From the NCBI RefSeq assembly GCF_017549005.1, contig NZ_JAFYYT010000038.1, positions 1-64,000 on the forward strand: DNA of 64,000 bases. Direction: 5' to 3'. Shown here in pieces: positions 1 to 64,000 of the stretch (its first letter is position 1; every line of letters begins with the position of its first letter). Below the pieces are notes generated by a model. It saw only the letters and a list, made by a program, of their open reading frames with translations, did not search any database and was not told the origin of the DNA. The DNA is from Ruminococcus sp. Its GTDB lineage: Bacteria > Bacillota > Clostridia > Oscillospirales > Ruminococcaceae. A program made the translations under genes and the position numbers.

Positions 1-168
1 CATATCGAAGCCGCCTGCGCCGCCTTGACCGCCAAACTGACTCATATCGAAGCCGCCTGCGCCGCCCTGACCGCCAAACTGACTCATATCGAAGCCGCCT
101 GCGCCGCCTTGACCGCCAAACTGACTCATATCGAAGCCGCCTGCGCCGCCCTGACCGCCGCCGGTCTG
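1..168. repeat. 42-bp tandem repeat in the xylanase linker
   Basis: A 42-bp unit occurs at 1-42, 43-84 and 85-126, with a fourth, diverging copy at 127-168. Copies differ mainly by a T/C at one silent site. On the minus strand each unit encodes SQFGGQGGAGGFDM in frame with the GH11 domain, so this is a coding linker repeat. It continues past the window edge. Confidence 0.95.
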
Positions 169-915
169 CTGACCCATCTGGTCGTCAGTTGCATTTGTGG
201 TAACAGTAACACTCTTAACATTTGCTGAACCGTTTGATCTGTATCCCTCGATATTAAGGGATACTTCATAGAGAGTACCTGACATATCGAGTCCTGCCTG
301 TGACCATGCGTCGAAGTGCTTGGATACGTCAATGGTGCCCTTCATGTAGTTGGTCTGATTGTTTGCCGAACCGCTTGTAGTTCTTATGCTCCAATACTGT
401 GGAAAAGTAGATGTACCGTCGAGAGAGGGCTGATTGTAGCGCATTGTTTTGGCAATTTCATAGGTATTTCCGTTGAGGGTAACGTTACCTTTCCTCTCAC
501 CGTCGTTTCCGGGTGGTCTCCAGTCGCCCCAGCCTTCAACGATGTAATACTCCATGAGAGGGTTTCTTGTCCAGCCGTATACGCACATATAGGAGTTCCC
601 GCGAGGGGTGTACTCTACGTCGTAAGTGAGGACGATGTTTCCGAAAGCCTTGTAGTTCTTTTTCTGACTGTCGAAATTCTTACCCATACGAGCCAGGAAG
701 TTTTCAATATTGCTCCATGAACAGGTGAATGATCCTGCACCGGGGTTCATTGAAGCCTGCCCCTGACCGTTCTGGTTCCACATCTCATAGTCGTATCCGC
801 CGACATTTCCGCGTGTCTGCTGATCGGCTGCAGAAGCGACAAACGGGATGCTTGATGCGACCATCAACGCTGAAACGGTGCCGCTGATGATCTTTTTGAT
901 TTTGGACGTTTTCAC
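1..915 (-). CDS. GH11 endo-xylanase, partial (C-terminal part lies outside the window)
   Basis: Secreted endo-1,4-beta-xylanase, cleaving xylan backbone outside the cell. The reading frame starts at a GTG (913-915) behind AAAGGAGTGA (921-930) and stays open to the window edge (305 codons). Residues 1-30 form a signal peptide ending ASA. The GH11 fold follows: EYTPRGNSY, then NPLMEYYIVEGWGDWRPP with the nucleophile Glu at 122, and NIEGYRSNGS with the acid/base Glu at 223. From about residue 245 comes a Gln/Gly-rich linker made of a 14-residue unit (SQFGGQGGAGGFDM) repeated to the edge. Known R. flavefaciens xylanases (XynA, XynD) join GH11 through such linkers to a second catalytic module, so another module and a dockerin are expected outside the window; this is inference. 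Family call is firm. Confidence 0.93.
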   Translation of the reverse strand, partial: MKTSKIKKIISGTVSALMVASSIPFVASAADQQTRGNVGGYDYEMWNQNGQGQASMNPGAGSFTCSWSNIENFLARMGKNFDSQKKNYKAFGNIVLTYDVEYTPRGNSYMCVYGWTRNPLMEYYIVEGWGDWRPPGNDGERKGNVTLNGNTYEIAKTMRYNQPSLDGTSTFPQYWSIRTTSGSANNQTNYMKGTIDVSKHFDAWSQAGLDMSGTLYEVSLNIEGYRSNGSANVKSVTVTTNATDDQMGQQTGGGQGGAGGFDMSQFGGQGGAGGFDMSQFGGQGGAGGFDMSQFGGQGGAGGFDM

Positions 916-1359
916 TAAAATCACTCCTTTGTTTTTGTCTGCAAAACTCATTGCAGCATTTTATTAAGAACGAATTTTAGTAGTCCCCCATAAATTAATA
1001 ATATATCTGTCTATGCATATTCTATAGCATTTTACAGAACGATATCAAGTACATTCTTGCTATAAAAACATATGTGACTGGGCGTTTTTTGCTTTATATT
1101 ATAATAATTAGCAGTTAAAGTGAAAAATCGAACATAATATTTGAAGGAGTATTTCTTTGCTCATGCTGTCAGTTTTTATTTTTATGGAGCCATAAAAAGC
1201 TTTCACTTATATTTCACAAGATGATAACGTTGTATTTATATCATTCACAATGTTTTTCAGCGCCAATTCAGTTTTGCAATGTATAATGAAAATGTAGAAA
1301 AAAAGCACATGAGGTGCATTATATTCAATTGGGGGATATAAAAAAGGAGAATGATAATT
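916..1359. other. Divergent intergenic region
   Basis: AT-rich spacer between the divergent GH11 and Cthe_2159/dockerin genes. It holds the minus-strand promoter, and a TATAAT at 1282-1287 that could serve the rightward gene but has no convincing -35. A good ribosome site at about 1160 leads only to a 10-codon frame. No other structure seen. Confidence 0.5.
1021..1048 (-). promoter_or_regulatory. Probable promoter of the GH11 gene
   Basis: On the minus strand TTGATA (1043-1048) and TATAGA (1021-1026) are 16 bp apart, about 105 bp upstream of the GTG start. Match to sigma-A consensus is moderate. Confidence 0.4.
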
Positions 1360-4300
1360 ATGAAAAACCACGGCTTCAAAAAAATCTTTGCAGGACTTTC
1401 TGCTGTATGTCTTGCAGCTTCTTCACTTCCGGTCATCAGCTTTGCCGCGGAGAATGAAGTCTCTGCAATTGTCGGCGACGCAAACTGCGATGGCGGAGTT
1501 GATATGTCTGACGCAGTAATGATAATGCAGGCTCTTTCAAACCCTAACAAGTACGGCAGAGGCGGCACTGATAAGAACGCCATAACTGAGCAGGGTTGGA
1601 AAAATGCTGACTGCAACGGCGCAAACGACGGTGTTTCCAACAATGACGCACTTGCTATCCAGATGTACCTTCTTGGCAAGGGCGAACTCAGCAGCGGCAG
1701 GACCGATGATCCACAGCAGCCTGTTGCTGACGCAACAAAGATACACCTCAGGAACACATCTATCGAGGTTGAAGGTGAAAATGCAACAGTTTACGGTACG
1801 ACCGTTACTATCACACATTCGGGCGAGTTCTACATCGACGGAACTCTTGACGACGGTCAGATAAACGTCAATATTCCCGACGAGACTGCCGATCCCGAAA
1901 CTGTAAAGATTTTCCTTAACGGAGTAAATATCACAGGCAGGAGTGCTCCTGCTATTCTTGTCACAAATGCAGAGAATACCTCTGTCAATATAGTTGATGA
2001 CACTGAGAACACTGTCACTGACGGTGATACAGCTTATGCAGGCGATTTTGCCAAGGCAGCCGTGATCGAAGCCAAGGATGACATGACCATAAAAGGCGGC
2101 GAAAAGGGTAACGGAATCCTCAATATCACAGCCAATACTCAGGACGCTGTTTCGTGTAACAACGACATCAAGATAAACGGCGGTACTATCAGTATCACAA
2201 CAAGTAATTCCGAGACAAAGACCGACGGTATAAAGGCTAAGAAGTCTGTAACAATAAAGAGCGGTACTCTTGATATAGACGCTGCAGGCGACGGTATCAG
2301 GTCCACAAAGGACGCTGTTGCAGTTTCGGGCGGTATTACCCGAATAAAGGCAGGCAATGACGCTGTTCAGGCTGAGACATCTATCGACATCAGCGACGGC
2401 ATACTCGTTGCAGGCGGCGACAGAGGTCTTACAGCAGTAACAGGCATCAATATCACAGGCGGTACTGTGATTGCTACTGCTACCGATAATCAGGCTGATG
2501 AAAAGCTTATGAGCGGTACTACACAGACCTCAGCTCTCCTCAACTGTATCGACGACGCTTCAAACGAGAAGGACGGCACATGGAAGAAGGACAACTCCAT
2601 AGTCACAGGCAGTCTCGATGTGAAGTACACCAAGAAGTTCAAGTACGTTCTTATCAGCGACAAGTCCATAAACGGAGCAAAATCATGCAGCTTCAAGAAC
2701 CTTTCCACAGGTGCGGCTGTAACTCATACCGACGGCAAGCAGACGCAGTTCCAGCTCAGTCTTGTAACGGTATTCGATAATGTTGATCCATCGGGCGCAG
2801 GCAGCGGAACGGCAGTTGAGCCTGTTACACCTTCCGACGGACTCACAATAATCCTTTCTGACTCGGGAATGATTACCAATGCGGCTTCGGAGGCGAAAGT
2901 CGAGAATAATGTCTGTACTATTTCCAAGCCCGGTATTTTCACAGTAACAGGTGAAATGACAGGCGGACAGATCGTTGTTGATGTTGACAAGACCGCATAT
3001 CCGGACGGCGTCGTTGAGCTTGATCTCAGCGGAATGAGCCTTACGAATACCGAAACTTCGCCTATATACGTAGCTTCTATTGCGGACGAGGTCGTTATTG
3101 CTGCAAAGAACGGCACTGAAAATACGATCTCTGACGGTACGAACTACACGAATGCAGATAATGATACGGGAGCTATTTACTCTAAGGACGATATCAAGTT
3201 CAAGGGCAAGGGCAAGCTAACCGTAAACGGCAATGCTGCTGACGCTATCGTGGGCAAGGATGATATAAAAATATATAACGGCACACTGGTGGTAAACGCT
3301 GCTGACGACGGTATCCGCGGAAAGGACAGCGTTACCATTGGCAATACATCATCTGACGGCACAGAGACAGACTACTCATCGCTCTCTGTTACTGTAAAGA
3401 CCAAAGCAGGCGACGGTATCAAGGCTACATCTACAGATGTTTCATCAACTGCAAAGCAGCTTGGACTTGTGACCATCAACGGCGGTACTGTTAATATTGA
3501 TTCCTATGCAGACGGCATCTCCGCCGAGCAGTATTTCGTTATGAACGGCGGCGACCTGACTGTCAAGACCTATGAGGGCAGCTCCTTTACAGGAAGCGGT
3601 GCAGCTGCCGGCGGTCAGCAGGGAGGACAGCAGGGCGGCTTCGGCGGCAGACCGGGCGGCGGAGGCGGTTTCGGCGGCTTCGGTATGGACGGAAACTCCA
3701 ACAAGACCGATATCTCGGCAAAGGGTATAAAGGCTGTAGGTCTTTATGACGAGGCAGGCACAACATGGCAGAGTGCAGGAGATATAGATATCAACGGCGG
3801 TAAAATTACTATTGATTCTTCCGATGATTGTATACACTGCGGCGGCAGCATGAATCTCACAGGCGGCGAGCTTAAACTTTCCTCTGCTGACGACGGCGCA
3901 CACGCAGACCATGACCTTACTATCGGCACGAAGAACAGCGGAAAATACGACGATATCGTTGTATATGTTGAAAAGTGCTATGAGGGTATCGAAGCTCAGA
4001 AGATCTACCAGAACAGCGGTTCTGTCATCGTTAACTCAACTGACGACGGCTTCAATGCAGCAGGCGGCAGCGACGGTTCGGGCATGGGTAATCCGGGTAT
4101 GCCCTGGGGACAAGGCGGCGGTGGTTTCGGAGGCGGCGGCTTCGGCGGCGGTAATTCCGCAAACTACCTTATGCAGTTCAACGGCGGTTTTGCTATAGTA
4201 AATGCTGCGAACGGCGACCATGACGGTTATGATTCCAACGGTAATATCGAGATAAACGGCGGATATATCGTATCAAACGGCAACGAGCCCTTTGACTGCG

Positions 4301-4644
4301 GCGACGGCGGCAGCACTATCACCGTAAAGGGCGGAACATGGGTATCCAACTGTCCTTCCGGCGGCATGAGCATGGGCGGCAGTGAGATGACAGCTTCCGT
4401 AACGGCTTCGTCCAGTGTCAGCGCTAATACAAGGCTTTCACTTGTTGGCAGCGACGGAAAGGTCATAGTTTCGTTTATAGTTGACAAGGCAGTCAGCCAG
4501 CTCAAGGCAGGAGGCACAAATACATCCGGAGCTTCCTTCTATACAGGCGGAACTCTCAGCGGTTCGACCTACTTCCAGCAGCTTGACCAGACGCAGCTTG
4601 CTGCATATGGCGGTACGCTGACAGGCGGAACTTCCGTTAAGTGA
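1360..4644 (+). CDS. Dockerin-bearing Cthe_2159-type carbohydrate-binding protein
   Basis: Secreted 1094-aa cellulosomal protein. ATG 1360 is chosen because AAGGAG ends about 10 bases before it; the in-frame ATG at 1351 abuts the ribosome site. Residues 1-28 are a signal peptide. A type-I dockerin sits at the N-terminus (about 41-112; GDANCDGGVDMSDAV, then NNDALAIQMYLLG). Two long parallel beta-helix-like regions follow (about 130-480 and 495-1050), full of DGI, GGT and DDGI steps typical of the Cthe_2159 family (PF14262), whose C. thermocellum founder binds polygalacturonate. Gly-rich stretches (about 748-778 and 906-932) interrupt the second region. No glycosidase motif is seen, so a pectin-binding or lyase-like role is inferred. 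The dockerin position is unusual; most are C-terminal. A strong terminator follows. Confidence 0.85.
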   Translation: MKNHGFKKIFAGLSAVCLAASSLPVISFAAENEVSAIVGDANCDGGVDMSDAVMIMQALSNPNKYGRGGTDKNAITEQGWKNADCNGANDGVSNNDALAIQMYLLGKGELSSGRTDDPQQPVADATKIHLRNTSIEVEGENATVYGTTVTITHSGEFYIDGTLDDGQINVNIPDETADPETVKIFLNGVNITGRSAPAILVTNAENTSVNIVDDTENTVTDGDTAYAGDFAKAAVIEAKDDMTIKGGEKGNGILNITANTQDAVSCNNDIKINGGTISITTSNSETKTDGIKAKKSVTIKSGTLDIDAAGDGIRSTKDAVAVSGGITRIKAGNDAVQAETSIDISDGILVAGGDRGLTAVTGINITGGTVIATATDNQADEKLMSGTTQTSALLNCIDDASNEKDGTWKKDNSIVTGSLDVKYTKKFKYVLISDKSINGAKSCSFKNLSTGAAVTHTDGKQTQFQLSLVTVFDNVDPSGAGSGTAVEPVTPSDGLTIILSDSGMITNAASEAKVENNVCTISKPGIFTVTGEMTGGQIVVDVDKTAYPDGVVELDLSGMSLTNTETSPIYVASIADEVVIAAKNGTENTISDGTNYTNADNDTGAIYSKDDIKFKGKGKLTVNGNAADAIVGKDDIKIYNGTLVVNAADDGIRGKDSVTIGNTSSDGTETDYSSLSVTVKTKAGDGIKATSTDVSSTAKQLGLVTINGGTVNIDSYADGISAEQYFVMNGGDLTVKTYEGSSFTGSGAAAGGQQGGQQGGFGGRPGGGGGFGGFGMDGNSNKTDISAKGIKAVGLYDEAGTTWQSAGDIDINGGKITIDSSDDCIHCGGSMNLTGGELKLSSADDGAHADHDLTIGTKNSGKYDDIVVYVEKCYEGIEAQKIYQNSGSVIVNSTDDGFNAAGGSDGSGMGNPGMPWGQGGGGFGGGGFGGGNSANYLMQFNGGFAIVNAANGDHDGYDSNGNIEINGGYIVSNGNEPFDCGDGGSTITVKGGTWVSNCPSGGMSMGGSEMTASVTASSSVSANTRLSLVGSDGKVIVSFIVDKAVSQLKAGGTNTSGASFYTGGTLSGSTYFQQLDQTQLAAYGGTLTGGTSVK

Positions 4645-4671
4645 TAATAATTGCGGTCAATGTAAATATAA

Positions 4672-4713
4672 AACAGCCATAGGGAAGCTTACGCTTCTCT
4701 ATGGCTGTTTTTT
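4672..4713 (+). terminator. Rho-independent terminator
   Basis: AACAGCCATAG pairs with CTATGGCTGTT around an inner GAAGC/GCTTC stem, and is followed by a T run. It ends the Cthe_2159/dockerin gene. Confidence 0.92.
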
Positions 4714-4742
4714 GCTTGTTATTATCATTTTACTGTGCTGCA

Positions 4743-4794
4743 GTCATTTGTCACAAAGGAAATGACAAATGTCATTCTGATAGTGACAAATGAC
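4743..4794. repeat. Nested inverted repeats with TGACAAATG core
   Basis: GTCATTTGTCAC (4743-4754) and GTGACAAATGAC (4783-4794) are perfect 12-bp inverted copies. Between them lies the near-palindrome ATGACAAATGTCAT (4762-4775). The same core thus occurs three times upstream of the calpain-like gene, as expected of an operator cluster or cruciform. Confidence 0.6.
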
Positions 4795-5034
4795 ATCTTA
4801 TAAAGTTCGCATGATTGTGATAATATATGATCATACCAAACATAACAGGTTCAGACCCGAAGGCGCCCGGGCAAGCCAATTAAGAATACCCTTATGATTT
4901 TTCTTATTTGTTTCATTTCCTTTATATGAAAAACACTGACAGAAGCATTCATGCTATAGCAAACACTATCAGGTGTACACAGAACAATACCAACCCAAAA
5001 CTTATTTATTTCTTTTTAGAAAAGGAGGATCATT
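4795..5034. other. Spacer upstream of the protease gene
   Basis: Mostly AT-rich, with one GC-rich island at about 4850-4880 containing GGCGCCCGGGCAAGCC that may fold, but matches no riboswitch I recognise. No consensus promoter is clear. Confidence 0.4.
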
Positions 5035-6633
5035 ATGACAAACAATGAACAGGCTTATACAGTCGGCTGCCCGAATCCCTACAGTGTTGCGGAAACAGTT
5101 GCGGGCAAAAGCATTAACTGGACAACCAAGAAGGACGTAATCGATACAATGGCTGAATGCTTCGGAATAACAAAGGAAGGCTACATTAGCAGTGATTCGC
5201 CTCTGCAGTCACCATATGACGGCGTGGATGCGAATGGCAATGCCTGCTGTCTTTCCGAAGAAGAAGCAGAAAAGCGTCTGACAGCATTCCTTGAAAAGTA
5301 CGCAAGACCCGAAAAGAGAAGAACTACAAAGCTGAACGCTCCGATGACAGCTGCCAGAACAGCAACTGCGAAGAAGCCCGATTCATCGACTTCACAGGAA
5401 CTTACACAGGCTGAAAAGCGCAAGCGTGCAGTCAGCGTCCTGCTGATGAAAAAAGCGGCAGGAATACCAAAGGCAACATTAGCTAAAGCTGCAAAGTCAC
5501 TAAACAAAGTTGATAAAAATGACGGTCCTCATACACCTTCGGGAATGCAATGGCGTGATAAGGGTTATTTTTTCAATGAGATAGCTATGTGGAGCGATGT
5601 TTGCCAGAACAGTATCGGCGACTGCTATTTTCTTGCGGCGCTCTGCTCGGTAGCATATGTCAATCCGTTCTATATACAGAATAAGACTGCAATGCGATAT
5701 ATAAGTTCAGGCAGGAACACAGGCTCCAAGCAACCTAACACACCATGGCATTCTATCGATTTCTACGTTCCGGGTTCAGGCGCTGAATCAACAGCGTCAT
5801 GGAGCGATAAGAAAAAGAGTATCCAGCATATCGTTGTTTCGGAAGAAGTTCTCGTCAATACTTCAACAGGCTTTAATTACGGTGCCTGCGGTGCTAAGGA
5901 AAAAGATATCAGAACGTATGGAAAGCGTATCACAGGAACAAAGGAAAGCTGGGATTCCTGTTGGGCAGCCGTATACGAAAAGGCATATGCCAAGTTCCTT
6001 GAAAGGACTTCAACTGATCGCCCTAATATGTTCTCAGGTACAAAGACAGATGACAAAAATGGTATTGTTTCCGGACTTATCAGAAGCGGCAGTCCCGAAG
6101 ATGCATTAAAGGAGATCATGCATACAGAACTTGTAACCACAAAAACGCTTTCCAAAATGACTATAAATGAAATATGGAATATCGCACTTGCCGCAAATAA
6201 GCATCCAACGTGCTGTTCCATCTATTCAAATACTGTGAAGGACAGCAAAGGCAAAGAGATCATACGAGCAAAAGCGGGAGACAAAAATTATTATGAAAAT
6301 ACATTGGGATTGTCTGTAAATCATGCGTATTCGATACTTGGCGTAATGGATTATGACAAAAAGAGATATATTGTTATTCGCAATCCTCATGGCATAAACC
6401 TGCCGGATCTCAAAAAAAATCCCAATGTTTACCATAAAAACTGGGGATACAGCTTTATCAATCATGAAGATAACGAGTTCCATAACGACTGGTTATCAGT
6501 TTACAGATGTGTCAGCGGAACCGATGATCCCCTGACATCGGGCGGACTTTTCCTGCTGGAGGTAAACGAATTCAAGCGCGTATTCGATAGTATTGTATAT
6601 TATACAGGTTCATCTTTTGAAAACTATCTCTGA
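5035..6633 (+). CDS. Calpain-like (family C2) cysteine protease
   Basis: A 532-aa protein with a papain-fold calpain core. The start is behind AAAGGAGGAT. The catalytic Cys lies in QNSIGDCYFLAAL (Cys197), the His in SVNHAYSILG (His430) and the Asn in VIRNPHG (Asn450), the usual order and context of family C2. There is no signal peptide or membrane segment; residues 1-150 are polar with a Lys/Ala-rich stretch of no recognised domain, possibly a propeptide. No calcium-binding EF-hand or C2 domain was seen. Calpains are typically eukaryotic but scattered bacterial homologues are known. Substrate and location are unknown; neighbours are surface genes, but it stands alone between terminators. Family confident, role open. 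Confidence 0.85.
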   Translation: MTNNEQAYTVGCPNPYSVAETVAGKSINWTTKKDVIDTMAECFGITKEGYISSDSPLQSPYDGVDANGNACCLSEEEAEKRLTAFLEKYARPEKRRTTKLNAPMTAARTATAKKPDSSTSQELTQAEKRKRAVSVLLMKKAAGIPKATLAKAAKSLNKVDKNDGPHTPSGMQWRDKGYFFNEIAMWSDVCQNSIGDCYFLAALCSVAYVNPFYIQNKTAMRYISSGRNTGSKQPNTPWHSIDFYVPGSGAESTASWSDKKKSIQHIVVSEEVLVNTSTGFNYGACGAKEKDIRTYGKRITGTKESWDSCWAAVYEKAYAKFLERTSTDRPNMFSGTKTDDKNGIVSGLIRSGSPEDALKEIMHTELVTTKTLSKMTINEIWNIALAANKHPTCCSIYSNTVKDSKGKEIIRAKAGDKNYYENTLGLSVNHAYSILGVMDYDKKRYIVIRNPHGINLPDLKKNPNVYHKNWGYSFINHEDNEFHNDWLSVYRCVSGTDDPLTSGGLFLLEVNEFKRVFDSIVYYTGSSFENYL

Positions 6634-6668
6634 TATCATAACCGGAGAGAGGTTTATACTTATATTAA

Positions 6669-6715
6669 ATATTCAGATCCCTCCGATCAGAATTGGGGGG
6701 ATCTAAATATTGGAA
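6669..6715 (+). terminator. Probable terminator after the protease gene
   Basis: AGATCCCTCC and GGGGGGATCT form an imperfect stem flanked by complementary AAATATT/AATATT arms. There is no long T run, so termination is probable only. Confidence 0.5.
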
Positions 6716-6743
6716 GACAAGATAAACAATACACTATATTATA

Positions 6744-6772
6744 TTGACAACAGCACGCAATAGTGATATAAT
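6744..6772 (+). promoter_or_regulatory. Sigma-A promoter of the lone sortase
   Basis: TTGACA (6744-6749) and TATAAT (6767-6772) with a 17-bp spacer, 38 bp before the sortase ATG. Full consensus. Confidence 0.85.
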
Positions 6773-6809
6773 CTGCTTGTAAAACAATAAATGTGTCAGG
6801 AAAAACATA

Positions 6810-7451
6810 ATGAAAGCAATAAAAAGGATATTTATACTGAGCGGCTCGGTTCTGCTTCTTGCGGCAATTTCGCTTTGCATATACAATATATTGCAGGACA
6901 GAACTGCAAACAAACGCTCTCAGGAGGTCTTATCGGAGCTTAAACAGCTTATTCCCGAGACCTCCGCCAACAGTAACATGAGCACAGGCAATCCTGCCGA
7001 TGACATATATGCTCCTTATGAGCAGGAAGCTTCATCGGCAAATACAAAACCTGAACCTATAGCTCTGAACGGGCAGAAATACTGCGGAGTCATCTCGCTC
7101 CCTACACTTGATATCGAGCTCCCCGTATGTGACAGCTGCAACTATGATGACCTGAATATTTCCCCTTGTCGTTTCAGCGGAAGCGCTTCCGGAAACGATC
7201 TTATCATCGCAGCTCATAATTTCAGCAGCCATTTCGGACATATCGGTGATCTCAGCGCAGGAGACGATATAATATTCACCGATTCGGGCGGAAAAGTCTA
7301 TAATTATCATGTGGAGGAGATAAGAGCTATCGACGGCTCTGATTCTGAGGGAATGATAAGCGGAAAAAGCACCGACTGGGATATCACTCTTTTCACCTGT
7401 AACCTCAGCGGACAGGCAAGGGTCGCAGTCAGAGGCTGCAAAACGCAATAA
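6810..7451 (+). CDS. Sortase (class uncertain, not class C)
   Basis: A 213-aa membrane-anchored transpeptidase. Residues 7-28 form the N-terminal membrane anchor; a Ser/Pro/Thr-rich stalk runs to about 85; the sortase barrel follows. Catalytic residues visible are His136 in IIAAHNF, Cys197 in LFTCNLSG and an Arg in ARVAVRG (204 or 208). It lacks the C-terminal membrane helix and the TPYGxNxHRL signature of the two class C enzymes nearby, so it is more likely a housekeeping-type or class B/D anchoring enzyme that fixes finished pili or LPxTG proteins to the wall. It is monocistronic, with its own promoter and a terminator shared with the convergent pilin gene. Confidence 0.85.
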   Translation: MKAIKRIFILSGSVLLLAAISLCIYNILQDRTANKRSQEVLSELKQLIPETSANSNMSTGNPADDIYAPYEQEASSANTKPEPIALNGQKYCGVISLPTLDIELPVCDSCNYDDLNISPCRFSGSASGNDLIIAAHNFSSHFGHIGDLSAGDDIIFTDSGGKVYNYHVEEIRAIDGSDSEGMISGKSTDWDITLFTCNLSGQARVAVRGCKTQ

Positions 7452-7488
7452 AACATCTTCAGTAACGTAATACTGAAGATGTTTTTTT
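7452..7488 (+). terminator. Terminator between convergent sortase and pilin genes
   Basis: AACATCTTCAGTA and TACTGAAGATGTT form a perfect 13-bp stem with seven T residues on the plus side and four on the minus side. It can act in both directions. Confidence 0.92.
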
Positions 7489-7489
7489 G

Positions 7490-8557
7490 TTATTCCTTAT
7501 CTTCTTTTTTGCTTTTTATGAGCGAGCCCAGCGAGATGAGCAGTATCCCTCCTGCGCCGAGGGGGAGTACAGGCCACCACAGCTGTCCCGTTTGTACCAG
7601 CGGCGGAAGTTTTACCGTAGTGACAGGCGGTTTTGTGACGGCTGTAATTGTTGTTGCAGTTGCAGTAGTAGATGTTTTCGTAGTCTGTCCGATATCAGTT
7701 GAAGTTGAAGTCACAGTTGTCGTGCCTGTTGAAACTGTGGTCGTTGCAGGCGTCGTATCTTTCTGCTTGTAGCTGTTTTTTATGAGATACTGAGTGCTGT
7801 TGAAGTCGATTATTACATCATAATCAACGGGGATATCACGCTCGACAACGTGCCAGTCGTTTATCGGTTCGAGGTCTTTCCACTGGTGGATCCAGTTGTT
7901 TTCCTCATTCAGTACAACCGTATCGTAAAGCTCCTCATTCCGGAAGAGGTCAACGGTAACGTATGTGGGGTGTGCTATGCTTTCGGGAGTATCATTTATC
8001 CAGACCTTTTTAACGGTGTACGAACCGACGCTGCCGCCAAGGGTTGCATATGAGAACTTGGGATATACGTCGTAGCTGAACGAAACGTCGGTATCATCAG
8101 CTTCAAGGAGCAGGGAGGAGGGAACATAGTAGGTATTTCCAACCCTGAGGATACGTCCCACAGCAAGGTAGATACCGCTGCTTAGTCCGCTGAACCTGAG
8201 TTTGCCGTTTTTGTCGGTCTCACCTTTTCCGATGGGAGCCAATCCGTCCGCAACCGCATAGCTTTCAAGAGTTTTTGACTTCTGAGCAACATTTTCCTCT
8301 GTAATTTCATTGAAATCAATGGGGTACGAAGCGAAATCCCCCGAAAGAGCAAAGCCGCTGTCAGTACGAACTCCTACCCTGTAAAGCTTCCATTTCATGC
8401 CTGTCAGGATAGTGCTGTCCTTTCGGCAGATAAGGGTTATGGAACGGTTGTTTTCAGTATCGCATATGCCCGAAAAAGGCATGAGCATAAGAATAACAAG
8501 AAATACTGAAAAAACACACGAAGAAAATCCAAGGAGCTTTTTACGCGTTTTTAGCAT
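7490..8557 (-). CDS. Cna-B/SpaA-type pilin with LVQTG sorting signal
   Basis: A 355-aa surface protein, last gene of the leftward pilus operon. Signal peptide at 1-33. A SpaA-like domain (about 37-165) is followed by a Cna-B-like domain (about 180-265), a Thr-rich stalk (about 270-315) and a C-terminal sorting signal: LVQTG, a hydrophobic stretch and a KSKKEDKE tail. The motif departs from LPxTG in having Val for Pro. It starts 4 bp after the class C sortase stop, so the two are surely cotranscribed. It may be a minor or short pilin, or an anchored adhesin. Which sortase handles LVQTG is unknown. Confidence 0.85.
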   Translation of the reverse strand: MLKTRKKLLGFSSCVFSVFLVILMLMPFSGICDTENNRSITLICRKDSTILTGMKWKLYRVGVRTDSGFALSGDFASYPIDFNEITEENVAQKSKTLESYAVADGLAPIGKGETDKNGKLRFSGLSSGIYLAVGRILRVGNTYYVPSSLLLEADDTDVSFSYDVYPKFSYATLGGSVGSYTVKKVWINDTPESIAHPTYVTVDLFRNEELYDTVVLNEENNWIHQWKDLEPINDWHVVERDIPVDYDVIIDFNSTQYLIKNSYKQKDTTPATTTVSTGTTTVTSTSTDIGQTTKTSTTATATTITAVTKPPVTTVKLPPLVQTGQLWWPVLPLGAGGILLISLGSLIKSKKEDKE

Positions 8558-8561
8558 GACA

Positions 8562-9395
8562 TCACCTCTTTTTGCGGTCTTTTATCCTGCCGGATATTAT
8601 CCAGTAGAGTATCAGAAGTATGATAACAGGAATGACTATGAACGGGAGCACTTTTATTTCGTCCACAGGCACGGCGTCTGCCGTGACCTTTACTGTGTGG
8701 GGCTGCTCGCTCTCTATCCTGTGTGCTCTTACAAGGAGCCTGTGAGTATTTATCCCGTAAGGAGTGCAGGTCATCAGAGTAACGCAGTCCATATCGGGTA
8801 TCGGTGCGAGTTTGTCCATTTCATGGGGAAGCACCGTATTTATTTCATCGACCTCATATTCCAGCACCTCGTCAAGGACAGTGATACTGAAAGTATCGTT
8901 TTCCGTGAGTTTGTCGATATCAGTAAACAGCTTTGCGGACGGAAGTCCCCGATGTGCGGATATTACCGAATGGCGTCCCTTTCCGCCGATCGGCAGAGCT
9001 GTTCCTTCGATGTGTCCCACAGCAATATTGAGCACCTCGGGGCTGGTTCCGTGATATATGGGAAGATACGCATTTATCTTGGGGATATCTATATATCCCA
9101 TTATTCCCGTACCTGTAATATCAAGAGCCTGTTCGTAGCCCTTTATCTTTTTATAGTCGCTGAGAGGAGCGGAAAGTGCCGCAAGCTCGTTGTTGTACTT
9201 CTCAGCTCTTTCAAGGAGCATATCCTTGACCGAATTGTCCATATCGCTTACAGTCTGATCGTAAACAGCGATAGCTCTCGACTGCTTGCCCGAGTTCCAC
9301 CAGTTGCTGAACGAGGGATAGAGCATTATGCACAGACCTATTGCAAAGACGGCAAAAAGTGCGATATTGATAAGCAAACTGCGCCTGTTCTTCAT
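8562..9395 (-). CDS. Class C (pilus-polymerising) sortase
   Basis: A 277-aa enzyme that joins pilins by isopeptide bonds at the outer membrane face. Membrane segments lie at about 8-26 and 250-268, the two-anchor layout of class C. Catalytic His148 is in ISAHRGLP, Cys210 in TLMTCTPYG and Arg219 in NTHRLLVR. The TGTGIMGYIDIPKI stretch is typical of pilus sortases. Its ATG overlaps the upstream signal-peptidase stop by 4 bp, and the pilin follows 4 bp downstream, so the operon is tightly coupled. It closely resembles the second class C enzyme at 18.1 kb, which suggests duplication of a sortase/signal-peptidase module. Confidence 0.93.
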   Translation of the reverse strand: MKNRRSLLINIALFAVFAIGLCIMLYPSFSNWWNSGKQSRAIAVYDQTVSDMDNSVKDMLLERAEKYNNELAALSAPLSDYKKIKGYEQALDITGTGIMGYIDIPKINAYLPIYHGTSPEVLNIAVGHIEGTALPIGGKGRHSVISAHRGLPSAKLFTDIDKLTENDTFSITVLDEVLEYEVDEINTVLPHEMDKLAPIPDMDCVTLMTCTPYGINTHRLLVRAHRIESEQPHTVKVTADAVPVDEIKVLPFIVIPVIILLILYWIISGRIKDRKKR

Positions 9396-9955
9396 TTTAT
9401 CTTACCCATTGAGCCAAAAGGCGTTACTGCGAAATATACTTTTCCGATGATGTTTTCTTCCGCCACACAGCCAACAGCTGTTGAACGGCTGTCCACGGAG
9501 ATTTCTCTTTCATCGCCCATAACGAAGTATCTGCTGTCGGGAACTGTAAACGGAAACGAAATATCACATTCGCCCAGGGATTTTTTGCTTATATACGGTT
9601 CATCCAGCTTTTTCCCGTTAAGCTCAACACTTCCGTCGCCGCTAATATCTATAATGTCGTCTGAGACTGCGACAACTCGTTTTATAAGCACCTTTTTGTT
9701 GTGGTAGAAAGCGATAATGTCGCCTTTTTTTATGTCCGTAGACTTATTGCAGAGGACTGTCTGTCCCTTCGACAGTGTCGGCTCCATGCCGCTGCCCGTT
9801 ACTCTGAAAACGGGAAAAATGAAGTTGCAGACAAGTACGATAACAGCTGCGGCAGTAACAATGGAACATATCGTGCTGAAAAGAGCTTTTGCAAAGGCGT
9901 TTCTGAGGCTTTTCGGCTCCGTATTCTGTTCGGTAGTATTTTTTTCATCCATCAT
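9392..9955 (-). CDS. Signal peptidase I homologue of the pilus operon, catalytic Ser replaced by Gly
   Basis: A 187-aa S26 protein with one N-terminal membrane segment (about 28-50). The usual active-site box (G-x-S-M-x-P-T) reads VTGSGMEPT here: the residue just before Met is Gly56, with Ser55 one place earlier. The Lys box (VLIKRVVAV, Lys92) and the C-terminal box (FVMGDEREISVDSRS) are intact. Pilus loci of other Gram-positives carry signal-peptidase-like assembly factors lacking catalytic residues (SipA of S. pyogenes), so a chaperone-like role is possible. First gene of the leftward operon; start behind GAAAGG (9966-9971) and overlapping the next gene by 4 bp. Confidence 0.88.
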   Translation of the reverse strand: MMDEKNTTEQNTEPKSLRNAFAKALFSTICSIVTAAAVIVLVCNFIFPVFRVTGSGMEPTLSKGQTVLCNKSTDIKKGDIIAFYHNKKVLIKRVVAVSDDIIDISGDGSVELNGKKLDEPYISKKSLGECDISFPFTVPDSRYFVMGDEREISVDSRSTAVGCVAEENIIGKVYFAVTPFGSMGKIK

Positions 9956-10073
9956 CTGACACAGCCTTTCAATTTTACATTTGGTAATATTACTGCGAGT
10001 TAATACATTTTTTTATTTCTTGTTACATAAAGAGATCGGAATAATTTAAATCAATGCACAGTTCTATGTATAT

Positions 10074-10103
10074 ATTATACTTTCAAAGCTTTGGGCAAGT
10101 CAA
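10074..10103 (-). promoter_or_regulatory. Promoter of the leftward pilus operon
   Basis: On the minus strand TTGACT (10098-10103) and TATAAT (10074-10079) are separated by 18 bp, about 119 bp before the signal-peptidase start. Confidence 0.8.
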
Positions 10104-10379
10104 TCAAAAATTGTGAACAAACTTTGCAAAGTGCCTAATTTCGGCATTGATAACAATGCGAAAGATTTTATTTGGGCAAATCGCCAAATCGTTTCAAAAT
10201 TAATAACAAAGGATTAACGAGATGTTAATGCCACTCCTGATAGTATAATATTGTAAAGTTGTTCATTCTGTATAAAAAGTGTGCCTGTTTCCTGTAGTTA
10301 AAGCACACAAAGGAGTTTGTGAATATTGGTGCTTTATGACAAAAAACGTTTATCACTTGTTAATAAAATATAAATTCTA

Positions 10380-10409
10380 TTGACTATTTATTATAACGAA
10401 TGGTATAAT
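10380..10409 (+). promoter_or_regulatory. Promoter of the rightward pilus operon
   Basis: TTGACT (10380-10385), 18 bp, TATAAT (10404-10409), about 50 bp before the coiled-coil gene. Same -35 variant and spacing as the divergent operon's promoter, so the two pilus operons may be controlled alike. Confidence 0.82.
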
Positions 10410-10458
10410 ATAACTACATAGAATTCTTATATAACTTAGCTTTCAATGGAGTAAAAAC

Positions 10459-10821
10459 ATGACTGATAAAGAGTTTAAACACCTGAAAAGGAACGATCTG
10501 ATATATATAATATATGAATATCAAAAAAAACAGGAGGAGCTCACTAAGGAGATCGAAGAGCTCCGACAAAAGCTCAGCGATAAGGAGCTGAAAATAAGCA
10601 ATGCAGGCTCTCTTGCAGAGGTTGCTGCAAGACTCAGCGGGCTTTTTGAAGCAGCGCAGAAAACAGCAGACGATTATATGTCGCAGCTTGAGTTTGCAGC
10701 TTCCGCTGAAGCTGAGAAAAAAGCAGAGGAAATCATAAAAAAAGCGGAAAAACGGGCTGAAGAGATCATTTCTGAAGCCGAAAAGAAAGCTTCCGCTGTA
10801 AATACTATCGAAAAAGGATAA
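10459..10821 (+). CDS. Small coiled-coil protein heading the pilus operon
   Basis: A 120-aa soluble, highly charged protein. It opens MTDKEFKHLKRNDLIYIIYEYQKKQEEL and is almost wholly helical, with heptad-like Ala/Glu/Lys segments at about 25-45 and 80-115 (repeats of KKAEEII and EKRAEEII). No signal peptide. It resembles the short DivIVA-like or membrane-coat proteins found ahead of pilus signal peptidases in gut Firmicutes, but the function is not established. It ends 6 bp before the signal-peptidase gene, so it is cotranscribed. It might place pilus assembly at a membrane site; this is inference. Confidence 0.8.
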   Translation: MTDKEFKHLKRNDLIYIIYEYQKKQEELTKEIEELRQKLSDKELKISNAGSLAEVAARLSGLFEAAQKTADDYMSQLEFAASAEAEKKAEEIIKKAEKRAEEIISEAEKKASAVNTIEKG

Positions 10822-10827
10822 TGGATT

Positions 10828-11400
10828 ATGTCAGTAAGAAGAAAAGCTCCCGAAACTATGCCTTCGGTCGGACAGGTCGAAGCGGAGCTTAAAAATATCA
10901 ATTACAGGAAAAAGTTCAGAAGCACCTTGTTCAGCACAGTTTCCGTGCTTATTGTTGTGGCTGCTGTGGCAGTACTGGTATCTACGCTGTTCTTCCCGGT
11001 CGTTCAGGTTGCAGGAAGCAGTATGGAGCCTACTTTAAAAGAAGGAGATATACTCGTACTTGTAAAGTCGGACAAGGTGACATACGGAGAGATGTGCTGC
11101 GTTTCATGGCAGAATAAGTCGCTGCTGAAGCGCGTTATCGGTCTTTCAGGGGACATAATAGATATGGACGCCGACGGAAACGTCTTTGTCAACGGAGAGC
11201 TCCTCAACGAGCCTTATGTCGAGGAAAAGGAGCTCGGAAGATGTGAAATAGAATTTCCTTACCAGGTGCCCGAAGATAAGATCTTTATACTCGGCGATCA
11301 GCGCGAAAGCTCTGTGGACAGCAGAAGTTCGGCGATAGGCTGCGTAGGGAAAGACCAGATAGTAGGAAGGGTGCTTTTTAAGGTCTGGTCAAAGAAATAA
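10828..11400 (+). CDS. lepB: Signal peptidase I of the pilus operon
   Basis: A 190-aa S26 membrane protease that removes signal peptides from secreted proteins. One membrane segment at about 37-57. The serine box VAGSSMEPT carries the catalytic Ser65, the lysine box SLLKRVIGL carries Lys101, and the closing box ILGDQRESSVDSRSS is complete, so it should be active, unlike the paralogue encoded divergently. It sits between the coiled-coil gene and the giant adhesin, suggesting that it processes the pilins of this operon. Confidence 0.92.
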   Translation: MSVRRKAPETMPSVGQVEAELKNINYRKKFRSTLFSTVSVLIVVAAVAVLVSTLFFPVVQVAGSSMEPTLKEGDILVLVKSDKVTYGEMCCVSWQNKSLLKRVIGLSGDIIDMDADGNVFVNGELLNEPYVEEKELGRCEIEFPYQVPEDKIFILGDQRESSVDSRSSAIGCVGKDQIVGRVLFKVWSKK

Positions 11401-11426
11401 TCGCGGAAAGGGGAACGGTGAAATAG

Positions 11427-14400
11427 ATGAAAAACTATTTCGACAGTTTTTATGAGATAATTCATAAAAACAGTGTTAAGCGACGGCGTATGGTTTCGCT
11501 GCTGCTTGTATTGTCAGTATTTGTTTCATCGGGAGTCCTCTGGGAGCTCCGCGATACGGTAATCACTATGGTGAACGAACCGCTGTGCGGCTTAGAAGAG
11601 CATGAGCATACTGATGAATGCTACGAATACAGGCTTGTTTGCGGACTTGAGGAAAACGAGGAGCATACTCATACGGACGAGTGCTGGGAGAAAGTCCTTG
11701 TTTGCGGGGATGACGAGCATTTGCACACAATGCTTTGTTATGACGAAAATGAGGAGATGTTCGAGATCAGCAATGATCCGGAAAGCGAATTCGACGACGA
11801 ATATTATGCAATCAGCAATGTTCCTTCGAGAAAAGTTTATGACCAAGCTGAGGAAGATATATTTACTGATTTACCTATGCTTGCACTTGACAACGAGATA
11901 AGGCCATTGGATAACGATACAGGTGAGAGGAGAATCGAGGATAGTGATAATCCGACGCCTATCCAGACCATAGACAACATTGCAGAAGGTATCAAATTTA
12001 CGCTGTTTGATTATGGCAACAGCGAACTTGAAGGTCCTGCAAATAATTATAATCTAAGTACTAAGAATGACTCAAATGGAAATCCGGTATCCGACCATTA
12101 CAACATAATATATAACGGAATCAATACAGACAGAAATTATAATGACGATATTCTGTTTTTTGCTTATGGTACTCCGCCTCCGCATGGTGAAGCAACGGGT
12201 AATTACCTAGATGATAATGGAAATCAGATACCTACTTATCGTCCTGGTACTCACGATAAGAACTATTACTCAGGCGATTACAATATTGATTCATATCAAT
12301 CAGGCAACAGACCAATTCAGAAGATAGTAAAAAATAAGCTTGGAGATGACGGCTATCCTGTAATGAATAATAATGCTGCCCACAGTCTCGATTATCTTTT
12401 CAAGCCAAATTATCTTGATGCTGCCGACTACAAGACAACCTATACTGATGTCAATCACTTTCTGAAAGAAGTAACACAAAACGGTGTTAGACACCTTGTT
12501 TATGACAGTAACGAGAATTATGCATATTTTGACACAGATTCCCACAATTTTACCATATATAACGGAACATATCATATCATAAACGATGATCATCACAGAA
12601 AAAACGATGAAAACCTGATAAAAGATAATCCTGTAACATACCCTTCAGATAACGGATATGAAATGGGAATAGGTTTTTTCCCGTTCAATGAGTATGATAC
12701 AAGAAAAAGAGATCCTAACTGGGACGGAAATCGTTTTTATCAGGCGAATGCAGAAACCTACGGTAGTGGATTCAATCACCATTTCGGAATGACAATGGAA
12801 ACTAAATTCATTAATACACCTACTAATAATCAACCTATAGTTTTCAGATACAGCGGTGATGATGATATGTGGGTATTCGTTGACGGTGTTCTTGTTCTTG
12901 ATATCGGCGGTATCCATGAACCTGCTGAAGGTCTTATCGATTTTACTAACGGTTATGTCTGGGTGCAGGATAATGCACCTGAAAACACAGAAAGTAAATC
13001 AAAGGCTGAGTTGATCGATACGTATAAGGTCTTTGCAAGCTTTGATTCTTCGATACTTCCTAAAGGCTGGAATGAAGCAGGAAATAAATGGATAGTGAAA
13101 CCTATCAGTGATTTCTTTAATGCTGCTGGGGAAACATGGAACTCAGGAAATGGTGCGCTCCATGATATCAAAATGTTTTATCTTGAGCGAGGCGGATGTT
13201 ACTCAAACCTTGCAATCGATATGAACCTTCCAACACTTAAATCTCTGACAGTTACCAAAGAGGTCGATTATCAGGATCACCTTGTAAAAGGACTTTACGA
13301 GGATTACAGATATCGCTTCCAGGTATGGGAAAAGGTTAGAATAGGTGATACCGACCAGTATGAATGGGTGCAGCCAAGTGATTTCGATAATCACGGAGAG
13401 TTTACTCTGAAAGAGGGCGAAAGAAAGACTTTTGAACACCTTGATCAGAACAGAGTATTCAAGGTAGTTGAAGTCGGAGTCGTTCCATCTGAAAATGCTT
13501 CGGCTATACCGCTTGACCCAAATACTTTCTCTGAGGTCACTATTAAAACTGTCAAAAATCCAAATCCTGCCGCCGGATCAACGCCTATCATCAACGGCAG
13601 TGTGTCAAGTACAGAAGAAGCGTTGAGCGAGGTCCAGAGTTATACATTCAACAATCAGATCAAACAAGAAACTACGGATATTTCCATAAAAAAGACATGG
13701 GATCCGCAATTGGCTGACAATGATCCATTAAATAACTTCACATTAAAGTATAAGATATTGCGTACAGATACTGTAAATGGTGAAGTTAAGCAAGTTGCAC
13801 TTTGGGTTCCTGATCCGAATGATCCTACAAAAGAGATAAAAAGCCGTAACTTCTCACTTACTCCAGCTGAATGGAGCAACGGCAAAACAATAACGGGACT
13901 TCTTGAACAGTATGGTAATCATTATTATACTTACCGCATAGAAGAGATCAATGTACCTGCCGGTTATAAGGCTTCATACAGCGTTGATGATAACAATAAT
14001 TTTGTAATAAAAAACACAAACTTAAGCAAAACAGATATTTATGTCGAGAAGAAGTGGGAAAACTGCACCGATGCAGGCATGAAAGTCAAGGTCAGGCTCA
14101 CAAGATCAATGATTGGCTATACAGAAAGCACTAAAACAAGTCTTACAGTCAACATCCTTGATGAAGGCGGAAATCATATAAAAACATATGATACAAATGG
14201 AGTATATGCAGGCGGAAGCGCAGAATTAACATATACCCTTCCCGAAGGTGTGGAAATTTACCACGGTGACATTAAGTATCCACAAAAACAGATCGGAAGC
14301 GGTACACCAATTCCAATTTCAAATCAGAACGGTCTCGATGACCAACTTTTTGTAAAGTTTGAAGAAGATGAAGGAATACTTGTTGTTCAGAATCTTGCTG

Positions 14401-16169
14401 ATGAAGCTAATACCGTAACATTTAAGGTCACATCTGATAATGCAAAGGACAGCTTGCTTCTTCTTCACCACTCTTTCACGAGAGGTACAAACGGTTGGGT
14501 AACCAATACGCTTTCTCCTACATATGAAGTTTTAGATAATGACGGTCATGTAGTTGAGGTTAAAACTAAAGTAACACCAAGCAGTAATTCTGATTATGCC
14601 AAAGGCGACGGATTGATCGTTCAGGGCAGAACAAATGCATGGAACGGCGCAAAATTAATGCTTGACCCTGCAAAGTTCAAAGCTAACAAGACCTATACAT
14701 TCAGTGTATATATACTAAGTCCACAAGATGACGTTTATAAAATGACATTCAATAATGGTCTTGGTGATGATGAACCTCTAAAACTATTAGGCAGCACCGC
14801 ACAGTCATTGCCTATTTCTTCAGAAGACGGATGGACTCAGCTTACGGGTACAATTAAATTGACGGATAAAATTGACCCATACAATATGTATCTATTGATT
14901 GAAACTTTGCCTCAAAATAATGATTATACAGCTTCTGTGCTCAGAGGTGGAACTTATTTCCGTATGGATGAATTTACTGCAATTGAAGGAGAGCGAACTG
15001 TTACTGTCTCACCGCAAACGACAAGCAGTCAGGGCGGTGTTGTTACAATAAGCGGAGCGACTACAGTAAGTACTTCAACAAACAATATACAGGTATATTA
15101 TACTAATTTCAGTGAAGGCATGGATAATTGGTCATTGAATGATTATGATATGGAGCATAATCCAGCCAATGCAACGCGGCTTCAAGATAAAGATAATAAT
15201 TTTTACTATATTAGAGTAGCAGAAAGAAATGCAACAAACGATGGCATAAAAATGAGCGTTCCTTTTCTTCAAAAAGGTCATACTTACAGATTTGAAGCCA
15301 AAGTACAGGGTGATGGTCAAAACAGTTCAGAAGATATTAAACTATCTATAGACTTGCAAGGCGGTAGTAATAATGATGAAAGATTTAGACCGATAGGTGC
15401 TACTAATATTGCTCATGATGGGGAGAATTACTGGGTTCAGAATACCTTTTCAAGTAATTTTACTATTCCTGATTATGCTGATACTTCAAAAATGTATATT
15501 TATTTTGAGACTCCATATGCGGAGCAAGGAGGGCAAAATGGAAACTTTAGAGTAAATGAGGTTCGGATTACAGATATTACAACTATTACAACTACGTCAA
15601 TAACTCCTGTTTCAGGTAATAAAGACGGCTACAAAATAGAAAACGGTCAATACGTATCAAACTTCAGCAATTACGCCGTCAATCTTGAAAACAATTCCGT
15701 AACACAGCCAATAAACATTGCAGATACAGGATACGAACCTGATAACAGCTTTACTGCAAGAGAAGTAATTCTTAAAGCAGACAATTCATGGAAGTATCAT
15801 TGGCAGAATTATGATTCAACTTTATCAAATTATATGCCTACAGAAGATGCCAATACCCTGTATAAATATCATATAGAAGAGATAAGTTTGATTGATTCCG
15901 AAAATCATGAGTATTTAATAAGCGAAAATTCTACGACTCATGATTTAATGAGCAGTGATGGGAATTATCTCGTGACCTACAGCGGAAATGATATTGCGAA
16001 TAACACATCAAACACCCCGATACTTGTGACAAACAAGTACATATGGTACACGCTTCCCACGACGGGAGGACAAGGCACAACGAGTATATACATACTCGGA
16101 AGTATATTGACAGCAATTGGATTATTCAGCGGATCCGCCTTGTACAGGCGTAAAAGGAGGCGAGTGTGA
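11427..16169 (+). CDS. Giant LPTTG-anchored adhesin, likely pilus tip
   Basis: A 1580-aa surface protein. A basic stretch and membrane segment (about 18-45) act as the export signal. Residues about 52-110 contain repeated Cys/His motifs (CGLEEHEHTDECY, CGLEENEEHTHTDECW, CGDDEHLHTMLCY) that could bind metal or form disulfides. A fibro-slime-like domain lies around 410-560 with the core RYSGDDDMWVFVDGVLVLD. Several Cna-B-like segments follow (for example 620-700 and 750-890), then two jellyroll-like, possibly carbohydrate-binding, regions (about 1010-1190 and 1225-1385). The C-terminus has LPTTG, a hydrophobic helix and RRKRRRV. Size, order and neighbours fit a tip adhesin joined to the backbone pilin encoded next. 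Ligand unknown; plant fibre or mucus are guesses. Confidence 0.87.
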   Translation: MKNYFDSFYEIIHKNSVKRRRMVSLLLVLSVFVSSGVLWELRDTVITMVNEPLCGLEEHEHTDECYEYRLVCGLEENEEHTHTDECWEKVLVCGDDEHLHTMLCYDENEEMFEISNDPESEFDDEYYAISNVPSRKVYDQAEEDIFTDLPMLALDNEIRPLDNDTGERRIEDSDNPTPIQTIDNIAEGIKFTLFDYGNSELEGPANNYNLSTKNDSNGNPVSDHYNIIYNGINTDRNYNDDILFFAYGTPPPHGEATGNYLDDNGNQIPTYRPGTHDKNYYSGDYNIDSYQSGNRPIQKIVKNKLGDDGYPVMNNNAAHSLDYLFKPNYLDAADYKTTYTDVNHFLKEVTQNGVRHLVYDSNENYAYFDTDSHNFTIYNGTYHIINDDHHRKNDENLIKDNPVTYPSDNGYEMGIGFFPFNEYDTRKRDPNWDGNRFYQANAETYGSGFNHHFGMTMETKFINTPTNNQPIVFRYSGDDDMWVFVDGVLVLDIGGIHEPAEGLIDFTNGYVWVQDNAPENTESKSKAELIDTYKVFASFDSSILPKGWNEAGNKWIVKPISDFFNAAGETWNSGNGALHDIKMFYLERGGCYSNLAIDMNLPTLKSLTVTKEVDYQDHLVKGLYEDYRYRFQVWEKVRIGDTDQYEWVQPSDFDNHGEFTLKEGERKTFEHLDQNRVFKVVEVGVVPSENASAIPLDPNTFSEVTIKTVKNPNPAAGSTPIINGSVSSTEEALSEVQSYTFNNQIKQETTDISIKKTWDPQLADNDPLNNFTLKYKILRTDTVNGEVKQVALWVPDPNDPTKEIKSRNFSLTPAEWSNGKTITGLLEQYGNHYYTYRIEEINVPAGYKASYSVDDNNNFVIKNTNLSKTDIYVEKKWENCTDAGMKVKVRLTRSMIGYTESTKTSLTVNILDEGGNHIKTYDTNGVYAGGSAELTYTLPEGVEIYHGDIKYPQKQIGSGTPIPISNQNGLDDQLFVKFEEDEGILVVQNLADEANTVTFKVTSDNAKDSLLLLHHSFTRGTNGWVTNTLSPTYEVLDNDGHVVEVKTKVTPSSNSDYAKGDGLIVQGRTNAWNGAKLMLDPAKFKANKTYTFSVYILSPQDDVYKMTFNNGLGDDEPLKLLGSTAQSLPISSEDGWTQLTGTIKLTDKIDPYNMYLLIETLPQNNDYTASVLRGGTYFRMDEFTAIEGERTVTVSPQTTSSQGGVVTISGATTVSTSTNNIQVYYTNFSEGMDNWSLNDYDMEHNPANATRLQDKDNNFYYIRVAERNATNDGIKMSVPFLQKGHTYRFEAKVQGDGQNSSEDIKLSIDLQGGSNNDERFRPIGATNIAHDGENYWVQNTFSSNFTIPDYADTSKMYIYFETPYAEQGGQNGNFRVNEVRITDITTITTTSITPVSGNKDGYKIENGQYVSNFSNYAVNLENNSVTQPINIADTGYEPDNSFTAREVILKADNSWKYHWQNYDSTLSNYMPTEDANTLYKYHIEEISLIDSENHEYLISENSTTHDLMSSDGNYLVTYSGNDIANNTSNTPILVTNKYIWYTLPTTGGQGTTSIYILGSILTAIGLFSGSALYRRKRRRV

Positions 16170-16238
16170 AATGGCTTCCTGATAACTGAAAAGGCGGATA
16201 TAAACGAAAACAAATTATGGAAAACGGAGGTAAATTAT

Positions 16239-18026
16239 ATGAAAACTAATAAAAGAACATTAGCTATACTGACAGCAGGTCTGTTAGCAGTAACACCCAT
16301 GGCGATGACTGGAATGACGGCGTTTGCGGCGACTATAACCGTAAATAAAGTAACAGGCGATAGCGTTACACACGTATACAAGGCATATCCTATTATAACA
16401 GGAACGATATCTGGAGACAAGCTTACAGCGATGGTTTGGGCTACTGGATTGGACAAAAATGTGTTGGCAACTGCATTAACTGCTTTTGATACTGCTCATA
16501 GTACATCAAAGTTTACAAGTTTTAATGCTTCTACCACATCTCCTGAACAATTTGCAACGATGCTTGAAGGTTTGACGGATGCTCAAAAAGAGGATTTGGC
16601 TAAAGTGTTTAATACAGCCAATATATTTACTGGCGCAGGCACAGCATTAGATGGTTCCGGTTCAGCTTATACAGCTACAGGTCTTGATGACGGTTGGTAT
16701 GTTATTAAGGATGAGACAGCATCTTTAACAGGCAGTGCAAGAAGTGCAAATATTCTTGAGGTAAGAGGAGATACGCCTGCGATCACACCTAAATTCTCTC
16801 TTCCAACGCTTGAAAAGAAGATAGTCGATTCAACTGGTGCTAATCCACAAGATGCCAATACAGCTGCTATCGGTGATGTTGTATATTATAAAATCAGTAC
16901 TGAAGTGCCAGATATGACAGGCTATAACAAGTATTTCTTTATTGTAAGTGATACATTATCTTCAGGCTTGACATATAATATAAATTCATTGGTGGTAAAA
17001 TATGGTACAGGAGCAGGTACAGCATTTAATGAAGATACTGATGGACCAATAGAAAATGCCGATACAGGTGATTATTATTTAGATATTTCCGGCGGAACTA
17101 TTAGGGTAGTATTTGAGGATTTTCGTAATAATATGGCTTTAAAGAGTATTGCTGCAGGAACTCCTATAACTATTACATATAACGCCACACTTAATTCACA
17201 GGCAAATACTTCACCTACTGTTGGTAATCCAAATACAGCCAAACTGATATACTCCAATGACCCTAATGTTACATATACTGGAACACCCGGAACGACTCCC
17301 GATGAGCCCGCATCTGGTGAACCTAAGGGAGAAACGCCCGAGGATAAGGTAAATACATATACCACTGCTATCAAGATCAAAAAGGTAGATCAGGACGGTC
17401 AGCCATTAAAAGGGGCGACATTCAAGCTTACAGGTGCTAACCTAAAAAAGGTTGAAACCGTATCGGGAGCAACATTCACAGAAGATAATACCAACGGAAC
17501 ATACTGGAAATTAAGTAATGGCTCTTATACTACAACAGATCCTACAACATTAACTAATGAACAAAAGGCGCTGTATGATAGCTTGACAACTAAATATACG
17601 AAGACTCCAGTTGCAGCATTAGAGCAGACAGCTGCAATAGCCGGAACAGATACTGTTGTAAGTGTAAGCGCAACAGTTGATGATTCAGGTATCCTTACAT
17701 TTACAGGTCTTAACGCAGGGGATTATACTCTTGAGGAAACAGGCGTTCCTACAGGTTACAACAAGGCTGATGAAATTTCATTTACTATCGGTACATCAGC
17801 AATAAATGAATATTCAGTAATATGGACAAATTCAAACTCTACAGCATTTTCTGCTATGGACGCTGATAATATGTTCCCAACAACCATAACTAACAGAAAA
17901 GGTTCTATTCTCCCCACAACAGGTGGCATAGGCACAAAGCTGTTCTACATCATAGGTGGAATGCTCGTAGCTGGTTCCGTAGTTCTTCTAGTTACAAAGA
18001 AGAGAATGGGCACTAAGGAAGACTGA
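16239..18026 (+). CDS. Backbone (major) pilin, LPTTG
   Basis: A 595-aa isopeptide-forming pilin subunit. Signal peptide 1-30 ending AFA. A FimA/SpaA-type N-terminal domain (about 31-185) ends in the GLDDGWYVI and NILEVRGDTPAITPKF pattern; a second domain (about 190-370) and a Cna-B domain (about 375-550) follow. The E-box TLEETGVPTGYN (about 497-508) provides the Glu for the internal Lys-Asn bond. The sorting signal LPTTGG lies near 558, with a hydrophobic helix and a KKRMGTKED tail. RBS AACGGAGGT is strong, as expected for an abundant subunit. Followed by a 13-bp hairpin and the class C sortase that would polymerise it. Confidence 0.92.
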   Translation: MKTNKRTLAILTAGLLAVTPMAMTGMTAFAATITVNKVTGDSVTHVYKAYPIITGTISGDKLTAMVWATGLDKNVLATALTAFDTAHSTSKFTSFNASTTSPEQFATMLEGLTDAQKEDLAKVFNTANIFTGAGTALDGSGSAYTATGLDDGWYVIKDETASLTGSARSANILEVRGDTPAITPKFSLPTLEKKIVDSTGANPQDANTAAIGDVVYYKISTEVPDMTGYNKYFFIVSDTLSSGLTYNINSLVVKYGTGAGTAFNEDTDGPIENADTGDYYLDISGGTIRVVFEDFRNNMALKSIAAGTPITITYNATLNSQANTSPTVGNPNTAKLIYSNDPNVTYTGTPGTTPDEPASGEPKGETPEDKVNTYTTAIKIKKVDQDGQPLKGATFKLTGANLKKVETVSGATFTEDNTNGTYWKLSNGSYTTTDPTTLTNEQKALYDSLTTKYTKTPVAALEQTAAIAGTDTVVSVSATVDDSGILTFTGLNAGDYTLEETGVPTGYNKADEISFTIGTSAINEYSVIWTNSNSTAFSAMDADNMFPTTITNRKGSILPTTGGIGTKLFYIIGGMLVAGSVVLLVTKKRMGTKED

Positions 18027-18063
18027 GCAGTTCAATAAAAACAAAGCAAATATCTGAACTTAT

Positions 18064-18094
18064 AGTGCAGCGGTGGTAGTTCCACCGCTGCACT
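18064..18094 (+). terminator. Perfect hairpin between backbone pilin and sortase
   Basis: AGTGCAGCGGTGG and CCACCGCTGCACT form a perfect 13-bp stem with a 5-base loop. No T run follows, so it probably limits readthrough or protects the pilin mRNA 3' end, giving more pilin than sortase. Confidence 0.65.
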
Positions 18095-18118
18095 GCAATT
18101 TAATTCAAGGAGCTTTTG

Positions 18119-18931
18119 ATGAAGCGTATCATTATAAAGTCACTGCCTTTTGCAGCACTGTTTACAGGAATATTCCTTCTCTTGTATCCGACGGTGAGCG
18201 AGCATATTAACGCTATGCACCAGTCTAAAGCAATACAGGCTTACAACGAGATATCGGACTCGATCAGCAGTGAGGAACACGATAAAATACTGGAAGCGGC
18301 AAACGAGTACAACAGAAGGATAGCTTCCGCAGAGAATCCGATCATAGCTCCCGAAAAGGTAAGAGGGTATTATCAGACTCTTGATATTACTGGAACAGGC
18401 ATAATGGGATATCTGACTATCGAAAAAATAAAGGTGGAGCTTCCGATATATCACAGTGTAGACGATAATGTCCTGCAGATCGCCGTGGGACATCTTCCGG
18501 GTTCGAGTCTGCCTGTAGGCGGAAAAGGTACTCATTCTGTTATGTCGGGACACCGCGGACTTCCCAGTGCAAGGCTTTTTACCGACCTTGACAAAATGGA
18601 ACCGGGGGATATCTTTTACATTACGGTCATGTCAGATATTCTCACATATCAGGTAGATCAGGTAAAAACTGTAAAGCCTTATGAGATAGAGAATCTGACG
18701 GTCGATCCGGACAAGGATTACTGCACGCTTTTTACCTGTACACCTTATGGTATAAATTCTCACAGACTGCTTGTCAGGGGAGAAAGGATAGAGACAAAAG
18801 AAGAATACAAGGTTTATGTTGCAAACGATGTATTTATCGTATCTCCGCTTATTGTGGCTCCGATAATAGCTGCTCCAGTGCTTTTTGCGCTTTTGATACT
18901 GGTTATGATAAAAGGTAAAAAGGATAGCTAA
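18119..18931 (+). CDS. Class C (pilus-polymerising) sortase, second copy
   Basis: A 270-aa enzyme starting at ATG 18119, six bases after AAGGAG; an in-frame TTG directly before it is disfavoured. Membrane segments at about 8-24 and 240-260. His145 (VMSGHRGLP), Cys207 (TLFTCTPYG) and Arg216 (NSHRLLVR) form the active site, and the TGTGIMGYLTIEKI stretch matches the enzyme at 8.6 kb. Last gene of the rightward operon; it should link the LPTTG backbone and tip proteins into a pilus. Confidence 0.93.
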   Translation: MKRIIIKSLPFAALFTGIFLLLYPTVSEHINAMHQSKAIQAYNEISDSISSEEHDKILEAANEYNRRIASAENPIIAPEKVRGYYQTLDITGTGIMGYLTIEKIKVELPIYHSVDDNVLQIAVGHLPGSSLPVGGKGTHSVMSGHRGLPSARLFTDLDKMEPGDIFYITVMSDILTYQVDQVKTVKPYEIENLTVDPDKDYCTLFTCTPYGINSHRLLVRGERIETKEEYKVYVANDVFIVSPLIVAPIIAAPVLFALLILVMIKGKKDS

Positions 18932-18972
18932 CGACATTGTTTGAATTTTTCATTATCGATCATCAAGATAAA

Positions 18973-19002
18973 AAAAGAGCTGCTATGATAAGCAGCTCTT
19001 TT
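18973..19002 (+). terminator. Terminator of the rightward pilus operon
   Basis: AAAAGAGCTGCT and AGCAGCTCTTTT form a perfect 12-bp stem with A and T flanks, usable from both strands. Confidence 0.85.
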
Positions 19003-19029
19003 AAAAGATATTTCTTCACAGAAAGTCAT

Positions 19030-19058
19030 AAGGCTGCATGGAATAACCATGCAGCCTT
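19030..19058 (-). terminator. Terminator after the microprotein gene
   Basis: AAGGCTGCATGG and CCATGCAGCCTT form a perfect 12-bp stem 10 bp past the minus-strand stop codon of the 35-codon gene. T run is weak. Confidence 0.7.
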
Positions 19059-19067
19059 AATTCACTT

Positions 19068-19175
19068 TTAAGCATTTTCCTCTTCATCAACTTTTGCGGG
19101 AGAAGTAGTGATAACATCCTCAGCGTCAAAACGGATTACTTCCATTTCTGCTTCAACATACTTTCTCATATTCAT
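19068..19175 (-). CDS. 35-codon microprotein of a PEME-DVIT family (copy 1)
   Basis: Starts at ATG 19173-19175 behind a very strong AAGGAGGTG (19178-19186); an in-frame ATG at 19167-19169 is the alternative and aligns better with copy 2. The peptide has YVEAEMEVIRFDAEDVITTS in its first two thirds and ends PAKVDEEENA. Copy 2 at 48061-48168 reads YIAPEMEIIKFDSEDVITES at the same place. The shared pattern, the ideal ribosome site, a hairpin after the stop and the identical context (76 bp downstream of, and on the same strand as, a large secreted protein) argue that it is a real gene. No signal peptide or known domain. Function unknown; precursor-peptide, regulatory and export-related roles are all possible. 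Confidence 0.78.
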   Translation of the reverse strand: MNMRKYVEAEMEVIRFDAEDVITTSPAKVDEEENA

Positions 19176-19251
19176 TGCACCTCCTTGATTAAACAGTTTT
19201 AACTGCATAATATTATATGTAATTCAACAAAAAATAATTTGTGAATTATTA

Positions 19252-22200
19252 TCAGTTTAATTCACTAACCTTTGCTGACTTAGCGTCTGAATAGAATGTC
19301 ATAGTCTGACCGTCCTTGGTAACTGTTACGTAAGCCATTGCCCAGATAGTCTGATCGTTAACGGGAGTAATATTAAGAGCCTTTGTATTTGTTGCTACAG
19401 TTGCAGGCTTCTTTGTTCCATCAGCGATGAGAATATCCTTTGCATTGTCAGCAGTGATACTTTCTGTGTTTTCCTTAATGAAAATGATACCCGATTCACT
19501 TGCTGTATATTCCTCAGGAACAACAGGGGTAGAGATAAATCTTGCCTTGCCGTTGTTTAAAACAGGATCTGATAATGTGATGCCAACGCCTGCGTCGCGC
19601 ATTGCAAGTTCGCTTACAACTGCAGATTTCGGCTCTGAATACTTAACGACATCCTGACCGTTTACATCGATGATAACATAAGCGACAGCCCATATTGTAT
19701 GGTCATTTACCGGAGAAATATTAAGTGCCTTGGTATTGGTTGCTACAGTTGCAGGTTTTTTGGTACCGCGTGCAATGAGCTCGTTCTTAGCATTTTCTGA
19801 GCTTATATTTTCTGTATTTTCCTTGATGAAGATTATACCTGATTCCTTAGCGGTACAACCTTCGGGAATAACGGGAGTTGAAATGAATCTTGCCTTGCCT
19901 GCGTTGAATACCGCGTCACTGAGATCAGCTCTTATGTTTTCGTCAGCTGCAACAAGCTCACTTACCTTAGCAGACTTCGGTTCGGTATAGAGTGTTGTCT
20001 GGACACCGTTGACATTAACAGTCACATAAGCCATAGCCCATATTGTCTGGTCGTTTACCGGAGAAATATTAAGAGCCTTGACATTGGTTGCTACAGTTGC
20101 CGCCTTCTTTGTACCGTGTACTATAAGCTCGCTCTTAGCATTTCCTGCGGTGATATTGTCTGTATTTTCTTTGAGGAAGATTATGCCTGATTCCTCAGCA
20201 GTACAACCTTCGGGGATAACAGGAGTAGAAATAAATCTTGCCTTTCCGTTGTAAAGAACAGGATCTGAAATAGTTATAGCATTATCGAGAACGAGGCTTG
20301 TTACTGTCCAGTCTGTGCTTGTATAGCCTGAATAATTGCCTGCACCTACTATTTCAATCTTATAAACGCCGGGGAGCTTTGTCCTTATGTTGTCTGCAAC
20401 GTAGAAATCATACAGATAGTTGCCGTCTTCATCGCGTACATTTTTATCCTCAGTGCCGCAAACAAGCTCCTTGCCTGTAGTCTTATCGAAAACAGTTATT
20501 TCATCGGGAGATGTCCAGTCGTTACTGTCAGTGAGGACAGTCGGGTTATTATCGAGAGTGATCTCTATATCAGGTGAATTGAGTGATTTTGCATTAATGG
20601 TGAAATATGCATAATTGCATTTTTCTTCACCGTTGTTGCACCATAATTCAGCTTTGTATGAACCGACATCCGAAGGAGCTTCGGCTAATTCTGTGTCATT
20701 ATCATCAAAATACTTTATAATGTACTTTTCGTTCTCTTCAAAACCGTCTGTATTGACCTCAAACATATTGGTGATAGGCTTTCCGTCGTAAACCTTGCTG
20801 CTCTCAAGTACATCAATATAGCCTTTTCCGTTGACGATCGACCAGTCCGCAGTCGTAAGACCTGTATAATTGTTCTGGCCATTTATTTGCAGTGTATAAT
20901 TTCCTTTTGAGCGTCTCTTTACATCTCCGCCGAACTCATAATCATTGTTTGACAGACTGCGTTCTGTTGTATTGTCAAATATTTCATTTACAACAGGCGT
21001 ATGGAACTCACCATCATATATGAACTGATTTTTGTCCATGCGTATCTCTACATCGGAGATATCTCTTGGCTTCACCACAAATAATGGGGAATCCTCGGCA
21101 ATGTCAAAGTTGTAATTTGGGTCACTGTTATTCTCATATATGTAGTATGCATATTCGCCTGCATCAGAATCATGCTGACAGCTCGGTGTAAGATAGAACT
21201 GGAAATTATTATTGATATCTGCTGCAAGAACTCCAGTGTTGTCGTTTTCGGTTTCAATGGTATATTCGATTTCCTGAGGATTTTCCTCATAATATATCTT
21301 TGACTGATTTGGTTTTGGAGTTACAGCTACTTTACGCTTAGTGATCGTACAGGAAGTAACTATTTCTATTGGCGCTTCCAGTGTGGAATTTGTGATTTTA
21401 AGTTTTCCTGTTATATCATTGCCTGCATTGACATCAGCATTTTCATCATCAGGTATAAACTCTTTTGTGGTATCTGGAGAATTGAGTATACCGGAAATAA
21501 GTTCTTTTCTTTCATTGTCAATGTTTTCATCAATCGTGAATTTGAAATCATCTGCAGTTGGCAAATTACCGTCAAATGTGTGGAATCTTTCAAAAAAGCC
21601 GGAACCCATTAAAAGTTCACTAAAATTATTCTCATTAATGTTTTCGCCCGTGATATTTATAGCACGACCGATAGAAGAATCCTTGAGCTTTAAGGTGTAT
21701 TTGAAAGCGTATGTTTTTCCGCTGTATTTAACGTTCTTGCCATCAACAATAAGTTCTGCCTTTTCACTGCACGGAACCTCATTGTATTTATCAAAAAACT
21801 TCAAACGGCAATTGGAATAAATAGTACACTCATTTTGCAATACTTCATTCTTTTTGAACCAATATGTAAACATAGGATTATCATTATCAGAAAGAGGTTT
21901 TGTTAATGTGGCTTCACCTCCGTTGGCCACAACAAAATCATCTTCTGCAATACCCTCAACGGTAAGCAATGACGGAAGTGCGTTCTTGCCCTTCTCAAAG
22001 AATTTTATATATGCCGTGTCAAGTCCGTATGAGAATTCTTCGTCCTTGCTATACTCAGCTTTAACACGATATGTACCTTCTGTCAGTTCAACTATTCCGT
22101 CAGAGCCGTCTCCTTGACTTGTGACATACAACTCATAGTCGTCATTTCCATCATCGGGAACATTGTCGATTCCTATGCTTAAAGTATCATAAGTCTGATC

Positions 22201-22518
22201 AGACGAAACAAAGTAATTAATGTACATTGTCTTGCCTTCCGGAACTGTTACATTCCACAGACCTACGGCTGTCTTGCCATTAAAATCATTTCCACGCATA
22301 TTTGTCTTGTATGAGCCATTTATAACTGATGAAGATGAAAATTTGAAACTCGCGTTGGAATCATTAAATTCTACGGTACAGCTGCCTACATCAGGGTCAT
22401 CTGCACCATGTGCAATAAGAATTCCTGCGTTTGCAGGCAGTGAATAAGCCGCTACTGTGAGAACTGAGAGCACACCCGCCGCAGCTCTTTTCAATGAATT
22501 GTTCCTCTTTGTTTCCAT
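19252..22518 (-). CDS. Large secreted Ig/MBG-like repeat protein
   Basis: A 1088-aa extracellular protein. Signal peptide 1-31 (ending ANA). The middle (about 370-750) has MBG/bacterial-Ig-like segments recognised by patterns such as GNYTLQINGQNNYTG and AGNYSGYTSTDW. The C-terminal third is three near-identical repeats of about 107 residues (roughly 757-1088), each with NGKARFISTPV, ESGIIFIKENTE, TKKPATVATN and VNDQTIWAMAYV. No sorting motif, dockerin, or transmembrane anchor is present, so how it is held at the surface is unknown. Start supported by CAGGAGGAAT. A leader with attenuator features precedes it and the microprotein gene follows. Probably a structural or binding surface protein. 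Confidence 0.82.
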   Translation of the reverse strand: METKRNNSLKRAAAGVLSVLTVAAYSLPANAGILIAHGADDPDVGSCTVEFNDSNASFKFSSSSVINGSYKTNMRGNDFNGKTAVGLWNVTVPEGKTMYINYFVSSDQTYDTLSIGIDNVPDDGNDDYELYVTSQGDGSDGIVELTEGTYRVKAEYSKDEEFSYGLDTAYIKFFEKGKNALPSLLTVEGIAEDDFVVANGGEATLTKPLSDNDNPMFTYWFKKNEVLQNECTIYSNCRLKFFDKYNEVPCSEKAELIVDGKNVKYSGKTYAFKYTLKLKDSSIGRAINITGENINENNFSELLMGSGFFERFHTFDGNLPTADDFKFTIDENIDNERKELISGILNSPDTTKEFIPDDENADVNAGNDITGKLKITNSTLEAPIEIVTSCTITKRKVAVTPKPNQSKIYYEENPQEIEYTIETENDNTGVLAADINNNFQFYLTPSCQHDSDAGEYAYYIYENNSDPNYNFDIAEDSPLFVVKPRDISDVEIRMDKNQFIYDGEFHTPVVNEIFDNTTERSLSNNDYEFGGDVKRRSKGNYTLQINGQNNYTGLTTADWSIVNGKGYIDVLESSKVYDGKPITNMFEVNTDGFEENEKYIIKYFDDNDTELAEAPSDVGSYKAELWCNNGEEKCNYAYFTINAKSLNSPDIEITLDNNPTVLTDSNDWTSPDEITVFDKTTGKELVCGTEDKNVRDEDGNYLYDFYVADNIRTKLPGVYKIEIVGAGNYSGYTSTDWTVTSLVLDNAITISDPVLYNGKARFISTPVIPEGCTAEESGIIFLKENTDNITAGNAKSELIVHGTKKAATVATNVKALNISPVNDQTIWAMAYVTVNVNGVQTTLYTEPKSAKVSELVAADENIRADLSDAVFNAGKARFISTPVIPEGCTAKESGIIFIKENTENISSENAKNELIARGTKKPATVATNTKALNISPVNDHTIWAVAYVIIDVNGQDVVKYSEPKSAVVSELAMRDAGVGITLSDPVLNNGKARFISTPVVPEEYTASESGIIFIKENTESITADNAKDILIADGTKKPATVATNTKALNITPVNDQTIWAMAYVTVTKDGQTMTFYSDAKSAKVSELN

Positions 22519-22649
22519 TTTCCTTATTCCTCCTGTTAAGAAAAAATTTAGTCTCCTGTCAGATGAGCGCTAAACTCCACATTATAGAACACCCAACGTC
22601 ACAGATATAAAAAGCGTACCAATAGGCAGAACTCACCTGTCAGTACGCT
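22519..22649 (-). promoter_or_regulatory. Leader with intrinsic-terminator-like hairpin
   Basis: Read on the minus strand, AAAGCGTAC and GTACGCTTT (about 22609-22652) form a 9-bp stem that begins at the stop codon of a short leader frame and ends in five T residues, 70-90 bp upstream of the secreted-protein start. This is the arrangement of a transcription attenuator. Confidence 0.5.
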
Positions 22650-22742
22650 TTACAACAATATTAACCTGTAAGGGGGCAGAATTATATAATGCATATTATC
22701 TGCTGATTCTTTACAAACAAACAAATTACACATTGCTTTCAT
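22650..22742 (-). CDS. Possible 30-aa leader peptide
   Basis: MKAMCNLFVCKESADNMHYI then ILPPYRLILL, in the leader of the secreted repeat protein, after an AAAAGGGGGAT ribosome-site-like stretch. Its stop codon overlaps the attenuator stem. A CCCCCTT near its 3' end is complementary to AAGGGGG at its start, so the ribosome site could be masked. Coding is not proven; there is no homologue I recognise. Confidence 0.3.
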   Translation of the reverse strand: MKAMCNLFVCKESADNMHYIILPPYRLILL

Positions 22743-22794
22743 TTGAAAGTAATCCCCCTTTTTGCAATTTCCTTTGCAAATAAAACTTGTTGTT

Positions 22795-22823
22795 ATTATA
22801 ACACAGAAATTACTCATTGTCAT
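22795..22823 (-). promoter_or_regulatory. Promoter of the secreted repeat protein
   Basis: On the minus strand ATGACA (22818-22823), 17 bp, TATAAT (22795-22800). It implies a leader of about 270 nt. Confidence 0.65.
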
Positions 22824-23116
22824 GTGAGATGTTTTGAAATTCACATTTTTTTAATAATTATTGTTGAACAAAACAAGTATCAACAAATTGTTTTGTGCAT
22901 CTGTACAGTATTCGAATGTAAATCACAGCTTTATTATACAAAATATAATTTTTATGCAAGATATTACAAATGATAATGTAATATTATTAAACCTATTTAT
23001 GCGCTCTGGCTGTAAATATTTGCATTGTTGCATCTCGCATTAACCTGTTATATATATCAAAGCTTGAATTTCCTGGAAATTATGTCATTATTTGAAGCAA
23101 ATAAAGTGTAATATTC

Positions 23117-23144
23117 TTGCATCAGATTGCCAATGGCATATAAT
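23117..23144 (+). promoter_or_regulatory. Possible promoter toward the first recombinase
   Basis: TTGCAT (23117-23122), 16 bp, TATAAT (23139-23144), about 240 bp upstream of the recombinase. The rest of 22850-23386 is AT-rich and shows no other gene; the left edge of a mobile element, and an attachment site, could lie here but no repeat proves it. Confidence 0.4.
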
Positions 23145-23386
23145 TCTAGAGCTTTCACGCTTTTTGTGTGTCGTTCTAATGGGATTATACCAATTAGTCG
23201 GTATCATTATGTTTTATGGGCTGTCTTCAGACATTTACTGTTGATTTCATGTTGGGACTACGAACGCATGGAACGAAATAATACAAAACTTCGAAAAATC
23301 ACATTGATCGGAACAGTCCGCTACAACTCTATCCAAATGTACTATACTTGCATTATAGGCAGTATACTGACATGAGGAGGATAACT

Positions 23387-24850
23387 ATGAAGGAATACTG
23401 TATGTACCTGAGAAAATCGAGAGCAGATGTTGAAGCTGAAGCTCGCGGGGAAGGGGAGACGCTTTCCCGTCATCAGAATATGCTCATAGAGCTTGCCCAA
23501 AAGCAGGAACTCAACATAGTTAAGATATACAAGGAGATAGTCAGCGGAGACAGTATAGCTGCCCGTCCGCAGATGCAGGCTTTGCTTGCTGATGTCAATG
23601 AGGGGAAATATGCAGGGGTTCTTGTTGTTGAGATAGAGCGTCTTGCACGCGGCGATACCATAGATCAGGGAATAGTTGCCCAGGCGTTTTGCGAGTCCTC
23701 AACGAAGATAGTAACTCCAACAAAGACATATGATCCTGACAATGAGTTTGACGAGGAATACTTTGAGTTCTCGCTGTTCATGAGCAGGCGTGAATACAAG
23801 ACTATCAAGCGCCGCATGCAGGCAGGGAGACTTGCTTCTGTCAAGGAGGGAAACTACATAAGCACTGCCGCTCCTTACGGATACCGCAAGATCAATCCCG
23901 GGCCGAAAGTGCATACCCTTGAGATCGTTCCGGAGGAAGCCGTGATAATCAGACTGATATACAGGCTGTATCTCGACGGACATGGTGCAAAGTTCATTGC
24001 AAACGAACTGAACCGCATGGGTATCAGTCCGAAGAAAAGCATTTTCTGGGAGCCGCCGAGCATCAGGAAGATACTTGCGAATCCGCTGTATTGCGGAATG
24101 GTGGGCTGGAAAACGAAGTCAAACGGCGATACTCTCTATAGAGGGCTTCATGAACCGATAATCAGCGAGGAGGTTTTCAGCTCCGTTCAACAGAAAAAGC
24201 GTACCAATCCCGCTGCTCAGCTGCACCCGAATGACAAGCTGCTTAATTACTATCACAATATCCTGTATTGCAAAAACTGCGGACATCAGCTGAAACGCCG
24301 TTTTATTGCAAGCAGCGGTAATGAACATATGCTTTGCGTTTACAGGGAGTGCAGGGGTAAAGTAGTCAGCTCAGCGACTGAAGCTGTTGATGAAGTTGTT
24401 ATTTCAGCTTTTCGTTATCGTATCAAGCAGTTTGAAAAGCTCAGATGCAGCGGCGTAACGGAGTCAAAGGGAGAACCTGACAAAAAAGCTCCGCTTGCAG
24501 CGGAGCTTGAAAAGGCAAAGCGTCAGCTTTTAAGGTTGTACGATCTGCTTGAACAGGAGGTCTACGATACGAATACGTTCCTTGAACGCTCCAGAATGGT
24601 CAATGACAGGATCATATTGCTTGAAGCGGCTATCAATGAAATAGACAGCGAGCAGAAGCTTCCGAAGCTGCTGCCAGATAAGGCTGTAAGAAAGCTGCAA
24701 TATGTCATTGACAAATTCGCAGACTCGTCACCCGAAGAAAAAAACAGGCTGCTGCACACGGCCGTAAGAAAGATATACTATACTAAAACTGAGAGAATGT
24801 GCAAAAACAAGCCGGATTCAGACCTTGCTCTTAGTGTGGATTTCTTATAG
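23387..24850 (+). CDS. Large serine recombinase 1
   Basis: A 487-aa site-specific recombinase. ATG 23387 follows AGGAGG at the right distance; upstream in-frame codons are disfavoured. The resolvase domain (1-140) begins EYCMYLRKSRADVE with the catalytic Ser, and has the LVVEIERLARGD Arg-containing motif. A Recombinase domain (about 155-260; APYGYRKINPG) and a zinc ribbon (about 283-330; LYCKNCGHQLKR, then Cys in VYRECRGK) follow, then a coiled coil (about 365-440). This is the architecture of integrases of phages and conjugative elements and of SpoIVCA. It is convergent with a second such gene. Ends at TAG, showing TAG is used as stop here. Confidence 0.93.
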   Translation: MKEYCMYLRKSRADVEAEARGEGETLSRHQNMLIELAQKQELNIVKIYKEIVSGDSIAARPQMQALLADVNEGKYAGVLVVEIERLARGDTIDQGIVAQAFCESSTKIVTPTKTYDPDNEFDEEYFEFSLFMSRREYKTIKRRMQAGRLASVKEGNYISTAAPYGYRKINPGPKVHTLEIVPEEAVIIRLIYRLYLDGHGAKFIANELNRMGISPKKSIFWEPPSIRKILANPLYCGMVGWKTKSNGDTLYRGLHEPIISEEVFSSVQQKKRTNPAAQLHPNDKLLNYYHNILYCKNCGHQLKRRFIASSGNEHMLCVYRECRGKVVSSATEAVDEVVISAFRYRIKQFEKLRCSGVTESKGEPDKKAPLAAELEKAKRQLLRLYDLLEQEVYDTNTFLERSRMVNDRIILLEAAINEIDSEQKLPKLLPDKAVRKLQYVIDKFADSSPEEKNRLLHTAVRKIYYTKTERMCKNKPDSDLALSVDFL

Positions 24851-24866
24851 GGTATATGTACAACAT

Positions 24867-24892
24867 GGATACTGTAATAAATTACAGTATCC
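24867..24892. terminator. Perfect palindrome between the convergent recombinases
   Basis: GGATACTGTAAT and ATTACAGTATCC form a 12-bp perfect stem with a 2-base loop. It lies 16 bp after one stop codon and about 100 bp from the other. Either a bidirectional terminator or a recombinase binding site. Confidence 0.5.
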
Positions 24893-24989
24893 TGTAAATA
24901 TAAAAAATCCCGATCCCAGGCTCGCAAAGATAATAATTTCACAGCTTGGAGGTCAAAGCAACAAAAAGATATAGTTTGAAGATAAAAAA

Positions 24990-26426
24990 TTAAAGCGGCG
25001 GTAAATAGGCAATTCTGATATCCATATTCTTTCTGTCAAAGGTGATGTGCGATATTATTTCACGCAGCATTACATTCTTGTCGTTCTCTGACGTTGTGCC
25101 TGACGTGATCTTTTCCATAACACTGGTTGATTTTCTTTTGAAACTTTCAAATATCTCATCCTGACTCGGTTGCGGAACAGCAGTTTCAAGCTCGGAAATA
25201 CGTTTTTGAATACGGGTTTTGTTCATCTTGTATTCCTCTAATGTATCAATACCTGCTTCAAATGCTTCTTTTACACGTTCAAGCTTTTTGTATTCCTTTT
25301 CAAGAAGAACAGCATTTATATTATCTGTTTGAGCAGGATTTTTTCGTGGAGCAACGAAAGAAATATCAAAATTATCAATATCAGCCTTTATTTTATTGAT
25401 AACAGCTTCATTCATTTTAGCGATCGTAATACTGTGAGATACTTTACACTGACCTCTTGCGTATTTATGACATTGAAGGGAAGTTCCCCTTACTGCCTGC
25501 ACAAGAGTTGAGCCGCATGATGAACATCGGCATAATCCTCTCAGCATAAAATCTGCAGGTTTCTGCTGTGCGTGGCGTACATATTTTTTCTTTTGTTCTT
25601 TCAGACGCTCATTTGCCATTTTAAACAGTTCTTCGCTGATAATAGGTTCATGTTGTCCGTCAACGATAACGGTGTCCTCGGATTGATGAAAACGGTCAGA
25701 ACTGTCACGTCCGTTTGGATTTCGGCGGAGCTTTCCGAGGTATGTCGGATTAGTCAGAATATACTCTATTGTTCTGTTTTCAAAGAGATTTCCCTTTGTA
25801 GAGCGTATGCCCATATCATTGAGTTTCATTGCAATTTTACGTATCCCTGCACCGGAAACAAATTCCTCAAAAATCATTTTGACTATGGTCGCGTTTTTTT
25901 CATTCGGTACGAATATGCCATTTCCCATTTTGTACCCGAATGGCGGCTGCGAAACAACTCCTCCGCGGGAAAATTTTTCGTTCATTCCACGCTTAACTTC
26001 CTCTGCGAGGTTTATGGAATAGTATTCGTCCATTGCTTCAAGGAGCGCTTCTATGAGGATAGAGGTTTTATCTTCTCCGATCTGTTCGGAAATAGAAATT
26101 ACATCTATTCCGCATTGCTTACGGAGCATGGATTTGTAAACGATACTGTCCTCACGGTTACGGGCAAAACGTGAGAATTTCCAGACAAGTATCATGTCAA
26201 ATGGCTTTGGCTTTGTTTTGGCAAGTGCTATCATTTTCATGAATGCAGGACGCTTTTCAGCTTTACGGCCACTTATTCCCTCATCAATAAAAATGAATTC
26301 GTCACTGATATGTATGTTGTTATTTTGAGCGTATTCCTTGATTTTCTTTATCTGGCTGTCGGGTGAGTATTCGAGCTGATCATCTGTTGAAACCCGAATA
26401 TATGCGGCAGCTGTTTTTATTGGCAT
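24990..26426 (-). CDS. Large serine recombinase 2
   Basis: A 478-aa recombinase. The resolvase domain (1-150) has AAYIRVSTDDQ with the catalytic Ser and WKFSRFARNRED; the Recombinase domain (about 165-265; PPFGYKMGNGIF) and zinc ribbon (about 300-335; CRCSSCGSTL, QCHKYARGQC) follow, with a C-terminal coiled coil. Start is behind AGGAGGAAG. Only distantly similar to recombinase 1, so they probably come from two insertions or a composite element. Directly downstream of, and probably cotranscribed with, the broken XRE regulator. Confidence 0.93.
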   Translation of the reverse strand: MPIKTAAAYIRVSTDDQLEYSPDSQIKKIKEYAQNNNIHISDEFIFIDEGISGRKAEKRPAFMKMIALAKTKPKPFDMILVWKFSRFARNREDSIVYKSMLRKQCGIDVISISEQIGEDKTSILIEALLEAMDEYYSINLAEEVKRGMNEKFSRGGVVSQPPFGYKMGNGIFVPNEKNATIVKMIFEEFVSGAGIRKIAMKLNDMGIRSTKGNLFENRTIEYILTNPTYLGKLRRNPNGRDSSDRFHQSEDTVIVDGQHEPIISEELFKMANERLKEQKKKYVRHAQQKPADFMLRGLCRCSSCGSTLVQAVRGTSLQCHKYARGQCKVSHSITIAKMNEAVINKIKADIDNFDISFVAPRKNPAQTDNINAVLLEKEYKKLERVKEAFEAGIDTLEEYKMNKTRIQKRISELETAVPQPSQDEIFESFKRKSTSVMEKITSGTTSENDKNVMLREIISHITFDRKNMDIRIAYLPPL

Positions 26427-26499
26427 AAAACTTCCTCCTATCTTTTAAAATCAGAATTTTATTTGAGAAACAGTAAATCATACGTGAAATTAAGATGAA

Positions 26500-26914
26500 T
26501 TATTCTTCGCCTTTTCTGAGCTTTTTAGGAACGTATTTCCTGTTTTTTTCTTTGGACTCCCAGTAAGCATCCTGGATACACTTCATTATATTATCACGGT
26601 CTGCATCGGTGAGCTCGCCACCTGAGAAAAGAGCAGAAACTTCTCTTATAATTCTTTCTGCATTTTGGCGGCCTTTTGTACCGCCTTTTTCGTGAGCTTC
26701 ATTTATAAAAATATCATCATCAGAAATAAGATAGTCGGGAGTTGTATCAAGCACCTTGCATAGTTTGTTTACAACGTCCTGATTTTTGGGAAAAGGTTCT
26801 TTCCCTCGTAATTCTGAACTGTACGGAGCGTAACTCCTACAGCTTCTGCAAGTTCGGTTTGCGTAAGACCTTTTTCATATTCTGTCAAGAGGAAAGGGGC
26901 GTGATTTTATTCAT
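26500..26914 (-). pseudogene. XRE-family regulator with two frameshifts
   Basis: Reading from ATG 26914, the frame gives MNKITP and hits a stop after three more codons. One base over, it resumes as TEYEKGLTQTELAEAVGVTL then RTVQNYE, an HTH_3 domain. A second shift near 26800 is needed to continue into KNQDVVNKLCKVLDTTPDYL, which runs on as the open 84-codon frame 26500-26754. One-base changes in or near homopolymers (CCCC and GAGGGAAAG) account for both. The intact form would be a roughly 135-aa repressor controlling the element. The surviving 84-codon frame alone lacks the DNA-binding helices. Sequencing error cannot be excluded. Confidence 0.78.
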
Positions 26915-27068
26915 AAGGCTCAATCTTTTATCTGATTCTACGTTAATAAGAGATTGGGCGATATTGATATTAATGCTTGTTTATGGACATAACCGACAAA
27001 AGCAGAAAGGAGGTCAATAGCATATTGAACAAGCACTTCGACATAGATTTTTTATGCGAGGTGATTCC

Positions 27069-27266
27069 ATGGCAAGAAAGTTAACGGCGCTGCCTTCTGT
27101 TGTTATTATGCCTGATGGGAGCGAAAAGGAACTGGATTCATTTTCTACGGAAGAACGTGAGAAATGGGGGATCAAAATGTGTCAGAGAATTGGCAGGGCA
27201 ATAAGCGAGTATTATGCCGACGATATTGAAGGATGGAACAAATTTGCAAGGAATATGGCATCATAA
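27069..27266 (+). CDS. Small conserved-looking hypothetical protein of the mobile region
   Basis: A 65-aa protein starting MARKLTALPSVVIMPDGSEK at ATG 27069, five bases after GAGGTGAT; an ATG 15 bases upstream is in frame but lies within the ribosome site. It is soluble, with a Thr-Glu-Glu-Arg-rich helix at about 28-50. I recognise no domain. It is transcribed divergently from the XRE gene, the usual place for a phage or ICE early gene. A short TTG frame (about 27024-27083) behind AAAGGAGGT overlaps its start and may couple translation. Confidence 0.6.
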   Translation: MARKLTALPSVVIMPDGSEKELDSFSTEEREKWGIKMCQRIGRAISEYYADDIEGWNKFARNMAS

Positions 27267-27276
27267 TTTAAAGAGG

Positions 27277-27302
27277 GGCTATACTGTTTGTGCGGTATAG
27301 CC
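27277..27302 (+). terminator. Hairpin after the small mobile-region gene
   Basis: GGCTATAC and GTATAGCC form an 8-bp stem 11 bp past the stop codon; T run weak. The rest of 27303-27420 shows nothing further. Confidence 0.55.
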
Positions 27303-27420
27303 ATCTATTTTATAAGTGGATAAGTGTATGAATGGACAGATCACAGATTATTTTTAAGTTATTATAAGTGGTGAAATAGAAATATATTTAAACGAATATA
27401 CAACTATTCTTGATAAATAA

Positions 27421-27449
27421 TTGACAATTGATATGTTTTGCTATATAAT
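27421..27449 (+). promoter_or_regulatory. Consensus promoter of the split dockerin gene
   Basis: TTGACA (27421-27426), 17 bp, TATAAT (27444-27449), 51 bp before the chosen ATG. Confidence 0.85.
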
Positions 27450-27499
27450 TTTAATATAAGGATGAAAAATTCTTATACATGATATTAGGAGTATTATTT

Positions 27500-29815
27500 A
27501 TGCTATTCAAAAAAATGCTTGCAGTATTATCTGCAATCGCTGTTATAGGAACCTGTTCCGTATATAACAGCAGTTCATTTACAGCGTCTGCCGAAAATGA
27601 AATTGTTTCAGATGCTGAGTCCGAGACCTGTTCGATAGTTGTTTCGATGTCATCTTTGTCAGATCCGATACCTGAAGACGCACATATAAAAGCACGGCTT
27701 GTAAGGGTAGGTGAAGAAGAAGTCGATATTGACGAATGGGAGATATCACAAGATGGGGTAAAGGAACTGAAAGGGCTTGAATACAGCGAGGAATTTAGCT
27801 ATAAAATAATTATTGATGATTTGCCTGAGAATTATTCTTTGCCTGAATCAACAACGGTCATGCTGAATAAAAAAGGCGATACTGACAATATAATTTTCAG
27901 CGGCAGGGGGAAAGAGCGTGCTGATCATGAAGAATATGGTATGTATGATTGTATCGGAGTAGAAGTGCCTATTTTCTTCTATGGCGATAATATCGTGTTT
28001 ATTAGCAGGTTTTTTGAAGGCGGTATTCAAGAGAAGTATATCATTGATGAAAATGGTGCAAGGTATTGTGGTATTGGCGGAATCGAGCTTCCTGACGGTC
28101 ATTATACAGCTTATGTTACACTTCGCAGCGATTATAGATTTGTTCAGCCTTTTTCAGAAGCAGCCGCATCTATCATTGATTTTCATGGAGAACATGACAG
28201 GCGAATAAATATGGATTACTTTGACAGGGATTTTTCAAAGGGATTTGAGTTCGATGTTGTAAACGGAGAAACCGATACACTCCTGGATTTTTATGTTGAG
28301 CCAATACCTAATAAAGAAAATGCTTGCTCTGCTGATATATCTGTTGTAGACAGTGAAACAGGCGAAGCTATAGATGGTATCAAATTTCAGCTTACCAATG
28401 AAAGACTATTTAAAGAAGGTTATATAAACTGGAATAGTTCCGATTCTAATCCGAAGGAGTTCGATAAATTAGTATGTCTGAATAAACCATACGTGGTTTC
28501 CCCTATAAGTACTTCCGAATTTTATTATATTCCTACGGAAACTTTCTCGTTTTCATCTTTGGGCCAGCATAAGAACATCGTTATAAAAGCAAAACGCAAA
28601 AATAACACAAATGTGTCAAAGATTGTGCTTCCTGATGAATCTCCTGTACCGATAGATGATATGCATTGTGCTGTTACAGTTGGAGTAATGGACAATGACA
28701 GTAAACCTGCAGAAGGTGTAACAGCAACTATATACAAAAAGGTGGGGAACCAGAAGACAACCATTTTGATCTGGAATGCAGAAGAAGAACCCGTGAAAAC
28801 TCTCAATGACATAGAATATGATGAGGATGCAAAATATTATGTTGCTATAAGCGGAGAATCGGATGATTATTACAGATATTCGGATATGCAGCTTGCCTTT
28901 AGTAAAGGTGGCAGTGTGGACAAGGTTGTACAGGTAATATTTCCAACATCTATGAAAAGCGTAAATTTACAGTTCTCATCTCACAATGCATGGAGCGGTG
29001 GAGTTACGTCAAAAAGCAATAGCGGATTGTCAGGCATCAAAGTTACTGATATGCAGGGATACAGATATCCTTGCACAATGAACTGCATCAGTCTACCAGA
29101 CGGAGACTATGTCTTAAAGCCATATCTCAGCTCGAATTACAGGATAGTACAGCCGAATACTGAAATGGAGTGCGTACTTGTGTATTCAGATCCAAGCCTT
29201 AAAGGTTATTTTGAAAAAAATACTGAATACTATAACAAAGGAGTCAAATTTACAGTTAAGGACGGTGAATGCAATGATGTTCTGAAATTCTATGCTGAGG
29301 ATGTTCCGAATTACAGAAATTCCTGTTCAGCAGATATCAGAGTCGTTGATGAAAAAACGGAAGAAAATGTTGAAGGCGTGACTGTTGTTATGAATTCATC
29401 ATATAATCCCGGAAATATCAGATGGAATACTACTGATTCACCTGTGATGCATTTTGACTATCTGAGATTTCTTAATGAAGATTACAGTTTTGAATTAATA
29501 GGTATCCCGGAGGGCTATACATATAAATCTGAAGAGGCGAAGTTTTCTTTTGAAAAATATGGTGAACATTAGGACTTTGTAATAAAGCTCATTAAAACAA
29601 CAGAAAAAGGCGATGCAAACTGTGATGGTAGTATAGACATGGCAGACGCTGTACTTATTATGCAGGCTCTTGCAAATCCTAATAAATACGGTATAGGCGG
29701 TACAGCTGAGCATCATCTTACTGAACAGGGCAAAGCTAACGCCGATATGGACGGCGACGGCCTCACAGTAGGCGACGCTCAGAAGATACAGATGAAACTT
29801 CTTGGAATTGAATGA
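27500..29815 (+). pseudogene. Secreted dockerin protein interrupted by an in-frame amber codon
   Basis: The gene starts at ATG 27500, eight bases after TTAGGAG (a 7-codon upstream ATG in frame is disfavoured). The first frame gives a 690-aa secreted protein: signal peptide 1-30, then two related halves (about 40-370 and 395-690), each with a Cna-B/SpaA-like segment and a repeated (A/S)CSADI.VVD motif. It stops at TAG 29570-29572. The same frame then continues without a break for 80 codons, encoding FVIKLIKTTEKGDANCDGS and a full dockerin (GDANCDGSIDMADAV to IQMKLLG), ending at TGA 29813-29815. The internal repeat reads GQHKNIVIK where the stop region reads GEH-stop-DFVIK, so one AAG to TAG change explains it. 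The product would be secreted but not docked, unless TAG is read through. Confidence 0.85.
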
Positions 29816-29831
29816 TATAAAATCCTCGCTG

Positions 29832-29862
29832 AAGCAGCCTGTAGAGATGCAGGCTGCTTTTT
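29832..29862 (+). terminator. Terminator after the dockerin coding sequence
   Basis: AAGCAGCCTG and CAGGCTGCTT with five T residues. Placed after the dockerin, not after the amber codon, which supports the two parts being one gene. Confidence 0.9.
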
Positions 29863-30572
29863 ATGTAGCAATAAGAAAATGAATTGTATTCCACTCAGTG
29901 GGGAAATACATTTTGCCTCGCAGAGCGCACATACCATGTAAGTGGTATATAAGTGCGCTCTTGGTTCTCAAGAGAGGATAGAGATACTGGCGAGTTATAA
30001 AACAAGCAGTTCCTATGAAGAAAGAAATGTTTATTTGGGTTGTCGAAGAAGTACCGAGAAAAGTATAATTTCTATTGGTACTACAGAAAAATCTCAGATG
30101 AACTTGAAAAATGCTGTGTATGCTGTGTATGGTGTGTATTTGCCGATTCTGTGTTGGATATTTTACACACCAATACACAGAGCTTACACAGCAACGGAAC
30201 AGCAGCCGTGTGAAAAAGCTACGCGATATATAGCCGTTTACACAGCATACACAGCAAACACACCGATTTTGAAATCCATTTAGAAATGATAAGCGGAGAA
30301 AGATATTTTTCAGATGAAAGTATCCACTGCGATATAGAGAAAAACTGAAAAAGTTTTCGGCTCATTTGGAGCGCTTGGGAGAATAGCAAGCATCGCCAGT
30401 GTCAGTATACTTTGGCATTTCCCTCAAAAGCTGTAGTTGCTTTTTCAGAGGGAGCAAGCATATCAAGTGTCGTTACACTTTCGATTTTCTGAAAAAATCG
30501 TAACTGAGATATTCCCAAACCTTTTTTGTTTGATAGAGTTGAAATCCAAGCGCAAATGTGATAAAATCATAG
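29863..30572. mobile_element. Decayed mobile-element segment with oriT-like repeats
   Basis: No convincing gene. It starts with a long hairpin (29922-29961; AGAGCGCAC and GTGCGCTCT outer arms). At 30115-30265 ACACAGC/GCTGTGT motifs recur in both directions, resembling the 3' end of element replication genes. A frame ending at about 30379 with EKLKKFSAHLERLGE looks like the tail of a lost mobilisation protein. Two related inverted-repeat sites follow: GCCAGTGT-cagt-ATACTTTGGC (30395-30416) and AAGTGT-cgtt-ACACTT (30465-30480), each preceded by GGGAG and GCAAGCAT. Such paired sites precede relaxase genes in mobilisable elements, but no relaxase gene is present. Confidence 0.4.
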
Positions 30573-30617
30573 AAAAGATATAGTTTCTGCGTGATCGGCA
30601 AAAAACTATATCTTTTT
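30573..30617 (+). terminator. Terminator at the right edge of the element
   Basis: AAAAGATATAGTTT and AAACTATATCTTTT form a 14-bp stem. It lies immediately against the truncated cotJC sequence, so transcription from the element cannot easily reach it. Confidence 0.8.
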
Positions 30618-31152
30618 GGTTTATAGAGGTCCGGACGGTGAGCTTGCTGCATCGCTGCGCTATCTTAATCAGCGTTATGCAATGCCGTATGGCGAAGTGA
30701 AAGGACTTCTCACTGACATCGGAACAGAGGAACTGGCGCACTTAGAGATGATATCGGCGATACTTTATCAGCTTACAAAGAACCTTTCGATAGAGGAAAT
30801 AAAGAAAAGCGGCTTTGACACCTATTTTGTGGACCATACTACTGGAATTTATCCTGTAGCCGCTTCTGGTACGCCATTTACTGCAACGTATTTCCAGTCT
30901 AAGGGTGATATTATCACAGACCTCAGCGAGGATATGGCTGCCGAGCAGAAAGCCCGTACCACATATGATAATATCCTGAGACTTGCTGACGATCCCGACG
31001 TCAGAGACCCTATACGTTTTCTGCGCGAGCGTGAGATAGTTCACTATCAGCGTTTCGGAGAAGCTCTTCGTATCGCACAGGATAAACTTGACTCAAAGAA
31101 TTTCTATGCCTGCAATCCGTCATTTGACAAAAACTGCGGCTTGAAGAAATAA
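30616..31152 (+). pseudogene. cotJC: Manganese catalase/spore-coat CotJC, 5'-truncated
   Basis: Homology to CotJC starts abruptly at YRGPDGELAASLRYLNQR; the family's first 29 or so residues (opening like MWVYEKKLQYPV) are missing. All five metal ligands expected of dimanganese catalases remain: Glu in GPDGE, Glu and His in EELAHLE, Glu in AEQKART and His in REIVHYQR. The only in-frame starter is a TTG inside the T run of the preceding terminator, with no ribosome site, so expression is unlikely. The break coincides with the end of the mobile region, suggesting insertion or deletion at the conserved QYGGPDGE codons. The missing 5' part was not found elsewhere in the window. Intact CotJC is an inner spore-coat protein. 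Confidence 0.85.
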
Positions 31153-31159
31153 TAATTTA

Positions 31160-31185
31160 GGCTCCCCGAATGGGGAGCCGTTTTT
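31160..31185 (+). terminator. Terminator of cotJC
   Basis: GGCTCCCC, loop GAAT, GGGGAGCC, then GTTTTTG. Compact and strong. Confidence 0.92.
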
Positions 31186-31264
31186 GTGATAGAAGTTTAG
31201 TACATTATTATCGTAAACATTTTCGTATTGAGATTGATTGTTACAGCTTTATGTTCGGCATAAG

Positions 31265-31771
31265 TCAAAGGCCTTGATCAACCTGCATCTCAGCATTAAG
31301 CAGCTGACAATAAGTTATACCGTTTTCTACGTAAGAATTGAATTCGCCTGTAACCGTTATCTCTGTATTAAGAGCGGGATAATCGTCAGGATATTTATGC
31401 TCGCCTGTAAGAACGAATTCTATACCTTGTGAACAGCAGGCGGAAGCGTCACTTATCAGTACTGCAAAGAACTCTCTGCCGTCGTTCTCCTTGAAGTATG
31501 AAAACGCCCCTTTGACTTTGACTTTTTTGCCCAGGTAGTTATCACCGTAATTGATCATATCGTATACCTGTGCATATACCATATTTGAATTCATCTGAGT
31601 CATATCAATATCTATATTTTCGGAACTGTTTTCAGAAGCAGAATTTGTACCTGAAACAGCTGACGGTGACTGATTATCATAGTTGTCGTTACCTGCTGTT
31701 GAAGTGCTGCCGCAGCCTGAAAGGAGAAAGGCTGCTGCTGACAAAACTGAGACCAATCTGATTATTTTCAT
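31265..31771 (-). CDS. Lipoprotein with OB-fold-like domain, zinc operon
   Basis: A 168-aa lipoprotein; ATG 31771 is set by GGAGGT just upstream and by the signal peptide MKIIRLVSVLSAAAFLLSGC, whose lipobox Cys is residue 20. After a Ser/Asn-rich tether (21-55), residues about 65-165 form a compact beta-rich domain (GDNYLGKKVKVKGAFSYF, ASACCSQGIEFVL, TEITVTGEF) like the OB-fold domains found in lipoproteins next to zinc importers in other Firmicutes. A Cys-Cys pair could bind metal. Last gene of the zinc operon, 19 bp after the GTPase gene. Exact role unknown. Confidence 0.75.
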   Translation of the reverse strand: MKIIRLVSVLSAAAFLLSGCGSTSTAGNDNYDNQSPSAVSGTNSASENSSENIDIDMTQMNSNMVYAQVYDMINYGDNYLGKKVKVKGAFSYFKENDGREFFAVLISDASACCSQGIEFVLTGEHKYPDDYPALNTEITVTGEFNSYVENGITYCQLLNAEMQVDQGL

Positions 31772-31790
31772 AATATACCTCCGATGATAT

Positions 31791-32900
31791 TTACGCAGTT
31801 GCAAGGCAGGCATTGAGTTTAGCGAGAATATCTGCCTTTTTATATCCTTTTCCAATGAATACGAGCTGATTGATTCGGTCGCCGTATATATCGTCCCAGT
31901 CATCTTTCAGATCGGGATAATTCTCAAACATTGTGTCGAGCTCCTCCTGCGGACAGGCGGCGAGCCATTCGTTAAGCTCCGTGACGCTTGCGTTTCTGCC
32001 TGCCTGTTCAAAAAGCTGTATATGCACATCATCATCAGAAAACCACACATAGCCTTTTGTACGGATAAGCTCTGACGGGTACCCGTCCACAAAATCCATG
32101 AACTTTTCACGGTCAAACGGGCGTGTTCCCTCATAAACAAAGGAAGTTATGCCATATTCGTCCATGCAGGCTTCCTTGTCTGTAGGTTCGTTCGTATTGA
32201 GAGCTCGCTGAACCGAAGATGACGCAAGCACGGCATGATAATCGAAATCCTTGCCGTGAAGTATCTTTCCGGTATCAACTTCGCTGTTGATACATGGGAT
32301 TATCTCAGCTTCGGACTGTATATCCCGTATAGCCTCGGTCACTTCCGTTATCTGTTCTCTGCTTAGAAGATCGGTTTTATTCAGGATAACAAGGTTGCAG
32401 AATTCGATCTGATCTATAATAAGATTGATGATATCTCCTTCCTCGGTATCATTCTCCATTGAAAGCTCACGGAGAAATTCACGGTATATACGGTCGGCGT
32501 CCACAACAGATACAACGGAGCTCAGATAAACGTTTGTGTCAGGATTATCCTCTGTATAGACAACGAATGAAGCGGCAATATTTGAGGGTTCACTTATTCC
32601 CGATGCTTCCACGAAAACTGCTTCGATACCGGGCAGCTTGGAAATACGTTCTATCTCAGCGATAAACTCATCACGGAGAGAGCAGCAGATACAGCCGTTC
32701 TGCAATTCTACCATTTCGACAGAAGCGATACGGTCACGGTTCTTGTTCAGGAGGGCGGCGTCTATGTTGACGCTGCCCATATCATTAACGATCAGAGCGA
32801 TTTTTCGCTGTTCCTGTTTCAGAAGATTCTGCATAAGAGTAGTTTTGCCCGAACCAAGATAGCCTGTAATAAGTATTACGGGTATTTTTTTATCTGACAT
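31791..32900 (-). CDS. CobW/G3E-family GTPase, zinc chaperone type
   Basis: A 369-aa GTPase. ATG 32900 follows GTGAGG that overlaps the upstream stop; the longer GTG start would lie inside that site. Walker A is [12 protein letters not shown] (residues 9-20), the family's metal motif is [11 protein letters not shown] (CxCC, about 67-77), the base-recognition motif is LNKTD (about 180) and a C-terminal CobW_C domain spans about 255-365. G3E proteins with CxCC deliver zinc or cobalt to metalloproteins. The gene sits between a ZnuA-like binding protein and a lipoprotein behind a Fur/Zur-type box, which favours zinc allocation during zinc starvation. Confidence 0.92.
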
Positions 32901-32908
32901 AGCGCACC

Positions 32909-33955
32909 TCACTTGAGAGTACTGCTGAGAACATCATAATTCTTCTGCATAAGCGAAATATAGCTTGCACCGTTCTTAATATCATTCTTTGATACTGACT
33001 GAAGCGAATTGAGTTCTGCTATTTTAACATTCTTTTTGCCGGAATTTGTGATGATCGAATTTGCGATATCCTTATTTGAATTTTCAAGTGTGAAAACAGT
33101 GTCGCAGTCAAGTTCCTTTATTTTGTCGGAAAGGAATTTTACAGTTTCAAAGCTTGCTTCCGATTCAGCGGAGCAGCCGATAAATGCAGCGTAATAATCA
33201 AGGCCGTAATCATCAACAAAGTAACGGAACGGGAATCTGTCGCCGAAAACAAGAGCCTTTACGGAAGAACTGCCGATCAGTGTTTCGAAGCTGTTGTCAA
33301 GGACGCTTAATTCGGAAATATAGCTGTCAAGGTTTGCCTTGTAATCAGCTGCGTTTTCAGCGTCGATAGATTCAATATTCTTTTCGATCTCAGTACAAAG
33401 GAGCTTTGCGTTTTTCAGCGAGAGCCATACGTGTTCGTCGTACTCGGCTTCCTCACCTTCATCTTCACTTTCTTCTTCCTCTTCACTCTGCATACCTTCC
33501 TTGAGTTCCTCGACCTTTGCAGCGTCACCAAGGATTTCCATAAGATTTATGACCTTCATATTTTGGCTGGAAGAACTTGAAACAGCGTTATCCGCCCACT
33601 TGTCGGACTCGCCGCCGACATATACAAAGAGATCGCAGTCCGATATCTTCATCATATCATTTACGGTAGGCTGATAGCTGTGGAGATCCACGCCGCTGTC
33701 AAGAAGATATGAGACCTCGATATGGTCAGTGTGTGTACCGAGTATCTCCTTGACCCAGTCATACTCCGGGAAGATGGTGCAGACAATGCTTAATGAATCC
33801 GTATCTGATCCGGTATTTGCCGGGACATTGTTTTCGCTTTCGTAAGCAGAAGGATTTACGCTCCCAGAAGAATTATCTTCTGAACCGCAGCCTGTCATAC
33901 CTGTAAATGCCATTGCACATGCAAGAGCGCATATGCTTATTTTTTTCTTTATCAT
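32909..33955 (-). CDS. znuA: Zinc ABC transporter substrate-binding lipoprotein (ZnuA/AdcA type)
   Basis: A 348-aa cluster A-I metal-binding protein. Lipobox FTGMTGC (Cys23) follows the signal peptide. The fold is recognised from [20 protein letters not shown], the [24 protein letters not shown] segment (first His ligand), [12 protein letters not shown] (second His) and a C-terminal half ending with the usual long helix. Between the lobes is a very acidic loop (about 155-178, [18 protein letters not shown]) where ZnuA proteins usually have a His-rich loop. Permease and ATPase genes are not in the window. First of three tightly spaced genes with the GTPase and lipoprotein. Confidence 0.88.
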
Positions 33956-33999
33956 AAAAATGAACCTCCGAATAAATATATTGGCAGCATAACTGAACA

Positions 34000-34023
34000 G
34001 GTGTATTTCAGCTGAAATACACC
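34000..34023. repeat. Perfect 24-bp palindrome upstream of znuA
   Basis: GGTGTATTTCAGCTGAAATACACC reads the same on both strands, 45 bp before the znuA start. Candidate operator or mRNA hairpin. Confidence 0.75.
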
Positions 34024-34034
34024 CTGATTTTTCA

Positions 34035-34076
34035 AAAAGGCATAGTTATCCCCTTAAGATGTGTCTGAGGATAACT
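34035..34076 (-). terminator. Hairpin with T run ahead of znuA
   Basis: On the minus strand AGTTATCC and GGATAACT pair across a 17-base loop, followed by TTTTT five bases on. Could attenuate transcription from the small membrane protein into znuA. Confidence 0.5.
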
Positions 34077-34103
34077 GTCCGTACAGAAAAATACTGTCAA
34101 TAT

Positions 34104-34415
34104 TTAATTCAGAAGCTCTACTTTAAGGGATATAAGGGTCGTATGATAAGATTTGCAGCTTGTGAGGAGGTTTAGAACTGCACAGACTGTGAACATTGTA
34201 AAGGAAAGATGAACACCGCCCATAACAGATGTTCCGAGTGTGTTAAGAATTTTATGACACTCGGCAAGTTCTGTACAAACAGAACATTCCTCGCTTGTGC
34301 AGACATGATTTGAATGCAGGATAATAAAACATGATGAACTGAAAATGACAAGACTGAATATTATAAGGACTATCCATGAAAAGAATTTTTTTCTGCTGGT
34401 TGTCATTTTTTTCAC
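34104..34415 (-). CDS. Small Cys-rich membrane protein heading the zinc operon
   Basis: A 103-aa protein with two membrane segments (about 11-32 and 62-83). The extracytoplasmic loop has HSNHVCTSEECSVC, an arrangement of His and four Cys likely to bind metal; homologous short proteins with such a loop sit beside zinc uptake genes in gut Firmicutes as I know them. The start follows a GAGGTGAAAAAAATG-like site. Its promoter overlaps a Fur/Zur-type box, so it should be induced by metal shortage with znuA. Function not known. Confidence 0.72.
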   Translation of the reverse strand: MKKMTTSRKKFFSWIVLIIFSLVIFSSSCFIILHSNHVCTSEECSVCTELAECHKILNTLGTSVMGGVHLSFTMFTVCAVLNLLTSCKSYHTTLISLKVELLN

Positions 34416-34452
34416 CTCAACTTATTGTTTTTGCGATCATCAGAAATGAAAA

Positions 34453-34467
34453 TGATAATCATTATCA
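34453..34467. promoter_or_regulatory. Fur/Zur-type 7-1-7 operator
   Basis: TGATAAT-C-ATTATCA is a perfect 7-1-7 inverted repeat, the binding pattern of Fur-family repressors. It starts 7 bp downstream of the -10 box of the zinc operon, where a bound repressor blocks transcription. Zur is the likely repressor from the genes controlled; Fur or PerR cannot be excluded by sequence alone. Confidence 0.85.
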
Positions 34468-34474
34468 ATTTATT

Positions 34475-34503
34475 ATTATATTGAGATAAAGTACTTTTGT
34501 CAA
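34475..34503 (-). promoter_or_regulatory. Consensus promoter of the zinc operon
   Basis: On the minus strand TTGACA (34498-34503), 17 bp, TATAAT (34475-34480): full consensus, about 60 bp before the membrane-protein start, as expected for a strong promoter held off by a repressor. Confidence 0.9.
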
Positions 34504-34561
34504 TATTCGGGTATAATATTCTACATCTTCAACAAAATGATTGTTGCAGCTGATTATGTTT

Positions 34562-34624
34562 TTGACTATGGCAGACTGCACCTTATAATATCGTATTGCA
34601 ATATCATCGGAATAGTGCTATAAT
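34562..34624 (+). promoter_or_regulatory. Tandem promoters of the potassium operon
   Basis: P1: TTGACT (34562-34567), 16 bp, TATAAT (34584-34589). P2: TTGCAA (34596-34601), 17 bp, TATAAT (34619-34624). Both face ktrB. Confidence 0.7.
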
Positions 34625-34664
34625 GAAGTGTATTTATTTGATTATTACTTGTTGGAGAATATGT

Positions 34665-36005
34665 ATGAAAAAAGATAAAACACAGAACGGGATACATAAC
34701 CGAAATTCATTCCGCGTTATAAGTCTTGGCTTTTTGATACTGGTACTGAGCGGAGCGCTTCTGCTCATGCTCCCCATATCATCACGGGACAGGAGCGTTA
34801 CGCCGTTTAAGGACACATTGTTCACAGCTATATCGGCTTCATGCGTTACAGGCCTTGTAGTACGTGATACAGCTACACACTGGTCGCTTTTCGGGCAGGC
34901 TGTCATTCTTGCACTTATTCAGACAGGCGGTATGGGCGTCATTACAATAGGACTTATGATAACAAGATTGTCAGGCAAAAAAGTGGGACTATGGTTCCGC
35001 GGAATGATGCAGGATTCCATATCTGCCCCGAATGTGGGAGGAATACTTCAGCTTACAAAGTTCATTCTGAAAATGACCGCGGCTATAGAGCTTACGGGGG
35101 CTGCGCTCCTTTATCCCGTATTCTTCCGCGAATTCGGTGCAGTAAAGGGAATATGGTACTCGGTCTTTCACTCTGTTTCGGCATTCTGTAATGCAGGCTT
35201 CGACCTTATGGGCGTAAGGGAGAAATTCTCATCACTGACGACCTTGGGCAGCAACGTTTACGCCAATACTGTAATTATGCTGCTTATTATTATTGGCGGT
35301 ATAGGTTTTCTCACTTGGGACGACATTGTGCAGTATAGGCTTCATTTCAGGAAATACCGCCTTCAGACAAAGATCGTACTTGTTACATCGGGGCTGCTTA
35401 TAATCCTTCCAGCCATATTTTTCTTTTTCGCAGAATATGCAAATGAACCCATCAAGGAACGTATCCTTCATTCACTTTTCCAGTCGGTTACGGCAAGAAC
35501 AGCAGGCTTCAACACATCTGATTTTTCTGAAATGAGCGAGCACGCCGCAATGGTAATGACTGTGCTCATGCTTATAGGAGGATGTTCGGGTTCTACGGCA
35601 GGCGGTATGAAAACATCGACGGTTGCAGTGCTTTTCCTTGCTGCACTGAGCGTGTTCCGCCGAAAGAATGATGTCGAGTGCTTTAAGCGGCGTATTCCAG
35701 AGGATACTATACGAACAGCAGGAGCGATATTGTTTATGTACTTAACGCTTTTCCTGTCAACGGGAATAGCAATTTCCATGATAGAGTCGCTGCCGCTGAC
35801 AAGCTGTCTGTTTGAAACAGGCTCTGCACTTGGAACAGCTGGATTGACGCTTGGGATAACCACATCGCTTTCGTTGTCCTCTCATATCATACTCATGCTT
35901 CTGATGTTTGCAGGAAGAGTCGGAGGACTGACGCTGATATATGCTGCATTTTCCTCAAACAGCGAAGTTTCAAGACTTCCGCAGGAAAAAATAACAGTCG
36001 GATAA
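34665..36005 (+). CDS. ktrB: Potassium transporter membrane subunit KtrB/TrkH
   Basis: A 446-aa ion-conducting subunit for K+ uptake. ATG 34665 lies 7 bp after GGAG; upstream in-frame ATGs fall in the promoter. It has four membrane-pore-membrane units with the P-loops TAISASCVTGLVV, VSAFCNAGFDL, VTARTAGFNTSDF and ETGSALGTAGLTLG, each with the selectivity Gly (Val in place in the first). Length matches KtrB (about 445) better than long TrkH proteins. The regulatory RCK subunit is encoded 24 bp downstream. Confidence 0.93.
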   Translation: MKKDKTQNGIHNRNSFRVISLGFLILVLSGALLLMLPISSRDRSVTPFKDTLFTAISASCVTGLVVRDTATHWSLFGQAVILALIQTGGMGVITIGLMITRLSGKKVGLWFRGMMQDSISAPNVGGILQLTKFILKMTAAIELTGAALLYPVFFREFGAVKGIWYSVFHSVSAFCNAGFDLMGVREKFSSLTTLGSNVYANTVIMLLIIIGGIGFLTWDDIVQYRLHFRKYRLQTKIVLVTSGLLIILPAIFFFFAEYANEPIKERILHSLFQSVTARTAGFNTSDFSEMSEHAAMVMTVLMLIGGCSGSTAGGMKTSTVAVLFLAALSVFRRKNDVECFKRRIPEDTIRTAGAILFMYLTLFLSTGIAISMIESLPLTSCLFETGSALGTAGLTLGITTSLSLSSHIILMLLMFAGRVGGLTLIYAAFSSNSEVSRLPQEKITVG

Positions 36006-36029
36006 TAAACGTTAAAAGGAGAAATAACT

Positions 36030-36668
36030 ATGAAATCAGTTTTAATAATAGGCGCAGGTCAGTTCGGTATACATATAGCAAGACGCATGGCAGAGCTTCG
36101 ATGTGAGACAATGGTGGTAGACAGCGAGGAAGAGCGTATCAACGCGATACTTCCGCTTGCAACCAACGCTCAGATAGGCGACAGTACAAATGCGGATTTC
36201 ATGCGTTCGCTTGGTATACCCGACTATGACGTATGTATCGTTACTATAAGCGACAGCTTTCAGGACTCGCTTGAGACTACGGCTCTGCTCAAGGAACTCG
36301 GAGCACGCAAGGTTATATCCCGTGCCCAGAATGACGTTCAGGAGAAGTTCCTTCTCCGCAACGGAGCAGATGAAACAGTTTATCCCGAAAAACAAACGGC
36401 CATACGTCTTGCGACAAAAGCGGCTTCTGACGACATACTTGATGTGTTCCAGCTTGACCACGATATCAATATCTATGAGGTACGTGTGCCTAAGGCATGG
36501 AGCGGAAAAACCATAGCTGAACTTGATGTACGCAAAAAGCATCATTTAAATATCATAGCTGTCCGCAAATCCAATCAGCTTGTTGTGCCAATGCCGGATA
36601 TGGAACTTTCGATCGATGACGCAATACTTCTTCTTGGAAATGTGAAGGATATACAAAAGGCATTCTGA
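36030..36668 (+). CDS. ktrA: Potassium transporter regulatory subunit KtrA/TrkA
   Basis: A 212-aa cytosolic gating ring subunit. The RCK N-domain (1-130) starts VLIIGAGQFGIHIARRMAE, a Rossmann nucleotide site with acidic residues in VVDSEEER closing the ribose contact, so it should bind ATP/ADP or NAD(H). The RCK C-domain (about 140-212) follows. Start behind AAAGGAG. Paired with ktrB. Confidence 0.94.
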   Translation: MKSVLIIGAGQFGIHIARRMAELRCETMVVDSEEERINAILPLATNAQIGDSTNADFMRSLGIPDYDVCIVTISDSFQDSLETTALLKELGARKVISRAQNDVQEKFLLRNGADETVYPEKQTAIRLATKAASDDILDVFQLDHDINIYEVRVPKAWSGKTIAELDVRKKHHLNIIAVRKSNQLVVPMPDMELSIDDAILLLGNVKDIQKAF

Positions 36669-36724
36669 CGTAATATACAACAGAATAAAGCGATCGCAGA
36701 TATTTCTGCAGCAGGAGCATAAAT

Positions 36725-37642
36725 ATGTATTACTATATAAAAAATACGCTTGAAAAAGCAAAAAAACTTGATCTCAAAGGAAAGAACGGAAAATTCGTTG
36801 CAGTTCTGACATCATTGGAATGGCTCGAAAACAGGGACAAATTCGATATGGGCATCGAAATGGACATCGATCTTTCTATTGTTCATTCCACAAAGGCAGA
36901 GGTGAATTACGACTCTCTGACGGGGACTTTTTCTATCCCTGACAGGAAGAACATCTCGGCTCCAAACATAAATTTTGCCTTTGCTCTTGATGAAAAAGGC
37001 ATTGTTTTTATTGATGACAGCGGCTTTGTTAATGATACCATCAACAATATCATAAGCACCAAGCGCTGGGCAGTTCCAAGCCTTGAACGCTTTATTTTTG
37101 ATTTTCTCGAGCAGATAGTGTCGCGTGATCAGCTGTTCCTTGAACGGGTCGATAAGGAACTCGATACCATAGAGTCAAATATCCTCGACGGCGAAATAAA
37201 TGATCCGTCTCAGCTCGTCAGCCGGATTAGAAGCGATCTTCGTGACCTTCGCGTCCACTATGAGCAGCTCCTTGACCTTAGTCAGGAGCTTGAAGAAAAT
37301 GAGAACAACTTTTTCAATAAAGAGAATACACGCTATTTCCGTTTGTTCAGTCAGCGTGTTTCCAGACTACATGATCTGACGACTTCACTTCGTGAATTCT
37401 CCATACAGATACGCGATCTTTACCAGTCTCAGCTTGACATCAAGCAGAATCGTATAATGGCTATGCTTACGGTCATAACTACTATTTTTATGCCGCTGAC
37501 TCTGATCGCAGGCTGGTACGGTATGAACTTCAAGTATATGCCCGAACTGGAGTACAAAGCCGCATATCCCATTGTTATTGCGGTCAGCATAGTTATTGTT
37601 ATTGTAAGTCTTATATTCTTCAAAAAGAAAAAATGGCTGTAA
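36725..37642 (+). CDS. corA: CorA-family magnesium/divalent cation channel
   Basis: A 305-aa CorA-type protein. The cytosolic N-terminal domain spans 1-240, with a long helix (about 145-240), and two C-terminal membrane segments (about 247-266 and 280-300) flank the signature GMN in GWYGMNFKYMPE (about 269-280). The C-terminus is basic (FKKKKWL). Start behind GCAGGAGCAT. It lies 56 bp after ktrA without a terminator, so it may belong to the same cation operon. Confidence 0.93.
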   Translation: MYYYIKNTLEKAKKLDLKGKNGKFVAVLTSLEWLENRDKFDMGIEMDIDLSIVHSTKAEVNYDSLTGTFSIPDRKNISAPNINFAFALDEKGIVFIDDSGFVNDTINNIISTKRWAVPSLERFIFDFLEQIVSRDQLFLERVDKELDTIESNILDGEINDPSQLVSRIRSDLRDLRVHYEQLLDLSQELEENENNFFNKENTRYFRLFSQRVSRLHDLTTSLREFSIQIRDLYQSQLDIKQNRIMAMLTVITTIFMPLTLIAGWYGMNFKYMPELEYKAAYPIVIAVSIVIVIVSLIFFKKKKWL

Positions 37643-37816
37643 ACTGGAAACAAATGGGAAGAGTACGACGCAAATAGAACATTTTTTGCAGCCTGCCAAG
37701 AGATCTGCTCCGGTAAAAATGATATTAACATGCAGCAGAGGATATTATATGCTCCGGAACGCTGAAAACCAGTTATATTGATGGAAAAAAGGCGTAAAAT
37801 ATGGTGAATTTACATA

Positions 37817-37845
37817 TTGACAAGGGATTAATAATGATATATAAT
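37817..37845 (+). promoter_or_regulatory. Promoter of the TPM-domain gene
   Basis: TTGACA (37817-37822), 17 bp, TATAAT (37840-37845), about 30 bp before the ATG. Confidence 0.8.
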
Positions 37846-37876
37846 ATTAAAAATCACTTTTATAGGGGGGATTTTT

Positions 37877-38884
37877 ATGCCACATTCATCGGGGGGCGGT
37901 TCGCACGGCGGCGGATCTCACGGCGGCGGACATGGGGGTTCGCACGGAGGTTCCGGAAGCAGCGGACCGAGAATAAGCAGATCTCGCTTCAGCGGTTCAA
38001 GGAGATACGTTACGTACCATAACGGAGAGCCGCGCTACTTTTACGCGAGCAAGAATTTCAACCCGAAATTCGATCCAAAGCGACTGCTTATAGGTATATT
38101 CTATATACCGTTTCTGATATTTATTTTTCTGTCGTTCAAGAGCATTATTCCAATAGTTCCGAAGAATTACAACCACAATATCGTTATTACGGACGACGCT
38201 GATGTTATCGCGGACGAGTGGGAGCTTAGGGAAAGTCTTGACAGATTTATGGAAAAGACAGGAGTTACTCCGTCGGTCGTCACTGTCTACGACGATATGT
38301 GGGCAGGAAAAACTCTTGAAGAATATGCATACGACAGGTATCTGAGTGAATTTAACGACGAAATGCACTGGCTCATAGTGTACTCAAAGCCGAAGATCTA
38401 TACATCAACGGGCTATGTGGACTGGAAGTGGGAAGGAATGCAGGGCGACGATACCGATCCTGTATTAAAAGAGCGTGAGACCCAGAAGTTCAACAGCTAT
38501 CTTCAGAGGCTTCTTGAGGACGACACCAAGAACGTTGGAACTTCCATAGCTGAATCTTTTGATTATATAACGAATAGCTTTTCACGTTTCCCTAATCTTT
38601 CCGCACTGGTAATGCCGCTTTTTATGCTGGGATTCATACTTTTCCATGCGTATTTCATGCTGGGACTCAATGAGCTGAAATACAGAAAAGCCGTTCCTGC
38701 GCCTGAAGAGGGAATAGACGATCCCATTGACGGAGCTTACGGCGGATACGAGATCAAGGACAAGATAGCGGATATTGCTTCTTCAAAAAGTGAGAAAATG
38801 TGTCCTTACTGCGGAGGATATTTCTCGTCGAATCTTACAAGATGTCCTCACTGCAATGCGAGGTCGTCGGACGATTATCAATAA
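37877..38884 (+). CDS. TPM-domain membrane protein with Gly/His-rich start and zinc-ribbon end
   Basis: A 335-aa protein. Residues 1-32 are low-complexity Gly, Ser and His (repeats of SHGGG), with seven His that could bind metal. A membrane segment (about 72-95) leads to an extracytoplasmic TPM_phosphatase-like domain (about 105-225: ADEWELRESLDRFMEKTGV, HWLIVYSKPKIY), a second membrane segment (about 237-258) and a cytosolic tail closing with a zinc ribbon MCPYCGGYF...CPHCNARS (about 309-330). The TPM domain occurs in photosystem II repair and YgcG proteins. The ribosome site is an unusual AGGGGGGAT. Role unknown; a membrane-quality or metal-related role is only a guess. Confidence 0.75.
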   Translation: MPHSSGGGSHGGGSHGGGHGGSHGGSGSSGPRISRSRFSGSRRYVTYHNGEPRYFYASKNFNPKFDPKRLLIGIFYIPFLIFIFLSFKSIIPIVPKNYNHNIVITDDADVIADEWELRESLDRFMEKTGVTPSVVTVYDDMWAGKTLEEYAYDRYLSEFNDEMHWLIVYSKPKIYTSTGYVDWKWEGMQGDDTDPVLKERETQKFNSYLQRLLEDDTKNVGTSIAESFDYITNSFSRFPNLSALVMPLFMLGFILFHAYFMLGLNELKYRKAVPAPEEGIDDPIDGAYGGYEIKDKIADIASSKSEKMCPYCGGYFSSNLTRCPHCNARSSDDYQ

Positions 38885-38889
38885 TTAAT

Positions 38890-38926
38890 AAGCGGATGAG
38901 CACTTTTTCGGGCTTATCCGCTTTTT
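38890..38926 (+). terminator. Terminator of the TPM-domain gene
   Basis: AAGCGGAT and ATCCGCTT with an 18-base loop and five T residues. Confidence 0.85.
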
Positions 38927-39012
38927 ATCTTTAATAAATTTATTTATCTCATATGCGGCTTGCATTTTGAGTAATTATGTGATATCATTACATTATGAAA
39001 GGAAATACGTTT

Positions 39013-39477
39013 ATGAAGATAAATATTACCAGACAAAAGACAGGAAAAATAATAGTTGTTTTGTGCTGGCTGCTTATGCCAATATATCTTTTCTTTGTTA
39101 TCAAGCTGACTTTAAAGGGAAGGCATTCCGCGTACAGGGTGATGGTTATACAGCCGTTTTGGGAATACAGAAAGCTGTATTCATCGACGAGAAAATATTA
39201 CTGGGTCAAACAGATATTCAATAATATAATCATGCTTCTGCCCTGGGGCTTAATGCTGTCGTTTATTACTGAAAAGGTTCGCAGCGTAAAACGTATGATC
39301 ATCGCAGGTCTGAGCTTATCGGTTTGCATAGAGATGACTCAGCTTGTAACAAGAAGAGGCATTTTTGAGCTTGACGATCTCTTTAATAATACGCTGGGAG
39401 CTCTTTTAGGCTTTGGTGTATATCTTTTGGTCGAAAAGTTCATATTGTCGCATATGCCGGTGGAAAAAAAGGAATAG
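39013..39477 (+). CDS. VanZ-like membrane protein
   Basis: A 154-aa integral membrane protein. ATG 39013 fits AAAGGAAA eight bases before; ATG 38995 in frame has no ribosome site. About four membrane segments. VanZ-family landmarks are present: FNNIIMLLPWGLML, the short Glu-x-x-Gln motif in SVCIEMTQLV, and FELDDLFNNTLGALLG. VanZ gives low-level teicoplanin resistance in enterococci, while most chromosomal homologues have unknown roles in the cell envelope. Monocistronic between two hairpins. Confidence 0.85.
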   Translation: MKINITRQKTGKIIVVLCWLLMPIYLFFVIKLTLKGRHSAYRVMVIQPFWEYRKLYSSTRKYYWVKQIFNNIIMLLPWGLMLSFITEKVRSVKRMIIAGLSLSVCIEMTQLVTRRGIFELDDLFNNTLGALLGFGVYLLVEKFILSHMPVEKKE

Positions 39478-39487
39478 GACTCATATC

Positions 39488-39515
39488 GCCGCAGCTCCTG
39501 TACAGGAGCTGCGGC
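39488..39515. terminator. Perfect 28-bp palindromic terminator
   Basis: GCCGCAGCTCCTGT is followed at once by its exact complement, 11 bp after the VanZ-like stop. Tail is TTTG. Confidence 0.75.
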
Positions 39516-39673
39516 TTTGTCTGATAGATAGATTTTCATAGCCCGTTGTATTAGTCTGAAACTGGTTTACAAACAGTATAATATGTGGCTCTGCAATATC
39601 ATCAAAACGTATAATCGGAAGCTGCATTGCTTGTGTAAATATACGAAATTGCGTTGAAAGCACATATTTTGTA

Positions 39674-39702
39674 TTGACATACAGATAGTAATATGCTATA
39701 CT
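39674..39702 (+). promoter_or_regulatory. Promoter of the LRR gene leader
   Basis: TTGACA (39674-39679), 17 bp, TATACT (39697-39702). Start would be near 39709, giving a leader of about 295 nt before the LRR gene. Confidence 0.82.
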
Positions 39703-39708
39703 ATAAAC

Positions 39709-40003
39709 ATAGAAGGGGAGGTTCATAAGACCTCAAAAAAAGAGAAATAAGTTATTGAGAATGAACATGGACCAAAGGGGGTTGGATGAGCAGCCGACAC
39801 ATTGCGTGTCGGCTGCTTCGTGTAATGTTATAGTGAGAAATATCCGCAAAAAGTATGGCTTTTCGCCTGCGTTTGCGGATATTTTTTGTATTACGCAGTA
39901 CGATAAAGCTGAAACTGCATGGTACGGAACGGGAAATGCAGTAAAAAACAGCTGTATATTTGCCGTTTCAGCTGATATACTTGTAATGAAGGAGGCAGCT
40001 GAA
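39709..40003 (+). ncRNA. Highly structured leader RNA of unknown class
   Basis: Four successive foldable elements follow the promoter: GAGGT/ACCTC (39718-39734); AGCAGCCGACAC/GTGTCGGCTGCT, a perfect 12-bp stem (39789-39817); AATATCCGCAAA/TTTGCGGATATT with six T residues, a classical terminator (39838-39887); and a nested structure in which AGCTGAAAC/GTTTCAGCT (39907-39915 with 39965-39973) encloses ACTGCAT/ATGCAGT. Then comes the AAGGAGG of the LRR gene. A terminator inside the leader with alternative structures nearby is the layout of a riboswitch or attenuator, or a separate small RNA of about 180 nt. It matches no riboswitch class I recognise. No coding frame with a ribosome site was seen in it. 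Confidence 0.6.
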
Positions 40004-40858
40004 ATGGTAAATTTTTTTCTTATGAACGGGGCGGCTTTCAGCGGTGAAAGCAATGGGCTGCTGTTTTCGGTAGTAAATGGCGAGGCAACTGTTACAGGCT
40101 GTACGGGAGAGCCTGAGAGAGTTGTTATTCCCGATTTTTTCGGCTGTTACCCCGTTACTGAGCTTCGTGACAACGCATTCTGTAATTGTGACTCACTGAC
40201 TGAGATAATTATCTCGCAGAACGTCCGAAAGATAGGGCATCACTGCTTTTATGCCTGTTCGGCTCTTGAAAGGGCTGAGCTTCCCGCGGAGCTCGGAGAA
40301 ATAGGCGCAGGCTGCTTCTGCGGCTGTACTGACCTTGAAGCCATAGAACTCCCCGAAACGCTGAGATCCCTTCCCGAGTCATGCTTCCGCGCTTGTCTGA
40401 GCCTTGAGGAGCTTGATCTGCCGGGCGGACTGGAAAGCATCGGGGAACTGTGCTTTTCTGACTGCGAAAATATGAAAAGTATGGATGTCGGCGGAAATAT
40501 CAGGAGCATAGGCAGCGGAGCCTTTTTTATGTGCCGCAATCTCAGCAGTATCCGTGTACCGTCTTCCTGTGAAGTGATAGGCACGCAGGCTCTTGGCTAT
40601 GACTGCAATGGCAACGAACTGATCAAAAATGAGAAATTGGTGATAATCGGCGAGAAGGGCTCTGCTGCACAGAAGTATGCCCGTGAGAACGGTTTTGACT
40701 TTTCTGTGCAGGGTGAAGCTGCCGAGGCTTTTGCCGCCGTGACTTCCGAGAGGAAAAGCTTATCGTACGATCAGGGATTTCTGCTTTCGGGAGCTGTTGT
40801 GCTTGCGGCTTTTTCAGCTGTTGTCATTCGGTGTTTTATTTTACATAAGCGGAGATGA
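40004..40858 (+). CDS. BspA-type LRR_5 surface protein with C-terminal anchor
   Basis: A 284-aa protein. ATG 40004 follows AAGGAGG; a longer open frame runs upstream through the structured leader but has no ribosome site. Residues about 40-215 are five to six LRR_5 repeats of about 23 residues (for example IGHHCFYACSALERAELP, LPESCFRACLSLEELDLP), often with paired Cys. A membrane segment (about 258-280) and a basic tail HKRR end the protein. No classical N-terminal signal peptide is visible, so topology is uncertain: tail-anchored or exported by another route. LRR_5 proteins often bind host or bacterial surfaces. Confidence 0.78.
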   Translation: MVNFFLMNGAAFSGESNGLLFSVVNGEATVTGCTGEPERVVIPDFFGCYPVTELRDNAFCNCDSLTEIIISQNVRKIGHHCFYACSALERAELPAELGEIGAGCFCGCTDLEAIELPETLRSLPESCFRACLSLEELDLPGGLESIGELCFSDCENMKSMDVGGNIRSIGSGAFFMCRNLSSIRVPSSCEVIGTQALGYDCNGNELIKNEKLVIIGEKGSAAQKYARENGFDFSVQGEAAEAFAAVTSERKSLSYDQGFLLSGAVVLAAFSAVVIRCFILHKRR

Positions 40859-40954
40859 AATGATAAAATAATTGAGCAAACGAACCCTCTGAACTGACCG
40901 TATATTGCACTTTAAAAAAAATCTGCCATTTTGAGTAATGTTTTGAGAAAGCTC

Positions 40955-40983
40955 TTGCATTTTCAGGAAAAATGTGCTATGAT
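40955..40983 (+). promoter_or_regulatory. Promoter of the GH26 gene
   Basis: TTGCAT (40955-40960), 17 bp, TATGAT (40978-40983). Confidence 0.65.
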
Positions 40984-41006
40984 ATTTGTGTAGGTATGCG
41001 TTAAGT

Positions 41007-41038
41007 CCGATAATTAAGGTAGGCACTTAAATTATCGG
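41007..41038. repeat. Inverted repeat in the GH26 leader
   Basis: CCGATAATT (41007-41015) and AATTATCGG (41030-41038) are perfect inverted copies 24 bp past the -10 box. An operator for a polysaccharide-responsive regulator or an mRNA hairpin. Confidence 0.55.
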
Positions 41039-41078
41039 GTTAATATAATTTAATATTATACGATCTGGAGGGATCATA

Positions 41079-43100
41079 TTGAAGAAAGAGATGAAAAAGC
41101 GGTCTGCAAGCACTGTGGCGGCTGCTTTTATCGCTGCAACAGCGATGAGTATTCCCTCTGCGCCGAAAGCTCCCGAATCTGCTTCTGCAGCTGACAGCGT
41201 TCTCAGGTATGAGTTTGAGGACGGCAAGACAAGCGGCGGAAAGATTCACGCAAACGGAGCTTCTGACGTGAAGATGGAAGATTTTCCTGAGGATACCGAC
41301 CTTAGCGGCTTCTCGGGAAAAGGTTTTGCGTACCTCGATCAGAAGGGCACTACTCTCAGCATCGAAGCGGACGTTCCCGAAGAAGGGCTCTATGAGATGA
41401 CGATCTGCTACTGCGAGCCAAGTGATCCGCGCAAAAAGGTCCAGTATCTCAATGTAAACGGAGTTAACCAGGGAGAGCTGACCTGTCCCTACACAAACAA
41501 GTTTGCCGAGACCTCAGGCGGCGTGGTCAATCTTAAAAAAGGCAAAAATACCATTGAGCTCAAGGCTTACTGGGGCTACACCTTTTTCGATTACCTCACA
41601 CTGAAGCCTGCCCCGGAGAAACTCAAAAATCTGTCGCCCACAAGGGAGCTTTCAAATCCAAAGGCTTCCGAAACGACCAGAAGACTCTACAGCTACCTCT
41701 GCGACGTGTACGGAAAGCACGTTATCTCAGGCCAGCAGGAGTATTGCGGCGACCATAACTATAACCTGTGGAACAGTCCCGACGTCTTTATCAAGGACAA
41801 CGAGGCTGAGTTTGAATACATAAAGGAAAAGACAGGCAAGCAGCCTGCTATCAGAGGTATTGACTTCCTCGCCTACAATACCTCGTCTGAATGGCGCGAC
41901 CATGCTCCCGAGCGTGTTATCGAATGGGTGAACAAATATCATGGCATCGCCACTGTTTCATGGCACTGGAACGTGCCCTGCGAGGAGGGAAGTTCCGAGA
42001 TCGCATTCTATGTTGAGTCGGCAAATCCCAAGTTCACAACTTTCAGCATATCAAAGGCTCTCGAGGTGGGCACATGGGAAAACAAGGTCATAATGGCTGA
42101 TATCGAGCTTATCGCAGGCGAGCTCAAAAAGCTCAGAGACGCTGATGTGCCTGTGCTGTGGAGACCTCTCCACGAAGCCGAGGGCGCATGGTTCTGGTGG
42201 GGAGCTGAGGGCGCAGAGCCCTGTAAGAAGCTCTACCGTCTGCTGTATGACCAGCTCACCAATGTGTACGGGCTCGATAACCTCATATGGATATGGACGG
42301 GCTCTGCTTCGCCCGAAGCTGCCGACTGGTATCCCGGCGACGATGTCGTTGATATCATAGGCTGCGACAAGTACAACTGCATGGACGGACTTCCGAATCT
42401 CAGCTCCATATCGTCCACTTTCTACAGTCTCGTGCAGAGCACGGACGGTCAGAAGATGGTAACGATGTCAGAGAACGATTCCATACCGTCCCTTGAGAAC
42501 CTTGTCAACGACAAGGCAGCATGGCTCTACTTCTGCCCGTGGTATATGACTTACCTGACGAGCGAGCAGAACAATCCCGTGGACAACCTTATCGAGATAT
42601 ACAACAGCGATTACTGTATAACTCTCGACGAGCTGCCCGACATAAGGAGCTATCCCATAAACGGAGGCGGAGATGTCACCGTTACGGTAACGACTGCAAA
42701 GCCTGTAACGACGACTTCCACCACTGCCACCACCGCGAAGCCTTCAACTGCGGCTTCGACTTCGTCCGCAGCTACTGCGGCGACTTCCGCAACTACGGCA
42801 AAAACTGCTGTAACAACGACTACCACCGTTACAAAGCCCGCCGGAACGACTTCTGCCGCTTCGGAACACTACAGGAAGGGCGACGCCAATTGCGACGGAA
42901 CTGTTGATATGTCCGACGCAGTACTGATAATGCAGGCACTGGCAAATCCTGACAAATACGGCGTCAATGGCTCTGATTCACACCATATCACAGAACAGGG
43001 CCAGTCAAACGGCGACGTTGATACGAGCAGTAAAGGTCTTACTTCAAATGACGCTCTCGAGATACAGAAGTATCTCCTCGGTCTCTTGAAGTGGGAATAA
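41079..43100 (+). CDS. Cellulosomal GH26 beta-mannanase (CBM35-GH26-dockerin)
   Basis: A 673-aa secreted endo-beta-1,4-mannanase. The start is TTG 41079, six bases after GGAGGGAT; ATG 41091 is too far from it. Signal peptide 1-38. A CBM35-like domain (about 42-182; LRYEFEDG... KGKNTIELKAYWG) may bind mannan or uronic residues. The GH26 barrel (about 195-525) has WRPLHEAEGAWFWW with acid/base Glu366 and VTMSENDSIPS with nucleophile Glu465. A Thr/Ala/Ser linker (about 533-592) leads to a type-I dockerin (about 600-673; GDANCDGTVDMSDAV, TSNDALEIQKYLLG). Together with the next gene it forms a cellulosomal enzyme pair. Confidence 0.93.
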   Translation: MKKEMKKRSASTVAAAFIAATAMSIPSAPKAPESASAADSVLRYEFEDGKTSGGKIHANGASDVKMEDFPEDTDLSGFSGKGFAYLDQKGTTLSIEADVPEEGLYEMTICYCEPSDPRKKVQYLNVNGVNQGELTCPYTNKFAETSGGVVNLKKGKNTIELKAYWGYTFFDYLTLKPAPEKLKNLSPTRELSNPKASETTRRLYSYLCDVYGKHVISGQQEYCGDHNYNLWNSPDVFIKDNEAEFEYIKEKTGKQPAIRGIDFLAYNTSSEWRDHAPERVIEWVNKYHGIATVSWHWNVPCEEGSSEIAFYVESANPKFTTFSISKALEVGTWENKVIMADIELIAGELKKLRDADVPVLWRPLHEAEGAWFWWGAEGAEPCKKLYRLLYDQLTNVYGLDNLIWIWTGSASPEAADWYPGDDVVDIIGCDKYNCMDGLPNLSSISSTFYSLVQSTDGQKMVTMSENDSIPSLENLVNDKAAWLYFCPWYMTYLTSEQNNPVDNLIEIYNSDYCITLDELPDIRSYPINGGGDVTVTVTTAKPVTTTSTTATTAKPSTAASTSSAATAATSATTAKTAVTTTTTVTKPAGTTSAASEHYRKGDANCDGTVDMSDAVLIMQALANPDKYGVNGSDSHHITEQGQSNGDVDTSSKGLTSNDALEIQKYLLGLLKWE

Positions 43101-43147
43101 TAAATCATTTGCATTCATTGAATCACATCATTAAAAGGGAGGAAAAT

Positions 43148-45898
43148 ATGATGGATCACAAAAAGTTTACCGCAGCAGTGATGAGTATCGTTACCGCTGC
43201 AAGTTCACTCAGCTTCTGCGCTACATCTGCGATCGCGGCTGACGACGAGGCTGAGCAGCAGTTCTGTGCGCCTATCAGCGAAGTAGTCAAGGACTCGGGT
43301 CTTGATATCGACTATGCCCGTGCTCTCCAGTATTCGCTCTACTTCTATGACGCAAATATGTGCGGCGATACTGCTGAAAGGGACAGCCGCCTTTCATGGC
43401 GCGGCGACTGCCATACCTATGACGCGCACGTTCCTATGATCCCATGGGACAAGCAGACAAACAAGACAAGCAAGGGCGGTACAAACCTTTCCGAGGCTTT
43501 CATGGAGAAGTACAAGGACGTCCTCGATCCTGACGGCGACGGTACCATCGACGTTGCAGGCGGCTTCCACGACGCAGGCGACCACGTTGAGTTCGGTATG
43601 CCCGAGAACTATTCGGCTGCTACTCTCGGCTGGGATTACTATGAATTCCGCGACGTATTCAAGAAGCTCGGTCAGGATGACCATATGGAGACTATTCTCC
43701 GCCACTTCAACGATTACCTTATGAAGTGTACTTTCCTTGATGACAGCGGCAAGGTAGTTGCTCACTGTTATCAGGTCGGCGACGGTAATATCGACCACGC
43801 TATCTGGAACAGCCCTGAGGTCGATACCATGCCCCGTCCTGCATTCTTCCTCACAGCTGACAAGCCGCAGATCGATTATGCTGTATCAGCTTGTGCAGCT
43901 CTGGCTATCAACTACCTCAACTTCAAGGACACCGATGCGGAGTATGCAGAAAAGTCACTGAAATATGCAAAGGCTCTCTGGGACTTCACGAATGACGCTA
44001 TCGAAAACATAGGCGACTCACTCAAGCTCCTTTCTGATAACGCAGACGGTCCGGGTGCATTCTATGGCTCGACAAAGTGGGAAGACGACTACTGCTGGGC
44101 TACTGCATGGATGTACCTTGCAACAGGCGATGAGAAGGCGTTTGATTATGCTGTAAAGATATTCGATTACTATGCTCCTTCCGGCTGGTGCTACTGCTGG
44201 AACGATATGTGGAGCGGCGCAGGCGTTATGTGGGCTGCTATCAACCAGCAGAACCCCGACCTCGACCTCGTTCAGAAGATCAGAGACGCACAGGGCAAGA
44301 ACCAGTACGTATTCGACGATTTCTGGGACGATGACTGCGTAGGCAAGTGCCTCAAGACATGGAAGCAGCTCGAGACAAAGGGCGGCTTTGCTTACCTCAA
44401 CCAGTGGGGAAGCTGCCGTTACAACACCGCTATGCAGATGATCTGCCTCGTTTACGACAAGTACAAGAACAACGGCGAGCCGAGCGAGTGGAGCGAGTGG
44501 GCTAAGAAGCAGATGAACTACGTTCTCGGTCAGAACGATGTTACTTATAAGGAAAACTCAAAGCAGACCGTTCTCGCAGGCAGAAACGGCACACACGGTC
44601 CGAGAGCATTCATTGTTGGTTATAACGATACAGCTGTAAAGAATCCTCACCACCGTGCAGCTTCGGGACTTCTCATGGCAGAAGACGCTCGTGAGCAGAA
44701 GCACATACTCTGGGGCGCTCTCGCAGGCGGTCCTGACGGAAGCGACGGACACAGCGACAGCACAAACGACTGGGTAGAGAACGAGGTAACTATCGACTAT
44801 AACGCTTGTCTCCCCGGCGCAGCAGCTGGTCTCTATGCACTTTACGGCACACCTGAAATGGCTGTAACTCCCGACTTCCCGCCTGAGGACGAGAAGAGAG
44901 TTTACGGCAGCGCTAACGGCGAAGGCGGCGGAAGCGGCTACTGGGTAGAAGCTGTCGGCGTTGATAAGCCTCTCAGCGACGGTGCAGGCACAACACAGAT
45001 CTCCTTCAAGGTTCTCACAGGCGAAAGCAAGCCTTCAAAGAATATTTCTGTACGCTATTTCTTCAATATCAAGGAGCTCGCTAAGGGCATCGACGGACTC
45101 GGCGAAGTTCGTGAGCTCTACGACCAGGCATACACCGAAGACGGCGAGGGCGCAAACGGCGTTCTCACAGGTCCTTTCAAGTACGACAAGGCAGCTGATA
45201 CATACTACGTTGAGATCACATGGGATGGCTACGTTATTGCCAACTCAGGCAAGAAGTACCAGTTCGACCTCGGTATGTACTACGGCGACGTATGGGATCC
45301 TACAAATGACTGGAGCTATGACGGCCTTAAAATAGGCAAGACAGAGGACTTCTTCGCTGTTGACGATCCGCCGGAGACTCGTACAGACCACATCTGTATC
45401 TACGACAACGGCGTTCTTGTCGGCGGTATCGAGCCTGACGGAACAGTTCCCGAGGAGAAGCCCAAGGAGACTACAACAACAAAGCCCAAGGCTACAACTA
45501 CCACAACAACTACTTCAAAGACAACTACTACTTCAAAGGCAACAACAACTTCCACAACGACTAAGGAGAGCAAGACAACTACAACGACCGCAACAACAAC
45601 TGCTCCCAAGGTTACAACAACTACTGCCAAGTCTGAAAATGAATCGGACAAGACACAGGGTGCAGTAACACTTGCAGGCGACGCAAACTGCGACAAGACA
45701 GTTGATATGGCTGACGCAGTACTTATCATGCAGGCTCTTGCTAACCCGAACAAGTACGGAGTTGGCGGTACAGACAGCCGCGCTCTCACAGAGCAGGGCA
45801 AGCTCAACGCTGATGTTGACGCAAGCTCAAAGGGACTTACCTCCAACGACGCGCTCAAGATACAGCAGTATCTCCTCGGAATCGTTAAGGCGTTATAA
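43148..45898 (+). CDS. Cellulosomal GH9 endoglucanase (GH9-CBM3-dockerin)
   Basis: A 916-aa secreted cellulase. ATG 43148 follows GGGAGG; earlier in-frame codons lie in the GH26 stop region. Signal peptide 1-32. The GH9 catalytic domain (about 45-580) has GGFHDAGDHVEFGMP with the catalytic Asp142/Asp145, the NPHHRAASG substrate motif, and DWVENEVTIDYNA with general acid Glu546. A CBM3-like module (about 595-755; GSGYWVEAVGV, YYGDVWDPTNDWSYDGL) directly abuts it, as in processive GH9-CBM3c enzymes. A Thr/Lys-rich linker (about 775-835) and a dockerin (about 842-916) follow. It begins 47 bp after the GH26 stop and may be cotranscribed. Codon use is biased to C-ending codons, suggesting high expression. 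Confidence 0.95.
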   Translation: MMDHKKFTAAVMSIVTAASSLSFCATSAIAADDEAEQQFCAPISEVVKDSGLDIDYARALQYSLYFYDANMCGDTAERDSRLSWRGDCHTYDAHVPMIPWDKQTNKTSKGGTNLSEAFMEKYKDVLDPDGDGTIDVAGGFHDAGDHVEFGMPENYSAATLGWDYYEFRDVFKKLGQDDHMETILRHFNDYLMKCTFLDDSGKVVAHCYQVGDGNIDHAIWNSPEVDTMPRPAFFLTADKPQIDYAVSACAALAINYLNFKDTDAEYAEKSLKYAKALWDFTNDAIENIGDSLKLLSDNADGPGAFYGSTKWEDDYCWATAWMYLATGDEKAFDYAVKIFDYYAPSGWCYCWNDMWSGAGVMWAAINQQNPDLDLVQKIRDAQGKNQYVFDDFWDDDCVGKCLKTWKQLETKGGFAYLNQWGSCRYNTAMQMICLVYDKYKNNGEPSEWSEWAKKQMNYVLGQNDVTYKENSKQTVLAGRNGTHGPRAFIVGYNDTAVKNPHHRAASGLLMAEDAREQKHILWGALAGGPDGSDGHSDSTNDWVENEVTIDYNACLPGAAAGLYALYGTPEMAVTPDFPPEDEKRVYGSANGEGGGSGYWVEAVGVDKPLSDGAGTTQISFKVLTGESKPSKNISVRYFFNIKELAKGIDGLGEVRELYDQAYTEDGEGANGVLTGPFKYDKAADTYYVEITWDGYVIANSGKKYQFDLGMYYGDVWDPTNDWSYDGLKIGKTEDFFAVDDPPETRTDHICIYDNGVLVGGIEPDGTVPEEKPKETTTTKPKATTTTTTTSKTTTTSKATTTSTTTKESKTTTTTATTTAPKVTTTTAKSENESDKTQGAVTLAGDANCDKTVDMADAVLIMQALANPNKYGVGGTDSRALTEQGKLNADVDASSKGLTSNDALKIQQYLLGIVKAL

Positions 45899-45916
45899 TA
45901 AAATCGCATAATCTCA

Positions 45917-45953
45917 CAGCTGCCGCTCAGAAAATGGGCGGCAGTTGCTTTTT
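45917..45953 (+). terminator. Terminator of the GH26-GH9 pair
   Basis: CTGCCGC and GCGGCAG stem followed by TTGCTTTTT, about 20 bp past the GH9 stop. Confidence 0.8.
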
Positions 45954-45986
45954 GCGCGGTATGAATTAAAAAAAGCAATATTTGAC

Positions 45987-46015
45987 TTGACTTTGTCCGC
46001 GGCTTATGTTAAAAT
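45987..46015 (+). promoter_or_regulatory. Promoter of the DUF285 gene
   Basis: TTGACT (45987-45992), 17 bp, TAAAAT (46010-46015). Confidence 0.65.
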
Positions 46016-46098
46016 TTATTCGTTTGCTGAATACTTGTTGTAAAAAGCGATTAGTATTATACGGCTAATAATTTCAATACGGAGTTGGAGATGTTAGA

Positions 46099-48045
46099 AT
46101 GAAAAACAGAACGTTCAAAAAAATGGCAGCCGCTGTAATGGCTGTTGCCCTGATAGGCAGCGGAATATCAGCCCCCGCTGCGGATAAAGCATTATTCGGC
46201 AGTGTTTTGACTGCAAATGCGGACGAACTTGACGAAATCATAAAAGAAAAAATATTTTATGATGAGGAGAGTCATACGCTAACACTAATAGGTCTTTCAA
46301 GTTATGATGACTGGAGTGCGTATAAGAAAAAAGTTAAAAGTGTTCAATTTAGAAATAAAGTTTACCATATTGTAACTCAAAATGTATCTTTCCCTGTAGA
46401 TAGTTGTGGATTGTTTTCTGGATACAATTGGTTATACACTTTAGATGTTAGTTCAGCTGATACAAGCAGAGTTAAAGATATGTCACTGCTTTTTAATGGG
46501 CTTTCATACCTTGATACTCTTGATGTAAGTAATTTTGATACAAGCAACGTTACCAATATGGATAGAATGTTTGCTGAGTGTAGGGGGCTTGAAAATCTTG
46601 ATGTTAGTTCTTTTAACACAAGTAAGGTTACTAATATGAACCAAATGTTCAGTAATTGCCAAAAGCTCAAGTCACTTGATCTTTCTAATTTTGATACACT
46701 AAATGTTACAGATATGTTTGGAATGTTTGAGATGTTCTTTGGCTGTGAAAGTCTTGAAAAACTTGATATTAGTAATTTTGATACAAGCAATGTTACTAAT
46801 ATGTGTGGTATGTTTAACGGACTTTACAATCTTGAATCGCTTGATGTTAGCAAGTTCGATACAAGTAACGTTACAATAATGGCTCGTATGTTTCAGGGAT
46901 GTAGAAAAATTAAAGAATTGGATGTAAGTAATTTCAATACAAGTAATGTTACGGATATGAATTCAATGTTTGCTGGATGCCAAAATCTCAAATCTCTTGA
47001 TTTACGTAATTTCAATACAAGTAATGTTACAAAAATGGATGGAATGTTTTTTGGCGATTCAAGCCTTGAATCACTTGATGTAAGTAGTTTTGATACAAGC
47101 AACGTAGTATGGATGTCACAGCTGTTTAATCGTTGTTCTTCTCTTAAAGCACTTGATTTGAGCAACTTTGATACGACATCTGTATTATATATTGGGGATA
47201 TGCTCAAAGATTGTCCAAAACTTGAACCTGATATCAGTACAATTGTCGGCAAAAGCGTTACTCTTGACGGAACAATCGGTGCTAATTTCTTCATTGAACC
47301 ATGCAAAAATCTTGCAAAGGTTGTTCTCAGCGGTCCTAACGGCGATATAACATATACTGATTTTTCAAAAGTTGCACAGGAGAACGGAACATATAAATTC
47401 ACATATCCAATTAATGCGACTCAGGCAAATGAAAAGGTCACATTAAAGACATATGACGAAGATGGGCGTCAGCTTATTGTGTGCAAAGCAAGGTATGAGC
47501 TTAGCAATCATTCACAGGGCGAAGGCAGCGTACAGGGCTATATTGATGATATCAAAAAGGAAAAGGTATATAAAGAAGACCCTGTAACCACTATTATGGT
47601 AAACACCCTCGAAAACTACTGCAAGGCTGCCGAAAACTACTTCAAGGGCACAAAAAACACAGTAAATAAGGTCTCGGAGCAGTTTGCCGTTATCCTTGAC
47701 AACTATGCACCGACTATCGCAAGCGGCACCGATATCAAGCTTTCTCTTATCCTTGACTCTGAGACTGCTGTAAGGATCTATACAAACGGCTCGGGCGTAA
47801 AGATTGACGGACAGGCAGTTACACCATACATGAGCAAGTACGGAAAGTGCTATGAAATTGCAAATATCCCCGCACATCAGCTTATAAATACACACACTCT
47901 GACCGTTGACGGCATGGAGTATACATTCAGCCCCATGTCCTATGTTTACCGCGTTATGAACAGCGAAAGCACTGATAAGCTCAGGGAAGCTGCATGGGCA
48001 GTATTCCTGTACGCAACTGCTGCTGACGAATACAACAAAAAGTAA
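46099..48045 (+). CDS. Secreted DUF285 leucine-rich-repeat protein
   Basis: A 648-aa extracellular protein. Signal peptide about 1-38. Residues about 75-385 are roughly a dozen BspA-like DUF285 repeats of 23-25 residues with the pattern LDVSNFDTSNVTNMDRMF and L/C variations. After residue 395 a different domain follows (about 395-648: SVTLDGTIGANFFIEP, TVDGMEYTFSPMSYVYRV), of the kind seen at the end of other Ruminococcus secreted proteins; function unknown. The LRR part uses A/T-rich codons, the C-terminal part C/G-rich ones, suggesting the repeats were acquired separately. No anchor or dockerin. A microprotein gene follows 15 bp downstream. Confidence 0.87.
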   Translation: MKNRTFKKMAAAVMAVALIGSGISAPAADKALFGSVLTANADELDEIIKEKIFYDEESHTLTLIGLSSYDDWSAYKKKVKSVQFRNKVYHIVTQNVSFPVDSCGLFSGYNWLYTLDVSSADTSRVKDMSLLFNGLSYLDTLDVSNFDTSNVTNMDRMFAECRGLENLDVSSFNTSKVTNMNQMFSNCQKLKSLDLSNFDTLNVTDMFGMFEMFFGCESLEKLDISNFDTSNVTNMCGMFNGLYNLESLDVSKFDTSNVTIMARMFQGCRKIKELDVSNFNTSNVTDMNSMFAGCQNLKSLDLRNFNTSNVTKMDGMFFGDSSLESLDVSSFDTSNVVWMSQLFNRCSSLKALDLSNFDTTSVLYIGDMLKDCPKLEPDISTIVGKSVTLDGTIGANFFIEPCKNLAKVVLSGPNGDITYTDFSKVAQENGTYKFTYPINATQANEKVTLKTYDEDGRQLIVCKARYELSNHSQGEGSVQGYIDDIKKEKVYKEDPVTTIMVNTLENYCKAAENYFKGTKNTVNKVSEQFAVILDNYAPTIASGTDIKLSLILDSETAVRIYTNGSGVKIDGQAVTPYMSKYGKCYEIANIPAHQLINTHTLTVDGMEYTFSPMSYVYRVMNSESTDKLREAAWAVFLYATAADEYNKK

Positions 48046-48060
48046 AAGTGAGGTAATAAC

Positions 48061-48168
48061 ATGAAAAAAGAGTATATTGCTCCCGAAATGGAGATAATCA
48101 AGTTCGATTCGGAGGACGTTATCACAGAGAGCCTCTTATCCAGCGATATCGAGCTTCAGCCCAAGTAA
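48061..48168 (+). CDS. 35-codon microprotein of the PEME-DVIT family (copy 2)
   Basis: MKKEYIAPEMEIIKFDSEDV, then ITESLLSSDIELQPK. The ATG is 15 bp after the stop of the DUF285 protein and follows GTGAGGT; a TTCG-loop hairpin closes the unit. It shares with the copy at 19068-19175 the order Lys-Tyr, Glu-Met-Glu, hydrophobic pair, basic-Phe-Asp, and EDVIT.S, while the tails differ. Length is the same (35 codons). It has no membrane or signal segment. No modifying enzyme or transporter for a precursor peptide lies next to it. Function unknown. Confidence 0.82.
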   Translation: MKKEYIAPEMEIIKFDSEDVITESLLSSDIELQPK

Positions 48169-48174
48169 CGATGT

Positions 48175-48198
48175 AATGGCAGCCTTCGGGCTGCCATT
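48175..48198 (+). terminator. TTCG-loop terminator after the microprotein
   Basis: AATGGCAGCC, loop TTCG, GGCTGCCATT: perfect 10-bp stem 6 bp past the stop; T run poor. Confidence 0.75.
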
Positions 48199-48231
48199 GT
48201 TCGGATATAATTATATTTTCGGAGTTTTATC

Positions 48232-48594
48232 ATGAAAAGAATCATACCTGTTATTTTATTTGCAGCTCTTGCGCTTTGCGGCTGCAAAGACGAGAACGGA
48301 AGTACCACGGAGAGCGGTACTGCTCCGGCTGCGACTGCTGCTGCAACGACGGTGAGCACAACTGCTGCTTCTTCGGCGACAACTGCGGTTTCAACAGTTA
48401 CCGCGACGACTACTTCGACTGTAAGTACTGAAACCACAGCTGCTATCAGTCCCGAGGAAAGCAAGCTCATAGAAGAAGGCATAATCCCACCTGAGGCTGA
48501 GGAGATCCATGCAGCGGAGGAGATAACGCAGGCAACTCTGCCTGTTTCCGATGATGACAAGCCCATAGAGCTGCCGATGATACCCATAAGATAA
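48232..48594 (+). CDS. Thr-rich lipoprotein, unknown function
   Basis: A 120-aa lipoprotein. Signal peptide with lipobox LALCGC (Cys19). Residues 25-75 are almost only Thr, Ala and Ser, probably a stretched, perhaps glycosylated, wall-spanning stalk; residues about 78-120 are acidic (PPEAEEIHAAEEITQ) with no known domain. Start behind GGAG. It stands between the microprotein and spoIIR without a terminator before spoIIR. Confidence 0.72.
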   Translation: MKRIIPVILFAALALCGCKDENGSTTESGTAPAATAAATTVSTTAASSATTAVSTVTATTTSTVSTETTAAISPEESKLIEEGIIPPEAEEIHAAEEITQATLPVSDDDKPIELPMIPIR

Positions 48595-48650
48595 GGAACT
48601 GCTGTATAAAGCTGCCATAAGCTGTCAATGATAGCCCTGAGGTGATATTT

Positions 48651-49313
48651 ATGAAAAAGCCCACGGGAGCTGTCATGGCGGCAGGGCTAATACTTGCCAT
48701 ACTTATTTCAAATATGGGGAGCTTTATCAGCGACGGTCGGAGTCTTGATGAGCTTCGGAGCAGCGTTCTGCGGCTGCATATCCTTGCTGACTCGGACAGT
48801 GCAAGAGACCAGCAGCTCAAGCTGAAAGTGAGGGACGAGCTTCTGAGGAGTGGCCTTTTCAACGGAGCTGCCGACCTTTCGGAGGCAGAGGCGATAGCCG
48901 CTGAGAGCCTCGGAGATATAGAGCGTACTGCGGAGCGTGTACTGCGTGAGAACGGCTGCGGAGACAAGGTAACGGCGGAGCTAGCGGACGTTGAATTTGA
49001 CGAGCGGATTTACGGCGATATTACAATGCCTGCTGGACGTTACAGAGCTCTCCGCATAAAAATAGGCAGAGCCGGGGGACATAACTGGTGGTGCGTGATG
49101 TATCCGCCGCTTTGTCTGCCTGCCGCCTGTGAAGCTGAGGACGGCGGCATAGACGATGACAAGGACGAAGAGGAAAAGCATTTCGACGCTAAGGAACTCG
49201 ATATACTTAAACATCCGAAAAAGTATAGGGTGAGATTTGCAATTTGGGATAAAATGTGCAGTTTCTTTAAAGACGATACTGTGCAAAATGACAAAAATAA
49301 AGAAGTGCCTTGA
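48651..49313 (+). CDS. spoIIR: Stage II sporulation protein R
   Basis: A 220-aa secreted signalling protein; made in the forespore, it triggers SpoIIGA to process pro-sigma-E in the mother cell. ATG 48651 follows GAGGTGAT; a GTG three codons earlier lies in that site. Signal/membrane segment about 8-28. The family signature is clear: LRLHILADSDSARDQQLKLK, YGDITMPAGRYRALRIKIG and GHNWWCVMYPPLC. A C-terminal acidic/Lys-rich tail (about 170-220) is less conserved. No sigma-G site was identified. Its presence indicates sporulation ancestry. Confidence 0.92.
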   Translation: MKKPTGAVMAAGLILAILISNMGSFISDGRSLDELRSSVLRLHILADSDSARDQQLKLKVRDELLRSGLFNGAADLSEAEAIAAESLGDIERTAERVLRENGCGDKVTAELADVEFDERIYGDITMPAGRYRALRIKIGRAGGHNWWCVMYPPLCLPAACEAEDGGIDDDKDEEEKHFDAKELDILKHPKKYRVRFAIWDKMCSFFKDDTVQNDKNKEVP

Positions 49314-49338
49314 CAATTATCGGAAATGAGTATATAAT
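49310..49338 (+). promoter_or_regulatory. Promoter of the infC-rpmI-rplT operon
   Basis: TTGACA (49310-49315), 17 bp, TATAAT (49333-49338). The -35 box contains the TGA stop codon of spoIIR. Confidence 0.9.
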
Positions 49339-49344
49339 TATTGA

Positions 49345-49522
49345 GTAAACAAAGCAGAACTATGCGTTCTCACCGTCGGGCTATGCTGAAACGGTCAATA
49401 TGTAATGAACTGTCAGTGCTGTTCTTGCGGCAGCTGTGATATATTCAATGTGTATTGGTGAGTGCGGATATTTTCTGCACTCATTTTTGTTTTTAAATTA
49501 TTTTGCTTGGAGGTGCTTGACT
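49345..49522 (+). promoter_or_regulatory. infC leader with intrinsic terminator (L20-type control)
   Basis: The roughly 180-nt leader contains a short stem TGAGTGC/GCACTCA (49459-49483) followed by ATTTTTGTTTTT, just before the infC ribosome site. In Firmicutes, L20 binds the leader of this operon and causes early termination; position and terminator fit that model. The L20-binding fold upstream was not resolved by eye. Confidence 0.75.
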
Positions 49523-50041
49523 ATTAGCAAACAGGAACTGCAGATCAACGAAGAGATAAGAGACAAGGAAGTACTCGTAATTGACGCTGACGGTAAAAAG
49601 CTCGGCGTTTTATCCGCCAAAGAGGCTCAGCAGATAGCCTTCGACCAGGATCTGGATCTCGTTAAGATCGCTCCGCAGGCGACACCGCCCGTATGCCGCG
49701 TTATGGACTACGGAAAGTATTGCTTCGAGCAGGCTAAGCGTGAAAAGGAAGCAAGAAAAAATCAGAAGGTAGTTTCTATCAAGGAGATCAGAATGTTCTC
49801 CACAATAGACACTCATGACTTTGAAACGAAGGTAAATCAGGCTGTCAAATTTTTACAGGGCGGCGATAAGCTCAAGGTCTCGGTAAGATTCCGCAAAAGA
49901 GCTATTGCACATCCCGAACTTGGAAGCGAGCTGCTTGATCGCTTCAAGGAAGCAGTTTCTGAGGCAGGCACTGTGGATAAGCCGGCTAAAATGGAGGGAC
50001 GCAGCATAGTAATGTTCGTTTCGCCAAAGGCCGCTAAGTAA
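49523..50041 (+). CDS. infC: Translation initiation factor IF-3
   Basis: A 172-aa factor that keeps 30S subunits free and checks start-codon pairing. The start is ATT 49523, nine bases after [25 protein letters not shown] matches the N-terminus of Bacillus IF-3, which also starts with ATT. A TTG six bases earlier is too near the ribosome site. N-domain 1-75, linker helix ([19 protein letters not shown]), C-domain with [13 protein letters not shown] and the end [13 protein letters not shown]. The rare start lets IF-3 limit its own translation. Confidence 0.95.
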
Positions 50042-50054
50042 GGAGGATCATATA

Positions 50055-50258
50055 ATGGCAAAGGTAAAGGTTAAAACTCACTCGGGCGCTAAGAAGCGTT
50101 TTAAGATTACAGGAAGCGGTAAGGTAAAGTACCAGCACACCAACAAGAGACACAGACTTACTCAGAAGGATACAAAGCGCAAGAGAATTGCTCGTAATGC
50201 CGGTGTTGCTGACTGCACAAATGCACCTACTATCAAGAAGCTCGTTCCTTATATGTAA
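50055..50258 (+). CDS. rpmI: 50S ribosomal protein L35
   Basis: 67 aa, highly basic ([19 protein letters not shown]), typical of bL35 in length and sequence. It starts 13 bp after infC behind AAGGAGG and forms the infC-rpmI-rplT operon. Confidence 0.98.
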
Positions 50259-50328
50259 TCTGAAGCGGAAATATAGTTCCGTACAGTAAGTGCGATTCCC
50301 GTAATTTTAATTTTGGAGGTAAAAGACT

Positions 50329-50682
50329 ATGGCACGTATTAAAGGTGCAATGATGACCCGTAAGAGAAGAAACAAGACTTTAAAGCTTGCTAAGGGCTAC
50401 TGGGGCGCTAAGAGCAAGCACTTCAAGATGGCTAAGCAGGCCGTAATGAAGTCAGGCAACTATGCATACATCGGAAGAAAGCAGAAGAAGAGACAGTTCA
50501 GACAGCTCTGGATCACAAGAATCTCAGCTGCTGCAAAGCTCAACGGCATGAACTACTCAACATTCATGAACGGCTGCAAGAAGGCTGGTATCTCTCTCAA
50601 CAGAAAGATGCTCTCCGAGATCGCTATCACAGACGCAGCTGGTTTCACAGCAATTGCTGACAAGGCAAAGGCTGCTCTTTAA
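50329..50682 (+). CDS. rplT: 50S ribosomal protein L20
   Basis: 117 aa, bL20: [20 protein letters not shown] start, [20 protein letters not shown], and [17 protein letters not shown] are family landmarks. It assembles early onto 23S rRNA and, in Firmicutes, represses this operon by acting on its leader. Followed by a strong terminator. Confidence 0.98.
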
Positions 50683-50692
50683 TTCAGATAAT

Positions 50693-50727
50693 AAACACGC
50701 TTCTTATTAATTTAAGAGCGTGTTTTT
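50693..50727 (+). terminator. Terminator of the infC operon
   Basis: AAACACGCT(T)CTTA and TAAG(A)GCGTGTTT with five T residues. Confidence 0.9.
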
Positions 50728-50745
50728 GTTAATTCGTTGGTTCAT

Positions 50746-50781
50746 AATGCGTAATTTGCAGGATATCTGCGATTACGCATT
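50746..50781. repeat. 36-bp extended palindromic repeat element
   Basis: AATGCGTAAT and ATTACGCATT flank an inner GCAG-GATAT-CTGC stem, so the whole element folds into one hairpin. It lies 21 bp upstream of the methyltransferase start. It has the look of a short dispersed (MITE or REP-like) palindrome. Confidence 0.6.
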
Positions 50782-50802
50782 ACGAATAATACAGGCGGTG
50801 TT

Positions 50803-51597
50803 GTGCTATTGGAAAACATCATCACTTCAAAAGATAATCCCACAGTCAAGCTGTATCAGAGGCTTTCTTCATCGAAAAAAGAACGGCTTCAGTACGGCTT
50901 ATTCGTGTTGGAGGGGCAGAGAATAGTAGAGGACGCTCTTCGCGAGGAAAGCGGCATAACTCAGCTCATACTCACGCAGAAAGCGCAGGAGCGCTTCGGC
51001 GAAGAGCTTTTACAGGCTGATTTGAGGAGTACAAAAACTATTGTCATTTCAAATGAGCTTGGTAACAGGATTGCTTCAACGGACACTACTCAGGGCGTAT
51101 TTGCCATGTGCCGCATACCTGTGCAGCGCAGAGTGCGCGATATAGTCAAAAGCGGCGGCAAGTACCTTGTGCTGTTCGGTTTGCAGGACCCGGGAAATGT
51201 CGGCATGATGATAAGAACTGCCGACGCTCTTGGTATCGACGGAGTTGTTCTCTCGGGGAGCTGCGATCTGTACAGCCCGAAAGTGATACGTTCTACTATG
51301 GGCTCTGTATTCAGGATGAAGATAGCCATCGAAAACGACGCCGACGCGCTTTTTTCGGAGCTTGATGATGTCGGAGCCGTTACTTCGGCGGCAGTAATAG
51401 ACAAGGACGCGGTACTCGTAACGGATTGCGGCTTTGAGGGGACTCAGGCTGTATTCATAGGCAATGAGGGCAACGGACTACCGCACGATATCGCACACCG
51501 CTGTACAAGGCGGATAATAATACCCATGCATGGGAATATCAACTCTCTCAACGCGGCAATGGCCGCAGGTATCCTCATGTGGGAGCTCAGTAAATAA
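50803..51597 (+). CDS. SpoU/TrmH-family 2'-O-ribose RNA methyltransferase
   Basis: A 264-aa SAM-dependent enzyme of the SPOUT class that methylates a ribose 2'-OH in rRNA or tRNA. The start is GTG 50803 or TTG 50809; AGGCGG is 4 or 10 bases before. N-terminal substrate-binding domain 1-105. The knot motifs are LQDPGNVGMMIRTADALGID (motif 1), GNEGNGLP (motif 2) and IPMHGNINSLNAAMAAGI (motif 3). Closest in form to the TsnR/RlmB-like group; exact target not predictable. Confidence 0.93.
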   Translation: MLLENIITSKDNPTVKLYQRLSSSKKERLQYGLFVLEGQRIVEDALREESGITQLILTQKAQERFGEELLQADLRSTKTIVISNELGNRIASTDTTQGVFAMCRIPVQRRVRDIVKSGGKYLVLFGLQDPGNVGMMIRTADALGIDGVVLSGSCDLYSPKVIRSTMGSVFRMKIAIENDADALFSELDDVGAVTSAAVIDKDAVLVTDCGFEGTQAVFIGNEGNGLPHDIAHRCTRRIIIPMHGNINSLNAAMAAGILMWELSK

Positions 51598-51651
51598 TTA
51601 TGGCTTTTCTGCACTGTATGCGGAAAGAATGTGAAATAAGGGGGCTTGACT

Positions 51652-52863
51652 GTGGACGAGACAAAATACTGGCTGTGGCTGAATATGGTATTCGGCACCG
51701 GCAATCACCGTATATGGGAGGTCATGAGCTTTTACCGCAATGCTGAGAAAGCTTATGTCTCGCTTACCTCGGACAGTCCGGCGGTGAGCCTCAATGAAAA
51801 TGAAAACAAGAACGTTTTCGGAGTTCCGCTGCATAATGCAGAGGCTTTTCTTGAAAACTGCAGAAAGCGCGGAATAGGCGTGATATGCTACAGCTCACAG
51901 GAGTACCCTGCACAGCTCAGACATATCTATAATCCTCCCTCCGTTTTGTATTACAAAGGCAATATCTCATGCCTTCAGACCGACATAACCGTTACCGCTG
52001 TGGGTACGCGGAAGGCTGATAACTACAGCCTCAGGGCTGCAAAGGAGGTATGCTCGGAGCTTTCTGCCAGGGGAGCCGTTATAGTCAGCGGCTTTGCAGT
52101 CGGCATAGACCTCGCGTGCAGTATGGCTGCCGCGGAGATAGGCAGACCGACAGCTTGTGTTATGGGCTGCGGAGTAGATGTGGACTATCCGAAGCAGAAT
52201 TTTGCTTACAGGGATACGATACTGGCTGCAGGAGGAGTGTTTATATCGGAATTTCCGCCGGGTACCCAGCCGTATGCTCCGAATTTCCCTAAAAGGAACA
52301 GGATACTTGCGGCTCTTGGAAAAGCGGCGGTGGTATTTCAGGCAGGCGCAAAGAGCGGTTCGGTGATAACCGCAAATCTTGCCGCAGGACAGGGCAGAGA
52401 CGTGCTTTGCCTGCCGCCTGCGGATATATTCAGCGGCGAGTATGCAGGCAATATAAAGCTGCTGCGTGACGGTGCGTTGCCTATGTATGACGCTTCCGAC
52501 GTAATGGAATGTATTACGGAAAGAAAGGAGCAGTTATCGGTAAGGTATACCGCAAAGGCTGCTTCTTCGGCAGGTAATGACGATGATCTGTCTGCCGCTG
52601 ACTATATGACGTATGAATCGGATAATATACCTGTGAGACAGGAGCGGACTGCTACGGAGCAGAAACGCACCGAGCTTCCCGACGACCTGTCAGAACAGCA
52701 GAAGCGTATAGCCGAAGCTCTTGGAAACGGGGCGCTCCACGCAGACGAGCTGGCTCAGGGCCTCGGGCTCGACCCGTCGGAGCTTATGACCGAGCTCACA
52801 GAACTCGAAATATTCGGCGTTGTCCGTTCGCTTCCGGGCAAAATGTTTGAACTTATAAAGTAA
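51652..52863 (+). CDS. dprA: DNA-processing protein DprA
   Basis: A 403-aa protein that loads RecA onto incoming single-stranded DNA during transformation. GTG 51652 lies 7 bases after AAGGGGG. N-terminal SAM-like region about 1-85; Rossmann DprA core about 90-300 (VGTRKADNYSLRAAKEVC, VSGFAVGIDLACSMAA, ISEFPPGTQP, FPKRNRILAALG, AGAKSGSVITANLAAGQG); acidic linker about 310-345; C-terminal winged helix about 345-403. It precedes topA by 12 bp, the usual dprA-topA order in Firmicutes. Confidence 0.95.
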   Translation: MDETKYWLWLNMVFGTGNHRIWEVMSFYRNAEKAYVSLTSDSPAVSLNENENKNVFGVPLHNAEAFLENCRKRGIGVICYSSQEYPAQLRHIYNPPSVLYYKGNISCLQTDITVTAVGTRKADNYSLRAAKEVCSELSARGAVIVSGFAVGIDLACSMAAAEIGRPTACVMGCGVDVDYPKQNFAYRDTILAAGGVFISEFPPGTQPYAPNFPKRNRILAALGKAAVVFQAGAKSGSVITANLAAGQGRDVLCLPPADIFSGEYAGNIKLLRDGALPMYDASDVMECITERKEQLSVRYTAKAASSAGNDDDLSAADYMTYESDNIPVRQERTATEQKRTELPDDLSEQQKRIAEALGNGALHADELAQGLGLDPSELMTELTELEIFGVVRSLPGKMFELIK

Positions 52864-52875
52864 GGGGAAAATCCA

Positions 52876-54957
52876 ATGTCAGATTTAGTTATAGTAGAGT
52901 CGCCTGCAAAGGCAAAAACTATTCAGAAATATCTTGGTGCAGGCTACGAGGTCATTGCTTCAATGGGGCATGTCCGCGACCTGCCCAAGTCAAAAATGGG
53001 CGTTGACAAGGATAACGATTTCAAGCCGCAGTACACCGATATGAAGGGCAAGGAGGACGTTATCAAGGAGCTCAAAAAGCGCGCAAAGAAGTGCGACAAG
53101 GTTTACCTCGCAACCGACCCTGATCGTGAGGGAGAGGCTATATCATGGCATATAGCGCAGATGCTGAAGCTCGACATGAACGACAACAACCGCGTTGCTT
53201 TCAACGAGATCACCAAAACAGGCGTTAAAAACGGTATGAGCAATCCCCACAAGATAGATGTTGACCTTGTAAATGCTCAGCAGGCAAGGCGTATCCTTGA
53301 CAGGCTTGTGGGCTATGAGCTCAGTCCGTTCCTGTGGAAAAAGGTTAAAAGAGGTCTCTCGGCAGGACGAGTACAGTCTGTAGCTGTCCGCCTTGTAGTT
53401 GACCGTGAAAACGAGATAAGAGCTTTCGTTCCCAAGGAGTACTGGTCTATCGACGCAAAGTTCACGGCACCTTCGTCGAGAAAGGTATTTGACGCCGCTC
53501 TCGTAGCGGTTGACGGCGAGAAGCTTGAAATAGCAAATCAGGCAGAATCTGACGATCTGCTCAGAAGACTTGAAAACGCTGAGTATACAGTAACCTCGGT
53601 AAAGAAGCGCGTTACCAAGAAGCAGCCTGCGCCTCCGTTCATAACTTCGACTCTCCAGCAGGAAGCCTCCCGTAAACTCAGCTTCAGTGCAAAGCGCACC
53701 ATGAAGGCTGCACAGGAGCTTTACGAAGGTGTCGATGTACAGGGAGTAGGCGCTGTGGGTCTTATCACATACATGAGAACCGACAGCCTGCGTATATCCG
53801 ACGAGGCAAAGAAGGCTGCCGCTGATTATATCGGAACTGTTTACGGCAGAGATTATCTGCCTCCCGAGCCGAGAAGCTTCAAGACAAAGAGCAACGCTCA
53901 GGACGCTCACGAAGCTATCCGTCCCTCTACTCCCGAGCTTACTCCCGAAAGAGTAAAGTCCAGTCTCAGCGCCGATCAGTATAAGCTTTACAAGCTCATA
54001 TGGGAGCGCTTCATCGCAAGTCAGATGGCGAACGCCCTCCTCGACACAGTTTCCGCAGATATAGAAGCGAACGGCTGTACATTCAGAGCTTCGGGCTATT
54101 CCGTAAAGTTTGACGGCTTCATGGCGCTGTATGTCGAGTCCACAGACTCTGAGGACGGTACGAAGAAAATGCTGCCCGAGCTCAAGGCTGACGACAAGCT
54201 CAAGCTCAAGTCGATTTCGGGCAACCAGCACTTTACACAGCCACCTCCGCGATATACGGAAGCTTCGCTCATAAAGGCGCTGGAAGAAAACGGCATAGGC
54301 AGACCAAGTACCTACGCTCCAACAATTACAACTATCACGGCACGACGCTATGTCGAGCACGAGGGAAAGGCTCTCAAGCCCACAAATCTCGGCGAGGTCA
54401 TCACGGAGCTGATGAAGGATCACTTCAAGAAGATAGTCGACGCCAAGTTCACAGCCGAAATGGAAAACAACCTCGATGAGGTCGAGCACGGCGAAAAGAA
54501 CTGGGTAAGCACTCTCCGCGAGTTCTACGACGACTTCTCAAAGACCCTGAAACAGGCGGAAGAAGCTATGGACGGCAAGCGCGTGAAGGTACCCGACGAG
54601 GAGACCGACGTGGTATGCGAGCTCTGCGGAAGGAATATGGTCATAAAGTACAGCAAGTACGGAAAATTCCTTGCCTGTCCCGGATTCCCCGAGTGCAAGA
54701 ACACCAAGAAGATAGTTACCGAGGCGGACGGAAGCTGTCCGCGCTGCGGAAAGAAAATGCTGCTGAAAAAGTCAAAGAAGGGCAGGAGCTTCTACGGCTG
54801 TGAGGGATTCCCCGATTGCAGCTTCATGACATGGAACGTTCCGACTCCCGAGCTGTGTCCTCAGTGCGGCAAGACCCTCTTTATGAAGGGCGGAAAATCA
54901 GGAAAGCTCGTCTGTGAGACAGAGGGCTGCGGCTATGAAAGAGAGCTGAAGAAATGA
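52876..54957 (+). CDS. topA: DNA topoisomerase I
   Basis: A 693-aa type IA topoisomerase relaxing negative supercoils. Toprim domain 1-120 (SDLVIVESPAKAKTIQKYLG, DPDREGEAISWH with metal acids), active-site Tyr in GLITYMRTDSLRIS (about 298-311), and three C-terminal Cys4 zinc ribbons: CELCGRNMVIKYSKYG, CPRCGKKMLLKKSKKG and CPQCGKTLFMKGG. Stop overlaps the trmFO start (ATGA). Confidence 0.97.
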   Translation: MSDLVIVESPAKAKTIQKYLGAGYEVIASMGHVRDLPKSKMGVDKDNDFKPQYTDMKGKEDVIKELKKRAKKCDKVYLATDPDREGEAISWHIAQMLKLDMNDNNRVAFNEITKTGVKNGMSNPHKIDVDLVNAQQARRILDRLVGYELSPFLWKKVKRGLSAGRVQSVAVRLVVDRENEIRAFVPKEYWSIDAKFTAPSSRKVFDAALVAVDGEKLEIANQAESDDLLRRLENAEYTVTSVKKRVTKKQPAPPFITSTLQQEASRKLSFSAKRTMKAAQELYEGVDVQGVGAVGLITYMRTDSLRISDEAKKAAADYIGTVYGRDYLPPEPRSFKTKSNAQDAHEAIRPSTPELTPERVKSSLSADQYKLYKLIWERFIASQMANALLDTVSADIEANGCTFRASGYSVKFDGFMALYVESTDSEDGTKKMLPELKADDKLKLKSISGNQHFTQPPPRYTEASLIKALEENGIGRPSTYAPTITTITARRYVEHEGKALKPTNLGEVITELMKDHFKKIVDAKFTAEMENNLDEVEHGEKNWVSTLREFYDDFSKTLKQAEEAMDGKRVKVPDEETDVVCELCGRNMVIKYSKYGKFLACPGFPECKNTKKIVTEADGSCPRCGKKMLLKKSKKGRSFYGCEGFPDCSFMTWNVPTPELCPQCGKTLFMKGGKSGKLVCETEGCGYERELKK

Positions 54958-56282
54958 GCGTATGCGTAAACGTTATCGGCGCAGGACTTGCAGGCTGCGA
55001 AGCTGCATGGGCAGTCGCCGGGGCAGGGATAAACGTAAGGCTTTACGAAATGAAGCCCGAAAAGTTCTCTCCTGCACATAAATACGGTGGTTTTGCAGAG
55101 CTTGTCTGCTCGAATTCTCTGAAAGCGGCAAGATTAGAGTCAGCCGCAGGGCTTCTCAAATACGAAATGGAGCTTCTCGGTTCTCTTACAGTTCCCTGTG
55201 CAAAGGCGAATGCCGTTGAGGCAGGCGGAGCGCTTGCAGTTGACCGCGAGAAGTTCTCCGACGCAGTTACGGAAAAGATAAAAAGCCACCCTCTTATTGA
55301 AGTCATAGGCGGCGAAGTGACGTCGCTCCCCGAGGGACCTGTCATTATCGCCACAGGACCGCTCACGCAGGGGGCTATGGCTGATATAATAAAGGAGCTC
55401 TGCGGCGAGGGGCTCAGTTTTTATGACGCTGCCGCTCCTATTGTTACTGCCGAGAGCATAGATATGGAAAGAGCGTTTTTTGCTTCGCGCTATGACAGAG
55501 GCGACGCCGACTACGTGAACTGCCCCATGAACAAGGAGGAGTATCTTGCCTTTTACAATGCGCTTATCGGAGCCGAAAAGGTGCAGCTCAAGGATTTTGA
55601 GACCCACCCATTCAGCGTTTATGAGGGCTGTATGCCTATCGAGGAGCTTGCTTCACGAGGAGTGGACACCATGCGTTTTGGTCCCATGAAGCCTGTGGGC
55701 ATAGACGATCCCCGCACGGGCAGAAGGCCTTATGCGGTGGTTCAGTTAAGAAAGGAGAACCGCGAGGGAACTCTTTTCAATCTTGTGGGCTTTCAGACAA
55801 ATCTTAAATTCGGCGAGCAGAAGCGCGTATTCTCAATGATACCCGGGCTTGAAAACGCTGAGTTCATGCGCTACGGCGTTATGCACAGGAACACTTTTAT
55901 CAACAGTCCCGAACTTCTCAACAGTGACTTCTCCATGAGGAGCCGCCCGGAGATATACTTTGCGGGACAGATAACAGGCGTTGAGGGCTATATGGAAAGT
56001 GCGGCAAGCGGACTTATTGCCGGTATAGCCGCATCAAGGAAAATAAAGGGACTTGAGCCCGTTCAGCTCCCTGCCGATACCATGACGGGAGCGCTGTCAC
56101 GCTATGTGAGCGATCCGTTCAACAGCGGCAGTTTCCAGCCAATGGGTGCAAATATGGGAATACTTCCCGATATCGGCGTAAGGATAAAGGATAAAAAGGA
56201 ACGCTACGGCGCATATGCCGAACGTGCGGTAAAGTCGCTGAGAGGAGAGCTTGAGAGAATTGGCTTTAAAGGTAATAGTTGA
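54954..56282 (+). CDS. trmFO: Folate/FAD-dependent tRNA m5U54 methyltransferase
   Basis: A 442-aa flavoprotein that makes ribothymidine in the T-loop of tRNA with methylene-tetrahydrofolate. FAD-binding start VNVIGAGLAGCEAAWAVAGAG; family motifs LVCSNSLKAARLESAAGLLK, FGPMKPVGIDDPRTGRRPYA, and GQITGVEGYMESAASGLIAG. The catalytic Cys region (YVNCPMNKEEY) is present. Overlaps topA by 4 bp and plsX by 23 bp, so the genes are translationally coupled. Confidence 0.96.
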   Translation: MSVCVNVIGAGLAGCEAAWAVAGAGINVRLYEMKPEKFSPAHKYGGFAELVCSNSLKAARLESAAGLLKYEMELLGSLTVPCAKANAVEAGGALAVDREKFSDAVTEKIKSHPLIEVIGGEVTSLPEGPVIIATGPLTQGAMADIIKELCGEGLSFYDAAAPIVTAESIDMERAFFASRYDRGDADYVNCPMNKEEYLAFYNALIGAEKVQLKDFETHPFSVYEGCMPIEELASRGVDTMRFGPMKPVGIDDPRTGRRPYAVVQLRKENREGTLFNLVGFQTNLKFGEQKRVFSMIPGLENAEFMRYGVMHRNTFINSPELLNSDFSMRSRPEIYFAGQITGVEGYMESAASGLIAGIAASRKIKGLEPVQLPADTMTGALSRYVSDPFNSGSFQPMGANMGILPDIGVRIKDKKERYGAYAERAVKSLRGELERIGFKGNS

Positions 56283-57267
56283 CGCTTTCGGAGGAGACAA
56301 TGCTCCTCTGGAAGTGATAAAGGGCTGCGAAAGGGCAGTCCGTGAGCTTGATGTTGATATCATACTCACAGGCAGGGAAAAGGAGATAAGGGACTGCGCC
56401 GCAGAAAACGGCATAAGTCTCGACGGTATAGAGATAGTCCATACCGATGATGTTTTTGATATACATGAGGAGCCGAAGGAGATAATCAAGTCGGGGAAGA
56501 ATTCCTCGATGGCAGTAGGACTCGGACTTCTTGCGGAGGGCAGGGGCGACGCCTTTGTTTCGGCAGGAAGCACGGGAGCTCTCGTTATGGGAGCTACCTT
56601 CATCGTCAAGCGTATCAAAGGCATTAAACGGATAGCGCCGTCGCCTGTCATGCCTGCGGACAAGGGCAGCTTCGTGCTTGTGGACGCAGGTGCGAATACG
56701 GAGTGCCGCCCCGAGATGCTTGTACAGTTCGCAATAATGGGAAGCGCCTACATGGAAAAGGTAATGGGCGTCAGGGAACCTAAGGTGGCATTGCTGAACA
56801 TAGGCACCGAAGAGACAAAGGGCAGAGAGCTTGAGATAGAAGCCTACAAGCTCCTTGAAAAGTCGGGGCTGAACTTCGTGGGCAATATCGAGGCAAGAGA
56901 TATGCCGAAGGGCGAGGTTCAGGTAGTCGTTACGGACGGCTTCACAGGAAATATCGCACTTAAACTCTACGAGGGCATGGGAAGCTTTTTCTCAAAAAAG
57001 GTGAAATGGCTGTATTCGGGGGCAGGAAAGATCGGTGCTCTGCTCTCGCTGAAAAAGATAAAGACATTCCGCAAACAGATGGACTACAAGGAAGTGGGCG
57101 GTTCGGCGCTTTTAGGCGTAAAAAAGCCTGTTATCAAGGCGCACGGAAGCTCGGACGGTACGGCGTTCTTCAATGCTGTAAGGCAGGCGAAGCGCTGTGT
57201 TGAGGGTAATGTCGCAGGAGTGATAGAGAATTACGTATCTCGTATCGAAGCTGCGGACGAGGAGTGA
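56260..57267 (+). CDS. plsX: Phosphate acyltransferase PlsX
   Basis: A 335-aa peripheral membrane enzyme making acyl-phosphate from acyl-ACP for phospholipid synthesis. TTG 56260 is preferred: GAGGAGAG lies about 9 bases upstream and the product begins MALKVIVDAFGGDNAPLEV, the family's N-terminus. Other landmarks: FVSAGSTGALVMGATFIVKR, DAGANTECRPEMLVQFA, VTDGFTGNIALKLYEGMG and GVKKPVIKAHGSSDG. It lies inside the trmFO end and is followed by rnc at 4 bp. No acpP gene lies between plsX and rnc, unlike many Firmicutes. Confidence 0.95.
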   Translation: MALKVIVDAFGGDNAPLEVIKGCERAVRELDVDIILTGREKEIRDCAAENGISLDGIEIVHTDDVFDIHEEPKEIIKSGKNSSMAVGLGLLAEGRGDAFVSAGSTGALVMGATFIVKRIKGIKRIAPSPVMPADKGSFVLVDAGANTECRPEMLVQFAIMGSAYMEKVMGVREPKVALLNIGTEETKGRELEIEAYKLLEKSGLNFVGNIEARDMPKGEVQVVVTDGFTGNIALKLYEGMGSFFSKKVKWLYSGAGKIGALLSLKKIKTFRKQMDYKEVGGSALLGVKKPVIKAHGSSDGTAFFNAVRQAKRCVEGNVAGVIENYVSRIEAADEE

Positions 57268-57271
57268 TACT

Positions 57272-57961
57272 ATGGAAGATCTTGAAAGATTTGAAGAACT
57301 GATCGGCTATAAATTCAAGGATATACAGCTGCTGAAACAGGCGCTGTCACATTCGTCATACGCAAACGAGAAGAAACGTCCAAACGGCAGCAACGAAAGG
57401 CTGGAATTTCTCGGTGACAGTGTGCTTTCGATAGTTGTTTCCGACTTTTTATACAAGAATCTCAATGTTGCAGAGGGCGAGCTCACAAAAATGAGGGCTT
57501 CTCTTGTATGTGAGAAATCCCTGCACATATTTGCAAAGGAGATAGAACTCGGAAAGTTCCTGCGACTCGGCAAGGGCGAGGAGAATACAGGCGGCAGGGA
57601 GCGTCCCTCAATACTTGCGGACGCCTTTGAGGCAGTCATTGCCGCGATTTATCTTGACGGCGGAATGGAGCCTGTATCGAAGCATATCCTGCGCTTCATG
57701 CCGAAGGATATACGCCATGCGAAAAAGCCTGTATTCAACGACTTCAAAACCGTTCTGCAGGAAGTGGTGCAGAAAAATCCCGAGGAAAAGGTGGAATACG
57801 TCCTTATCGGCGAAGAGGGCCCCGACCACAACAAGCGTTTCGTGGTGGAGGTATGCCTTAACGATCAGGTCATAGGCAAAGGCACAGGCAAGAGCAAAAA
57901 GGAAGCCGAGCAGCTTGCCGCAAAGGAAGCTCTCGAGCTCATGGGCTATGAAGCACAGTAA
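57272..57961 (+). CDS. rnc: Ribonuclease III
   Basis: A 229-aa double-strand RNA endonuclease for rRNA and mRNA processing. RNase III domain 1-150 with the signature NERLEFLGDSVLS (metal-binding Glu and Asp) and the second metal site in ADAFEAVIAAIYLDGG. A double-strand RNA-binding domain (about 157-226) ends with KSKKEAEQLAAKEALELMG. Its 3' end overlaps the radical SAM gene by 14 bp. Confidence 0.97.
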   Translation: MEDLERFEELIGYKFKDIQLLKQALSHSSYANEKKRPNGSNERLEFLGDSVLSIVVSDFLYKNLNVAEGELTKMRASLVCEKSLHIFAKEIELGKFLRLGKGEENTGGRERPSILADAFEAVIAAIYLDGGMEPVSKHILRFMPKDIRHAKKPVFNDFKTVLQEVVQKNPEEKVEYVLIGEEGPDHNKRFVVEVCLNDQVIGKGTGKSKKEAEQLAAKEALELMGYEAQ

Positions 57962-58943
57962 CATATCCATATTCGTGCCCCACATCGGCTGTCCTCATCT
58001 GTGCAGTTTCTGCGACCAGCGTACCATAAGCGGAGCACAGCACGCTCCCACGGGCGAGGAAGTCCGTGAGATATGTGAAAGGGCGCTTGCTGAGGTAAAA
58101 GAGCCCGAAAATACGGAAATAGCCTTTTTCGGAGGCAGTTTTACCGCGATATCACGCGATTATATGACAGAGCTACTTGAAGCTGCTCATGATTTTGTGG
58201 GCGACGGGAAGTTCCGCGGCATACGCTGCTCCACACGCCCCGACTGCATCGACTTCGAGGTATTGCAGCTCCTGAAAGGCTATGGAGTCACCGCAATAGA
58301 GCTGGGAGCTCAGTCAATGGACGACGAGGTGCTTGAGCTCAACGAGCGCGGACACACTGCGGCAGACGTTGAGAACGCCTGCGAGCTCATACGGGCATTC
58401 GGCTTTGAACTGGGCTTGCAGATGATGATAGGGCTTTACGGCAGTACTCCGCAGAAGGAGTGGGCTACCGTTGAAAAAATAGCAGCGCTTCGTCCCGATA
58501 CTGTAAGGATATATCCTGTAGTGGTGCTGAAAAACACCCGTCTCGGCGAGCTGCTCCTGTCCGGGGAATACAGGCCTTTCAGCTTTGACAAGGCTGTGGA
58601 TATAGCCGCTTCGGCAATGACAATGTTCGAGGGGAGCGGCATAAGAGTGATAAAATGCGGACTTCACGCCAGCGAATTTGTGGAGCATGATATGGTGGGC
58701 GGTTTCTATCACCCTGCTTTCCGCGAGCTGTGCGAAGCACTTATATACCGCCATAATATGGAGTTTGCACTACGCTCCGCTGATAACGGCGGGAGCGCAG
58801 TTATAGCCGTCAACGACAGATGTCTGAGCAAGGCGGCAGGACAGAAGAGATCGAACATCGCCTATTTTGCAGAGCGCGGTGTGGACATAAAATTAGTGGG
58901 GGATAAGGATATCCCCAAGTATGAATGCGAACTGAGGAGGTGA
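57948..58943 (+). CDS. ELP3-like radical SAM protein
   Basis: A 331-aa iron-sulfur enzyme. ATG 57948 starts MKHSNISIFVPHIGCPHLCS; the cluster motif CPHLCSFCDQR (CxxxCxxC) follows at once. The TIM-barrel core carries AFFGGSFTAISRDYM and GVTAIELGAQSMDDEVL, typical of the ELP3/COG1243-type group, but the acetyltransferase domain of true Elp3 is missing. Families at this locus (between rnc and smc) are common in Clostridia and of unknown substrate; tRNA or another RNA is a guess. Coupled to rnc by a 14-bp overlap, and to smc by 4 bp. Confidence 0.88.
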   Translation: MKHSNISIFVPHIGCPHLCSFCDQRTISGAQHAPTGEEVREICERALAEVKEPENTEIAFFGGSFTAISRDYMTELLEAAHDFVGDGKFRGIRCSTRPDCIDFEVLQLLKGYGVTAIELGAQSMDDEVLELNERGHTAADVENACELIRAFGFELGLQMMIGLYGSTPQKEWATVEKIAALRPDTVRIYPVVVLKNTRLGELLLSGEYRPFSFDKAVDIAASAMTMFEGSGIRVIKCGLHASEFVEHDMVGGFYHPAFRELCEALIYRHNMEFALRSADNGGSAVIAVNDRCLSKAAGQKRSNIAYFAERGVDIKLVGDKDIPKYECELRR

Positions 58944-58947
58944 GCGC

Positions 58948-61900
58948 GTGTACCTGAGATCACTGGAAATACAGGGCTTCAAGTCCTTTCCCGACAAGAT
59001 AAGTCTTACATTCGACAAAGGACTTACCGCAGTCGTCGGACCTAACGGAAGCGGAAAGAGCAATATCGGCGATTCCGTCCGCTGGGTACTGGGAGAGCAG
59101 TCCACGAAGACCCTCCGCGGAAACAAGATGGAGGATGTTATATTTTCGGGTACAGTTGCGAGAAAGCCGATGGGCTTTGCCGCAGTTACGCTGAATATCG
59201 ACAATCATGACAATACGATCCCCGATATAGGTGACGAGATAGCCGTTACGCGAAAGCTCTACCGAAGCGGCGAGAGCGAATACCAGATAAACGGCAAGCC
59301 ATGCAGGCTGAAAGACATAAACGAGCTTTTCATGGATACAGGTCTCGGACGCGACGGCTACTCCATTATCGGACAGGGTCGTATCGCTGAGATAGTGGGC
59401 GCAAAGAGCTCCGAACGACGCGATATCTTCGAGGAAGCGGCAGGAATCTCCAAATTCAGGTACAAGAAGCTTGAAGCTGAGCGAAAGCTCACCGCCGCAC
59501 AGGAAAATCTGCTTCGTCTTACGGATATACTTTCCGAGCTGGAGGGCAGAGTCGAGCCCCTGCGTATACAGTCGCAGAAGGCTGAGAAGTTCATAAAGCT
59601 TGCGGAAGAACGCAAAAAGCTGGAAATATCCGTATGGGTGACACGTCTTGACGAGATGAAGCTCAAGCTTGATGAGCTGGACGGAAAGATACTTGTCAGC
59701 AAGAACGAATATGAGAACATAGAGAACGACATACAGCGCGAGGAACAGAAAATAGCCGACGGCATAAGAAAAATGCAGGAGAGCACCATGCGTGCCGACG
59801 AGCTCCGCAGAAAAATGCTGGAGGAGGAGCAGACCGCTTCTGATATGAAGTCGGGCATAGCCGTTCTCGAAAACGATATAAAGCACTGCAATGAAGCGGT
59901 GGAGACCGCTCAGAGAAATATCGACAATGCCGAGGAGGCAAAAAAAGCTCTTGAAGAGGAGCGGAAAGCCGCGCTCAGGGGACTTGAGGAGCTTGAAGCG
60001 AAGAAAAAAGCCCTCGAAGCCGAAATAAAAGAGGCTGAGGCGAGCTTTGAAAAGGCTGAGAGCGAGAGCTCAAAGCTCGGCGATTCAGTGGATAAGGCAG
60101 GCAGCGAGATAAGCGGTATGTACATCAGGCAGAGCGAGTTCCGCTTTACCATAGAATCCTCAAAATCCATGATAAAGGAACAGACCGAGCGTCTTGCCGC
60201 TCTCCGCGAGAGCAGCGGAAACCTCGTTAAAAAGCTGGAGGATTATGACATACAGACCGCTTCCGTAAAGGAACAGGCTGAGAAGAATACTTCAAGGGCT
60301 GAGGAGATACGGAACAAGCTCAGCGGACTGGAAAGGCTTTACAAGTCGCGCCGCGAGGGCTTTGAACAGGCGAAAAACGACTTCGAGCGCGCACTGTACG
60401 AGCTCAAAGACAAGCAGCAGCGCAGAAAGATACTCACCGACCTTGAAAACAACATGGAAGGCTTCGCAGGCAGCGTAAAGCAGGTCCTGAAAGCCTCAAA
60501 GCAGGGACGCATCGGCGGAGTAATGGGAACTGTTGCACAGAATATCGGCGTTGAGCCCGAGTACGCAGTTGCCATAGAGACTGCGCTCGGCGGCGCTATG
60601 CAGAACATCATAGTCGAGAACGAGGATATCGCAAAGCGCTGTATCCGCTTCCTCAAGGAGCAGAAGGGCGGCCGTGCGACATTCCTGCCCATAACCTCGG
60701 TGAAGGGCTACGAACTCCGCGAGCAGGGACTTGAAAACTGCGAGGGCTTTGTTGCCAATGCAAACAGAATAGTTACCTATGACCCGAAGTTCAGTGGCAT
60801 AATCGCGTCGCTCCTCGGACGTATAGTCATAGCGGAGGATATCGACACTGCAACACTTATCGCCAAGAAATACGGCTACAAGTTCAAGATAGTCACACTT
60901 GACGGTCAGGTCATCAACGCAGGCGGTTCCTTTACGGGAGGCTCGGCGCAGAGGTCGGGCGGTATCATCACCCGTAAGAACGAGATAGAAACGCTTGACG
61001 GCGAGATAGCAAAGCTTGAAACAGAGCGTGATACTCTCCGTGAAAGAGCTGAGAAGCTCCGTGCTGAGGCTGAGAAGCTCAGGTTTGACACAGAAGCTGC
61101 AAAGGACGAGCAGACGCAGTGCGAGGCAGAGAAAGTCCGCATAGAAGCGGAACTCACAAGTCTTGCTTCAATGGCGGAACAGCTCCGCATACAGTCGGAG
61201 GACTCGGAAAGGCTTATTTCCGAGACAGAGCAGCGTATAGCAGCTGCCCGTCAGAATATAACCGATTCCGAAAAGGCTCTTGCCGAGACCGACGCAGAGA
61301 TAAAGGCTGCCGAGGAGAAGCTCGCAGAGGGACAGGATATCCGCGAAAAGCTGCGTATACAGCGTGAGGAGCTGTCCGACAGGCTGTCAGAGCTGAAGAT
61401 AAAGGGCATGGAGCTTGCAAAGGATGTTCAGGCTCAGGAGCTTGAACTCTCACGCATAGACGACAGGGAAGCCGAGCTGAAAAGCGGCGCCAAGCAGTTT
61501 GAGGACGAGATATCCCGTCAGAAGGACATAATAGCGCAGAAAGAGTCTGAAATTGACGGGTTGAAGCAGAAGCTTGCCGATTTCAAGGACAATACCGCGG
61601 TATACAATGCTGAGATACAGCGTTGTCACGATACGCATACGGAGCAGAACCGTCTCGTAAACGAGATGCAGAACGGTCTCAAGGCAATAAACGAGACCAA
61701 GGAGAAGCTCTCCGCCGAGGTCACCCGCCTTGAGGAGCGCAGGGAGACCGTATGCCGTGATACGGACAATATCATCAGGCAGCTCATGGAGGTCTATGAG
61801 CTCACGCGCTCTGAGGCAGTTGCCATTGCGGAGAAGATAGAGGACATGAACGCCGCTCAGGCGGAGCTGACCACTATCAAGAACAAGATCCGTGTTCTCG

Positions 61901-62520
61901 GAAGTGTAAACGTGGACGCTATCGAGGAATACAAGGAAGTTTCCGAGCGTTACCGCTTCATGTCCGAGCAGATAGCGGACGTTCAGAAGTCAAAGACAGA
62001 GCTGGAAAAGATAATCACAGACCTCACATCGGAGATGTGCAGGATATTCTCTGAGAGCTTTGCAATAATTAATTCAAACTTCAAGAGCATATTCGTCGAG
62101 CTTTTCGGCGGCGGAAAGGCGGAGCTGATACTCACGGACCCCGAGAACGTACTGGAATCGGGCATAGAGATAAGCGTAGCGCCTCCCGGAAAAGTCATAA
62201 AGAACCTTATCTCGCTGTCAGGCGGCGAGCAGTCTTTCGTAGCTATAGCAATATATTTTGCTATACTGAAGCTGAGACCTGCGCCGTTCTGCATACTCGA
62301 CGAGATAGACGCGGCGCTTGATGAAGTAAACGTAAGGAAGTACGCTCAGTATCTGAAAAAATTCACTGACACGACGCAGTTCGTGCTTGTAACTCATAGA
62401 AGAAGCGCTATGGAGGAGGCAAATGTGCTCTACGGCGTAACCATGCAGGAGGACGGTATATCCAAGCTCCTGAAAATGGAACAGGTGGATTTCCAGGAGG
62501 ACGTTGCTGACGTACAGTAA
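58948..62520 (+). CDS. smc: Chromosome segregation SMC ATPase
   Basis: A 1190-aa condensin subunit. GTG 58948 follows AGGAGGTGA. Head part 1 has Walker [17 protein letters not shown] (residues 31-46); two long coiled coils (about 165-495 and 670-1020) flank a hinge (about 510-670; [20 protein letters not shown] to the Gly-rich [14 protein letters not shown]). Head part 2 has the signature [15 protein letters not shown] and Walker [15 protein letters not shown]. Length is normal. Gene order rnc-radical SAM-smc-ftsY is typical of Clostridia. Confidence 0.97.
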
Positions 62521-62584
62521 AAAAATTGTCACACTTTCGCAGGTGACTGCGATATTATAATTGGAACTGATTTGGAGGGCATAC

Positions 62585-63931
62585 ATGGGAATTTTTTCTA
62601 AGATATCCAGCGGTCTTAAAAAGACAAAAGAATTTCTTTTCGGCGGAATACAGCGGGTTCTCAACAAATTCACCGTAATTGACGAGGACCTTTTTGACGA
62701 GCTCGAGGAACAGATGATAATGAGCGATATCGGAGTTGAGACCTCCGAGGAGATATGCGACAGGCTCCGCAAGAAGATAAAGGAGCGCGGTATCACCGAC
62801 CCTAAGGAGATAATGGGACTTATCCATGAGGTCATCGCCGAGATAATGGGCGACGATACGGGACTTGATCTTTCCGTATCACCTGCAGTTATCATGGTCA
62901 TCGGCGTAAACGGCGCAGGAAAGACCACAACTATCGGAAAGCTCTGCCACCAGTTCAGGCAGGAGGGCAAGAAGGTACTTGTTGCGGCAGCCGATACCTT
63001 CCGTGCAGCTGCCATAGACCAGCTTGAAGTATGGACACAGCGCGCAGGCGTTGATATCGTAAAACACGCCGAGGGCTCAGACCCGGGAGCTGTAGTTTAC
63101 GACGCTCTCGAAGCGGCAAAGGCAAGGGGCTGCGATGTAGTTGTCATTGACACCGCAGGCCGTCTCCACAACAAGAAGAACCTCATGGAGGAGCTCAAAA
63201 AGATAAACCGTATAATCGACACCAAGGCAGGGGAGTGCTCCAGAGAGATACTTCTCGTCCTTGACGCTACAACGGGACAGAACGCCGTGAATCAGGCAAA
63301 GCTTTTCAGTGAGACAGCGCCTATCACGGGTATAGTCCTCACAAAGCTTGACGGAACCGCAAAGGGCGGCATCGTTATCTCTATCAAGAACGAGCTGGGT
63401 ATTCCTGTAAAGCTGATAGGCGTGGGTGAAAAGATAGATGATCTCCAGCCGTTTGACAGCAATATGTTCGTTGACGCTCTCTTTACTTTCTCCGAGCAGC
63501 CTGAGGAGGACGAAGAGGAAGAAGCGACTGAGACAGAGGAATACACTGAGGATACCGTGGAAGATGACGATACAGTTGAAGTTGACGGCGTAAAGGGCAG
63601 CTACAACGAGTACGGCGCGTTCATTCCGTATGAGGAAGAAGACGAAGAGGACTACGAAGAAGAGTCAGTGGACGAGGCTGAGGAGGAAGCTCACGAAGAG
63701 GAAGAAGAGCCCGTATACGAAGAAGTTCAGCCCTCTGACGATGAAGTATCCGAGGACGTTGAAGCTGATGAGAGCCCTGTGATCGATGAAGAAGAGAATG
63801 AGGAAGAAACAGGCGAAGATGAAGGCGGCGAGGAAGAAGCAGAGGAAGATAACGAAGCTGCTCCAGAGCCTGAAAAGAAGAAAAAGCGCGGATTCTTCAG
63901 TAGACTTTTCGGAGGTAAGGACGATGATTAA
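62585..63931 (+). CDS. ftsY: Signal recognition particle receptor FtsY with C-terminal acidic extension
   Basis: A 448-aa SRP GTPase that docks translating ribosomes at the membrane. ATG 62585 follows GGAGGGC. Short amphipathic start [21 protein letters not shown] domain about 20-95, G domain about 100-300 ([35 protein letters not shown]). NG would end near residue 302, but about 146 more residues follow: a highly Glu/Asp-rich tract, then [18 protein letters not shown]. In E. coli the acidic A domain and the similar KKRGFFSWL motif are N-terminal. Here the order is reversed, giving one membrane-binding-like motif at each end. The stop overlaps the next gene by 8 bp. Confidence 0.95.
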
Positions 63932-64000
63932 GCAGCTTGTAATGGCTACGAACAACGCGAATAAGCTCCGCGAAGCAAGGGAGATACTCGCACCTCTCGG
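63924..64000 (+). CDS. rdgB: RdgB/HAM1-type XTP/dITP diphosphatase, partial
   Basis: The first 25 codons only: [20 protein letters not shown] then ILAPL. The (I/L)V.AT.N..K..E pattern is the substrate-binding start of the house-cleaning NTP pyrophosphatase family that removes dITP and XTP. Start ATG 63924 follows GGAGGTAAGG inside the ftsY end and overlaps it by 8 bp. Cut by the right window edge. Confidence 0.85.
   Translation, partial: MIKQLVMATNNANKLREAREILAPL

Follow-up and report, generated by a model that had tools for sequence, protein, structure and literature searches.

Among the described peptide systems, the linear polyphosphorylated peptides (LPPs) come closest to the genes reported here. 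In the main text of Popov et al. 2026 (PMC13381572), the LPP set consists of an SpI-like protein (LppS), an RRE protein (LppB), a kinase (LppK), an exporter (LppD) and an NTP transferase (LppN), and the PF14907 nucleotidyltransferase is a core gene of LPP clusters. The precursors described there are 35-200 aa long, with a conserved leader at the N-terminus that has YxxP and ends in ...T...S, and with C-termini that vary greatly; the leader reads YxxPxVLxHQxIxFETxxS, cleavage takes place after T-1 and several phosphates are put on Ser 3 (PMC13381572). The role of LPPs is left unstated in the Discussion of that paper. Besides, excerpts of PMC7533575 describe rumen-bacterial and paeninodin-like lasso peptides, which have MTYNKPS...T-type leaders with Y-x-x-P and whose accessory genes encode HPr kinase, PqqD and nucleotidyltransferase.

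In this work, we analysed a 64,000-nucleotide stretch of Ruminococcus sp. DNA (the window), together with the rest of its genome and its relatives. Two small genes in the window quite probably encode precursors of an LPP-like RiPP matured in trans, the core of which may act with the secreted protein of the gene directly upstream.

Probable precursor genes in the Ruminococcus genome

The first-pass annotation of this DNA had proposed two related 35-codon genes, and both were recovered with exact coordinates, one of them on the minus strand. Copy 2 (48061-48168, + strand) encodes the 35-aa peptide MKKEYIAPEMEIIKFDSEDVITESLLSSDIELQPK, in which a leader-like part, MKKEYIAPEMEIIKFDSEDVIT-E-S, is followed by the tail LLSSDIELQPK. 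Copy 1 (19068-19175, - strand) also encodes 35 aa, MNMRKYVEAEMEVIRFDAEDVITTSPAKVDEEENA, laid out as MNMRKYVEAEMEVIRFDAEDVIT-T-S and then the tail PAKVDEEENA. When the two were aligned over 22 residues, 13 were identical and 19 similar (E 6e-10 as a single comparison). Searching the 3.33-Mb genome with copy 2 alone returned, besides copy 1 (E 1.9e-4), a further member on contig C20, copy 3 (E 0.002), which reads MKKYVTAEIEITEFDTEDVITNSETLTVEVGG. With a profile of all three copies, the same genome gave exactly three matches and none further at E 10; the profile E-value of copy 3 (1.5e-18) is partly circular, because the profile was built from copy 3 too. Copies 1 and 3 carry Ala in place of the Pro of YxxP.

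The good ribosome sites claimed earlier are legible in the sequence, GAGGT before copy 2 (48050-48054, +) and AAGGAGGTG before copy 1 (19178-19186, -). The hairpins said to follow the stops are present as well, one of 9 bp with a TTCG loop 3' of copy 2 (48176-48197, +; found by eye) and one of 13 bp 3' of copy 1 (19029-19059), but they are no more than candidate terminators of the small genes: the former has no clear T-run and is absent from the terminator-scan list, and the latter was scored there for the + strand only.

A family of short coding genes with a conserved leader

The three-copy profile found matches in 61 of 149 relatives, counting the genome of the window among them (up to 14 per genome), and, in a class-wide draw, in 32 of 293 genomes (up to 23 per genome). 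In a scan of GTDB contigs, 96 loci were confirmed and 80 of these kept; the titles were mostly those of Ruminococcus or related rumen and gut bacteria, and the Ruminococcus flavefaciens strains YAD2003, Y1 and MA2007 were among them. Homologues are abundant, contrary to the possibility raised with the first-pass annotation that none would exist beyond chance. No family of Pfam, NCBIfam or PHROGs matched the small peptides.

From the fetched loci we gathered 104 distinct family sequences, including the three of this genome and leaving out own-genome duplicate loci, exact duplicates and two L113 sequences without the exact motif. The family core is Y-x-x-P/A-E-x-E-I/V-x-x-F-x-x-E-D-V-I-T-x-S, followed by a short, variable and mostly acidic tail. 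Y is found in 101 of 102 leaders and P in 86 of 102 (A in 13), while F and E-D are found in all 104, followed by V/I and I; at the end of the leader stand T (101 of 104) and S (102 of 104), with a free residue between them. These counts are partly circular, since the GTDB scan required FD[SAT]EDVIT or Y...E words and the strictness of the motif is therefore partly built in; the class-wide search shows looser leaders, such as FEVEDIIALS and FISEDVITTS. The tails have 4-27 residues (median 13) and are net negative in 100 of 104 sequences.

Among 102 leaders, the entropy at the three codon positions is 0.64/0.46/1.46, so that the third position varies most, and all six Ser codons are in use at the conserved Ser. 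Between copy 2 and its closest relative (L038, tail SLLSSDVELQPQ), pS is 0.68 and pN 0.16; for copy 3 against two relatives, pS/pN is 0.41/0.15 and 0.49/0.24. It had been considered that the frame might turn out unconserved at synonymous sites, and the reverse was found, with more synonymous than non-synonymous variation. An SD-like word precedes 95 of 100 family starts, compared with 12.7% of random positions. The small genes are coding.

As to mobile elements, a phage origin was rejected, as none of 262 pattern matches in viral contigs was confirmed as a relative and PHROGs had no match; viral contigs searched with the secreted protein P0005 also gave nothing. A plasmid origin was rejected likewise, as the search of plasmids with copy 2 gave no relative. 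Family members were also seen at four loci (L053, L075, L101 and L107) on contigs binned as Synergistaceae/Fretibacterium, which may reflect transfer or mis-binning. Another observation is a degenerate relative, YETPSLVCIAMEASVVATS, at L133:59-181 3' of a class-0 domain (see below; E 2.5), and there may be further members that the profile misses.

Secreted proteins encoded upstream of the small genes

Each small gene of the window had been described as lying behind a large secreted repeat protein, with gaps of 15 nt (copy 2) and 76 nt (copy 1) from the upstream stop, and these distances are correct. The protein upstream of copy 2 (46099-48045, +; 648 aa) has a hydrophobic signal-like start and DUF285/BspA-type leucine-rich repeats, and that upstream of copy 1 (19252-22518, -; 1088 aa; no Pfam match) has three imperfect C-terminal repeats, so the wording "repeat protein" fits both. 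The former also carries a C-terminal domain (47272-48042, +) that we call class 0.

The pairing extends well beyond these two copies. A same-strand ORF ends close 5' of the peptide in 97 of 105 rows of the compiled loci, and the likely start typically lies 20 nt behind the upstream stop (median; quartiles 14 and 27 nt; 79 of 95 within -4 to 40 nt), some junctions being ATGA overlaps. Signal-peptide-like starts were seen in 39 of 48 complete upstream ORFs of at least 200 aa, compared with 62 of 184 for the remaining ORFs of these loci, by a home-made test and with upstream genes taken from a crude ORF rule. The contents of the upstream proteins vary, including BspA-type leucine-rich repeats, transglutaminase-like, Flg_new and other repeats. 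The class-0 C-terminal domain is common to 54 rows, and sequence searches gave no convincing Pfam or PDB match for it. Among the first 115 class-0 copies and 150 peptides listed from the 149 relatives, 74 copies had a listed peptide at most 300 nt downstream in the same orientation (median 22 nt) and another four were followed by a divergent family member, which makes 78 of the 115 copies listed, compared with a chance expectation of about 0.0003 per copy. This count includes the inspection of 40 of the 41 copies without a listed peptide (G006:C145 was left out). In the genome of the window, both class-0 copies are followed by a small precursor gene. Random genomic context, which would have spoken against the pairing, was thus not what other genomes showed.

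Two further loci were observed in the window. Directly 5' of copy 2's secreted protein, GH26-CBM35 and GH9 enzymes with dockerin domains (41079-45898, +) are encoded, and this region is, as judged from its predicted domains, a cellulosomal neighbourhood, with one dockerin match just under and one under the Pfam cut-off. Besides, a pilus-type locus (10828-18931, +) converges on copy 1; it contains an S26 signal peptidase (10828-11400, +), a 1580-aa protein without Pfam match (11427-16169, +), a pilin with GramPos_pilinBB and SpaA domains (16239-18026, +) and a class C sortase (18116-18931, +).

Probable maturation machinery encoded in trans

According to the first-pass annotation, no maturase or exporter is adjacent to the small genes. 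This is right within the window, but the same genome has a RiPP-type operon away from it, on contig C44 (locus L119). The operon encodes an HprK-like kinase (L119:1569-2303; weak matches to Hpr_kinase_C, 16.9 bits against a cut-off of 33.3, and to TIGR04249), a PqqD/RRE protein (L119:2309-2569; PF05402, E 1.7e-13, 51.1 bits against 23.4), an archaeal-type signal-peptidase-like ORF, P0006 (L119:2562-2996; TIGR02228, E 4.3e-9, 36.4 bits, below the cut-off of 51.85), and an MsbA-like ABC exporter (L119:2993-4708; PF00664 and PF00005). The family scores of the kinase and the signal peptidase lie under the curated cut-offs. The kinase, 74% identical to that of L082, belongs to 8 aligned sequences that keep the P-loop GTGKST and NDDKP, except for GMGKST in one, and the Ser (GVSMLP), His (LHR) and Asp (GDN) positions of P0006 are common to 4 aligned sequences. 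Just 5' of the operon lies an ORF (L119:581-1411, +) that we take to be VanW-like.

In relatives, parts of this machinery stand beside a small gene. In L071 and L082, the small gene is followed by a radical SAM gene, an HprK-like kinase, PqqD/RRE and, further on, an ABC exporter (in L071 MsbA TIGR02203, E 7.6e-65, under the cut-off). In L066, L103 and L115, it adjoins the kinase without a radical SAM gene, with PqqD in L066 and L103. Signal-peptidase-like ORFs were seen in L071, L103 and L078 as well as in the genome of the window. A PF14907 nucleotidyltransferase is encoded in the relative L066 (E 1.8e-44), and none was found in the own genome at E 0.001.

Peptide and kinase tend to occur in the same genomes. 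The kinase was found in 59 and the peptide in 61 of the 149 relatives (both 52, peptide only 9, kinase only 7, neither 81; Fisher one-sided 6e-23), and for the 293 genomes of the class the numbers were both 30, peptide only 2, kinase only 48 and neither 213 (Fisher 1.4e-17). Since the Fisher test ignores shared ancestry, these p-values are too small; the pattern still holds across families, and the kinase is present in every one of the 13 genomes from outside the genus that carry the peptide. At the class level, the kinase is found without the peptide in 48 of 78 genomes, with a profile that also catches partial and probably other HprK-like proteins. Nine of the 61 peptide-bearing relatives have no kinase match at E 1e-5, including G031 and G062, which are 98-99% complete; in these two, decay of the machinery, divergent machinery or an assembly gap may be the reason.

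Among the matches listed for kinase-bearing genomes, 26 of 137 peptides lie within 15 kb of the kinase and 111 elsewhere, and of the 40 genomes checked, 20 have at least one peptide within this distance. Often, then, one precursor is linked to the machinery, which would act on the others from elsewhere in the genome. In the genome of the window, none of the three precursors is near the machinery, and all three would have to be served in this way.

A radical-SAM sub-variant

Cys is present in all 5 distinct tails that adjoin a radical-SAM maturase, compared with 1 of 99 other tails (p 6.5e-8). A sixth distinct Cys tail belongs to identical peptides of G047 and G045, and the maturase of G045 is fragmentary. 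The maturase of L071 matched TIGR04463 at E 2.1e-35, far under the cut-off, and such a maturase was found in 8 of the 149 relatives at E 1e-40; two of these with weaker matches (G030 and G130) had no family member in the stretch fetched. The genome of the window gave no radical-SAM maturase of this type at E 1e-5, and its three tails are without Cys. A radical-SAM RiPP was rejected as the general mechanism, because neither the own genome nor most relatives have the maturase, and it was kept as a sub-variant.

Peptide tails and small lipoproteins

The upstream proteins of class 1 share an uncharacterised C-terminus ending in ...FVVTVSSSSDISADLTC.LDFE. The peptide tails behind them are glycine-rich and alike. 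Among 6 representatives under 50% identity, the mean pair score is 32.1, and permuting the labels gives 13.8 (p 5e-4); the glycine fraction differs between the upstream classes (p 4e-4). The same test of tail likeness is borderline for class 2 (p 0.05) and gives nothing for class 0 (p 0.52).

Downstream of copy 2 we found a small lipoprotein-like ORF (48232-48594, +), which starts with MKRIIPVILFAALALCGC, continues with a Thr/Ala-rich linker and ends in DDDKPIELPMIPIR. Both this gene and copy 3 had been missed by the first-pass annotation. Its end resembles the tails of small precursors in other genomes; for example, DDDKPIELPMIPIR is a look-alike of the L028 peptide tail, SSDEPIELPLVPLR. Another such pair is in L016, where the lipoprotein has TDDGLDWSPLVPVN and the next peptide PDDGLDWSPLTPVN. 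Among 98 rows with enough downstream sequence, a lipoprotein-like ORF lies 3' of the small gene in 22 (23 by a home-made lipobox pattern, of which L103 is false). It turned out that the last 14 lipoprotein residues match the peptide tails of other loci with a mean best score of 43.9, compared with 24.8 +/- 0.7 for shuffled ones, based on 18 distinct unselected tails; a 23-tail set, five of them chosen by eye, gave the same result. The ends of 73 secreted proteins are unlike the peptide tails (20.0 vs 19.9), and a general rule by which each tail repeats the end of its secreted protein was rejected on this ground. A tail copies the C-terminus of the preceding gene product only where that gene encodes a small lipoprotein (e.g. 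L016, L028, L058 and L062). Besides, five class-0 genes without a small gene (L120, L125, L141, L154 and L156) are followed by a small lipoprotein instead, as seen by eye, and these lipoproteins end in (I/V/L)-(E/D)-L-P-x-(I/V)-P.

Proposed mechanism and alternative explanations

Three functions had been offered for the small genes: a precursor-peptide leader, a chaperone-like or regulatory peptide for the export of the upstream protein, or a signalling peptide. The first is now well supported by the co-occurrence and linkage with the kinase, and the other two stand as rivals. We propose that the leader, with its Y-x-x-P/A and invariant F-x-x-E-D-V-I-T, would be bound by the discrete PqqD/RRE protein of contig C44, as we infer from the LPP paper and from the co-occurrence. 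The conserved Ser of T-x-S would be phosphorylated by the HprK-like kinase, and the leader would be cut around that T by the archaeal-type signal peptidase, either after T, with Ser at +2, or after I, with Ser at +3 as in LPP. The MsbA-like exporter would release a core of some 10-30 residues. These four steps are likely as read from the genes. Outside the cell, the core would work with the secreted protein encoded just 5', and the small lipoprotein would be a membrane-held version of the same ligand, with a C-terminus resembling the cores. This last step is the weakest link: a function at the cell surface, with the core as ligand of the secreted protein or as competitor for it, is a tentative suggestion, drawn from gene order, tail classes and lipoprotein tails, and since the C-termini of the secreted proteins are unlike the tails, it rests on the lipoproteins and the gene order. 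In its widest form, which is speculative, the system might be a genome-wide surface code. One LPP-like machinery would modify and export many phosphopeptides, each encoded 3' of a secreted protein that it serves via the C-terminal domain; the lipoprotein tail would be its membrane-held twin, and free core and lipoprotein tail, as alternative ligands, would dock the secreted protein or release it.

It is rather unlikely that the same machinery, with the first four steps in common, exports quorum or phase signalling peptides and that the secreted proteins are mere operon mates. Short, acidic and variable tails and many paralogues (up to 23 matches per genome) would suit such signals, but no recurrent receptor or regulator gene was found beside the small genes in the loci viewed (by crude ORF calls), and neither the lipoprotein tails nor the link between tail and upstream class would be explained.

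Tight and usually same-strand coupling (median 20 nt; 79 of 95 within -4 to 40 nt), diverse upstream proteins and the 111 of 137 peptides among the matches listed that lie away from the kinase could also be read as signs of a cytoplasmic chaperone, secretion pilot or translational partner for the upstream protein, with the RiPP-type operon linked only by shared ancestry or lifestyle. We regard this as unlikely, as it leaves unexplained the co-occurrence of peptide and kinase in different families (all 13 peptide-bearing genomes outside the genus), the Y-x-x-P-type leader with a free residue between invariant T and S, and the Cys in tails beside the radical-SAM gene; the upstream proteins also include unrelated classes.

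An antibacterial RiPP, with the lipoprotein as immunity protein, is quite improbable. Lipoproteins are frequent neighbours of bacteriocin genes, but a lipoprotein-like ORF was found by pattern in only 23 of 98 rows (one of them false), immunity proteins seldom carry the peptide's own sequence, and up to 23 matches per genome would be odd for bacteriocins. In favour of this reading, the patchy gain and loss of LPP genes is likened to conflict systems in the main text of PMC13381572. Finally, chance ORFs or a non-coding conserved element, which a length of only 35 codons might suggest, can practically be dismissed in view of the third-position entropy, the six Ser codons, pS above pN in three pairs and the SD-like words before 95 of 100 starts.

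If the proposed precursor system is right, an LPP-like system would be tied to partners, namely secreted leucine-rich-repeat, transglutaminase-like and Ig-like-repeat proteins of fibre-degrading gut bacteria and the small look-alike-tailed lipoproteins, and this pairing would be a first, testable clue to LPP function, for which exact gene pairs are now given. The likely role of LPPs would move from warfare to organising cell-surface proteins, and RiPP precursors could be spread beside their partners, hidden from cluster-based mining. Should the surface code hold, the peptide cores would be addresses and not antibiotics, which would explain the purpose of LPPs.

Comparison with known systems

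Compared with the LPPs as described in the main text of PMC13381572, the present system is alike in several components. The C44 operon has an SpI/SipW-like peptidase, a discrete RRE, an HprK-like kinase and an MsbA-like exporter; the PF14907 nucleotidyltransferase is found in relatives such as L066, while the own genome is without one; and the precursor has a YxxP-type leader, a T...S end and a variable C-terminus. On the other hand, the leader reads F-x-x-E-D-V-I-T-x-S instead of I-x-F-E-T-x-x-S, with only Y-x-x-P and the final T...S in common. The precursors here are dispersed and their machinery acts in trans, whereas an LPP precursor gene lies inside its cluster; pairing with secreted proteins and lipoproteins and a radical-SAM/cysteine sub-variant are further differences, and the hosts are Clostridia-type gut bacteria instead of Bacilli. 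The terms Ruminococcus, Clostridia, secreted protein, lipoprotein and radical SAM are absent from the main text of that paper. Since the own genome is without LppN, the leader differs and the precursors are outside the cluster, the system is, by its sequence features, LPP-like and not an LPP member.

Lasso peptides, as presented in excerpts of PMC7533575, share the Y-x-x-P leader and have HPr kinase and PqqD as accessory genes. They differ in that the tails of our family have no constant ring-forming pattern and that an SpI-type peptidase is found instead of PF13471; they were rejected for this genome, which has no leader peptidase PF13471 (B2). No macrolactam cyclase was noticed on L119, and housekeeping asparagine synthetases could be mistaken for one elsewhere. 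Radical-SAM/SPASM RiPPs (sactipeptides and ranthipeptides; TIGR04463 and kin) resemble the sub-variant with its maturase and tail Cys, and differ in that their maturase has no counterpart in the own genome or in most relatives. In prochlorosin-type systems, many precursors are served by one modifying enzyme. The present system similarly has one machinery and many scattered precursors, with other enzymes, and we know of no pairing with secreted proteins in prochlorosin-type systems. Among the open-licence papers searched, none described precursors dispersed in this way next to secreted proteins, and precursors that are dispersed and usually lie about 20 nt 3' of a secreted-protein gene are apparently a new arrangement.
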